From Nitrosomonas sp. (GTDB taxonomy: Bacteria; Pseudomonadota; Gammaproteobacteria; Burkholderiales; Nitrosomonadaceae), in NCBI GenBank assembly GCA_021774055.1, contig JAJFJL010000189.1, positions 1 to 39,270 on the forward strand: 39,270 bases of DNA. The letters run 5' to 3'. Numbering within the stretch: position 1 is the first letter of the stretch; every line of letters starts with the position of its first letter. Made by a program: the position numbers and the translations under genes. Below the pieces are notes generated by a model. It was given only the letters and a program-made list of their open reading frames with translations, was not told where the DNA came from and made no database searches. Positions 1 through 39,270 of this stretch are shown one piece after another.

Positions 1-138
1 CACCTGACGCAGTCTTATGCCGCGCCTTTTTCCACAACGCTAACCACCATGGCTCTTTACCACAGCAACTTGGGATGGTTTGAAATCTACGCCCTCACGT
101 CGATTTCGAGAGACCTACTTTCATCTTTTGTATAGCAT
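1..138 (+). CDS. partial open frame of unknown identity, cut by window start
   Basis: Frame 1 is open from the first base to a TAG at about 136-138, giving 45 residues with no family I recognise. It ends directly before a hairpin, which would suit the end of a transcription unit. It may equally be non-coding DNA. No start, motif or homology supports it, so this is only a note on what fills the left edge. Confidence 0.15.
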
Positions 139-157
139 GAAGACCCAAAGGTCTTCT
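138..157. terminator. perfect 7-bp hairpin, terminator-like
   Basis: GAAGACC, a CAAA loop and GGTCTTC form a perfect stem-loop, followed by TTCAT rather than a long T run. It could end transcription arriving from either side: the unknown frame on its left or the fumC unit on its right. The weak T tract makes intrinsic termination uncertain. Confidence 0.35.
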
Positions 158-167
158 TCATGGCACA

Positions 168-197
168 CTAGGGCGCAATAACCGTAGGGCATTGCGC
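168..197. repeat. short hairpin repeat (GGCGCAAT...ATTGCGCC type)
   Basis: An imperfect stem-loop with arms GCGCAAT and ATTGCGC. The same dispersed repeat recurs near 2911, 27326-27352, 29405-29432, 33937-33966 and 37608-37638, with GGTGCAAT or GGTGTAAT variants. This copy sits just past the small ORF downstream of fumC. Confidence 0.6.
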
Positions 198-207
198 CGT
201 TTTACAA

Positions 208-330
208 TCATTCATCAGAGTTCTTTTTTATGTGATTTTTATCATCATGTTGCAGTGCATCTTTAACCACAATACCCATACCAACACAAAATATAATAAC
301 CATAAGAATCACAATTAATTCACCCATCAT
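208..330 (-). CDS. small single-span membrane protein coupled to fumC
   Basis: A 40-residue ORF whose ATG (330-328) overlaps the fumC TGA (329-327) as ATGA, the classic arrangement for translational coupling. Residues 3-22 are strongly hydrophobic ([12 protein letters not shown] onward) and form one predicted membrane helix. A short charged tail ends in KKNSDE. Independent support comes from the rearranged duplicate near 2950, where the last codons survive in frame as KNSDN-stop with substitutions. I recognise no family. It could be a small membrane regulator, or an ORF open only by chance. Confidence 0.5.
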
Positions 331-1724
331 AATGCATTATTTCTCCCCACCATATTCTCCGGCACTACCCAAGCATCAAATTCCTCCGCTGTCACATAAC
401 CAGTGGCAACCGCCGCTGCTTTTAAAGTTGTCGCTTCCCGATGCGCCTTTTTAGCAATCTCAGAAGATTTGTCATAACCAATATGTGGATTAAGTGCGGT
501 TACTAGCATCAGGGAATTATGCATCAGGGTATCAATTCGTTCATGGTTAGCTGCGATGCCTACGGCGCAGTTGTTATTGAAGCTAGTCATACCATCGCTT
601 AATAATCTGACACTTTGCAGGAAGTTATGAATAATCATTGGTTTCATAACGTTCAATTCAAAATTACCTAGGGAGCCGCCGATGTTGATGGCGACGTCGT
701 TACCCATAACTTGGCAGCACAGCATGGTGACAGCTTCTGATTGGGTGGGGTTGACTTTACCGGGCATGATGGAGCTGCCGGGTTCGTTTTCTGGGATTTT
801 TAATTCGCCGATACCGCAGCGTGGGCCGGAGGCTAGCCAGCGGATGTCGTTGCTGATTTTCATTAATGCGGCGGCTAGGGTTTTTAATGCGCCGTGTGCA
901 TGCACGAGGGCATCGTTACAGGCTAGGGCTTCAAATTTATTGGGAGCGGTAACAAAAGATAGTTCGGTTAAACGTGATAATTCTGCCGCTACCCGCACTG
1001 CAAATTCAGGATGGGCATTTAGTCCGGTACCAACGGCAGTGCCACCTAAAGCTAGTTCAGATAAATGTGGCAAGGTGGCTTCAACATGTTTTAAGCTATG
1101 ATCTAGCTGTGCGACATAGCCAGAGAATTCTTGCCCTAAGGTTAGTGGGGTGGCATCTTGTAGATGGGTGCGGCCAATTTTTACGATGTTAGCAAATTCT
1201 TCTACCTTTGCTGCCAGTGTTGTACGCAGTTGTTGTATAGCGGGAATTAATTGTTGTTGTACTACTTGCACTGCTGCTACGTGCATCGCAGTTGGAAATA
1301 CGTCGTTGGAAGATTGGCCTTTGTTGACATCATCATTAGGGTGTACTTTGCGATCACTACCGCGTCCGCCCCCTAATAGCTCTGATGCTCGATTTGCCAA
1401 CACTTCGTTCATATTCATGTTGGTTTGTGTACCAGACCCGGTTTGCCAAATTACTAAGGGAAATGCTGCAGGGTGTTGATCGGCGATCACTTCATCTGCA
1501 GCACGAATGATGGCAGCGGTGCTGGCAGCATCTAGCAAGCCTAATTCATGATTAACAGTTGCGGCTGAACGTTTTACTTGTGCCAAAGCATGCACTAAGG
1601 CAACTGGCATTTGTTCGTTAGAGATTTTAAAATTCTGTAAGGAGCGCTGTGTTTGTGCGCCCCATAGTGCGTTTGTTGGTACTTGCACGTTACCCATGGC
1701 ATCGCGCTCTTCACGGTAATCCAT
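327..1724 (-). CDS. fumC: fumarate hydratase class II
   Basis: An iron-independent fumarase that interconverts fumarate and L-malate in the TCA cycle as a cytoplasmic homotetramer. The sequence has the N-terminal WGAQTQRS stretch, [24 protein letters not shown] and the family signature [13 protein letters not shown], which includes the catalytic-loop serine. The frame is open up to 1814, but I place the start at ATG 1724 ([12 protein letters not shown]). It gives 465 residues, the usual FumC length, and has GAGA just upstream. The additional upstream residues look like read-through. A small membrane ORF overlaps its stop. A broken internal copy of this gene lies at 2908-3174, and an nrdB tail fragment sits upstream, evidence of a past tandem duplication. 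Confidence 0.95.
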
Positions 1725-1814
1725 ATCATCTCTCATCTGTTGTGTTGGTTTAATCGTCTGCCCATATTTCTTGTCCCTTGAGTAGGATGCGCCTCCTATG
1801 CGTAGGCACATCAT

Positions 1815-1895
1815 CCTACTTTGTTAGCCCTAATCTAACGCACCACCGGTTTGATATTCAGTTACACGGGTTTCAAAGGAAAATGTCACTTTCTG
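1815..1895 (-). pseudogene. fragment of the nrdB 3' end
   Basis: About 60-80 bp upstream of fumC closely match the last codons of nrdB at 3306-3385. On the minus strand they still read [11 protein letters not shown] followed by a stop, the R2 tail peptide that docks on the large subunit. Similarity fades past about 1885. Nothing else of nrdB is present, so this is a remnant. Together with the fumC fragment beside intact nrdB, it suggests that an nrdB-fumC pair was once tandemly duplicated. Confidence 0.7.
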
Positions 1896-1967
1896 TAAAT
1901 ACTGGTTCAAAGAAGGGCTGCCAGCTTAGAACGGGACAAGGTATAGCATCATTCAATGCCCACTCAC

Positions 1968-2043
1968 CGTCATTCCTGCATGCCTTTAGCAGGAATCCAC
2001 CGGGGCCGTCCTGGATTCCTGCTAGAAACATGCAGGAATGACG
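1968..2043. repeat. 76-bp palindromic repeat (CGTCATTCCTGC family)
   Basis: Arms of about 32 bp start with CGTCATTCCTGCATG and are joined by a short GC-rich centre. They match with only a couple of mismatches. Related copies occur at 7810-7887, 15899-15930, 22195-22227 and 28570-28608. It can fold into a long hairpin in RNA and may be a small non-autonomous mobile element. Confidence 0.75.
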
Positions 2044-2167
2044 AGGGGGATGTTTCTTGAGTTTTGTCCCGTCTTAAGTTGGTATCCAAAAGAAGTTACA
2101 TTATGATCCTTAGAAGCAAAAATTTGTGATGTCTTTTACGGTCAAGTGGATTTGCTGGTTATGCTTT

Positions 2168-2443
2168 TTAATAAATACGAACTTCAAGATTTTTACCTAA
2201 AGAACTAGCAAATTTTTTAAGTGTTGAAAGTTTTACATCTTCTGCGTGATTTTCTATTCTTGAAATTGCTGATTTTTTTGTACTTAGACGAGTTGCAAGT
2301 TCTTCTTGAGTAACTCCTGCATTTTCTCTTGCTTCTTTTAGCATAAGTCCAATTTTAAATGCTTGATAGCCTTCATTGAAATTTAAAGAGAAACTTTCAT
2401 CCTGCTCTTTTCTTTTATTAATATATTTCTTCAAATCACTCAT
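2168..2443 (-). CDS. higA: HigA/XRE-type antitoxin
   Basis: A 91-residue protein with a helix-turn-helix in its second half (VTQEELATRLSTKKSAISRIEN), typical of XRE/HigA antitoxins that neutralise a RelE-fold toxin and repress their own operon. The start at 2443 has AAAGGAAA upstream; a more distal TTG does not. The toxin gene lies upstream, the inverted order usual for higBA. If the toxin frameshift is corrected, the toxin stop overlaps this start by eight nucleotides. A palindrome at 2794-2817 is the likely operator. Confidence 0.82.
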   Translation of the reverse strand: MSDLKKYINKRKEQDESFSLNFNEGYQAFKIGLMLKEARENAGVTQEELATRLSTKKSAISRIENHAEDVKLSTLKKFASSLGKNLEVRIY

Positions 2444-2499
2444 TAACTTTCCTTTCAAGATAATCTTGTTTACGTCGTTCTGAGAGAAGAATTTCAGCT

Positions 2500-2787
2500 T
2501 TAGGAGCCTTTTGTGTTCTTTTGAAACCCATTGGTTAATATAATAAAATTTCCATCATCGAAGAAGCCTAAAAAACGGAATATATTATTTCCTATTTGAA
2601 CCCGAATTTCCCATATACCTTCGGTATTTACTAATTTTTTGAGGTATGTCGTAGGAACTTTCTCTAATTCCTCAATTACCTGCATTACCCAAGCTACTTT
2701 CTGTGCCTGTTTGCTATCCAAGGTATCTAAAAAATCCTCTACAGGACACTCATCGGATTCAGTCCTGTAAAATAATATCTCTCTCAT
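2500..2787 (-). CDS. higB: HigB/Gp49-like RelE-fold toxin, apparent C-terminal frameshift
   Basis: The 95 residues resemble the phage-derived Gp49/HigB family of ribosome-dependent mRNA interferases (REILFYRTESDECPVEDFLD; IWEIRVQIGNNIFRFLGFFD). I chose ATG 2787 because the operator-like palindrome lies just upstream; a TTG at 2823 would put it inside the gene. The frame stops early at 2500, after NGFQKNTKGS. If one A is removed from the CACAAAAGG run, the frame continues as KAPKAEILLSERRKQDYLER to a TGA at 2436-2438, matching the normal family C-terminus and overlapping the higA start. The toxin is therefore either inactivated, produced by ribosomal slippage, or subject to a sequencing error. 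Confidence 0.78.
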   Translation of the reverse strand: MREILFYRTESDECPVEDFLDTLDSKQAQKVAWVMQVIEELEKVPTTYLKKLVNTEGIWEIRVQIGNNIFRFLGFFDDGNFIILTNGFQKNTKGS

Positions 2788-2793
2788 ATGACA

Positions 2794-2817
2794 AATGTTA
2801 ACTTGTACGTTAACATT
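2794..2817. promoter_or_regulatory. palindromic operator candidate for higBA
   Basis: A perfect inverted repeat, AATGTTAAC, six bases, GTTAACATT, lies seven bases upstream of the chosen higB start. XRE-type antitoxins usually autorepress through such a palindrome. No protein binding can be shown from sequence. Confidence 0.5.
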
Positions 2818-2850
2818 TTTCAAGTAGTGTTTTTCTCAAGCATAATCCCG

Positions 2851-2905
2851 AGGTGAGCGGAAATTTTCCAGATAATCGACTGCTGAGCCGGAGAATTATC
2901 AGTTT
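2851..2905. repeat. degenerate copy of the AGGTGAGCGG palindrome
   Basis: This starts with AGGTGAGCGGAAATT and ends near GAATTATCAG. It is a decayed relative of the intact 70-bp palindrome at 34519-34588. The right arm has largely lost its pairing. Confidence 0.5.
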
Positions 2906-2907
2906 AG

Positions 2908-3174
2908 TAGAGCGCAATAACTGTAGGGCATTGCACTATTTTACAATCAGTTATCAGAGTTCTTTTAATTTCTATTGCACCATTTGCACTGCTGCTACGT
3001 GTATTGCAGTTGGAAATGTGTCGTTGGAAGATTGGCCTTTATTGACATCATCATTAGGATGTATTTTACGCTCGCTGCCACGGCCGCCACCTAATAGCTC
3101 TGATGCCCGATTTGCCAACACTTCATTCATATTCATGTTGGTTTGTGTACCATAACCAGTTTGCCAAATTACTA
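2908..3174 (-). pseudogene. internal fumC fragment fused to fumC-downstream DNA
   Basis: From about 2985 to 3174 the minus strand reads an internal piece of FumC ([19 protein letters not shown] through [19 protein letters not shown]), homologous to 1262-1455 with mostly synonymous differences. It then stops. Bases 2908-2965 match the region past fumC (171-230), including the tail of the small membrane ORF. So a large internal deletion joined mid-fumC to its downstream flank. The substitution pattern suggests an old duplicate that was under selection for some time before it broke. Confidence 0.8.
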
Positions 3175-3262
3175 GTGCCTTGTACGCTAAATAACCTGGA
3201 GAATATAGGGGATACATATAATACTTAGTTGGATTTAGGATGCTATCAAAGCCAGGTATGCA

Positions 3263-3284
3263 TTCCCACGCGGGAGCGTGGGAA
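3263..3284. terminator. 9-bp hairpin after nrdB
   Basis: TTCCCACGC, four bases, GCGTGGGAA form a perfect stem just downstream of nrdB on the minus strand. This is a widespread dispersed repeat type. No T run follows, so a role as transcript end or 3'-end stabiliser is only likely. Confidence 0.4.
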
Positions 3285-3310
3285 CGAGAATTGATGTGCC
3301 TACTACTTGG

Positions 3311-4477
3311 TTAATCCCAATCTAATGCACCACCGGTTTGATATTCAGTTACGCGGGTTTCAAAGAAATTCTTCTCTTTCTTTAAGTCCATCATTTCTGA
3401 CATCCAGGGGAATGGGTTTTTAGCATCCTCATACAATGCATCTAAGCCAATTTGCTGGCAGCGGCGGTTGGCAATGTAACGTAGGTATTCTTTAAACATT
3501 GGTGCATTCATTCCTAATACACCGCGCGGCATGGTGTCTTCGGCGTAGCGATATTCTAGAGCTACAGCTTGGTGCATTAATTCAGTGATTTCATCACGGA
3601 AAGCTTTAGTCCAAAGCTGTGGGTTTTCCATTTTGATTTGGTTGATAACATCAATGCCAAAATTACAATGCATAGATTCATCACGCAGAATATATTGATA
3701 TTGTTCCGCAGAACCAGTCATTTTATTTTGTCTACCAAGTGCCAGAATCTGAGTAAAACCAACATAAAAAAACAAGCCTTCCATGATGCAAGCAAACACT
3801 ATCAGGCTTCTTAATAATTGTTGATCAGTTTCTTGCGTGCCGGTTTTAAAATTTGGATCAGTTAAAATATCAATAAATGGAATTAGGAATTCATCTTTGT
3901 CACGAATTGAGGCGACTTCATGGTAAGCATTAAAAATCTCTCCTTCATCCAGTCCTAATGATTCGACAATATATTGATAAGCATGAGTATGAATCGCTTC
4001 TTCAAAAGCTTGGCGTAATAAATACTGACGGCATTCTGGGTTGGTAATATGTCGATAAGTACCTAAGACGATGTTATTTGCTGCTAAGGAATCAGCGGTA
4101 ACAAAAAAACCTAAATTACGTTTAATTAAGCGGCGTTCGTCTTCGGTCAAGCCATTTGGATTTTTCCATAATTCAATATCACGGCTCATGTTAATTTCTT
4201 GCGGCATCCAGTGATTAGCACAAGCTGATAGATATTTATCCCAGGCCCATTTGTATTTAAATGGTACTAATTGATTAACATCTGCACTACAGTTGATGAT
4301 GCTTTTATCTTCAATAGATATGCGGCGATTGCTTTCATCCAGGACTACTTCTGAACGCTGATCAATTTGACTTAGGGATTGTTGTGGTAAGTCATTATCT
4401 AGCAAGCCAATATCATTCAACGGATTTTTTGGTAATGGCATTTTTGCTTGAACTGCTTCGTCTTCAAATACTAGCAT
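3311..4477 (-). CDS. nrdB: ribonucleoside-diphosphate reductase, beta subunit (class Ia R2)
   Basis: The small subunit of aerobic ribonucleotide reductase holds the di-iron centre and tyrosyl radical used by NrdA to make deoxyribonucleotides. By spacing to E. coli R2, the ligands are D129, E160, H163, E233, E267 and H270, with radical tyrosine Y167 in EEAIHTHAY. The C-terminus [10 protein letters not shown] is the flexible tail that docks on NrdA. Length is 388 residues, normal. ATG 4477 has AAAAGGA upstream and follows the nrdA stop by 16 bases, so the two form one operon. A stray copy of its 3' end lies at 1815-1895. Confidence 0.96.
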
Positions 4478-4493
4478 TGTTGATTCCTTTTAT

Positions 4494-7358
4494 TTATTGA
4501 CATGCTTCACATTCTTCATCATCGATAGCGCAATATTTTATTTCTACTGATGTTGATTCAGCAGTTAACTTAGTAACCCCACCATCGATTGGTACTGCAT
4601 TTAATGCCCCAGCTTCAACTGTAGATTTTTCTGCGGCAGTAGCACCTAGCGAACGTAAATAATAGGTGGTTTTTAAACCACGCAACCAGGCCAGTTTGTA
4701 AATTTCATCCAATTTTTTACCAGAAACTCCGGCCATATAAATGTTAAGTGATTGCGATTGGTCTATCCATTTTTGTCGTCGTGCTGCGGCCTCAACTAAC
4801 CAGCTTGGATCCATCTCAAATGCAGTGGCATAACAGGAGCGAATATCCTCTGGAATTCGGTCTATTTTGCTAATCGCACCATCAAAATATTTAAGATCAG
4901 CAATCATTACTTCGTCCCAAAGGTTGAGTTTTTTCAGGTCATTGACTAAGGTTTTATTGGCAATAGTGAATTCGCCTGATAGATTGGATTTAACGTATAG
5001 ATTCTGATAAGTTGGCTCAATGCTGGCGGAAACCCCAACAATGTTAGAGATGGTTGCAGTAGGCGCAATTGCTAAGCAGTTTGAATTACGTAAACCATGT
5101 TTTTTAATCTGTTTACGTAGTGCATCCCAGTTCTGGGTGGATGACAGATCAGCTTCTACAAAACCACCGCGCTGTTCACGCAGCACTTCTAACGAATCAT
5201 GCGGCAAAATTCCGCGATCCCATAAACTACCTTGATAAGAATTGTAACGACCACGCTCTTGTGCTAATTCACTGGAAGCCCAATAAGTATAGTAAGCGAC
5301 CATTTCCATTGATTGATCAGCAAAAGTTACCGCTTGTTCTGAGGCATAGGGAATACCTTGTTGATGCAGACAATCCTGGAACCCCATAATTCCTAGACCA
5401 ACTGGGCGATGTTTTAAGTTAGCATTACGTGCTTTGGCAACGGCATAAAAATTAATATCCACCACGTTATCAAGCATACGCATGGCGGTTTTAATGGTGC
5501 GTTTTAGCTTATTACTATCTAGCTGGCCATTTTTTAAATGCGCTACTAAATTTACCGAGCCAAGATTACATACTGCAATTTCATTCTCATTAGTGTTTAA
5601 AGTAATTTCGGTACATAAATTTGAACTATGTACTACACCAATATGATTTTGTGGTGAACGAATATTGCAAGGATCTTTAAAGGTGATCCACGGATGTCCG
5701 GTTTCAAACAACATACTAAGCATTTTGCGCCATAGTTGTTTAGCAGGAATCTTTTTGTACAGCCCAAACTCGCCCCGGGCTATTTTTTCTTCATAGCCAA
5801 GGTAAGCTTGCTCAAATTCTTTACCAAATTTTTCATGTAAATCAGGTACGTCATCAGGTGAGAAAAGTGTCCAGTCACTACCATCCATAACCCGTTTCAT
5901 AAATAAATCAGGAATCCAAGTGGCGGTGTTCATATCATGGGTACGACGACGATCGTCACCAGTATTTTTACGTAGCTCTAAAAACTCCTCAATATCTAGA
6001 TGCCAGCATTCTAAGTAAGCACAAACTGCACCCTTACGCTTGCCGCCTTGATTAACTGCCACTGCCGTATCAGATACTACTTTTAGAAAAGGAACCACAC
6101 CTTGTGACTTACCATTGGTACCTTTGATACGCGCGCCCAGCGCTCTGACTGCAGTCCAATCATTACCTAGACCACCGGCATACTTAGCCAGTAAGGCATT
6201 TTCTTTAATCGCTTCAAAGATACCGTCCAGATTGTCAGGTACGGTGGATAGGTAACATGAAGATAATTGTGAGCGACAAGTGCCTGAATTAAATAGGGTA
6301 GGGGTGGAGCTCATAAAATCAAAGCTGGATAACACCTGATAGAATTCAATTGCACGTGCTTCACGATCAATTTCATTCAAGGCTAATCCCATCGCCACTC
6401 GCATAAAAAATACCTGCGGCAATTCAATCCGTTTTTCCTTGATATGTAGAAAATAACGGTCGTATAAAGTCTGTAAGCCAAGGTAATCAAATTGTAAGTC
6501 ACGCTCAGCCACCAGTGTTTCTGCTAATCTTGGTAGATCAAACTGGGCTAGTCGTTCATCCAACAGGCCGGCTTCAATTCCTGTTTTAATAAAATCAGGA
6601 AAATAATCTTGGTAACCAGATGCCATCGCTTGTTGACTAACTTCTTCACCAAGTACCTCTAGGCGAATGCTATGCAACAAGATTCTTGCGGTTACATAAC
6701 TATAAGCAGGGTCTTTTTCTATCAATGATCTGGCAGACAAAATAGCTGATTTTCTAACTTCCTCTAGCGGCACTTCATCATACAAATCTTTTAGCATCGC
6801 CTTTAGAATCAAAGCCGCATCAACCGCTTCTCCTAACCCTTCGCAAGCAGATTCAATCGACGCCGACAATTGTGCAATATCCAGAGGCACTTTGCGTCCG
6901 TTATCCAATACATGCAGCACATCGGCTGGTGTTTCGGTAGTTGTTGCTTGTTTTAGTTTGGCACGTTCTCTGGTTCGGTCTTCACGATAAACAACATAAG
7001 CACGTGCCACATCATGTTCACCAGAACGCATTAATGCCAGTTCAACCTGATCTTGAATGTCTTCAATATGAAAAGTGCCACCATCTGGTTGGCGTCGTAA
7101 TAAGGCATTAACCGCATCAGTGGTTAAACGTATTACTACTTCATGTACTCGTGCTGATGCAGCTCCTTGACCACCTTCAACAGCGATAAATGCCTTGGTC
7201 ATAGCGACTGAGATTTTGCTTGGTTCAAAAGCAACTACCGCGCCATTGCGACGGATGATTTTATACTGTAAATAAGCTGAATTTTGCGACTGAGATGAGG
7301 GTGAATTTTTATTTTCAGACACTGCTCTATGGCTTGTTGGATTTGTGGCAAGCTGCAT
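4494..7358 (-). CDS. nrdA: ribonucleoside-diphosphate reductase, alpha subunit
   Basis: The large catalytic subunit of class Ia ribonucleotide reductase (954 residues). Two consecutive ATP-cone domains (about residues 31-125 and 146-240) suggest dATP overall-activity control. The barrel holds the active-site cysteines: C368 in SSCYLSTVPDN, the thiyl cysteine C582 in SSNLCTEI with E584, and C597 in AVCNLGSVNL. The C-terminal CEACQ is the swinging dithiol re-reduced by thioredoxin or glutaredoxin. ATG 7358 has AAGGAG upstream. A candidate NrdR box lies about 80 bases upstream. nrdB follows directly. Confidence 0.97.
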   Translation of the reverse strand: MQLATNPTSHRAVSENKNSPSSQSQNSAYLQYKIIRRNGAVVAFEPSKISVAMTKAFIAVEGGQGAASARVHEVVIRLTTDAVNALLRRQPDGGTFHIEDIQDQVELALMRSGEHDVARAYVVYREDRTRERAKLKQATTTETPADVLHVLDNGRKVPLDIAQLSASIESACEGLGEAVDAALILKAMLKDLYDEVPLEEVRKSAILSARSLIEKDPAYSYVTARILLHSIRLEVLGEEVSQQAMASGYQDYFPDFIKTGIEAGLLDERLAQFDLPRLAETLVAERDLQFDYLGLQTLYDRYFLHIKEKRIELPQVFFMRVAMGLALNEIDREARAIEFYQVLSSFDFMSSTPTLFNSGTCRSQLSSCYLSTVPDNLDGIFEAIKENALLAKYAGGLGNDWTAVRALGARIKGTNGKSQGVVPFLKVVSDTAVAVNQGGKRKGAVCAYLECWHLDIEEFLELRKNTGDDRRRTHDMNTATWIPDLFMKRVMDGSDWTLFSPDDVPDLHEKFGKEFEQAYLGYEEKIARGEFGLYKKIPAKQLWRKMLSMLFETGHPWITFKDPCNIRSPQNHIGVVHSSNLCTEITLNTNENEIAVCNLGSVNLVAHLKNGQLDSNKLKRTIKTAMRMLDNVVDINFYAVAKARNANLKHRPVGLGIMGFQDCLHQQGIPYASEQAVTFADQSMEMVAYYTYWASSELAQERGRYNSYQGSLWDRGILPHDSLEVLREQRGGFVEADLSSTQNWDALRKQIKKHGLRNSNCLAIAPTATISNIVGVSASIEPTYQNLYVKSNLSGEFTIANKTLVNDLKKLNLWDEVMIADLKYFDGAISKIDRIPEDIRSCYATAFEMDPSWLVEAAARRQKWIDQSQSLNIYMAGVSGKKLDEIYKLAWLRGLKTTYYLRSLGATAAEKSTVEAGALNAVPIDGGVTKLTAESTSVEIKYCAIDDEECEACQ

Positions 7359-7427
7359 TGCTGACGGCTCCTTATTCGATTTGCACTGAGGTGTTGTTAA
7401 TTAAGAAGATTTTCTGCTTATTCTGGG

Positions 7428-7447
7428 AAACCACTATATATGGTGTT
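7428..7447 (-). promoter_or_regulatory. candidate NrdR box upstream of nrdA
   Basis: ACCACTATATATGGTGT resembles the near-palindromic NrdR recognition site (ACACWATATATWGTGT type) and lies in the expected place upstream of nrdA. NrdR represses ribonucleotide reductase genes, usually through two boxes in phase. I could not find a convincing second box, so this is tentative. Confidence 0.4.
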
Positions 7448-7720
7448 AAGATCTTAAAAAAACATAACCTGTAGTGTACAAGTAAATATGAATTATTAGC
7501 AATCGATTAATAAATCTTTTTTAAACTACCCGAAAATATCGTGTGCCAAGCTACTATTAATAAACAATATGCGTAATTTTTAGGCAACATAATTAATTAT
7601 TTTTAGAAAATATATTGTTGCTAATTGGCGACAAGTTAACTCTTGCCTTTCAGTAAACATTACGGTCTAATCACTGCCTAAATCACAGCTGATAATCGTG
7701 CATATATCAGTAAAATTTAT

Positions 7721-7959
7721 GGCATCCTTCAATGTTCGGTTTGCATTTTTTTAAGAAGACAAAGTTTCATATTGAAACTATGTCAAAAATAGTTGATATG
7801 AAACATACACCTCGTCATTCCTGCATGTTTCTAACAGGAATCTACATCGACTTAGATTCCTGCTAAAGGCACGCAGGAATGACGAGGGATAAATAGACAT
7901 CAAAGGAAATTTTTGATATCAAAAATGTAAACTACTTTTGAGTTAATATGAAGGATGCC
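7721..7959. mobile_element. 239-bp MITE-like element with GGCATCCTTCA inverted ends
   Basis: Perfect 11-bp terminal inverted repeats, GGCATCCTTCA and TGAAGGATGCC, bound a 239-bp non-coding segment. It contains a nested palindrome of the CGTCATTCCTGC family. A second element with the same ends is at 28447-28645, and both share GTAAACTACTTTT near the right end. The flanks AAATTTAT and AAGCTTAG are only weakly alike, so any target duplication has decayed. It occupies much of the otherwise gene-free 7359-8043 stretch between divergent nrdA and the acyltransferase. Confidence 0.65.
7810..7887. repeat. nested palindrome (CGTCATTCCTGC family)
   Basis: Arms start CCTCGTCATTCCTGC and end GCAGGAATGACGAGG, with only a few mismatches across about 33 bp. 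It lies wholly inside the 7721-7959 element, so it either inserted into that element or is part of it. Confidence 0.7.
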
Positions 7960-8043
7960 AAGCTTAGGAACGTGCATGAAACAAATTAATTAAAATCAAG
8001 GCCAACAATTGATCATTTTCCAACGGTTAGCGTACTCAACAGC

Positions 8044-8838
8044 ATGTTAAAGACTACTTCGAAAATAGTACGCGTGATCCGCTTAACCCGCTTAGTACTA
8101 CATCTTGTTTCAGGATTTATTCAATCATTAGTGTACCCACGGTTTTCTCAAGCGCTGCAAAGACGGATGATGAAAAATTGGGCAGTAGGATTTCTTGAAA
8201 TTCTTAATATCAAACTTAATTACACTGGCACTCCACCAAACGCAGATCAACAACAAGCGTTATTAGTCGCAAATCATGTTTCTTGGTTGGATATTTGTGT
8301 GTTAATGGCGGTATGCCCAAGCCGGTTTGTGGCCAAATCGGAAATTCGTAATTGGCCTGTTATTGGCTTGCTAAGTCACAATGCTGGGACATTATTTATT
8401 CAGCGTGCCAAACGGCAAGATACTTTGCGTATCAATAAGAATATTGCAACAGCGCTGACGAACGGTGATCGAGTGACAATATTCCCAGAAGGCACCACCA
8501 GTGCAGGCACAGAAATTCAACATTTCCATGCCTCGTTGTTGCAAGCAGCCACTGCAACTGACGTATCGTTATACCCAGTGGCTATCAGCTATCTAGATGT
8601 AGCTGGCAAGGTTAGTAAAGAAGCAGCGTTTATTGATCCATCGTTACTGTTTTCATTACGACAAATATTAAGTCAAACCAGCATCGAAGCTAAATTAATC
8701 TTTATTGACCCAATCCAAGGCGCGGGAAAGAACCGACGGGCTTTAGCACGACTGGCAGAACAAGCGATTGCTAATGCCCTGTCACTTCCGGTTGTGAGCA
8801 ATAAACCTGAAAAATTTTCCGATCCTCCAAACGAATAG
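8044..8838 (+). CDS. PlsC-family 1-acyl-glycerol-3-phosphate acyltransferase
   Basis: A membrane-associated acyltransferase of the LPLAT/PlsC family (264 residues), which would acylate lysophosphatidic acid or a related lysolipid in phospholipid synthesis. Catalytic motif I HVSWLD is at residues 78-83. The middle block FVAKSEIRNWPVIGLL and motif III FPEGTTS (147-153) follow. The N-terminus is hydrophobic and basic. No strong ribosome site precedes ATG 8044. Its last 68 bases overlap the end of the convergent apaH gene. It may act on ornithine lipids or other lysolipids instead; motifs alone do not decide this. Confidence 0.88.
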   Translation: MLKTTSKIVRVIRLTRLVLHLVSGFIQSLVYPRFSQALQRRMMKNWAVGFLEILNIKLNYTGTPPNADQQQALLVANHVSWLDICVLMAVCPSRFVAKSEIRNWPVIGLLSHNAGTLFIQRAKRQDTLRINKNIATALTNGDRVTIFPEGTTSAGTEIQHFHASLLQAATATDVSLYPVAISYLDVAGKVSKEAAFIDPSLLFSLRQILSQTSIEAKLIFIDPIQGAGKNRRALARLAEQAIANALSLPVVSNKPEKFSDPPNE

Positions 8839-9592
8839 CAGTCAAACTGCCTCCCCATAGACAACCGGTATCAAGGGCAATTAAATTGTTAGATACTTTC
8901 AAGCCTAATGCTGACCAATGACCACATACGATGGTTGCTTGTTTGCTGGCACGCTGTGGCAGATCAAACCAAGGGTAGTAATCAGGTGGAATTGTTTGCA
9001 TGGTACCTTTATAAGAAAAATCCATTTTCCCATCTAAAGTGCAAACACGCATACGAGTCATGGCATTAACAATAACCCGCAACCGCTTATAACCGGATAA
9101 ATCATCTTGCCAAGAATTAGGTTTGTTACCATAAAGTTGTGCTAATAGTTTTAGAAACTTCTTTCCTTGTAAACAAGTCTCAACTTCCTGCGCAAGTTCT
9201 ACCGCTTGCGCTACTGACCAATCAGGTAACAATCCCGCATGCACCATCACATAATCTCCATCTACATGTAATAACTTTTGCTGGCGCAACCAATGCAGCA
9301 GGCTATCTCGATCAGGGGCATCTAGGATAGGCTTTAACGTGTCACTAGGATGTAATTTGGCATGACCAGCGGCAACCATTAGCAAATGCAGATCATGATT
9401 GCCTAATACCATAGTGACTGCATCACCAGCTTGCTTGATAAAACGTAATGCAGCTAAAGAATCTGGACCACGGTTAACAATGTCGCCGACTAACCATAGT
9501 TTGTCATTGGTAGAATCAAAGTTGATTTGATCAAGTAGTTGTTGGAAAGGCTGGTAGCAGCCTTGTAGATCACCGATTGCGTAGGTTGGCAT
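8771..9592 (-). CDS. apaH: symmetrical bis(5'-nucleosyl)-tetraphosphatase
   Basis: A cytoplasmic metallophosphatase that splits Ap4A into two ADP, limiting stress dinucleotides and Np4-capped RNA. The PPP-family motifs are all present: GDLQG (7-11), GDIVNRGPDS (36-45) and GNHD (64-67). C-terminal CGHWSALG and the ALDTGCLWGG block complete the metal site and fold. The length, 273 residues, is normal for ApaH. Its 3' end overlaps the convergent acyltransferase by 68 bases, so the two transcripts are complementary there. Confidence 0.95.
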   Translation of the reverse strand: MPTYAIGDLQGCYQPFQQLLDQINFDSTNDKLWLVGDIVNRGPDSLAALRFIKQAGDAVTMVLGNHDLHLLMVAAGHAKLHPSDTLKPILDAPDRDSLLHWLRQQKLLHVDGDYVMVHAGLLPDWSVAQAVELAQEVETCLQGKKFLKLLAQLYGNKPNSWQDDLSGYKRLRVIVNAMTRMRVCTLDGKMDFSYKGTMQTIPPDYYPWFDLPQRASKQATIVCGHWSALGLKVSNNLIALDTGCLWGGSLTAIRLEDRKIFQVYCSQPEVTGH

Positions 9593-9736
9593 GGTTTGAA
9601 TTAAAGCGATTTGATTGCTAAATATAACTAATTGATATTAACAGTTAAGTTTGATATTTTATAAAATCATCTGATTAAAGATAGGATACTTACTGTGCGC
9701 ATTACTCGCAAATTGTAACGTCTAACATTTTTTTAT

Positions 9737-11044
9737 TCATTCGGAATTTATTTCACTAAGAATTTTTTTGTCAACTATGCCAGACACTACTTTGTTGCGT
9801 CCGCTTCGTTTTGCTTGATAAAGTGCCTGGTCAGATTGTTTGATTAATATTTCAGGTGATGAACAATCACCTGGGTATACCGCTGAGAACCCCAAGCTGA
9901 TGGTAACAACATCATTAGTCTCACTTCTTCCGTGAGGTATGGCAAGTGATTCAATTCGTACGCAGATCTTGTCAGCCAGTTGTTTTACTCCATCGACATT
10001 TGTTTCAGGCACAACTAATGAGAATTCCTCACCACCATAACGTGCCACCAAATCACTTGTACGCACTGATTCTTGAATAGCTTGAGCAATACGTTGCAGA
10101 CACTCGTCACCTGCAATATGCCCATAGATATCATTAAACTCCTTGAAATGATCAACATCAATCATTATGACTGACACAATCGAATTCCGCCTTGCTGCTC
10201 GTTGCCACTCTGTTTCTAAATAACAATCAAAGAATCGCCGGTTAAATGCACCAGTTAGTCCGTCAATATTAGATAAATATTTCATTTCTTTGATAAATAT
10301 GAAAGCCAGCCACACCCCTAATATACTTATAACTCCTATAAGCACTATGGTGCCGAATAAACTGCTGCGAATCTCCTTAGCTGCTTCGTCAAGTGGCAGG
10401 ATGATCTCTAAGACACCACGCACATCACCAACTTTCCAATCTCTTTTAGGACTATCTGGGTGTTTGTTATGACATTCGATGCATGCTTCATACATTTGAT
10501 CTGCTGTTGCATAGCGCAACGCCCAGCGACCATTATATTCTTCAAAGCGATAATAAGGTTGCTGAGGATCTTCTTTGAGAGATGCCAGTGCATCTTGTTC
10601 AAAAGCATCATTGATACGGTCATTCACGCGCCAAGGGAAAGGGTGTTCGCTGAATAACTTTACTGCGCCCATTTCTGACGTTCTACCAATACGCTCACCC
10701 AAAATGATGCTAAGGGTGGCTGGGAGCGGAATAGCCCCCTCTTTTTCTAGATAATCGTGGGTAACTTCAATGCCGTGGTCTTCTACTCGCGCAACAACTT
10801 CTGACGTATAGAGTACACGGAATTTTGCCAGTGCCTGCGAGTACAATGCAGCATGATTGGTGGCATTCGATTCAAGAATGTTATTAGTCAATTGCGAAAA
10901 GTGCCAAAATATAACCACCACAGCTAATATAACCACTGTTAGTAGTATAGCTACCGGACGTTTGAGAAGAACCGACAGAATCCACTGATGCAAGTGAAGA
11001 AACACCCGTTTGTTAGAGTAGATATTGTGAGAATCATTTTTCAT
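9737..11044 (-). CDS. membrane diguanylate cyclase with CxxCH haem-like sensor domain
   Basis: The 435 residues hold a TM helix (31-49), a periplasmic DUF3365/Tll0287-like sensor domain with a CIECH haem c motif (188-192), a second TM helix (230-251), then a GGDEF domain. The active site is GGEEF (337-341). The inhibitory-site RTSD (328-331) lies exactly five residues before it, so the enzyme should make c-di-GMP and be feedback-inhibited. The CxxCH suggests redox or gas sensing through covalent haem; this is inferred. It appears to be transcribed alone. Confidence 0.9.
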   Translation of the reverse strand: MKNDSHNIYSNKRVFLHLHQWILSVLLKRPVAILLTVVILAVVVIFWHFSQLTNNILESNATNHAALYSQALAKFRVLYTSEVVARVEDHGIEVTHDYLEKEGAIPLPATLSIILGERIGRTSEMGAVKLFSEHPFPWRVNDRINDAFEQDALASLKEDPQQPYYRFEEYNGRWALRYATADQMYEACIECHNKHPDSPKRDWKVGDVRGVLEIILPLDEAAKEIRSSLFGTIVLIGVISILGVWLAFIFIKEMKYLSNIDGLTGAFNRRFFDCYLETEWQRAARRNSIVSVIMIDVDHFKEFNDIYGHIAGDECLQRIAQAIQESVRTSDLVARYGGEEFSLVVPETNVDGVKQLADKICVRIESLAIPHGRSETNDVVTISLGFSAVYPGDCSSPEILIKQSDQALYQAKRSGRNKVVSGIVDKKILSEINSE

Positions 11045-11138
11045 AAGAATAGATTGGACTTTGGGGTTGCTTCATGCACGTTCCTAACCATTCGTTCATC
11101 GTTATCGTGCGCAAAACAAACGCATAAATAGATATAAA

Positions 11139-11996
11139 TTATCCAAGCTCAAATGTTGTTACGCTAAATATTCTATCTAATGGGAGTTTAGGAAAATCAG
11201 AGGTATACATTCGAGCTGTTGCAAAGACAATTGTCATATTATTTTCTTCTGCTATATCAATTGCAGCTTGATTAACTTCAGGTGGATCAAAATAAATCGG
11301 CACTCCATCTGTTGCACAAGATTTTAAGGCTAAAAATAACGATTTAGCAATTTGTGAATTATCAGCAAACAATGGACCAATTTTAAAGCCGGACAGGCAA
11401 ATGCGAAGTGCTCCATATCCAGCTAGTCTGCCATTCTTTATAAAGCCTAGTGATGTGCTACCTTTCTGATTTATCCAGGCTTGGATAAATGTCGAGCGGT
11501 CATCTGGGAAGAATGTTTTATCATAGTCAATTATGTCATCAATGGGGATTGTAGAAAGCTGAACTATCTCCTGACAGCCGAGAAATGTTCCTCCTCCTGT
11601 TCCTTCGTATCTTATATTGCTATAGGCTAATTTAAATCCAGATTTCTTATAATTATCTTGTTGCGCTATTACACCATCAAGACCAATATTACGGCCAGTA
11701 AGATATTCGATACCTGCATCCCAAATTTTAATCCCGTAACCTAATCCCCTAAAGTCAGGCCTAACAATATAAAATCCCATAAACCCAAAAGTTTCACCAT
11801 ACTTTACAGCAGATATTGTTGCGATTGGTTCATTATTAATGAGTCCAACAAGAAAACCATTTGGATCAGCACGATAGAAGCAATCAAGGTCATACAGCCC
11901 AGGATTCCACCCTTCCTCTGCTGCCCAATCAATTGCGATTGAAAGTTCTTGTTTTGTCATAGTACGAATTGAATATTCGTCTTTTATATTTTTCAT
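11139..11996 (-). CDS. GNAT N-acetyltransferase with C-terminal GNAT-like domain
   Basis: The N-terminal half (about residues 9-140) is a GNAT fold with acetyl-CoA loop motif RGLGYG and preceding GFMGFYIVRPDF. The C-terminal half resembles the second domain often seen in YitH-like acetyltransferases (DUF1248/Acetyltransf_18 type). The substrate cannot be told. The gene stands alone, with AT-rich flanks and no clear ribosome site before ATG 11996. Confidence 0.82.
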   Translation of the reverse strand: MKNIKDEYSIRTMTKQELSIAIDWAAEEGWNPGLYDLDCFYRADPNGFLVGLINNEPIATISAVKYGETFGFMGFYIVRPDFRGLGYGIKIWDAGIEYLTGRNIGLDGVIAQQDNYKKSGFKLAYSNIRYEGTGGGTFLGCQEIVQLSTIPIDDIIDYDKTFFPDDRSTFIQAWINQKGSTSLGFIKNGRLAGYGALRICLSGFKIGPLFADNSQIAKSLFLALKSCATDGVPIYFDPPEVNQAAIDIAEENNMTIVFATARMYTSDFPKLPLDRIFSVTTFELG

Positions 11997-12238
11997 TTTT
12001 TTAGGTGGTATTCTTCATTATTTAAATACTTAAATTTTAACTTGAATCTGCCCCATCATATGACCGTGCTAAGTATAACCCTCCCACTATTAGAGACTGG
12101 TCCAGATTCTTACTTTTATAGTGCTTTGGAGAAGTGGTTGATCTAGTTTCAATGTGTCTGGTCATGGTTATAAAAACGTTTTATTATTAAGTGGTTATAA
12201 ATTATTTAAAGATAAAGTTCTATGCCAAATGTCAGTAT

Positions 12239-12709
12239 TTATAAAAATTTCCAAGTAGAAAATGTAGCCCCTTGACCAACTACGCTGCCATTTGGTTTTT
12301 GAATATTCCAGATTGTTGCTTGTTCTACTAAAAAACGTTTCCCAGTACTAGAAATTCTTACGCCGCGATAATCAGAGATATATCCTTGAGTTTGAGCTTG
12401 TTTCAACATACGTGCACGTTCTTCACGATTAACTGGTTCGGCAGTTAAGCGTGAAGGAGTTCGCGTGAAATCTTGCCAATCCATTTCCCATAAACTTAAT
12501 GCAGTTTGATTGCCATAATTTAATACTGGGTCATCTTGCAAGCCATGTGAGGCAACCACAAATTGACTGTTAAATAAATTATTAGCTTGCTCAAACGTTG
12601 TGCCACTACGCGAGATAAGCTCTTGTTTTACCAAAAATGCATAGCTGTCCAATAGGTATTGTGTCCATTGCAATATTTGAGGGTCGTGCCAATAGTTTTT
12701 TGTAGTCAT
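12239..12709 (-). CDS. MEKHLA domain protein
   Basis: A 156-residue protein that appears to be a single MEKHLA/PAS-like domain (LSLWEMDWQDFTRTPSRLTAEP, then RGVRISSTGKRFLVEQATIWN). Stand-alone MEKHLA proteins are thought to bind small ligands or flavin-like cofactors, but no function is established. A fragment of the CCTAGATCC MITE lies between it and the upstream hydrolase gene, so co-transcription with that gene is possible but unproven. Confidence 0.75.
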   Translation of the reverse strand: MTTKNYWHDPQILQWTQYLLDSYAFLVKQELISRSGTTFEQANNLFNSQFVVASHGLQDDPVLNYGNQTALSLWEMDWQDFTRTPSRLTAEPVNREERARMLKQAQTQGYISDYRGVRISSTGKRFLVEQATIWNIQKPNGSVVGQGATFSTWKFL

Positions 12710-12737
12710 TGGTTTTAAAGTAGACAGTAAAGTATAT

Positions 12738-12752
12738 CTTGCAGGATCTAGG
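12738..12752. repeat. end fragment of the CCTAGATCC MITE
   Basis: CTTGCAGGATCTAGG matches the right terminal sequence of the 158-161-bp MITE at 15714-15871 and 28759-28919. It abuts the stop codon of the persulfide dioxygenase-like gene. No left end is visible nearby. Confidence 0.5.
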
Positions 12753-13613
12753 TTAAATTATATTGATTGGTATTTTAAAATAAGCAATTCCATTTTCTTC
12801 CGCAGGCGGCATTTCGCCTGCTCGTATATTAGTTTGAATTGAGGGTATTAGCAAAGTGGGGGCAGCAAGTGTTTTATCGCGAGCGGTACGTACAGCAATA
12901 AATTCATCTTCACTAATACCATCATGAACATGAATGTTATGTGCCAGTTGTTCTGCTACAGTACTTTGCCATTGAATGGTACGATTAGCTGGTGGATAGT
13001 CGTGACACATAAATAATTTGGTTTCAGTTGGATACCCAAGTAGCTTGTGTATAGAGCGATATAACTGGCGTGCATCGCCACCTGGAAAATCAGCGCGGGC
13101 AGTACCGACATCTGGCATGAATAAGGTGTCACCAATAAATATAGCATCATCAAATTGGTACGCCAGATCTGCAGGCGTATGGCCAGGTGTTGAAATCGCG
13201 GTTGCAGTTAACTTGCCAACCTGAAATATTTCACCATCAGTGAATAAATGATCAAACTGACTGCCGTTAGCTACAAACTCATCGCCCATATTAAATAGTT
13301 TTTTGAAAGTTTCTTGTACCTTGGGAGTGTCATTTCCAATGGCAATTTTCCCACCTAGCTGATCTCTGAGATAGTGAGCGGATGAAAGGTGATCCGCATG
13401 GGCATGTGTTTCAAGAATCCACTCAATAGTTAAACCTCTATCTTTGATAAATTGAATTTGCTTATCTGCAAATTGGGTACTGGTTCGACCTGATTTTGCA
13501 TCATAGTCAAGAACTGGATCTATGATAGCGCAGCTTCCACCATGTTCATCAAAAACAACGTAACTAACAGTGCATGTGACGGTTTCAAAGAATGTTTCTA
13601 TATTTGGTTTCAT
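12753..13613 (-). CDS. persulfide dioxygenase-like MBL-fold hydrolase (Blh/ETHE1 type)
   Basis: A metallo-beta-lactamase-fold protein of 286 residues. Metal ligands are THAHADH (H70, H72, D74, H75), H145 (TPGHT), D162 (GDTLF) and H204 (CHDYPP). The block GTARADFPGGD is typical of persulfide dioxygenases and the Blh proteins of bigR operons, which oxidise glutathione persulfide to sulfite. The start at 13613 has an AAAGGAGA ribosome site; upstream in-frame codons do not. It diverges from arsR and the SQR fusion, fitting a sulfide detoxification module. A MITE separates it from the shared regulatory region. Confidence 0.9.
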   Translation of the reverse strand: MKPNIETFFETVTCTVSYVVFDEHGGSCAIIDPVLDYDAKSGRTSTQFADKQIQFIKDRGLTIEWILETHAHADHLSSAHYLRDQLGGKIAIGNDTPKVQETFKKLFNMGDEFVANGSQFDHLFTDGEIFQVGKLTATAISTPGHTPADLAYQFDDAIFIGDTLFMPDVGTARADFPGGDARQLYRSIHKLLGYPTETKLFMCHDYPPANRTIQWQSTVAEQLAHNIHVHDGISEDEFIAVRTARDKTLAAPTLLIPSIQTNIRAGEMPPAEENGIAYFKIPINII

Positions 13614-13650
13614 TTTGTTCTCCTTTAATATTATTGCCTCGTCCCTTAAA

Positions 13651-13705
13651 CCTAGATCCTGTAAGTGATAGCACGCTATATGCACGATCATTTGCGGGAT
13701 CTAGG
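13651..13705. mobile_element. short internally deleted copy of the CCTAGATCC MITE
   Basis: Inverted ends CCTAGATCCTGTAAG and GCGGGATCTAGG are flanked on both sides by TTAAA, a probable 5-bp target duplication. It is 55 bp long and keeps only the outer parts of the full element. It lies in the intergenic region between the divergent hydrolase and arsR genes. Confidence 0.7.
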
Positions 13706-13732
13706 TTAAACTAAACCCTTGTCATTTCAATA

Positions 13733-13760
13733 TTGACAATAATATATATATTAATAACTT
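13733..13760 (+). promoter_or_regulatory. arsR promoter and AT palindrome
   Basis: A TTGACA hexamer (13733-13738) is followed by a perfect 14-bp palindrome TAATATATATATTA (13740-13753), which would fall in the spacer before a weak -10 near 13755. A repressor bound there would block polymerase, as expected for autoregulation by an ArsR/BigR protein. The exact operator is inferred. Confidence 0.4.
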
Positions 13761-13771
13761 AATCAATCTTT

Positions 13772-14092
13772 ATGAAAAGTCAATCTGACTACCCTGATAT
13801 TTCAGCTATCCGAGAATCTGCTACAGTGGCCTGTGGAATGTTAAAAATACTGGCAAATGAAGACCGCTTACTTATTTTGTGTCAGCTTAGCCAGGGTGAT
13901 AGAAATGTAGGTGAACTGAAGAAACTATTAGGAATACAACAGCCAACACTTTCACAACAGCTGACGGTGTTGCGTGGAGAAGGATTGGTAACTACCCAAC
14001 GTAAGGGAAAATACATTGTGTATAGTTTAGCAAGTGTAGAAGCCACTAAAATCATGGAAACTTTATTTAGTCTTTATTGTAAAGGCCATTAG
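13772..14092 (+). CDS. ArsR-family persulfide-sensing repressor (BigR/SqrR-like)
   Basis: A 106-residue winged-helix repressor (recognition region IQQPTLSQQLTVLRGEGLV). C37 and C103 are 66 residues apart, the same spacing as the redox cysteine pair of SqrR (C41/C107) and BigR (C42/C108), which form a tetrasulfide bridge on exposure to persulfides. That argues for sulfide sensing rather than metal sensing. The gene precedes the SQR fusion by 9 bases, so both share a promoter, with the divergent persulfide dioxygenase on the other side. Confidence 0.88.
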   Translation: MKSQSDYPDISAIRESATVACGMLKILANEDRLLILCQLSQGDRNVGELKKLLGIQQPTLSQQLTVLRGEGLVTTQRKGKYIVYSLASVEATKIMETLFSLYCKGH

Positions 14093-14101
14093 GAGAGTGT
14101 A

Positions 14102-15703
14102 ATGAGTATGAATTTAACCAAATTAGATGACAAGTTGTCAGTAACTGGTCAAATAAGTCTGGACGATTTACATGAAATTGCTGAAGCTGGCTATAAGTCG
14201 GTTATTTGTAACCGACCAGATTTTGAAGCGGGAGATGATCAACCAAGCAGTGAACAATTGGAAGTTTCCGCAAAAGAATTAGGTCTTGTTTTTGCTTATT
14301 TGCCAGTTGAAATCGGGGCGGTTTCCGCAGAGCATGGTGAAAAATTTAAACAACTTATGATTATTCTGCCAGGGCCAGTTCTTGCCTTTTGTCGTTCAGG
14401 CAGGCGTTCTACTGCTTTGCATGAATTGGCAAAACAAGATACAGCAGGCGATCAACATCCTGTATCGGATGCATGTAATTGGGGTAATGCTTTTGATGTA
14501 GTGGTAGTTGGGGGTGGTTCGGCAGGCATTGGTGTTACCGCCAGTCTACTAAAACGCCGGCCTTCTTTGCGGATTGCAATTATTGAACCAAGTGATAAAC
14601 ATTATTATCAGCCTGCCTGGACGCTTGTTGGCGGGGGTGCTTATGACATTGCCGATACTGTACGTGATATGGCAGAAGTTATTCCACAGTCAGCAGAGTG
14701 GATTCAAGAAGCAGCTAGCAATTTTGACCCAAATAACAACTTGGTAAATTTAGCCGATGGTCGCGCAATTGGCTATCGGCAATTAATTGTTTGTCCTGGC
14801 ATTCGCCTAGCATGGGAGAAAATTACTGGCTTGCAAGAAACTCTAGGTAAAAATGGGGTGACTTCAAATTATTCTTATGAACTAGCACCGTATACTTGGT
14901 CATTAGTTGAAAATATTAAAACAGGTAAAGCCATATTCACGCAACCACCAATGCCGATTAAATGCGCTGGTGCACCACAAAAAGCTATGTATCTTTCATG
15001 TGATCATTGGCTACAAAATGATCATCTGGATGAGATTGATGTTGAATTTAATACCGCAGGTGCAGTGCTTTTTGGTGTGGCTGACTTTGTGCCGCCATTG
15101 ATGGAATATGTAAAACGTTACCATGCAGAGCTAGTGTTTAATTCTAATTTGGTACGTGTCGATGGAGCTAATAAAGTTGCTTATTTTGAGATTAAAGATA
15201 GTGAGGGAAATGTTAAACAGCTGGCAAAGTCTTTTGATATGTTACATGTCACACCGCCACAAATGGCCCCTGATTTCTTGCGTAACAGTCCCTTGGCAGA
15301 TGCTAGTGGCTTCTGCGAAGTTGATCAGCAAACACTGCGACATCCACGTTATTTAAATGTCTTCTCACTTGGTGATGCCTGCTCCTCGCCTAATGCAAAA
15401 ACTGCAGCTGCGGCAAGAAAACAAATTGTCGTAGTTGCTGAAAACGTTTTAGCTGAAAAAGAAGATCGAGATTTAACAACTATCTACGACGGTTACGGCG
15501 CTTGCCCATTAACCGTAGAAAATGGCAAAGTTGTCCTGGCAGAATTTGGTTTTGGTGGTAAATTGCTGCCTACTCTTCCGCTTAAACCTACATCAGCTAG
15601 TCGATTTAATTGGTTTCTTAAGGTAAAAGTTTTTCCCTGGTTATATTGGAACGGAATGTTAAAAGGTAAAGAATGGTTGGCCAGACCCAGTAAAACACGC
15701 TGA
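14102..15703 (+). CDS. DUF442 rhodanese-like/sulfide:quinone oxidoreductase fusion
   Basis: A 533-residue fusion. Residues 1-115 form a DUF442 (TIGR01244) phosphatase/rhodanese-like domain with active loop CRSGRRS (C97). From 131 on it is a flavoprotein of the type II SQR/SQOR kind, with FAD-binding VVVVGGGSAG and the cysteines C288 (PIKCAGAP) and C427 (SLGDACSS) corresponding to the SQOR redox pair. It should oxidise sulfide, pass electrons to quinone and hand the sulfane sulfur to a thiol. The persulfide formed would feed the neighbouring dioxygenase. AGGAG precedes ATG 14102. Similar fusions exist in other proteobacterial bigR-type clusters. Confidence 0.92.
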   Translation: MSMNLTKLDDKLSVTGQISLDDLHEIAEAGYKSVICNRPDFEAGDDQPSSEQLEVSAKELGLVFAYLPVEIGAVSAEHGEKFKQLMIILPGPVLAFCRSGRRSTALHELAKQDTAGDQHPVSDACNWGNAFDVVVVGGGSAGIGVTASLLKRRPSLRIAIIEPSDKHYYQPAWTLVGGGAYDIADTVRDMAEVIPQSAEWIQEAASNFDPNNNLVNLADGRAIGYRQLIVCPGIRLAWEKITGLQETLGKNGVTSNYSYELAPYTWSLVENIKTGKAIFTQPPMPIKCAGAPQKAMYLSCDHWLQNDHLDEIDVEFNTAGAVLFGVADFVPPLMEYVKRYHAELVFNSNLVRVDGANKVAYFEIKDSEGNVKQLAKSFDMLHVTPPQMAPDFLRNSPLADASGFCEVDQQTLRHPRYLNVFSLGDACSSPNAKTAAAARKQIVVVAENVLAEKEDRDLTTIYDGYGACPLTVENGKVVLAEFGFGGKLLPTLPLKPTSASRFNWFLKVKVFPWLYWNGMLKGKEWLARPSKTR

Positions 15704-15713
15704 CTGATTGATG

Positions 15714-15871
15714 CCTAGATCCTGTAAGTCGCACACATACCGCATAACAGATTGTTCCATATAGCAAACATCATTCTTTGAGGATATCAATAAGTGTTCC
15801 TCGCAGAATAAAATTCACTCTATGGAACAATGTGTTACACATTATATGCACGATCACCTGCAGGATCTAGG
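15714..15871. mobile_element. 158-bp palindromic MITE (CCTAGATCC family)
   Basis: Inverted arms of about 70 bp begin CCTAGATCCTG and meet near the centre. Internal sequence includes AGATTGTTCCATA and its complement. Flanks TGATG and TGATA suggest a 5-bp target duplication with one change. It lies between the SQR fusion and the permease gene and could end or attenuate transcription between them. Confidence 0.8.
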
Positions 15872-15898
15872 TGATAATTTTTCTGCCTATCTAGCCAT

Positions 15899-15930
15899 CG
15901 TCATTCCTGCGTGTTTTTAGCAGGAATCCA
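15899..15930. repeat. short hairpin of the CGTCATTCCTGC family
   Basis: ATTCCTGC, a loop and GCAGGAAT form a small stem. Only one arm of the longer palindromes seen elsewhere is present. Confidence 0.55.
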
Positions 15931-15990
15931 AATCGAAAAAGGTGGGTGCACTATCGTTTACCCACCCTACACGACTGCGTGCATAAAATA

Positions 15991-16806
15991 ATGATTGAAA
16001 CTCAAATAATTGCTAGCTTACTTGGTTCATTGGCGGGGATTGTTTTGGCGTTAACTGGTGCCGGTGGCGCTATTATTGCCGTACCATTACTTGTTTTCGG
16101 TTTACATCTTGCGGTTGCAGAAGCTGCACCAATTGCTTTACTGGCTGTTTGCCTATCAGCAGCAATAGGTGCTTTACTTGCTCTAAGACAAGGAAAAGTA
16201 CGCTATCGGGCAGCAGGACTTATCGCCATCACCGGTGCCATTGTTGCACCTGGTGGAATATGGTTAGCTCAAAAGATACCAAACACACCTTTAACCTTAG
16301 TATTTTCTATAGTTCTAGCTTACGTCGCATTTGACATGTTGCGCCAAAGCAAACTCCCCAATTGTGAAACAGAAGATTTAACATCTCGCACCTTTACGAA
16401 ACCTTGTTTACTTGATTCATCTAATGGACGTTTAGTTTGGACTAGGCCTTGTGTTGGAGCACTAACACTATCCGGTGTTACTGCAGGTTTTTTGTCTGGT
16501 TTGCTAGGTGTGGGAGGTGGTTTTGTTATTGTTCCAGCACTAAAAAAAGTAACAGACCTTCAAATGCAATCAATTCTAGCAACAGCACTGGCAATAATTG
16601 CATTGATATCTGCAACCGGAGTCATTTCTGCCACATTAATGAACACCATGAACTGGTCAATTGCAATGCCTTTTGCTGGTGGTGCAATTATCGGAATGTT
16701 ACTTGTACGAAGTTTTGCTAACAGTTTTTCAGCACAAAAATTACAGCAGAGTTTTGCTGTAATAGCGATTTGTGTATCGCTTGGCATGATTGTTAAGGTG
16801 ATATAG
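15991..16806 (+). CDS. TauE/SafE family anion permease
   Basis: A 271-residue integral membrane protein of the TauE/SafE (DUF81) family with about eight helices in two pseudo-repeats. Each repeat starts with a glycine-rich stretch: LALTGAGGAIIAVP near the start and LSGLLGVGGGFVIVPALKK in the second half. Members export sulfite, sulfoacetate or other sulfur anions. Next to SQR and persulfide dioxygenase, sulfite export is the natural guess: the dioxygenase would make sulfite and this protein would remove it. ATG 15991 begins MIETQIIASLL; upstream in-frame codons run into repeat DNA. The ribosome site is weak. Confidence 0.88.
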   Translation: MIETQIIASLLGSLAGIVLALTGAGGAIIAVPLLVFGLHLAVAEAAPIALLAVCLSAAIGALLALRQGKVRYRAAGLIAITGAIVAPGGIWLAQKIPNTPLTLVFSIVLAYVAFDMLRQSKLPNCETEDLTSRTFTKPCLLDSSNGRLVWTRPCVGALTLSGVTAGFLSGLLGVGGGFVIVPALKKVTDLQMQSILATALAIIALISATGVISATLMNTMNWSIAMPFAGGAIIGMLLVRSFANSFSAQKLQQSFAVIAICVSLGMIVKVI

Positions 16807-16814
16807 GCTTATTA

Positions 16815-16858
16815 TCTAGATCCAATAAATGATCGTGCAGTGTGTAACAGATTGTTTA
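16815..16858. repeat. degenerate left end of the CCTAGATCC MITE
   Basis: CTAGATCC, then ATGATCGTGCAGTG and AACAGATTGTTT match the left arm of the complete elements. The right arm is missing. It marks the downstream edge of the sulfide module. Confidence 0.5.
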
Positions 16859-16875
16859 ATATTACAGATTGTAAA

Positions 16876-16892
16876 AACTTGAACGTCAAGTT
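16876..16892. promoter_or_regulatory. inverted repeat upstream of the FitA/VapC pair
   Basis: AACTTGA, ACG, TCAAGTT is a perfect 7-bp inverted repeat about 90 bases upstream of the antitoxin start. It may be the operator for TA autorepression. Confidence 0.35.
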
Positions 16893-16982
16893 ATAGGAAA
16901 CCAATTATGATTGACATTATTCGAATGAATGCATAGCATGAGGGAACTTTGCAATCATATTGTGCTTTCTGGAGAATAAAGA

Positions 16983-17243
16983 ATGGGTTCACTTTCAATT
17001 CGTGGTATTGATAACAACTTATCAGAACAACTCAAAAAAAATGCTTCTGCAGAGCAGAAGAGCGTAAATCAACTTGTTATTGACATTTTAAAACAGCATC
17101 TTGGAATAATTAAACATAAAAAGTTTACTCGAAGTTATAGCGACCTAGATCAGCTCTTCGGTAGTTGGGATAATGAATCTTTTGACGCGATTAAAGAAAA
17201 AATTGACTCTGAGCGTAATATTGATGATGAGCTTTGGAAATGA
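16983..17243 (+). CDS. FitA-type antitoxin (ribbon-helix-helix)
   Basis: An 86-residue protein with an N-terminal ribbon-helix-helix (SLSIRGIDNNLSEQLKKNA, then KSVNQLVIDILKQHL) that should bind DNA. An acidic C-terminal tail (DQLFGSWDNESFDAIKEKID) should wrap the toxin. It has GGAG upstream. Its TGA overlaps the toxin ATG as ATGA, so the pair is translationally coupled. Confidence 0.85.
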   Translation: MGSLSIRGIDNNLSEQLKKNASAEQKSVNQLVIDILKQHLGIIKHKKFTRSYSDLDQLFGSWDNESFDAIKEKIDSERNIDDELWK

Positions 17244-17659
17244 ATAAAGTACTAATTGATACCAATATTTATTCTCATGCAATGCGTGGAAATAATGAAG
17301 TAACCAGTTATTTAAGGCAGGTTACAGATATTGGCATCTCATCCATTTCTATTGGAGAGTTATTATCTGGGTTTCAAGCTGGAAATAAAGAAAGTATTAA
17401 CCGCCAGGAATTAAATGTCTTTTTGGATTCACCCCGAGTCACTCTTTATTATGTTGATGAGGTAGTAGCCGAATTCTATAGCTCCATTCTTAACCAACTT
17501 AAAAAACAAGGCACTCCAATTCCAACAAACGATATTTGGATTGCCGCTATAGCTTTGCAGCAAGGTTTACCTATTTATACTTTTGACCAACACTTCGAAA
17601 ATATTGCGGGTTTGTTAAGGAGTGTGCATGTAGTAATATTGCAAGACGCAGCCATATGA
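17240..17659 (+). CDS. VapC/FitB-type PIN-domain toxin
   Basis: A 139-residue PIN ribonuclease, with acidic catalytic residues in LIDTNIY, ISIGELLSGF, PTNDIWIAA and TFDQHF as usual for VapC. Such toxins cleave tRNA or rRNA and block translation until neutralised. ATG 17240 (MNKVLIDTN) overlaps the antitoxin stop; a TTG two codons earlier is less likely. A second TA operon follows after 43 bases. Confidence 0.88.
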   Translation: MNKVLIDTNIYSHAMRGNNEVTSYLRQVTDIGISSISIGELLSGFQAGNKESINRQELNVFLDSPRVTLYYVDEVVAEFYSSILNQLKKQGTPIPTNDIWIAAIALQQGLPIYTFDQHFENIAGLLRSVHVVILQDAAI

Positions 17660-17702
17660 ATTACATTGCATCATATTCTATTCATTAAGGAGGTATTAAT
17701 TA

Positions 17703-17963
17703 ATGTCTAATGTTACCGTTCAATCTAGAATTAGGCCTGAACTCAAAGAAGAAGCAGAGGCAGTATTTTCGGCAATAGGCTTGAGTACTGCTGATGCTAT
17801 CCGCATGTTTCTACAACAATCAGTCAATGTTGGAGGGTTACCTTTTCGACCAACTGCGAAATCACCTAATGCCGAAACTCTTGAAGCCATGGAAGAATTA
17901 GCAAAAGGAGATAAAAAGAAATTTAATGATACGAAAAAATTCTATGATGACTTAGGTATTTAG
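17703..17963 (+). CDS. RelB/DinJ-family antitoxin
   Basis: An 86-residue antitoxin. The N-terminal ribbon-helix-helix (VTVQSRIRPELKEEAEAVF, then GLSTADAIRMFLQQSV) and the GGLPFRP motif are typical of DinJ. The start has AAGGAGG upstream. The YafQ-type toxin begins three bases after its stop. Confidence 0.9.
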   Translation: MSNVTVQSRIRPELKEEAEAVFSAIGLSTADAIRMFLQQSVNVGGLPFRPTAKSPNAETLEAMEELAKGDKKKFNDTKKFYDDLGI

Positions 17964-17966
17964 TTC

Positions 17967-18245
17967 ATGTATGGCTTTACACGATCATCGAAATTCCGGC
18001 GTGATATACGGCGCTGTAAACGTCAACAAAAGGATATGGATAAATTCAAAGTCATCCATGAGTTGTTAATCATGGGAGAAGAACTTCCGCCCAAAAACAA
18101 AGACCACCGGCTAATTGGAAATTGGCAAAACTATAGAGAATGTCATATCGAACCAGATTGGCTTCTTATTTACCTAATCAATGACAATGAAAACATTATT
18201 GAGTATGTTCGCACAGGTAACCATATAGATTTATTCAGCAAGTAG
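17967..18245 (+). CDS. YafQ-family mRNA interferase toxin
   Basis: A 92-residue RelE-fold toxin of the YafQ type. Catalytic-type residues are visible in KDHRLIGNW, NYRECHIEPDWLLIY and RTGNHIDLF (histidines and aspartate as in YafQ). It should cleave mRNA in the ribosome. It is paired with the DinJ-like antitoxin directly upstream and forms a tandem with the FitA/VapC module. Confidence 0.9.
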   Translation: MYGFTRSSKFRRDIRRCKRQQKDMDKFKVIHELLIMGEELPPKNKDHRLIGNWQNYRECHIEPDWLLIYLINDNENIIEYVRTGNHIDLFSK

Positions 18246-18246
18246 C

Positions 18247-18322
18247 CTGGATGTAGCGTAGCGGAAGAATCCGGGGTTGCAATATAGGGGATTTACCCTG
18301 GATTACGCTACGCTATATCCAG
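18247..18322. repeat. 76-bp inverted repeat (CTGGATGTAGCG type)
   Basis: Arms CTGGATGTAGCGTAGCG and CGCTACGCTATATCCAG flank AATCCGGGG. It is related to the repeat at 26448-26554, and to a half copy near 28517-28550. It lies between converging genes and could act as a two-way terminator. Confidence 0.65.
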
Positions 18323-18330
18323 TCTACGAG

Positions 18331-20253
18331 CTAAAAATAAACATTAACTGCAAAAATTCCCTCATTATTGTGATCATATCTATTTAATTCCAATCGCAGA
18401 TCAAGATCTTGGGATAATGAATATCTAGTTTCAAGATGTGATGTGAAAAAACGTTTACTATCGCCAAAGACAAAAACCTGATAACTGCTGGCCATTTTTA
18501 CTTTTATGTTTTCAGTAATGTCATAGAACAAGCCGATTTCAGCATCACCACCAAGACGATAATTTTGTTGCAAATTACCAGAGAATTCAGTTTTTAAATC
18601 TACAAAAGAAAATAATAGAAGTGGCGAGAAATATTCTGGTCGGTAAGAAATTCCTCTGCCATAACTCCCCTTGTAGGAATTGCAATAATTACAATCATGG
18701 TCTCTTAGCGTGTCGACCTCCAGAGCCAAACGCCAAGAAGGTTTAACAAATAATGGGTCATAAGGATTGAGCGATGTAATAGAAAGAATTTTCGCTCGAT
18801 CCAACCTTACTCGCTCAGTTTCTAGAAAGTAACGTAGTTTGAAATCCATAAAAATGATTTCTGAATCTTTGTCATACCCTGCATCTCTTGCCATTAAATC
18901 ATGGTAGGCCGGACGGTAAGCGAATTCTAGAAAAGGTTCGTGGTCATTGTGCCCCATGCCGAGCCGAAAACGATCCGCCCCATGACCCTGATCTGGTGGT
19001 GTGGAAAAAAGGGTTGCCAAGTCATTTTCGGTATCAGTCGATTGTAAACGACTTCTGGCCAAAAGAATTGAATGGGGAATTTTTACCTCTTTACCGTCTT
19101 CTTCTTGCATGCTTTTATGCTGAAGAAGATCCATATAGGCATTTAGTAACAGTGCTTGTGATGGGACAGGAAGTTCTTTGAAATCCAGGTTATCAGGTGT
19201 GATTTTTTCCTCTACCAGATTTTGAAAAATCTGTGTTTCATTAGAGGTCATCTTTAAACGTTTATGGTTCATTTGATTGAGAACCGCAGGTCGATATACG
19301 ATGTTCTTTACTAAATCTTCTTGAGCTAAAACAATTTTGACTGTATCGGCAGGGATAACACTAAACAAGAATTGATCTTTTAATCGTAGGTCTGGGTTAG
19401 CTATTTCCAGTAGGGATAGCACATGGTAGGAACAGTTTTCTTGGAAATAATAATAATCAAAATATGTTCCGCCCAGTTCCCATAAATGCAGAAGCATGAT
19501 ATTCAATTGATCTTCGGTGAATTTCAGCTCATATTCCCAAAGATCACGGCTTTCCCAATTATTGTATTCCTGTACTTTGGTGTAATACGGAAAAATTGCA
19601 AATCGTCCTTGGAACGAACCTACCAAGCCTTTTAAAGCATATAGCAAAGCATTTTCTGTATCTGGAATGGCAGCATAATTGGCAGCATAACTGATCAGTT
19701 TTTTATTATCTCCGGTTCTTCGGCTATCGATACGTACCAAAGTATGACCGAACATTGAAGCTGGGTTATTTAAAAAATAAGATGCAAATACTAGCGTTAC
19801 ACCAACTGGATCCAAGGTCTCAATCCAACGGTCTAGACGATCGCATTCTTGTGTTTTTAATCGGTTGGTGTCGAATGCTAGTTGCTGATTTAGCCATTTA
19901 AACCGGGCAGGGAAATTACACTGTGGATGCTCGTTATCTTCATCAATCTCAGCAAGTGGAACAAAGAAACTAGCAAGTGTTGCAGCTAACTCTGCTTCAG
20001 GGTCAGTTTTTCCTTGTTGAGAATTAAAGAATTCCATTCCATCTGCTTCACTGACCACACCACCAAAGGTTTTTTTGTTGTATTTTACTAATAAATTCCA
20101 GGAACGTTGTTCACTAAGTTTGTTTTCTTTAGCCTGTTGCTGCAGTTCAGCCAAATAACTTACGCTTTCTTCAACTCTATCTTGGGAATTAGCAAGGCCA
20201 GAAAACAAGCAAAGCCACAAAATAAACCCTACTGCAAGGTGAGCATGTGGCAC
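18331..20253 (-). CDS. DUF4105 (Lnb N-terminal-like) envelope protein
   Basis: A 640-residue exported protein: signal peptide (1-23), then the DUF4105 domain with H170 (SMFGHTLVRID) and C274 (QENCSYHVLSLLE), likely a cysteine-dependent active site. The C-terminal part is beta-rich and ends VNVYF, as in an outer-membrane barrel. DUF4105 has recently been linked to lipoprotein N-acylation (Lnb); whether this member does that is unknown. The start is GTG, since no ATG precedes the signal peptide. A DUF3015 gene lies 88 bases upstream on the same strand, a pairing seen in other proteobacteria. Confidence 0.85.
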   Translation of the reverse strand: MPHAHLAVGFILWLCLFSGLANSQDRVEESVSYLAELQQQAKENKLSEQRSWNLLVKYNKKTFGGVVSEADGMEFFNSQQGKTDPEAELAATLASFFVPLAEIDEDNEHPQCNFPARFKWLNQQLAFDTNRLKTQECDRLDRWIETLDPVGVTLVFASYFLNNPASMFGHTLVRIDSRRTGDNKKLISYAANYAAIPDTENALLYALKGLVGSFQGRFAIFPYYTKVQEYNNWESRDLWEYELKFTEDQLNIMLLHLWELGGTYFDYYYFQENCSYHVLSLLEIANPDLRLKDQFLFSVIPADTVKIVLAQEDLVKNIVYRPAVLNQMNHKRLKMTSNETQIFQNLVEEKITPDNLDFKELPVPSQALLLNAYMDLLQHKSMQEEDGKEVKIPHSILLARSRLQSTDTENDLATLFSTPPDQGHGADRFRLGMGHNDHEPFLEFAYRPAYHDLMARDAGYDKDSEIIFMDFKLRYFLETERVRLDRAKILSITSLNPYDPLFVKPSWRLALEVDTLRDHDCNYCNSYKGSYGRGISYRPEYFSPLLLFSFVDLKTEFSGNLQQNYRLGGDAEIGLFYDITENIKVKMASSYQVFVFGDSKRFFTSHLETRYSLSQDLDLRLELNRYDHNNEGIFAVNVYF

Positions 20254-20341
20254 AAAAAAAGACCTGTAAGAGCAGAATTATAAAATTAGGCGAGTAGGTA
20301 GATACAGGCAGGTTTCTGCCCATATCGTTAACAAATTATGA

Positions 20342-20851
20342 TTAATTCAATGCAGATACCGTAATACTGCAGGCTTTTGCCAGTTTATCATGAGAAGTTA
20401 ATTCGTTCTCTAACTGACCAAGCAATTCTGCCGAAGTAGTTTGATCATTAATTACCAAATACTCAAACTTCTCCTGGGTCATTGTGCCGAACGCTTGATG
20501 CGATTCTGTGGAACACTGATACAAGCTGGCCAATGTGGACAGATTTTCACCTTGACCTTGCGCCATTTCCTTAACAAGACTAGTGTAGTTCTCTTGTGCA
20601 AAAACCTCTCGTTCTTTGCTAAGTTTTATCAGTCCATTATCCTCACAGTTTGATGTTCCAGAAGTGATTCCGAAGGTTTGAGACCCAGAGGTTCCATTGG
20701 TTGTAGCGGCAAAAACTTGTTTCATGCCTGATTCTGATCCGATGACTATAGAGCCTAATCCACAACCTGCTGAACCATATCCAGCGGCAAAAACAGTAAC
20801 AGGAAGTGAAAGCAAGAAAGCTACCGTCATAGTTTGACTAAATTTTTTCAT
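20342..20851 (-). CDS. DUF3015 secreted/periplasmic protein
   Basis: A 169-residue protein with a clear signal peptide (residues 1-22, cleavage after VFA), then AGYGSAGCGLGSIV, a glycine-rich start typical of DUF3015. Later cysteines (SNC, YQC, KAC) could form disulfides. The function is unknown. AAGGA stands upstream of ATG 20851. It is likely co-transcribed with the DUF4105 gene, suggesting a shared envelope role. Confidence 0.83.
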   Translation of the reverse strand: MKKFSQTMTVAFLLSLPVTVFAAGYGSAGCGLGSIVIGSESGMKQVFAATTNGTSGSQTFGITSGTSNCEDNGLIKLSKEREVFAQENYTSLVKEMAQGQGENLSTLASLYQCSTESHQAFGTMTQEKFEYLVINDQTTSAELLGQLENELTSHDKLAKACSITVSALN

Positions 20852-21109
20852 ATTATTTTTTCCTTAAATGTATTTCATTATGTCCCAAACCAAAATCAAA
20901 ACACCCACAAATACCGCATGATTTTGTAAAGCACCTGAAAATATTTATAAGACTTCAGGAAAAAAGCCTAGCGGAAATAAGCACTCTTTCCATCTAAGTT
21001 TTATACTATTTAGTTTTCTGACTGTCAAATTCCACGATCAATTGTTACCAGAGAATGATCAGGAGGTAAAACAAACTGGGAGTTGTATCTAACTTGATAC
21101 GGCATCAAA

Positions 21110-21982
21110 CTACTTAATATAGTCCTCCCGCTTATCGTACGGTACTTGAACAGACTGTTTTACCTTGCTAGCAATATTTGCCAGGTAATTATCCATAAAA
21201 TGATCTTCTATACTTTCATTTCCGATATTCTCCCAGAAACTTCCTACTGATTCGCGCTCAGCATTATGCTCATCAAGATAAACAAAATGTTCACCTTCAA
21301 GTAAAATCACTTCATTACCTAAATGTTCATAGATACCATGCAAAGAATCTAATAAAGTGATAGGGGGAACCAGTGGTACCACATCATTTTTATCTACAAT
21401 ACGTGTCAATGGCAGAAAATCATAATGTTCGACACCACTTTTGTTGGTTACCTTGGGTTGGCCAAAATTGATGGAGTGTTCTAATTTAAAACCGTCTTTA
21501 TGTAGATACATCATTAGTAGCGTTGAAATTGCTGCTCCTAAAGAATGACCAGTGACATACACTGGTTGCTGTTTGTTGAGATGAGGTGATACATCGGCAT
21601 ACAGCTTTGTTGTATCGTCGTTAAACCCTTTATGTACACGGATATCAAGTTTATGGTTTTTCATCGTGACATAATCTGCATCCTCAAGAACATTCTTTAA
21701 GTTAGCAGTACCACGGACAGTAATTACTTGATATCCATTTTTTATATTTCGCTCAAGAAAATACTGTACTTCGGTGCCAGGAACTGTTGCGATACGGATA
21801 GTATCTTTGAATTCACTTTGAATTTCTTGATTCGTTTTATAATAAGCAGCTTTAGCGCGTTTGGCGTACCAGTTAATACAATCAAAATCAATTGGCTTTG
21901 TATCTGCGACTCCTCCAGATTGTTTGCTAGCTAATATTGTTTGGCAATGTATGTGATTAAAATCTATTGGTTGTATATCCAT
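21110..21982 (-). CDS. class 3 lipase-family alpha/beta hydrolase
   Basis: A 290-residue protein of the fungal-type class 3 lipase family (PF01764). The nucleophile elbow is VTGHSLGAA (S147). The aspartate is in the NDVVPLVPP block (D200) and the histidine in YEHLGNEV (H220), completing the triad. There is no evident signal peptide, so it is either cytoplasmic or exported by another route. The start at 21982 has GGAGT five bases upstream; a longer in-frame start at 22030 lies inside MITE DNA. The substrate is unknown: triacylglycerol, phospholipid or polyester are possible. Confidence 0.85.
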   Translation of the reverse strand: MDIQPIDFNHIHCQTILASKQSGGVADTKPIDFDCINWYAKRAKAAYYKTNQEIQSEFKDTIRIATVPGTEVQYFLERNIKNGYQVITVRGTANLKNVLEDADYVTMKNHKLDIRVHKGFNDDTTKLYADVSPHLNKQQPVYVTGHSLGAAISTLLMMYLHKDGFKLEHSINFGQPKVTNKSGVEHYDFLPLTRIVDKNDVVPLVPPITLLDSLHGIYEHLGNEVILLEGEHFVYLDEHNAERESVGSFWENIGNESIEDHFMDNYLANIASKVKQSVQVPYDKREDYIK

Positions 21983-21999
21983 AATTACTCCGTATAGGT

Positions 22000-22165
22000 T
22001 TAAGGGACGAGGAAATAATAATTTGTCCATTTATACTTGCCCTTTTACCCTGTTTTTTCGTTGGTCCTCCGGTTACATAGAATAACTATGCGCCCTACGG
22101 AACGTCTCAAATCAGAGCAAAATGACTTCGCCTAAATGGATAAATTATTATTTCCTAGTCCCTAA
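22000..22165. mobile_element. 166-bp MITE-like element with 33-bp inverted ends
   Basis: The ends begin TTAAGGGACGAGGAAATAAT and are mirrored at the right as ATTATTTCCTAGTCCCTAA, about 33 bp with two or three mismatches. The interior is non-coding. TCGTCCCTT pieces near 13640, 1772 and 36228 may be relics of the same family. It lies in the 413-bp gap between the divergent lipase and tamB genes. Confidence 0.65.
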
Positions 22166-22194
22166 GTTAAATTTCTATGGAATCTCCCATATAA

Positions 22195-22227
22195 CGTCAC
22201 TCCTGCTAAAAGCATGCAGGAATGACG
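22195..22227. repeat. small hairpin of the CGTCATTCCTGC family
   Basis: CGTCACTCCTGC and GCAGGAATGACG pair with one mismatch around a short loop. The adjacent 22228-22395 stretch is AT-rich, with no gene or clear promoter that I can identify. Confidence 0.6.
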
Positions 22228-22395
22228 GAAAGGGATGTCTTTAGGTAAGCCGGTATTTAACAAATAACAATAAATCGTTATCTTCTCTTAGTTCCTTATC
22301 CCGAACTCAGGGTAATATACTAAAATTATCAGTTTGTAGATGTGATAATTCCCACTCTGCTCTGCTTTTTTACTTTGGCGTAGGCCATCTTTACC

Positions 22396-25300
22396 ATGTC
22401 GACTAAAACAATTACCAAAAAATACCATACCTGGTTGTTACGTTTATTCTTTTTATTTGTCATGTTTATAACAATGCTGGGGGCTGGCGGGTACTGGTTG
22501 TTAACCACTACATCTGGTTTGCAATGGTTGTTATCAACCACATCACAGCTTAGTGCAGGTCGTATTTCCTTTACTGGTGTTGGTGGTACATTCAGCACAA
22601 TACGTGCCGAAGCTATTAATTTTGTCGATGATGAACAGCAATTTACTATCCAAGATTTTAAATTTGATTGGCAACCGTATGCTTTGTTTTCCGGTAAATT
22701 ACTGGTTAATCAATTGGCTGCTGAAGATGTTGAGGGTTTAGTAGTATCTTCTTCAGAACCATCCTCTTTACCTGAAAGCTTGCAGTTACCAATTTCATTA
22801 TCTATTCAGAAACTAGATATTGCTAGCTTACGTCTATTTGATGAAAAGTCTGATACACCTAATTTTGTTGCCAATAATTTATCACTACAGTTGGAAAGTG
22901 ATGGACAAATACATCATCTGTCTGATTTACAACTACATTCAGAATTTGGCAGTTTGCAAGTATCTGCTCAGATTGCAGGTGAGCAGCCTTTTGCTATATC
23001 AGCGCAGGCTAAACTAAGCACCAACGACTTACCTGTAACCTCTATTACAACTCTAATTACAGGCAACTTAGCTCAGCTTGATGTGAAGGTTGCTGCTACC
23101 AATGAAACGCTTAAAGGACGTGGTGCTGTACAGCTTCAACCGTTTGCTGATTTTCCAGTTACTAGCATGCAGCTGGCGATTACTGGGCTAAATCCAAATA
23201 CTTTTTCATCCTCAGCACCCACAGCTGATCTTACGTTACAGACTAAACTTAAGGAAAATAGTAAAGGACAGCTTGCTGGCAAATTGATGGTGAAGAATGA
23301 TGCTGCAGGATCATTTGATAATAATCAATTACCGATACGTGCAATTAACACAGATTTAAAATTGACAGCTGATTTTATACAACTTGAGCAGTTGTTATTA
23401 CGCTTAACTGATGATGGTTCTATTTCAGGTAATTTATCTTGGCAACATGAACTAGCTGCAGGAGTGGCTGATTTAACAGTTAGTAAACTTAATCCGCTGG
23501 CATTAGATGCACGCTTACAGGCGGCAAATATTAATGGCAAAATTCAATTAGATGGTGATACTGTTGTGCAACAAGGAAGCATTGCTTTAAATGATGAGTC
23601 GTTAAGTCTAGATGCAATTTTTATTCATAAGAATGAAGTTGTTACACTGAAAAAATTGCAATTAAAACGTAACCAATCGGTATTAACCGGAACTGGCGCA
23701 CTAAGCCTTGCTGAACAGCAAACCTATTATTTTGATGGAGAGATTGAAAAATTTAATCTTGCTGATTTTTTGCAGGCTCCACCTTCTAACTTAAATGCTC
23801 ATTTAAAAATAGCTGGTAAATTAACTCCTGATATCAGTGGCTCAGCACAATTTAAATTTAACAAAAGTCAACTGGATTCGCAGCCTGTCACAGGTAATGT
23901 GGCTGTTAAATTTAATACCTTTAAACAAGCTAAAGGGATAATTGCGCTACAAATTGGTGAGAATTCTATTCATGCTAAAGGTGGCTTTGGTAAACCAAAC
24001 GATCAACTGCAACTAGATATTGTCGCGCCTGATTTAAGCCAAATTGGTATGGGCCTTGCAGGTAGTTTTAATTTGCAGACTAACCTCTCAGGAAGTGTAA
24101 ATGCTCCTGAAATTCATTTTGACATGACTGGTAATAATCTTAAGTTACCAGGTGATCATGCTATTACCAGTTTAGTTGCGCAAGGTGGTTTGCATAACAA
24201 AATGATAGCGTTAAATATTACGCTTGATGATTATCAAATAGAAAATGAAACTAAGCTACAGCAACTAAATATTGTCATTGATGGGCAGCCATCAGAGCAC
24301 AAATTTACAGCAAATGCACAGATAGATGATGCTATCCAAATAAAACTCGCCGCAACAGGTGGATTAACTGCATTAGAACCTATTAATCTTGATTCGACAT
24401 GGAGCGGACAACTATCACAGTTATCGGTAACTGGCCCGTTTCCACTAGATTTAATCGCTGCAACCAAACTTAAACTAAGTAAAGAGCAAGTCTCCTTAGC
24501 TACCACAGAATTAACACTCGGCGGTGGGCAGGCAAAAATTAAAGAAACTCAATGGACACCACAAAAGTGGCACAGCCAAGGGAAATTCACTGGCATTTCT
24601 TTACGCCCAGATAGCGATGACACTGAGAATCAACCAGAATTGCAACTTGGTGGTGAATGGAATGTTACCTCGGCAGACAATTTAACTGGATTCTTAAATA
24701 TTGCACGTGAACAAGGTGACTGGGTTTTAACTGGAGAAACTCCATTACCACTTGGTTTGCAAACATTACAACTTGCTGCCAAAGCTAGTCAAGGAAATTT
24801 AAGTGCAGAATTAAAGGTAGTGGGCGAGCGAGTTGGGGTAACTAATGCGCGGATTAAACTACCATTGTCACATTCAGATGGCAGTTGGGGAATATCACCA
24901 AATGCAGCAATGGATGGCCAATTAGATATCAAGATAGATGATATAGCCTGGATTGGACAAGCTTTAGGAGAGAACATAAAAAGTGATGGTCAATTTGATT
25001 TGCAAGCAAAAATTGCTGGTACTTTAGAACAACCGGAACTACAGGGTGAGATTCATGGTGATAATTTGGCGCTGGAGCTATTAGAACACGGCATACAATT
25101 ACAACAAGGCAAACTGGAAGCCAAGTTTGATCAAGAATTATTACAGCTTAATCAGTTAAACTTTGTTTCTCCAGATGCGCCAGCACCTGATGATCCTTTG
25201 CTAGACAAACTGAAATTAAAACAAACCTCAGGTAAGCTTGCAATATCGGGCACTATTGGATTAGCTGGAAACGATAGTCAGTTAGAAATCAAGCTAGATC

Positions 25301-26292
25301 ATTTGCCACTCGCTCATGAATCTAATCATTGGATTATTGTTTCTGGAGAAACTAATGCTAGTTTTAGCGATAACACGTTAAGTATTAATGGAAAAATAAC
25401 TGCTGATGCTGGATTTATATCCCAACCACCCGCTGGTCGACCACAGTTATCTGAAGACATAGTTATTACTGGGCAAGCAGTACCTGATTCACCAGCACTA
25501 CTAGTTAACCTGGATGCAACGCTGGATTTAGGTAAACAATTTTATCTGCGTGCATCCGGTCTAGAAGGCCGTCTTGCTGGTCGCTTACATTTAGAAAGTG
25601 ATAAACACCAAAATTTGAATGTTACCGGCTCAATTGCTACTCACGACACTTCATTTGAAGCTTATGGGCAACTTCTAAAAGTAGAGCGCGGCCTAGTATA
25701 TTTCAACGGTCCACTGGATGATCCGGGACTTAATGTATTAGCAATCCGCGAAGAAGTCCCAGTCCAAGCAGGGGTTGAAGTCCTGGGTACTGTGCGTCAC
25801 CCTAGAGTACGTTTAGTATCTACACCAAATATGCCAGACCCAGAAAAGCTTTCTTGGCTAGTATTTGGCCGTTCACTTGAATCTGGTGGGGTTGATGCTT
25901 CAATGTTAATCGCTGCTGCAGGATCTATATTGGGTGGGCAATCAGGTGGGATTACGCGACAACTTAGACAAGCACTAGGTGTTGACGAATTATCTATTCG
26001 ACAAAAAGGAGATAGTAGCTCGTCAGCAGTTAGAACAGATCAAACCTTGATTAATCAAACTGCTAGCACATTAACCGGCGGGCAACTTGGTAGCAATACC
26101 TTAAGTGGTCAAATTGGCACCGTTGGAAAACGTATTTCTTCACGTGCTTACATCAGTTATGAGCGCGGCTTGGCCACTAGCAACGCTGGCGTTACAAAAC
26201 TTACTTACACTCTAACACCTAGAATAAAAGTTGTTACTCAAGCAGGTATCGATAGTGCAGCCGATATTTTTTATACCTTTCAGTTTGATTGA
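22396..26292 (+). CDS. tamB: TamB-like AsmA-family envelope protein
   Basis: A 1298-residue protein, near the length of E. coli TamB. An N-terminal signal anchor (residues 14-35) holds it in the inner membrane. Long beta-rich repeats would form the periplasm-spanning groove. The C-terminal DUF490 domain is clear (KVERGLVYFNGPLDDPGLNV; GTVRHPRVRLVS; DPEKLSWLVFGR). TamB-like proteins move phospholipids to the outer membrane and, with the Omp85 protein TamA, aid outer-membrane protein assembly. No tamA lies in the window; the upstream DNA is MITE-rich. A hairpin terminator follows. Confidence 0.93.
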   Translation: MSTKTITKKYHTWLLRLFFLFVMFITMLGAGGYWLLTTTSGLQWLLSTTSQLSAGRISFTGVGGTFSTIRAEAINFVDDEQQFTIQDFKFDWQPYALFSGKLLVNQLAAEDVEGLVVSSSEPSSLPESLQLPISLSIQKLDIASLRLFDEKSDTPNFVANNLSLQLESDGQIHHLSDLQLHSEFGSLQVSAQIAGEQPFAISAQAKLSTNDLPVTSITTLITGNLAQLDVKVAATNETLKGRGAVQLQPFADFPVTSMQLAITGLNPNTFSSSAPTADLTLQTKLKENSKGQLAGKLMVKNDAAGSFDNNQLPIRAINTDLKLTADFIQLEQLLLRLTDDGSISGNLSWQHELAAGVADLTVSKLNPLALDARLQAANINGKIQLDGDTVVQQGSIALNDESLSLDAIFIHKNEVVTLKKLQLKRNQSVLTGTGALSLAEQQTYYFDGEIEKFNLADFLQAPPSNLNAHLKIAGKLTPDISGSAQFKFNKSQLDSQPVTGNVAVKFNTFKQAKGIIALQIGENSIHAKGGFGKPNDQLQLDIVAPDLSQIGMGLAGSFNLQTNLSGSVNAPEIHFDMTGNNLKLPGDHAITSLVAQGGLHNKMIALNITLDDYQIENETKLQQLNIVIDGQPSEHKFTANAQIDDAIQIKLAATGGLTALEPINLDSTWSGQLSQLSVTGPFPLDLIAATKLKLSKEQVSLATTELTLGGGQAKIKETQWTPQKWHSQGKFTGISLRPDSDDTENQPELQLGGEWNVTSADNLTGFLNIAREQGDWVLTGETPLPLGLQTLQLAAKASQGNLSAELKVVGERVGVTNARIKLPLSHSDGSWGISPNAAMDGQLDIKIDDIAWIGQALGENIKSDGQFDLQAKIAGTLEQPELQGEIHGDNLALELLEHGIQLQQGKLEAKFDQELLQLNQLNFVSPDAPAPDDPLLDKLKLKQTSGKLAISGTIGLAGNDSQLEIKLDHLPLAHESNHWIIVSGETNASFSDNTLSINGKITADAGFISQPPAGRPQLSEDIVITGQAVPDSPALLVNLDATLDLGKQFYLRASGLEGRLAGRLHLESDKHQNLNVTGSIATHDTSFEAYGQLLKVERGLVYFNGPLDDPGLNVLAIREEVPVQAGVEVLGTVRHPRVRLVSTPNMPDPEKLSWLVFGRSLESGGVDASMLIAAAGSILGGQSGGITRQLRQALGVDELSIRQKGDSSSSAVRTDQTLINQTASTLTGGQLGSNTLSGQIGTVGKRISSRAYISYERGLATSNAGVTKLTYTLTPRIKVVTQAGIDSAADIFYTFQFD

Positions 26293-26394
26293 GGTTGTTG
26301 AATGATAATTTTATAGTTGTTCATTGATAATAATCATGCAACCAGATGATTTAATAGATATTGAAATTAATAAAAATAATTTTCACAATGAGGG

Positions 26395-26432
26395 GTAGGG
26401 TGCATGGAATGCACCCTACGTGTAATTTTTTG
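26395..26432 (+). terminator. rho-independent terminator after tamB
   Basis: GTAGGGTGCAT, GGA, ATGCACCCTAC form a perfect 11-bp stem, followed after a few bases by a run of six T. This is the strongest intrinsic terminator seen in the window. Confidence 0.75.
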
Positions 26433-26447
26433 CTATCAAAAGAAAGT

Positions 26448-26554
26448 AGCTTGGATGAAGCGCAGCGGAATCCGGGGACAATTCATTATTAATGATAGGT
26501 AATGCGGTTTATTCCAGTATCGCAACCCCGGATTCCGCAAGCTCCATCCAGGCT
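26448..26554. repeat. 107-bp inverted repeat (AGCTTGGATG type)
   Basis: AGCTTGGATGAAGCGCAGCG and GGAATCCGGGG pair with CCCCGGATTCCG and the final CATCCAGGCT. The right edge touches the stop codon of the J-domain gene. It is related to 18247-18322. Confidence 0.6.
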
Positions 26555-27281
26555 AATAGCTCAAACCAGGAAGAGTTGCGCCATCTAAATTACTTGCAAG
26601 ATAAAATTTTACACCTGATACTTTGGCGTTTTTCAAGTTAACAGATGTCAAAATAGCTCTAGTAACATCCGCCTGCTCTAAATTAGCGCACTGTAAATCT
26701 GCATTGGTTAAGTTTGCACCGATAAAATTTACATTTATTAGCTTTACTACATAACCAGTATCAGAAACCTCACGGTAGCCACCATCGACTGAGGTTAGAT
26801 TTGCATTACTAAGATTCGCATTTGACAAGTCAACGTCAAGTAACATCGCGCCCTGTAAATTGGCACCAGATAGGTCAATAGAACTTAAATTAGCTTTTCT
26901 TAAATCCTTGTTTGATAAATCGACTTGAGATAAATTTGGTATAGAATCTTCTGCTGCACGAAACTGATTCCACGCTGCAATGCCAGGTGTTTCACCTCTT
27001 AACAACATTAACGCCTGTTCTTTATTAACTTCCAGTTGTTTGTCTGTTGTACATAAATCAAATCCATTGGCTTTATTATAATCATCTCGTTTTTGCGAAT
27101 CATACAAAACTTCGTAAGCTTCATTTAGCTGTTTCATTATATCTTCTGCATCTGGAAACGTATTTCTGTCAGGATGATATTTTTGTGATAATGCTTTATA
27201 AGCTGCTTTAACCACTTCTGATTCAGCTGAACACGAAATTTGAAGTATCTTGTAGAAATCTTCTTTCATACGTAGCGTCAT
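26553..27281 (-). CDS. J-domain protein with pentapeptide repeats
   Basis: A 242-residue protein. Residues 6-72 are a DnaJ J-domain (DFYKILQISCSAESEVVKAAYKA..., then YHPDR with the HPD motif that stimulates DnaK). From about 110 on are pentapeptide repeats of A(D/N)LXX type (LRKANLSSIDLSGANLQGA, then SNANLSNANL and IGANLTNADL), a right-handed beta helix. There is no zinc finger or DnaJ substrate domain, so the helix may be the client-binding part. I kept ATG 27281; ATG 27269 is nearly as good and neither has a clear ribosome site. Confidence 0.85.
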   Translation of the reverse strand: MTLRMKEDFYKILQISCSAESEVVKAAYKALSQKYHPDRNTFPDAEDIMKQLNEAYEVLYDSQKRDDYNKANGFDLCTTDKQLEVNKEQALMLLRGETPGIAAWNQFRAAEDSIPNLSQVDLSNKDLRKANLSSIDLSGANLQGAMLLDVDLSNANLSNANLTSVDGGYREVSDTGYVVKLINVNFIGANLTNADLQCANLEQADVTRAILTSVNLKNAKVSGVKFYLASNLDGATLPGLSY

Positions 27282-27325
27282 AATTTATTTGCAAGTGGGA
27301 TTCTAGTCATGCGTGTCAAAATGAC

Positions 27326-27352
27326 GGCGCAATGCCCTGCGGTTATTGCGCC
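27326..27352. repeat. hairpin repeat GGCGCAAT...ATTGCGCC
   Basis: A clean 8-bp stem with an 11-base loop, followed by CTAC. It is the same family as 168-197 and lies directly after the transposase stop codon, where REP-like repeats linked to such transposases often occur. Confidence 0.65.
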
Positions 27353-27355
27353 CTA

Positions 27356-28324
27356 CTAAATTTGTTTATTAATTATTTCTTCAACATTAAGAATTAATTG
27401 CTTTACTTCTAGGTCTTCCTTAATCAATTGCTCGAACTTTGAGACTAAACCAGATACGCTACCATAATGACTCAAGCCAAAATATTCTGCAATCTCGGTT
27501 AACGGTAATCCTGTTAATTTACGACAACAATAAATAGCTGCCGATCGTGCAATATTCTTCTTCCTACGTCCCCGAGTAACCAATAGAATTTTTTTCTGAG
27601 GTGTAGCAAACACAACTGAAACTGCGCGTACAATAATTTTCATTGAGGGAACAGGTTTCAATCTCTGTGCTTCTGGTATCTCGCGATCAATAGGTGCTTT
27701 GGCGTGTATATATTTCAAAAAGTCATTGCTACCTAGAACAGGTGGACATTTCTTTTTGTTATAGAACAGCTTAGTTTCTTTATCTATACCGGTTTTCACA
27801 AAAGTCTGATAACAATCTTGTGGTTGGTGATTTTTAACCATATCTAAGATAAACTTTGTCTGCAACCATTCTAGACGTGGTTCAATGCCAATATATGTTC
27901 GAAAACTGGACCATTGATATTCCTCAGCTGAAAGTGTTAATCCTGCTACAACTGGGCTAAGGTGGATATACCGGCTGACATTCAATAAATAAGCATTAGG
28001 TTCAACCAGAATAGCCTTATAGCGACCTCGAAATAAAGGCCCGTCGGTATCTTCTGCACGGTTATAACGCTGGGTGTATATTCCACTTAAATGTCGCATT
28101 GCACGCTGAAGATTGCCCTTTGGTGTATGCAACAATAAATGATAATTGTTATCCATCAAACAATAAGCATGTGTTTCCACTTGAAACATTTTACTTATCT
28201 CTGACAGCAAATTCATAAATAGCAAACGATGGCTATCATTATGAAAAATATTTCTATGACCTGCTCCTCGGTTCGTAACATGATACCAAGCGCCGGGAAA
28301 TTCAACTCTTAATGGACGTGACAT
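27356..28324 (-). CDS. REP-associated Y1 transposase (RAYT-like)
   Basis: A 322-residue single-strand transposase of the Y1_Tnp/IS200-related family (SRPLRVEFPGAWYHVTNRG at the start, GPLFRGRYKAILVEPNAYLL in the middle). The catalytic tyrosine is in the GIYTQRYNR region. The C-terminal part (about 255-300) has a DnaA-like helix-turn-helix (LPLTEIAEYFGLSHYGSVSG), common in large members. The metal-binding motif reads NNYH (59-62) where HxH is expected, so its first histidine is asparagine. Such proteins move or maintain REP palindromes; a GCGCAAT hairpin lies just downstream. Confidence 0.88.
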   Translation of the reverse strand: MSRPLRVEFPGAWYHVTNRGAGHRNIFHNDSHRLLFMNLLSEISKMFQVETHAYCLMDNNYHLLLHTPKGNLQRAMRHLSGIYTQRYNRAEDTDGPLFRGRYKAILVEPNAYLLNVSRYIHLSPVVAGLTLSAEEYQWSSFRTYIGIEPRLEWLQTKFILDMVKNHQPQDCYQTFVKTGIDKETKLFYNKKKCPPVLGSNDFLKYIHAKAPIDREIPEAQRLKPVPSMKIIVRAVSVVFATPQKKILLVTRGRRKKNIARSAAIYCCRKLTGLPLTEIAEYFGLSHYGSVSGLVSKFEQLIKEDLEVKQLILNVEEIINKQI

Positions 28325-28446
28325 AGACAGGAGTATATCATAGCTTTATATAAGACAATAGATTTGACCCCTAGGGATCCATAGGGGTTGAGGCCAAGTG
28401 GTTGCAGGGAAAAATAATGCCTGTAATTAATTATATTAAACTGCAA

Positions 28447-28645
28447 GGCATCCTTCATTTCTAGGTTTATACTTTACCTAGGAAAGGCACGAGAAAAAGA
28501 TAAAATCGGTAATATGTAGCTTGGGTAAAGCGAGTAGCGAAACCCAGCCTCGTACTGTTATGAAACAACCCTCGTCATTCCTGCTAAAAACATGCAGGAA
28601 TGACGATGAAGTGTAAACTACTTTTTAATCAATATGAATGATGCC
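28447..28645. mobile_element. 199-bp MITE with GGCATCCTTCAT ends and 8-bp target repeat
   Basis: The ends GGCATCCTTCA and TGAATGATGCC (one mismatch) match those of the 7721-7959 element, and both elements carry GTAAACTACTTTT inside the right end. AACTGCAA occurs immediately outside each end, an apparent 8-bp target-site duplication. A palindrome of the CGTCATTCCTGC family is nested at 28570-28608. Confidence 0.72.
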
Positions 28646-28758
28646 AACTGCAAAAATTAACAGACAGAATAATAAGGTAACATTATTCGGAAATCAATAA
28701 ACCAATAAATAGAATTGGTAGGCCTGATTGTCGCCATAGCAGAAAAGATTAAATTTCA

Positions 28759-28919
28759 CCTAGATCCTGCAAGTGATCGTGCATATAATGTGCAACAAAT
28801 TGTTTCATAGAGTAAATTTTATTCTGCATGGAATACTTATTGATATTCCCAAAGAATAAAATTTACTCTATGGAACAATCTGTTGTGCAGTATGTGTGCG
28901 ATCGCTTGCAGGACCTAGG
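28759..28919. mobile_element. 161-bp palindromic MITE (CCTAGATCC family)
   Basis: Arms of about 72 bp start CCTAGATCCTGCAAG and end CTTGCAGGACCTAGG; the inner arms contain AGAGTAAATTTTATTCT. TTTCA on both sides is a likely 5-bp target duplication. The element ends 32 bases before the trxC start, so it must supply or interrupt the trxC promoter region. Confidence 0.8.
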
Positions 28920-28951
28920 TTTCATTAAAGATTAAAAAAGGAAACTAGATT

Positions 28952-29383
28952 ATGTCGTTACATATTGTGTGCCCACATTGCCATGCTATTAATCGTGTTC
29001 CGCAGGGACGTCTTGATGCAGCACCAAAATGCGGTACTTGTCACTTAGCTTTATTTACGGCTCAACCTATCGAATTGAATGAAGGCAATTTCAGTAGACA
29101 TGTTTCATACAATGATATTCCTGTACTCATTGATTTCTGGGCACCTTGGTGCGGTCCATGTAAAATGATGACTCCAGTTTTTGCTAAAGTAGCCACTATT
29201 TTGGAACCAAACATTCGTTTAATAAAAATTAATACTGAAGAGCAACAAAGACTGGCTACTAGTCACAATATTCGTAGCATTCCAACGTTGGCATTATTCA
29301 AAAATGGCCAAGAAATAGCGCGACAAGCAGGTGCAATGAATGAACAGAACCTGGTGCAGTGGGTGCAGTCATATGGCGGGTAG
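28952..29383 (+). CDS. trxC: thioredoxin 2 (zinc-binding thioredoxin)
   Basis: A 143-residue thioredoxin with an N-terminal zinc finger (CPHC at 7-10, CGTC at 27-30), then a thioredoxin fold with WCGPC (66-70) and cis-proline IPT. It reduces cytoplasmic disulfides, including those of ribonucleotide reductase, and is often induced by oxidative stress. AAAAGGAAA stands upstream of ATG 28952. The whole upstream region is MITE sequence. Confidence 0.96.
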   Translation: MSLHIVCPHCHAINRVPQGRLDAAPKCGTCHLALFTAQPIELNEGNFSRHVSYNDIPVLIDFWAPWCGPCKMMTPVFAKVATILEPNIRLIKINTEEQQRLATSHNIRSIPTLALFKNGQEIARQAGAMNEQNLVQWVQSYGG

Positions 29384-29442
29384 AATTAGCACGTAGCTCG
29401 GTAGGGTGTAATAACCGCAGGGCATTACACCTGTTTGCTGTT

Positions 29443-29560
29443 GAAAACAGCAATATCCGACGTAATTCCTTTAATAGCAAATCCAGCGTAAGTAGTTTGA
29501 TGACACCCTATTCACAGCCAAATCTACAGAAACAATAACGCTGGTGTATTGGGTATAGCA
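29443..29560 (-). pseudogene. fragment duplicated from the SLOG-4TM gene
   Basis: About 115 bp match 30870-30993 inside the neighbouring SLOG gene, including codons for LLLEELRRVLLFS and the cysteine-rich RYCFCRFGC stretch, with about 15% differences. The frame is broken and there is no start. A hairpin repeat (29405-29432) lies beside it, and TAGCACGTAG occurs on both sides (near 29388 and 29566). The rest of 29561-29611 holds nothing I can identify. Confidence 0.7.
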
Positions 29561-29611
29561 CGTAGGCTTGTTTTGTGTAATCACTTAATTTTTAATGGTG
29601 ATTGATCATCA

Positions 29612-31639
29612 TTACAATTCATTATCTTTTACTTCATAGATTTCCAGCCAGTCAGCAGTTTCTTTAATGGTAATGGTGGAAATTTCATTCAAGATGCTGG
29701 TCATTTGACTGGTGGTTAGGGTTGCTCTGTTGGTTAATTTATTACGCCTAGAGATTAGCGCGGTACGCATGCTTAGTGAACGTTGTGATGAAATATCAAA
29801 TTCGGCATGGTTACGAATTGCATAAGCAGTTGTGGCGCAGATTGGTAGAATTGCGGCACCCAATGCCAGAGTGTAGGAAATAACATCAGAGATTGTTTTT
29901 GTATCGAGTGCTAAATTTATGGAAATGGTGATTAATTTAAGTGCCACCACCACCACCGTGGCGAAAAACAATCGAAAGCTCCATTCTCTTAGCTGGTTTC
30001 CTAGAACACGCATAGTCGCCGCATTTTGGGTGTGGTAGTTGATTTGTTTGTTGATCCAATTGGTTATTATGAAATTATTGGTGTCTTGTTTGTATTGTGC
30101 GTCTAAATGGCAGCTATTAAAACCAGCCCAACGATTAATCATTTCGGTGTAAATATATAACCAACTTCGTCCAACAGCACTGTGCCCAATGACTTCTCGG
30201 TCGAGATATTCAACTGTATCGCGAAAGTCATGCATTACGTAGGGTCTACCCAACGCTGACAGATAAAGCATCGGCCGTAAGAATTCTGCCAAGCAACGAT
30301 ATTCCAACCAATGGTCGTGGTATTTTTGTTGGTGATCTTTTTGGTAAAGCGCATGAATCGCTACTAGTAATGTTAATTCAACCAGTACGCATATCAGTAC
30401 TACACATGGATAGGCTTTAAAAGCGAGTGCACATGCAGCGGTGATCAAGGCCGCTGCACCAAGTAAATAGATCCATACAAAAATGCTGCGATGGATACGA
30501 GAATAATAATTGGCTAGTCGATCAGCACGTAGATAGGCAGCGAAATATTTGTTTAGACTAGTTTTAGCAAGATGATCTTCGACATTACTTGGTTCTTGCG
30601 CTGTAATCGGATGCGTATTTTTTTCTTTTAATGTTTCCAGTTCTTTTTCTATTTTTACTGGTGTTGCAATAATATTTTTTAAGAAATCAAATGTTCTGGC
30701 TATAGGATTCTTATATTCTTGTTTAAGTTTGATTGGTCCAGTAAAATCAAAATCAGCTTTGTTATCTGCTGGTGAAAGTAGGTTTTGATCTGCTTGATAC
30801 TGTTTAAATCGATCAAATATTTCTTGTCGGCGAGACTGGGAAACATCATCTGCAACTTCCAATATATCTGAAAACAATAATACCCGCCGTAATTCTTCTA
30901 ATAGCAAATCCAGCGTGAGTAGTTTACTGCTATCCTGTTCACAGCCAAATCTACAGGAGCAATAACACTGTGTAGGTGTATTAGGTAGAGTGGAAATATG
31001 AATCACTGGAACGCCATTTTGTCTGGCAGCATTGACGGCAGTTGCGGTACCTTTGTCCTCGCTGTCGTCGCCATTATAGACAGCAATCAAAATATCACTG
31101 TGCGCCACCAGCAAACGGCTGCAATCCTTATAAGCTTGGTCGCGATTGTTTAGGTTGCCATCCATTTCAATAACTTGTACAGATGGTTGCCCGTGGTTCA
31201 TACGCGCTAAAATTGCGTTAAATTCAGCCACAGTGCCCAGTTGTTGATCAATAACACTATTCTCAGGTAGAAAATCTTGCTCAAAATCTTTCTTTGAAAA
31301 AGGTAAGATACACGCCAGTTCATGGCTAAATGGGATCAATTCAGGTTGAATACATAGCCTATCAGCACCTTCTGCTAATGAAGAAATAATACGAATAACC
31401 GGCTGGGTGTCTTTTGCATATAAAGCGGATGCGGTTTCATCGGTGGCTAGTTGTTGGATAGCATGGCCGATATTGGTATAAGTTGCCTCGATTTCGGACT
31501 GCAAACGTTGTAACTCTGTTGCAGGTAATTCTCTATGACCGACTACACCAATACGCAAAGTCATCGGCACCAGAGGATTGGTGATCATGTTTTCATAGAT
31601 AGGCTGGTTGTGTGTTTGTGTTGGCTTGTCAATGTCCAC
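29612..31639 (-). CDS. SLOG-domain protein with four TM helices (SLATT-like)
   Basis: About 675 residues. An N-terminal SLOG domain shows LRIGVVGHRE (29-37), IISSLAEGADRL (84-95), ILPFSKKDF and LIAVYNGDD (184-192), motifs linked to nucleotide or ADP-ribose-type ligands. A CxCxCx3C cluster (225-233) could bind metal. Then come TM pairs at 386-406/411-431 and 556-576/586-608, around the conserved-looking HWLEYRCLAEFLR block (443-455) typical of SLATT-type proteins. I chose GTG 31639, which has GAGGA upstream and overlaps the channel gene by 11 bases; ATG 31588 or 31564 are alternatives. Its likely role is a ligand-gated membrane effector partnered with the RyR protein; this is inferred. Confidence 0.8.
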   Translation of the reverse strand: MDIDKPTQTHNQPIYENMITNPLVPMTLRIGVVGHRELPATELQRLQSEIEATYTNIGHAIQQLATDETASALYAKDTQPVIRIISSLAEGADRLCIQPELIPFSHELACILPFSKKDFEQDFLPENSVIDQQLGTVAEFNAILARMNHGQPSVQVIEMDGNLNNRDQAYKDCSRLLVAHSDILIAVYNGDDSEDKGTATAVNAARQNGVPVIHISTLPNTPTQCYCSCRFGCEQDSSKLLTLDLLLEELRRVLLFSDILEVADDVSQSRRQEIFDRFKQYQADQNLLSPADNKADFDFTGPIKLKQEYKNPIARTFDFLKNIIATPVKIEKELETLKEKNTHPITAQEPSNVEDHLAKTSLNKYFAAYLRADRLANYYSRIHRSIFVWIYLLGAAALITAACALAFKAYPCVVLICVLVELTLLVAIHALYQKDHQQKYHDHWLEYRCLAEFLRPMLYLSALGRPYVMHDFRDTVEYLDREVIGHSAVGRSWLYIYTEMINRWAGFNSCHLDAQYKQDTNNFIITNWINKQINYHTQNAATMRVLGNQLREWSFRLFFATVVVVALKLITISINLALDTKTISDVISYTLALGAAILPICATTAYAIRNHAEFDISSQRSLSMRTALISRRNKLTNRATLTTSQMTSILNEISTITIKETADWLEIYEVKDNEL

Positions 31640-33401
31640 AGGTTTTTTCCTCTGATTTAATCTCGCGTAATAATTGCGGGATGCTATGCACTGAATCACG
31701 ATCTTTTTGGCGTTCACTTTCTGGTAGCTGATCCCAATCTTTTAAACAAGGAGATAAACGTTCATCAGTGTTTTTAGGCCCGTCTGTAAGTATCCAGCCA
31801 TCAAGCAGCTTTTCCGCTACCCAGCGTTCATGCTCCATGCATGCTAAATGTTCAATTATTTCTGGCTTTTCGAGTAGATGCTCAATAGATTCAGCAGTGT
31901 AATCTAGGCTGCCGCTGATGATCCTGCATTTTATTTCTAAATGATCAGCTTGATTGCGATTAGCATCTTTCAAAGTTTCGAGTAATTCTCTCCAGCAGGA
32001 TAACGAGGGATTGTTTTTAAGCGTATCACCGGCATCAATTTGTGACGTTACATAATTATTATGAATGGTAGTAGCTAGTTGATCATGTTTAGTGTTAAAA
32101 ATATTTTCAAGATTAAGCAGTTCTTCTGTTGGATAAACAAACGTAAATTGGCTATGTGATTTTAATACTGGTTCAGTACGCTTTGCCAATAAATCGTTTG
32201 AGAACTGGCACACAATAATCGGGCAAGTTAGGCTAAGTCGGGCGAGTAATTTTGACCAAATCAAAGTTGCCTTAGTATCTGCCGCACACAAATAAACCAT
32301 ATTTGGCTTGAATTCATCAATCAATTGTTGTGTTGTTTGAGGGCTTAAAAAACTTAATGTAGTATCTTTAGCGCTAATTTTTATAATGCTAGACAGAACT
32401 GAGTGTTGTTGATTTAATGCGGTCAGTTTAGCCTTTACTTGTGGGCCAACCAAGGTGATGTGAATAGGTTGAGATTTGCCATAATGGCCTAATTTAGCCA
32501 ATTGTAGAATTAATGCCTCTGTAAAATCATGCGTTCCAAGAAGTAGAATTTTGATTTCAGGCAGAGTTTTTATTTTATTGAGTAATACTATATCTGGCCC
32601 ATGATTATTCAGTAGCCAACGTGCTGCCTTTTGATGTGCGTTGATGATTCCGGCTGAAAAGTTAGGGTAATCTTTTGAAAATATATCATCGTCATAAAGT
32701 ACTGCTGCTAATTCAGAGTTATGTATATGGATCATACAGTTTAATAAAGACGTTCTAGGGTTATCTTTCTTTAATTGATAGGCCTGGATAACAACCTCAC
32801 TATTGGTTAAATCATGCGCGGTTAATGCTAGTAAATACTTAGCTTCAAGAACCCTTGCGTTGATCAAATTAACACTATCTTTGGGATCACCAACAATTAC
32901 ATAAGCGCCTTTACGCCGTGCTGAATCCAAATGAACATTGGAAGGATTAGATTCAATCACCACTGTTTTAATCTTGTCAGTTATCAACACCTGGGTCATG
33001 AGCCAACTTTGCTCATCCAAACCACAAACTATTGTGTGATTGTTTAACCAACGTATCCGCCATGATAGAAAACTACCGTGCAGCATTCGTAATACGGCTA
33101 TGATTACGGCATAACCTAGTAGCGCTGGTGCCAACCAACGTGCCACTTCAAGTTTCAAGGAAATGCCTCCAGTTGGTGTATACCAGGGAATATCACCTGT
33201 CGGCGCATAAAATCCAAAGGTAAATAACGCCACAGTTTTATACAACAGATCAAGCATGCTCATATGTTGTTCTGAACCAGCATAATAATCCGCATAACCA
33301 CAGAATCCTAAGACTATAGCCAACGGTATGCCTAAAATAAGGATCCATAATTCACGGTGTGAAAAGACAGTGTCGGTAGTTTGTAGCGGTGGTTTAAACA
33401 T
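31629..33401 (-). CDS. two-TM channel-like protein with TrkA-N and RyR domains
   Basis: 590 residues. TM helices at 18-36 and 88-106 flank a pore-like loop (LLYKTVALFTFGFYAPTGD), but no canonical TVGYG filter is present. Residues 122-245 form a TrkA-N/RCK Rossmann domain with the acidic E150 (VVIES) and VGDPKD. Its glycine loop is GLDEQS rather than GxGxxG. A second Rossmann-like segment spans 283-400. Residues 515-580 are a RyR domain (EHLACMEHERWVAEKLLDGW; SPCLKDWDQLPESERQKDRD). It is probably a nucleotide-regulated ion channel or membrane sensor, translated with the SLOG-4TM gene. A partial copy of its N-terminus lies at 36864-37088. Confidence 0.85.
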   Translation of the reverse strand: MFKPPLQTTDTVFSHRELWILILGIPLAIVLGFCGYADYYAGSEQHMSMLDLLYKTVALFTFGFYAPTGDIPWYTPTGGISLKLEVARWLAPALLGYAVIIAVLRMLHGSFLSWRIRWLNNHTIVCGLDEQSWLMTQVLITDKIKTVVIESNPSNVHLDSARRKGAYVIVGDPKDSVNLINARVLEAKYLLALTAHDLTNSEVVIQAYQLKKDNPRTSLLNCMIHIHNSELAAVLYDDDIFSKDYPNFSAGIINAHQKAARWLLNNHGPDIVLLNKIKTLPEIKILLLGTHDFTEALILQLAKLGHYGKSQPIHITLVGPQVKAKLTALNQQHSVLSSIIKISAKDTTLSFLSPQTTQQLIDEFKPNMVYLCAADTKATLIWSKLLARLSLTCPIIVCQFSNDLLAKRTEPVLKSHSQFTFVYPTEELLNLENIFNTKHDQLATTIHNNYVTSQIDAGDTLKNNPSLSCWRELLETLKDANRNQADHLEIKCRIISGSLDYTAESIEHLLEKPEIIEHLACMEHERWVAEKLLDGWILTDGPKNTDERLSPCLKDWDQLPESERQKDRDSVHSIPQLLREIKSEEKTCGH

Positions 33402-33420
33402 GCTTTAAATCCAATGTAGG

Positions 33421-33632
33421 TTATTGTTCTAAGCGGCGTTGAAGTTCTTCAATCATCCAGGCATCATTTGGTACTAGAATATTACATTGTTGCATTGCCA
33501 AAGCAACACTCAAGGCTTTGCTTAAATAATTCTTGTCATTAGTAATTTCACATAACTAATAATTAAATCCCGTTACCATTGGGCATTACCTGGATCGGCC
33601 TGGGACAAGCGCTCACGAATATTCAGACTTGC
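33421..33632 (-). pseudogene. tail of a TPR-protein gene upstream of the channel gene
   Basis: The minus strand reads the end of a TPR protein (NIRERLSQADPGNAQW, a stop in place of Q, RDLIISYV, then ALSVALAMQQ ... LQRRLEQ-stop), with an about 10-bp deletion that shifts the frame. The stop lies 19 bases before the channel start. The copy at 37108-37331 shows the same gene in better condition. The ancestral order was therefore TPR gene, channel-RyR, SLOG-4TM. It is truncated at its 5' end by the repeat starting near 33633. Confidence 0.75.
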
Positions 33633-33966
33633 CTGAAAAGGCTACCAACTTAGGGTAGGCCATCAGTAAAATTAATTAGACGAGCGGCACGGAGTAATAT
33701 CCCATAAAGTTATCGGTATATATATACTTTTGGAAGTGGGACTTTAGTCCCGCCTCATGTGTTATCAAAACACAGCAGTTATTGTATGTGGTGTATGGAA
33801 TGTATCCTACCTGATTTCATATGTTTGGTAGGCAGAGTATTTTTCACCTGCTGTTGCAGCAGGCAGTGTTTCGCCATTTTTTTTATAAATCTCTATTACT
33901 TGTCATTGTAATCTTATTAAACATGCTTACACAAATGGTGCAATGCCCTGCGGTTATTGCACCCTA
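33633..33966. repeat. long noncoding direct repeat, copy 1
   Basis: A ~330-bp unit starting CTGAAAAGGCTACCAACTTAGGG, containing a GGGACTTTAGTCCC hairpin and, at its end, the GGTGCAAT...ATTGCACC hairpin. Copies 2 (33972-34255) and 3 (37330-37638) match closely. Possible frames are not conserved between copies, so I treat it as non-coding. Confidence 0.8.
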
Positions 33967-33971
33967 CCGTG

Positions 33972-34255
33972 CTGAAAAGGCTACCAACTTAGGGTGGGAC
34001 ATCAGTAAAATTAATTAGACGAGCGGCACGAAGTAATATCCCATAAAGTTATCGGCATATATATACTTTTGGAAGTGGGACTTTAGTCCCACCTTATGCG
34101 TCATCAAAACACAGCAGTTATTGTATGTGGTGTATGGAATGTATCCTACCTGATTTCATATGTTTGGTAGGCAGAGTATTTTTTACCTGCTGTTGCAGCA
34201 GGCAGTGTTTAGCCATTTTTTTTATAAATCTCTATTACTTGTCATTGTAATCTTT
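33972..34255. repeat. long noncoding direct repeat, copy 2 (tandem)
   Basis: It follows copy 1 directly and matches it at nearly every base up to ATTGTAATCTT, then diverges. The following 34256-34518 stretch has no gene or motif that I recognise. Confidence 0.8.
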
Positions 34256-34518
34256 ATGCTTACACAAACTACTGTGCTGTGATCTTGAGCATTCACGACA
34301 TCGTTCTTTAAGCAATTATATGTCCAGCATTGTCGCAAGTTTAGTGGCCTATTCTTATCAAGATAAAAAGCCATCCCTAGATTTACGTAACGCAAATTTA
34401 CTGTCATCAACTATGATGGCTTAAACCGAACTCAGGTTACTTACCATGCCTAATCAATCTGATGCTTTAATGACAAAGTGTAACTGATTGTTATTATGGA
34501 TAAAGAAGTGGTTGTCCG

Positions 34519-34588
34519 AGGTGAGCGGAAATTCACCTGATAATCCCACTGCTCCGCAGTCCATTATCAGGTGAATTTCCGCTCACCT
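34519..34588. repeat. perfect 70-bp palindrome upstream of the HEPN-like gene
   Basis: Arms of 26 bp (AGGTGAGCGGAAATTCACC...) match perfectly around an 18-base centre that itself has an ACTG/CAGT stem. A decayed copy is at 2851-2905. The perfect match means either recent insertion or maintenance as a terminator or binding site. The next start codon is 53 bases away. Confidence 0.8.
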
Positions 34589-34640
34589 AGGCATTATGAG
34601 GCCATTACAAAATTACATGAGATTGTCATAAGGAGTTACT

Positions 34641-35717
34641 TTGAGTCTAAGTAAAGAATTATTAGATCGTCTAATATGTTCAAAATATATCTTCCACAAA
34701 GGGGTTGATATCCTTGAACGGGGCGAGCCTTTTTCTTCTGGATTAGGTGTGCTGCACTTCCAAGATGCAGCAGAGATGGTTCTAAGAACCATAGCAGAAC
34801 ATTTACACTGCAGTTTGAAAGAAAATGCTGCTTTTAACCAAATAATTGATTCAATCGATAGTTTTGGTGTCCTAGAACTAACCCACAGAAGCGCTTTAAA
34901 TCAACTAAATAAGGCCAGAATTAATTTTAAACATTTTGGCTTAGAACCAAAGCGTGAAGATGTAATTAAATTTCGTCACGATTTAGAGGAGTTTTTCCCA
35001 AACGCCCTTAAATCGTTTCTGGATGTTGACTTTCATTTAATCTCTTTAGCCAATTTGATTGAACATAGGCGCACAGAGAATTTCGTGAATGATGCTGAAG
35101 AGCTAATCAAAAATGGAAGCTACCGGGACTCTATTTGTTCGTCAGCTATTGCGTTTACAATTTTTAATTCGCACTACAACAAAGAACGTGAAAGTTATTG
35201 GAGAGCCCCCTTCAGACGGATAGAAGATGCAGAACTTCAAAGATGGGTGGAAAGTATTGAAGAAATTGTATTAGACCAACAGGCCCAATTAAATCTCATT
35301 ATGAATGGCATAAATTTAGCCAATTACAGACGTTTTCAAAGATGCGTACCTGTTGTGCAACTTACTGACGCGGGAACATACCATGTATCCACCTTGGGGG
35401 ATAGAGGGCAAATGGAACCCTCTTTAGAGAATGCCTTGTTTTGCTATAATTTTGCAATTGATTCCATCTTGTTAATGAAAGCCAACAAACTACCTTCGAT
35501 GTATCCATTTCAGGAACCAGTAAGAAAATTTAAGGTAGTCAAAAAAAGTCCCATCATAGTATGGCCTGGCGATGGCCAAGAAATTATTAGGCATACGGAA
35601 ATTGGTGAAATTTTTTCTGCTCGTCATGAGAGAAATGACAAAGCAGAGCATGTCGCTATAATCTTTGACGGGGATGATGCGTTCGTTGAAAGTACATGTG
35701 TTACCGCTGCCAATTGA
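34641..35717 (+). CDS. HEPN-like protein with RX4H motif
   Basis: A 358-residue, mostly helical protein with no named family I can assign. The first 130 residues look like a HEPN-type four-helix bundle: LGVLHFQDAAEMVLRTIAEHL, later LNQLNKARINFKHFGLEP. In the latter, R93 to H98 (RINFKH) fits the RX4-6H RNase signature. The C-terminal third (about 235-350) is more beta-rich, and its role is unknown. The start is TTG 34641, supported by a perfect AGGAG five bases upstream. The gene ends 14 bases from the convergent RelE toxin. An RNA-targeting effector or toxin is possible, but this rests on one motif. Confidence 0.65.
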   Translation: MSLSKELLDRLICSKYIFHKGVDILERGEPFSSGLGVLHFQDAAEMVLRTIAEHLHCSLKENAAFNQIIDSIDSFGVLELTHRSALNQLNKARINFKHFGLEPKREDVIKFRHDLEEFFPNALKSFLDVDFHLISLANLIEHRRTENFVNDAEELIKNGSYRDSICSSAIAFTIFNSHYNKERESYWRAPFRRIEDAELQRWVESIEEIVLDQQAQLNLIMNGINLANYRRFQRCVPVVQLTDAGTYHVSTLGDRGQMEPSLENALFCYNFAIDSILLMKANKLPSMYPFQEPVRKFKVVKKSPIIVWPGDGQEIIRHTEIGEIFSARHERNDKAEHVAIIFDGDDAFVESTCVTAAN

Positions 35718-35731
35718 TCTCATTTGCATTG

Positions 35732-35992
35732 TTAGCCTAATAACTTATCATACTCATCATGTGTTCCTATCCAGAACCACTGTACACCGGATGTTACTGG
35801 AACGCCTATTGCACGATAATTTATGCCAATACGAACGCTTCGGTAACGGCCACGACAAACTTGTTTGAAATATAGAGAAGGGTGTGATGGGTTTTCTTTC
35901 AAAAGAGCATAATTATGTTGTGCTGATTTTTGTGTTTTCTTAGGAAGTGCATCGAAATAGCGCCAAAACTTTGTTGAGGCATAGTGCTTCAA
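35732..35992 (-). CDS. RelE/ParE-family toxin
   Basis: An 86-residue RelE-fold protein (SAQHNYALLKENPSHPSLYF, then GRYRSVRIGINYRAIGV and WIGTHDEYDKLL). The start is an unusual TTG overlapping the antitoxin stop as TTGA, so it depends on coupling to antitoxin translation. No downstream ATG would keep the fold complete. The final HDEYDKLL is typical of this toxin family. Confidence 0.85.
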   Translation of the reverse strand: MKHYASTKFWRYFDALPKKTQKSAQHNYALLKENPSHPSLYFKQVCRGRYRSVRIGINYRAIGVPVTSGVQWFWIGTHDEYDKLLG

Positions 35993-36189
35993 ATTTCTTG
36001 TGCCTTTCCTGTTTTATATTCTGCAATTGCTTCTTCCGCCAGGGTATCTAGTTTGCCAGCTGCCGCATCAGCTTCAATTTGCGCATCCCAAGCGTCCGAA
36101 TCATGCTTTGCAAACCAAAGTCTGAATTCAGCCAATTCTTTTAGTGAAAATTTTTCTATTTCTTTTTCAACAGTCTCTACTGCTGTCAT
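35989..36189 (-). CDS. antitoxin partner of the RelE-type toxin
   Basis: A 66-residue acidic protein (VEKEIEKFSLKELAEFRLWF, ending EEAIAEYKTGKAQEI) of the kind found upstream of many RelE toxins. AGAGGT lies upstream of ATG 36189. Its TGA overlaps the toxin start. I see no DNA-binding fold in so short a chain. Confidence 0.8.
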   Translation of the reverse strand: MTAVETVEKEIEKFSLKELAEFRLWFAKHDSDAWDAQIEADAAAGKLDTLAEEAIAEYKTGKAQEI

Positions 36190-36265
36190 ATGATTTACCT
36201 CTTATAAGTGTTCTGATAAAACCATTTTCTCGTCCCTTGAGCTAATGCTGTGATGGTTAGGCGTA

Positions 36266-36451
36266 TTACCAGTTAATACGATTTGGATCAGTTTGTTCTA
36301 GAAACTCATTTGATAGATTAGAAAGCAATTTTTCATGCGCGCTCCTTAGGTAAACAAACTATCTACTTCTTCAGGTGGTAATAACTTGCGCCTTTTTAAG
36401 AGTTTTAGGTTGTAGTGTTGGTTTGTTGAAGTCGAATTTCATGATCGCCAT
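36266..36451 (-). pseudogene. frameshifted small gene remnant
   Basis: Across compensating frame changes the minus strand reads MAIMKFDFNKPTLQPKTLK, then RKLLPPEEVDSLFT, then SAHEKLLSNLSNEFLEQTD with a final stop after NRINW. The pieces look protein-like and, with both shifts, span 186 bp. It may be a decayed TA or small hypothetical gene. I know no family for it, and chance is not excluded. Confidence 0.3.
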
Positions 36452-36533
36452 TTTCTTGCAATTTGAAAGTTATTGCAAATTTCAGATGGGGTGTGAACGT
36501 TAATAATATCTATTACTACTGGTTTTCATTCTC

Positions 36534-36863
36534 GGGAATTCTGGGGAGTGCGGCCGAGCAAGGTCGATAATTCCAGCGGGTGTGAATCCCGTTCCGGCAA
36601 GGCAGGTCAGCCACCGGATAGCAATCATCGGACAGGCGGAGGCAACTCCAAATGTTAAGCACGATGGGCGCAAGCCAACAGGCCGTAAACAACAGTTGAA
36701 GTGATTTAGCCTCGAAAGACTCTACACGAGCAGGGTGACAGAGTTCCCCTTCTGGAAGCCTCCATTTTATGATATGACAGACAAGTGTCATAAAGCTGCT
36801 ACACAATATTTAATTATTGCGTATATGACACTCTAAATTAAGTATTGTGTCCCCAGAATTCCC
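36534..36863. mobile_element. MITE split by a group II intron remnant
   Basis: The outer ends GGGAATTCTGGGGA and its complement form inverted repeats. The right arm continues inward as CACAATACTTAATTT on the minus strand. On the left the matching CACAATATTTAATTA appears only after 255 bp, at 36802-36816. So a roughly 75-bp palindromic MITE with about 29-bp arms was interrupted after GGGGA. The element truncates the second channel-gene copy. Confidence 0.6.
36548..36801 (+). ncRNA. truncated group II intron-like sequence
   Basis: This starts with GTGCG, the group II 5' consensus type, exactly at the break in the MITE arm. Its structured, GC-richer sequence (GGTGTGAATCCCGTTCCGG, GGCAGGTCAGCCACCGGA, GGCCGTAAACAACAG) resembles bacterial group II intron domain I. 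There is no reverse transcriptase and no recognisable domain V. A small stem near the end (TATGAC/GTCATA) could be domain VI. It is at most a deleted remnant. Confidence 0.5.
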
Positions 36864-37088
36864 AAGCTGTAAGGAAATATCTCCCGTCTGGGCATAAAAT
36901 CCAAAAGTAAATAACGCTACCGATTTATATAATAGGTCAGACGTGGTGGTGACTTGCTCTGAGTTGGCATAATAATCCGCATAACCACAGAATCCTAACC
37001 CAATTATTACTAAGGCACATATACCAAGAATACAAAGCTCATAAGGAGAAAAAATAGCGTCACTGGTTTGTCTAGATTGTTTAAACAT
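36864..37088 (-). pseudogene. N-terminal fragment of a second channel-RyR gene
   Basis: 75 codons (MFKQSRQTSDAIFSPYEL ..., LLYKSVALFTFGFYAQTGDI) match residues 1-83 of the intact channel gene at about 65% identity, then run into the MITE at 36863. The first helix and pore-like FTFGFYA are kept. The rest of the gene is absent. It sits behind a TPR tail exactly as the intact gene does. Confidence 0.8.
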
Positions 37089-37107
37089 ACTTTAAATCCA
37101 ATATAAA

Positions 37108-37331
37108 TTATTGTTCTAAGCGTTGCTGTAAATCTTCAACCATCCATGCATCTCTTGGCGCGGGGGTATTGCGTTATTGCATTGCTAAAGCAACACTCAA
37201 GGCTTTGCTTAAATAATCCTTATCATTAGTGACTTCACTTATCTTCACATAACTGATAATTAAATCCTGTTGCCATTGGGCATTATCTGGATCGGCCTGG
37301 GATAGGCGCTCGCGAATAGTCAGACTTGTCT
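37108..37331 (-). pseudogene. tail of the TPR gene, second copy
   Basis: The minus strand reads LTIRERLSQADPDNAQW, QQDLIISYVKISEV, KDYLSKALSVALAMQ, one in-frame stop, then APRDAWMVEDLQQRLEQ-stop. It is truncated at the same 5' point as the copy at 33421-33632, so the truncation came before the duplication. The repeat motif is that of the TPR arrays often found in TIR, caspase or NB-ARC-type proteins. Confidence 0.75.
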
Positions 37332-37638
37332 GAAAAGGCTTACCAACTTAGGGTGAGACATCAGTAAAATTAATTAGACGAGCGGCACGAAGTAATATCC
37401 CATAAAGTTATCGGCATACATATACTTATTTGGAAGTGGGACTTTAGTCCCACCTTATGTGTCATCAAAACACAGCAGTTATTGTATGTGGTATATGGAA
37501 TGTATCCTACCTGATTTCATATGTTTGGTAGGCAGAGTATTTCTTACCTGCTGTTGCAGCTGTTAGTGTTTCATCATTTTAATTTTATTAAATATTTTTA
37601 CATAAATGGTGCAATGCCCTGCGGTTATTGCACCCTAC
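37330..37638. repeat. long noncoding direct repeat, copy 3
   Basis: It matches 33633-33966 for most of its length, with a small rearrangement near 37560-37600, and ends with the same GGTGCAAT hairpin. With the adjacent TPR and channel fragments it makes a duplicated block (36864-37638 against about 33151-33966). Confidence 0.8.
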
Positions 37639-37759
37639 TGTGTTCAATATGCCAGCGCTTCTTCGCTTTGTTCGCGACAATTTTTGATTTCTCATATTTT
37701 CCTGGTTATTTAGCGTATAAGGTACTAGATTATGCGGCTTGGGATTCAGTAGAGAGAAA

Positions 37760-37858
37760 ATGGAGCATAGTCTTTTGGCGCGAGAGCGTGCAAAATTAGA
37801 CCCTGTATTTAAAAAATCCTTCGCGGAAGAAGGCTTGATTTCAGATAGTCACAACTAA
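37760..37858 (+). pseudogene. possible antitoxin-tail remnant
   Basis: A 32-residue frame (MEHSLLARERAKLDPVFKKS, then FAEEGLISDS) recalls the C-terminal LDPxFxxxxAEEGL of small antitoxins. The upstream part is shared repeat DNA (37696-37730, also inverted at 3171-3205), so it is probably a 3' fragment. The rest of 37639-37932 shows no gene. Confidence 0.25.
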
Positions 37859-37932
37859 GCAATAGATTGAATTAGATTTATAAGTGGCATAATATCTTCA
37901 CTAATTTTTTACAAATAAACGAGTAGTCGTGT

Positions 37933-39270
37933 ATGTCAGGAATATTTATTAGTTACCGCCGTGATGATAGTGCAGCATATGCTGGCCGTTTGTATGATCG
38001 ACTGGCAGATCATTTTGGTCGTGATCATGTCTTTATGGATATTGATCATATTGAACCAGGTGAAGATTTTGTTGAAGTAATTCAGAGCAAACTTGCCGTG
38101 GTTGATATTGCTATCGTTCTAATTGGCAAGCAATGGCTCGGTCTTACGGATCTTGATGGAAGAAGACGTTTGGATAATCCTGATGATTTTGTACGTCTTG
38201 AAATCGCTGCGATTTTAAAACGAAAGATACGGGTTATTCCAGTTCTAGTCGGTGGTGCAACTATGCCTAAATCGTTAGAATTACCTGATCCACTTGTTCC
38301 GTTGGCACGGCGTCATGCTGTTGAGATTGGTGATCATGGTTTTCATTCTAATGTCGATAAATTGATTGAAACATTGGAAAAGTTATTGGTTAAATTAGGA
38401 AATCCGATAACAAAAGCTAAAACTAAAAAACGCTACCATGTTGTTGCTTATATCAGTGCAGCGATAGCTGTTGTTTTTGGAGGGTTGTGGCTTAGTACTC
38501 AGACACCAACAAAAGAAATCGATGTTACACCCCCTGAAATAGTTGGATTGCCAGATCACCCTGTTGAACCTTTAGCGGAAATAGCTAACGCAAGGCCTTC
38601 TGGATGGGAAGAAACGGCAACTATATCTGAATTAACAAAGGCGGCTGAGCAAGGAAATGCGGCTGTACAAGCAAGGCTCGGTTTTATGTATGCTGAGGAA
38701 ACTAGAGGTGTATCCAAAGATATTGCTAAATCATTTTTTTGGACACAAAAAGCTGCTGCACAAGGAAATGCTCGAGGACAATATAATCTTGGAGTAGCCT
38801 ATGCAAATGGCCAAGGGATAAGCAAGGGTGAAGCAAAAGCGGTGGAGTGGTACCAGAAGGCGGCTGAGCAAGGATATGCTGGTGCACAATATAATCTTGG
38901 AGTAGCCTATGCAAATGGCCGAGGGATAAGCAAGGATGAAGCAAAAGCGGTGGAGTGGTACCAAAAGGCTGCTGAGCAAGGATTTGCTGATGCACAATTT
39001 AATCTTGGTGTTATGTATGCAAATGGCCTAGGGGTAAGTAAGAATGAAGAAAAAGCGGTGGAGTGGTACCAGAAGGCGGCTGATCAAGGATATGCTATTG
39101 CACAATACAGTCTTGGTGTTAGGTATGCAAATGGCCGAGGGATAAGCAAGGATGAGGCAAAATCGGTGGAGTGGTACCAGAAGGCGGCTGATCAAGGGTA
39201 TGCTATTGCACAATACAGTCTTGGTGTTAGGTATGCAAATGGCCGAGGGGTAAGCAAGGATGAGGCAAAA
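37933..39270 (+). CDS. TIR-TM-Sel1 repeat protein, incomplete at window end
   Basis: 446 codons are visible and the frame is still open at 39270. Residues 1-150 are a bacterial TIR domain (FISYRRDDSAAYAGRLYDRL; VFMDIDHIEPGEDF; FVRLEIAAILKRKIRVIPVL), with E90 at the position of the NADase glutamate. A basic KAKTKKR precedes one TM helix (about 168-188). From about 237 on are Sel1 repeats of 36 residues (AEQGYAGAQYNLGVAYANG, SKDEAKAVEWYQKA), at least five complete and one cut by the edge. TIR domains act as NAD-degrading effectors or signal generators; here Sel1 repeats may sense envelope ligands. ATG 37933 has no clear ribosome site. Confidence 0.88.
   Translation, partial: MSGIFISYRRDDSAAYAGRLYDRLADHFGRDHVFMDIDHIEPGEDFVEVIQSKLAVVDIAIVLIGKQWLGLTDLDGRRRLDNPDDFVRLEIAAILKRKIRVIPVLVGGATMPKSLELPDPLVPLARRHAVEIGDHGFHSNVDKLIETLEKLLVKLGNPITKAKTKKRYHVVAYISAAIAVVFGGLWLSTQTPTKEIDVTPPEIVGLPDHPVEPLAEIANARPSGWEETATISELTKAAEQGNAAVQARLGFMYAEETRGVSKDIAKSFFWTQKAAAQGNARGQYNLGVAYANGQGISKGEAKAVEWYQKAAEQGYAGAQYNLGVAYANGRGISKDEAKAVEWYQKAAEQGFADAQFNLGVMYANGLGVSKNEEKAVEWYQKAADQGYAIAQYSLGVRYANGRGISKDEAKSVEWYQKAADQGYAIAQYSLGVRYANGRGVSKDEAK

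Follow-up and report, generated by a model that had tools for sequence, protein, structure and literature searches.

What does a bacterial channel-like protein ending in a ryanodine receptor (RyR) domain do, and why does it stand beside a membrane protein with SLOG- and SLATT-like parts? The question is raised by two neighboring genes on the minus strand of the window, that is, the whole 39,270-nt stretch of DNA analyzed here.

A channel-like protein and its membrane partner

Both ORFs lie where the sequence-only reading had placed them. The RyR channel-like gene (31629..33401, minus strand; 590 aa) was delineated using the ORF list, Pfam, AlphaFold, and Foldseek, and the SLOG-SLATT gene (29612..31639, minus strand) using the ORF list and homologues. 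The open frame of the latter extends over 29612-31717 and begins with GTG, while its likely start is the GTG at 31639, which has AGAGG ahead of it. With this start, the genes overlap by 11 nt, as that reading had reported. The fixed stoichiometry that it deduced from the overlap was unsupported: with assumed start codons, the two genes overlap by 4–14 nt at loci L045, L046, and L065 and are separated by 20–132 nt at L047, L048, and L050. Neither protein was matched by PADLOC.

The proposed channel architecture of two transmembrane (TM) segments, TrkA-N, and a C-terminal RyR domain was borne out, with strong hydrophobic segments at residues 18-36 and 86-104 and both Pfam domains above curated cut-offs. 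AlphaFold and hydrophobicity place TM1 in model helix 15-42 (33276..33359, minus strand) and TM2, the inner helix, in model helix 82-117 (33051..33158, minus). These are followed by the TrkA-N/RCK domain (residues 124-236; 32694..33032, minus; PF02254, 3.5e-9) and the RyR (R12) domain (residues 514-575; 31677..31862, minus; PF02026, 3.9e-11, 43.5 bits vs. a cut-off of 27.4). What had been overlooked is a predicted second, RCK2-like Rossmann domain (residues 283-420; 32142..32555, minus) that emerged from the AlphaFold model and dual-RCK fold matches; the model places a weaker hydrophobic segment (380-398) within it. The first, NAD-binding Gly motif of the protein is degenerate (CGLDEQS). The model has a mean pLDDT of 85.2 and a pTM of 0.76, with pLDDT only about 52–53 for inter-TM residues 61-80, and contains a short helix (49-62) between TM1 and TM2. 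Its best Foldseek matches were GsuK (7e-9, TM-score by query 0.35), TrkA, Slo1, and MthK. Two TM helices with a TrkA-N/RCK gating domain were recovered by Pfam, AlphaFold, Foldseek, and hydrophobicity, and sequence and model together establish this domain architecture and a predicted GsuK-like channel fold.

Compared with solved structures, the RyR stretch matched an RyR1 chimera with two repeats (1.2e-14, or 2.3e-6 for the better-matching repeat alone) and an animal ryanodine receptor chain (3.4e-8). According to the available text of PMC13232231, the RyR/R12 domains of phage RyDEP proteins bind or cleave 2'/3'cADPR via H75, W78, H100, and D117. With positions assigned from residue spacing and from HMMER alignments with RyR chains, not with RyDEP itself, this pocket retains H524, W527, and D567 in our channel, with S550 at the equivalent of H100. 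Across the 24 RyR channels collected, E523, H524, W527, and W536 are conserved in all and D567 in 22, whereas the position of the second ligand His is occupied by another residue in 17. The earlier idea of a nucleotide-gated membrane system is consistent with the channel-like gating-ring fold and the membrane modules, but had missed the published link between RyR/R12 and cADPR (PMC13232231, in the text available).

For the partner, four hydrophobic segments (412-430, 439-457, 583-601, 612-630) agree with the four TM helices described earlier, while the SLOG and SLATT labels given with them rest on weak matches. The SLOG-like Rossmann domain (frame residues 53-252; 30962..31561, minus strand) is suggested by its predicted fold (Foldseek probability 0.96 to DprA, but E 0.36), by weak matches of the YpsA SLOG family in two of 10 homologues (best 2.3e-4), and by GxxGHR, SLAEGADR, and GTA motifs conserved in the alignment, which we take to be SLOG motifs; the partner itself had no direct Pfam match to SLOG. 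The putative 4-TM SLATT-like block (frame residues 386-698; 29624..30562, minus) is indicated by the model, hydrophobicity, the homologue alignment, and profiles below cut-off (DUF4231, 0.088; NCBIfam SLATT_1, 0.012). Homologues stayed below the SLATT cut-off too (best SLATT_3, 1.6e-4; DUF4231, 1.4e-4), and the L048 homologue had no SLATT/DUF4231 profile match. These weak hits point to a SLOG-like Rossmann domain joined to four SLATT-type TM helices.

Neighborhood and distribution of RyR channels

We compared the surroundings of 24 RyR channels with those of 15 control RCK channels. A SLOG-SLATT gene was present at 11 RyR-channel loci and a TIR gene at 11, vs. none of the 15 controls in either case (Fisher 0.0015 each, relatedness and stretch length ignored). 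The remaining 13 loci in each count had no separate SLOG-SLATT or no TIR gene, several stretches ending at contig ends. Case stretches extended at most about 10 kb from the channel, control stretches about 7.5 kb; the TIR genes of L058 lie >7.5 kb away. Nor are the case loci independent: six come from the window's genus, L052 and L054 from one MAG, and L040 and L041 from one genus. The 24 exclude L057, where no channel ORF was found and the RyR part lies in a 307-codon open frame only, as well as RyR proteins without a channel (L037, phage-like L042 and L025). By eye, the L037 protein combines a RelA/SpoT-like N-terminus with RyR. The controls are 15 of 21 non-self places, after exclusion of RyR-only matches (G067:C4, G187) and of 660–727-aa frames whose match is confined to the TrkA-N part (G136, G183, G129:C99, G174); at two of them (L070, L072), the channel itself was not recovered by the ORF/HMM step. 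Neighborhood HMMs were built from the case loci, and the window was scored separately from these. Leave-one-out analysis recovered 11 of 11 TIR domains (1e-12 to 1e-45).

SIR2-TIR fusions were detected at L045, L048, and L059, and DUF4062 above cut-off at L045, L052, and L058; this family comprises TIR-like NADases, as described in the available text of PMC13174449. At L065, a near-complete single-contig chromosome, the order is TIR, TPR protein, channel, and SLOG-SLATT, followed by a convergent TIR gene. None of the profiles searched matched at L028, L049, L051, L053, and L055. By eye, the genes surrounding L055 resemble housekeeping genes, and no conflict gene could be recognized at L053. 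Three candidates were discarded: a STAND protein at L050 5335-9639 proved to be an SNF2 helicase; a patatin upstream at L049 (0.0019) was below cut-off and not counted; and a SLOG-channel fusion in G424 (L029) reached an hhalign probability of 22% (E 0.001, 57 columns), with nothing useful from Pfam or PDB. Sequence comparison establishes a neighborhood of predicted NADase, STAND, and patatin genes around RyR channels.

With both genes at 11 of the 24 channel loci, rather than homologues that never co-occur and sit in housekeeping operons, the pairing noticed in the window stood. The conflict-type neighborhood expected of it was likewise upheld by the TIR counts, its TIR, SIR2-TIR, and DUF4062 members having escaped the earlier reading.

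Within the genus, the channel was found in six of 85 genomes, each of which has a close SLOG-SLATT homologue, as does one of the 79 genomes without the channel. In G1004, the two genes are on separate contigs. Channel and SLOG-SLATT distances were correlated (Mantel r 0.92, p 1e-4, 10 pairs), also when restricted to the seven closer pairs (r 0.75, p 0.03). The channels of L065 and L046 are 89% alike and their SLOG-SLATT proteins 51% alike; therefore, partners are exchangeable. These comparisons establish a recurrent pairing with patchy occurrence. A tblastn search of the channel against plasmids and phages gave no match, a scan of viral contigs with both proteins gave no confirmed match, and the combination was not found in the literature, where broad queries were covered by their best-ranked papers only.

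The window also contains a TIR–TM–Sel1 repeat gene (37933..39270, plus strand; PF13676 4.7e-11, Sel1 3.1e-61) truncated by the contig end, its TM assigned by eye. Divergent to the channel gene and 4.5 kb away, it retains a Glu shared by all 11 aligned TIR domains, presumably the catalytic one. It is a candidate for the signal maker and partner of the pair in this genome. It adjoins one of two broken copies that had gone unnoticed when the module's contents were described: the N-terminus of a second channel gene (36810..37088, minus; 63.9% identity over residues 1-72; repeats D4, D5, and D7). The other is a SLOG-SLATT fragment (29442..29543, minus; 84% over 102 nt to 30869-30970) with a 32-aa translation matching SLOG-SLATT (78%, E 0.006); it lies directly downstream of the intact gene. 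The inverted repeat 29395-29431/33937-33973 was considered as the boundary of a transposon; this was rejected, as the arms contain a dispersed palindromic element with 57 genome matches at ≤3 mismatches (26 + 31; reversed-pattern control 0). A HEPN-like gene (34641-35717) was dismissed as a component, having no phmmer match outside the window among the matches listed.

Proposed function and its alternatives

We consider it reasonably probable that the two proteins together form the membrane effector module of a conflict system that relies on a nucleotide signal and is probably directed against phages. Infection would be sensed by a neighboring NAD-consuming enzyme (TIR, SIR2-TIR, or DUF4062-STAND) producing an ADP-ribose-type signal. 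Two domains would bind the signal: RyR, carried on the channel's gating ring, and SLOG, in the SLATT-bearing partner. The 2-TM channel would then open and the helices of the SLATT protein would come together within the membrane; the resulting collapse of ion gradients would halt the infected cell. The identity of the signal, its reading by both domains, conduction by the channel, and abortive infection are parts that we infer.

The RyR domain could instead be an enzyme or sink that cleaves or soaks up cADPR-type signals, with SLOG-SLATT as sole effector; signal removal would reset the system or protect against a neighbor's signal. We regard this as unlikely. H524 and D567 do correspond to the RyDEP catalytic pair H75/D117, and in G015 a SLOG-SLATT gene accompanies SIR2-TIR and STAND genes without a channel. 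However, in the available text of PMC13232231 only the founding RyDEP cleaved the ligand and the other homologues assayed did not, and fusion of RyR to a pore-type gating ring suggests that binding would move the pore. An ordinary GsuK-like nucleotide- or redox-gated K+ channel, serving osmotic or K+ homeostasis with an accessory membrane protein, would fit the best fold matches, the TrkA_N match above cut-off, and the T-[FL]-G-F retained in the pore loop of five Nitrosomonas-type channels. It is nevertheless very unlikely, given the degenerate Gly motif, the presence of the channel in only six of 85 genus genomes, and NADase/STAND-type neighbors vs. none at 15 ordinary RCK loci. Furthermore, the full T-x-G-[YF]-G selectivity filter is absent from all 24 channels (alignment, by eye); TIGYG-, TIGYD-, or TIGFT-type filters occur in eight of the 13 control channels listed.

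Because the full filter is found in 0 of 24 channels, conduction is not assured, and the protein might be a ligand-sensing scaffold activating the SLATT protein as the true pore. A poorly conserved pore loop of low model confidence agrees with this, as does the earlier prediction of SLATT as a pore-forming effector (PMC7159879, in the text available). Yet both long TM helices and the short helix between them are present in the model, Y-x4-LF recurs in the pore loop of 13 of the 14 channels in alignment A5, and 13 of 24 channel loci have no SLOG-SLATT gene, which makes a mere scaffold highly improbable.

We only tentatively suggest a prokaryotic channel gated via RyR/R12 by an ADP-ribose signal derived from NAD, in concert with a SLOG membrane protein that responds to this signal too. 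As both catalytic residues of RyDEP (His and Asp) are retained, the channel could even break down the ligand that opens it and thereby close again. TRPM2 channels carry SLOG; such a bacterial and archaeal immune module would combine building blocks of animal RyR (R12) and TRPM2 channels. If true, ADP-ribose-type immune signals would open a true channel in bacteria and archaea, an ion-flux effector would be added to TIR immunity, and the role of RyR domains in these prokaryotic proteins would be explained. It would also offer a simple system for asking whether cADPR-type signals are recognized by the R12 domain of animal ryanodine receptors, as the available text of PMC13232231 asks.

Comparison with known systems

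The pair shares with nucleotide-activated SLOG/SLATT effectors the union of SLOG and SLATT, both putative here, in a single protein near NAD-acting enzymes; it differs in the pairing with a RyR-bearing RCK channel and in having four TM segments, as if a 2-TM unit had been doubled. Burroughs, Aravind, and coworkers reportedly proposed such effectors in a survey published in 2015. The idea is restated in the available parts of PMC7159879 and PMC9503650. DUF4062 proteins, the family of the Swarozyc NADases, are neighbors at some RyR-channel loci, whereas a word search of the main text of the Swarozyc paper (PMC13174449) returned no RyR, SLOG, SLATT, TrkA, or channel. GsuK, activated by ADP and NAD+ (PMC3510474, in the text available), likewise has two TM helices and two RCK-like domains, but our channel has no full K+ filter, an extra RyR domain, and a degenerate first Gly motif. 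RyDEP and animal RyR R12 belong to the same domain family (PF02026), and the H, W, and D pocket residues are kept; RyDEP is free, whereas here RyR is fused to a 2-TM RCK channel and Ser replaces the second His.

A parallel in organization is offered by Thoeris (ThsB + ThsA), in which, according to the available text of PMC11204291, a TIR-type NADase stands near an effector with SLOG or another ADPR-reading domain, SIR2-SLOG ThsA is activated by 2'/3'cADPR, and a membrane variant (TM-macro ThsA) exists. A TIR gene was found at 11 of 24 loci, that of the window being divergent and 4.5 kb off. Neither of our proteins had a Pfam match to the SIR2 or macro domains of ThsA-type SIR2-SLOG and TM-macro effectors; here, a SLOG-SLATT protein and a RyR-bearing RCK channel would act as effectors.

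The channel protein and its partner

Both open reading frames proposed by the sequence-only reading were found at their coordinates: the channel gene (31629-33401, minus strand, 590 aa) and its partner, the SLOG-SLATT gene (29612-31639, minus strand). The proposed overlap is indeed 11 nt, provided that the GTG at 31639 is the start. The architecture suggested for the channel protein, two transmembrane (TM) helices, TrkA-N and RyR, was recovered with Pfam (RyR 3.9e-11, TrkA_N 3.5e-9) and as two strong TM segments. Its AlphaFold model (mean pLDDT 85.2, pTM 0.76) contained a second Rossmann domain; residues 61-80, between the TM helices, had a pLDDT of only about 52-53. The top Foldseek match of the model in the PDB was GsuK (7.0e-9, TM-score by query 0.35, rmsd 11.5), followed by TrkA, the gating rings of plant DMI1/CASTOR, Slo1, and MthK. 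The RyR stretch matched an RyR1 chimera with two repeats (1.2e-14) and an animal ryanodine receptor chain (3.4e-8).

The partner had been described as a SLOG domain with four TM helices and a SLATT-like block. The model (mean pLDDT 75.4) bore out a Rossmann domain with four TM helices C-terminal to it; the SLOG and SLATT identities correspond to weak or below-cut-off signals. SLATT profile signals were below the cut-off in both the window protein and its homologues (best 1.4e-4), and the evidence for SLOG comprised weak profile matches, a DprA fold match (probability 0.96, E 0.36), and conserved motifs.

Relatives and gene neighbourhoods

The closest named homologues were found in Nitrosomonas MAGs (55-56% identity), which suggests Nitrosomonas as the probable genus of the window. 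The channel was present in six of 85 genus genomes, and a close SLOG-SLATT homologue (E < 1e-100) in all six of these versus one of the other 79 (G942, partial; Fisher 1.6e-8 with relatedness ignored). A SLOG-SLATT fragment was detected in G966 and a divergent SLOG-SLATT in G015, while in G1004 the channel and SLOG-SLATT genes lay on different contigs. PF02026 was present in 4/369 class genomes and 8/398 phylum genomes (own genome counted in both). An order-level search gave some match to the channel protein in 20 of 200 genomes, own counted, and no match outside the own genome spanned TM, RCK, and RyR together. A partial survey of species genomes, based on two short patterns taken from an alignment of three sequences, yielded 62 stretches and 16 confirmed loci, with labels ranging from Nitrosomonas to Alteromonadales, Chloroflexota, and methane-cycling archaea.

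We compared the neighbourhoods of 24 channel loci (the window and 23 others, L057 being dropped) with those of 15 control loci carrying an ordinary RCK channel. The pairing recurred: a SLOG-SLATT gene was present at 11/24 channel loci, directly after the channel in seven (window, L045-L048, L050, L065), separated from it by a patatin gene in L040 and L041, divergent in L043, and as a SLATT gene end just upstream of the channel in the archaeal L054. Within the stretches examined, TIR genes were likewise found at 11 loci (window, L029, L038, L044, L045, L048, L050, L056, L058, L059, L065), three of them SIR2-TIR fusions; one alignment column was E in all 11 TIR domains, consistent with the catalytic Glu. 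DUF4062 exceeded the cut-off at L045, L052, and L058 and fell below it at L047 and L050. Patatin occurred at four loci (L040, L041, L043, L047), caspase at one (L038), and nSTAND at seven (L038, L039, L045, L047, L048, L050, L059), with weak matches at L052 (8e-6) and L058 (9e-5).

At least one of SLOG-SLATT, TIR, patatin, caspase, and nSTAND was present at 18/24 channel loci (19 counting the weak L052 match) versus 0/15 control loci (Fisher 2.2e-6 for 18). Flanks extended up to about 10 kb on each side at channel loci versus about 7.5 kb at controls; the TIRs of L058 lie beyond 7.5 kb. None of these genes was detected in the stretches examined at L028, L049, L051, L053, and L055, the last with its channel among housekeeping-looking genes. 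Contig ends truncate the stretches of L028, L039, L044, and L051.

Three loci had further features. In L028 (G549), a Cas_NE0113 gene (127-1242, minus strand, 9.9e-44) is divergent from the RyR channel. The Anaerolineales-labelled L058 encodes two TIRs and DUF4062 and, at 7757-15538, a Nudix gene together with three RyR proteins including the channel; of the other two, one has an N-terminus of no known family and one combines RelA_SpoT with RyR and gives a weak LSDAT/SLOG match. On a single contig of the same-genus G015, L093 (2373-10772, minus strand) carries consecutive SLOG-SLATT, SIR2-TIR, and nSTAND genes, with the RyR channel absent.

Distances between channels correlated with those between SLOG-SLATT proteins (Mantel r 0.92, p 1e-4, 10 pairs; r 0.75, p 0.03, seven closer pairs). 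The channels of L046 and L065 are 89% alike and their SLOG-SLATT proteins only 51%; partners have therefore sometimes been exchanged.

Duplications and small elements in the window

The source assembly comprises 3.07 Mb in 256 contigs and is 84% complete. A TIR-Sel1 gene (plus strand, start 37933, TIR_2 4.7e-11) is cut by the contig end. A second, broken copy of the channel gene (36810-37088, minus strand), located between the TIR-Sel1 gene and the intact pair, ends next to a group II intron-like RNA, and the DNA upstream of the channel gene is duplicated at this copy. At 29442-29543 (minus strand) there is a remnant of another SLOG-SLATT copy. Parts of the pair were therefore probably duplicated and lost, a pattern that would be expected of conflict genes.

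Two tandem 283-nt units (96% alike, 339-nt spacing) lie upstream of the channel gene (33633-34254); the broken channel gene has a third such unit (62% in an ungapped comparison) on its upstream side (37333-37615). No gene was assigned to these units. Group II intron D1-D4 RNA matches were located at 36583-36811 and 2-122; the former, directly next to the broken channel copy, is flanked by an inverted GGGAATTCTGGGG/CCCCAGAATTCCC pair. A dispersed 27-nt palindromic, REP-like element (29405-29431, 33937-33963, 37608-37634, 27326-27352, 172-198) had 57 genome matches at ≤3 mismatches. One copy adjoins a Y1_Tnp (IS200-like) gene (27356-28324), presumably of RAYT type. Two small genes (86 and 66 aa; 35732-36189, minus strand) located between the intact channel gene and its broken copy appeared toxin-antitoxin-like by eye, and a 358-aa protein (34641-35717, plus strand) matched HEPN weakly, below the cut-off (0.036).

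Proposed mechanism and known systems

PADLOC 2.0.0 matched neither protein at E 0.1. No report of the RyR-channel and SLOG-SLATT combination was found among the open-access papers searched, in some cases among the top matches of long lists; parts of it may already be in print in subscription literature, such as the 2015 SLOG/SLATT survey. A word search of PMC13174449, on DUF4062 TIR-like NADases, and PMC13232231, on the phage RyR-domain protein RyDEP, gave no mention of TrkA or SLOG.

Residues E523, H524, W527, and W536 were identical in all 24 aligned channels and D567 in 22. Position 550, equivalent to RyDEP H100, was S in 14, H in seven, T in two, and N in one. By eye on the alignment, a full K+ filter was found in 0/24 channels and T-[FL]-G-F in five Nitrosomonas-type channels (window, L044, L046, L047, L065); TIGYG-, TIGYD-, or TIGFT-type filters were seen in eight of 13 control channels with starts inspected. 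RyDEP residues and activities are as given in PMC13232231, in which 2'/3'cADPR was bound by six of eight homologues tested and, apart from the founding RyDEP, none cleaved it.

We infer all functional steps for the channel and SLOG-SLATT proteins by analogy. Most likely, a NADase triggered by infection would make an ADP-ribose-type signal, RyR on the gating ring and SLOG would both read it, and the two membrane proteins would then disturb ion balance. According to published work, GsuK is activated by ADP and NAD+ (PMC3510474), the SIR2-SLOG protein ThsA is activated by 2'/3'cADPR and its TM helices are speculated to form lesions or pores (PMC11204291), and SLATT is a predicted pore-former (PMC7159879).
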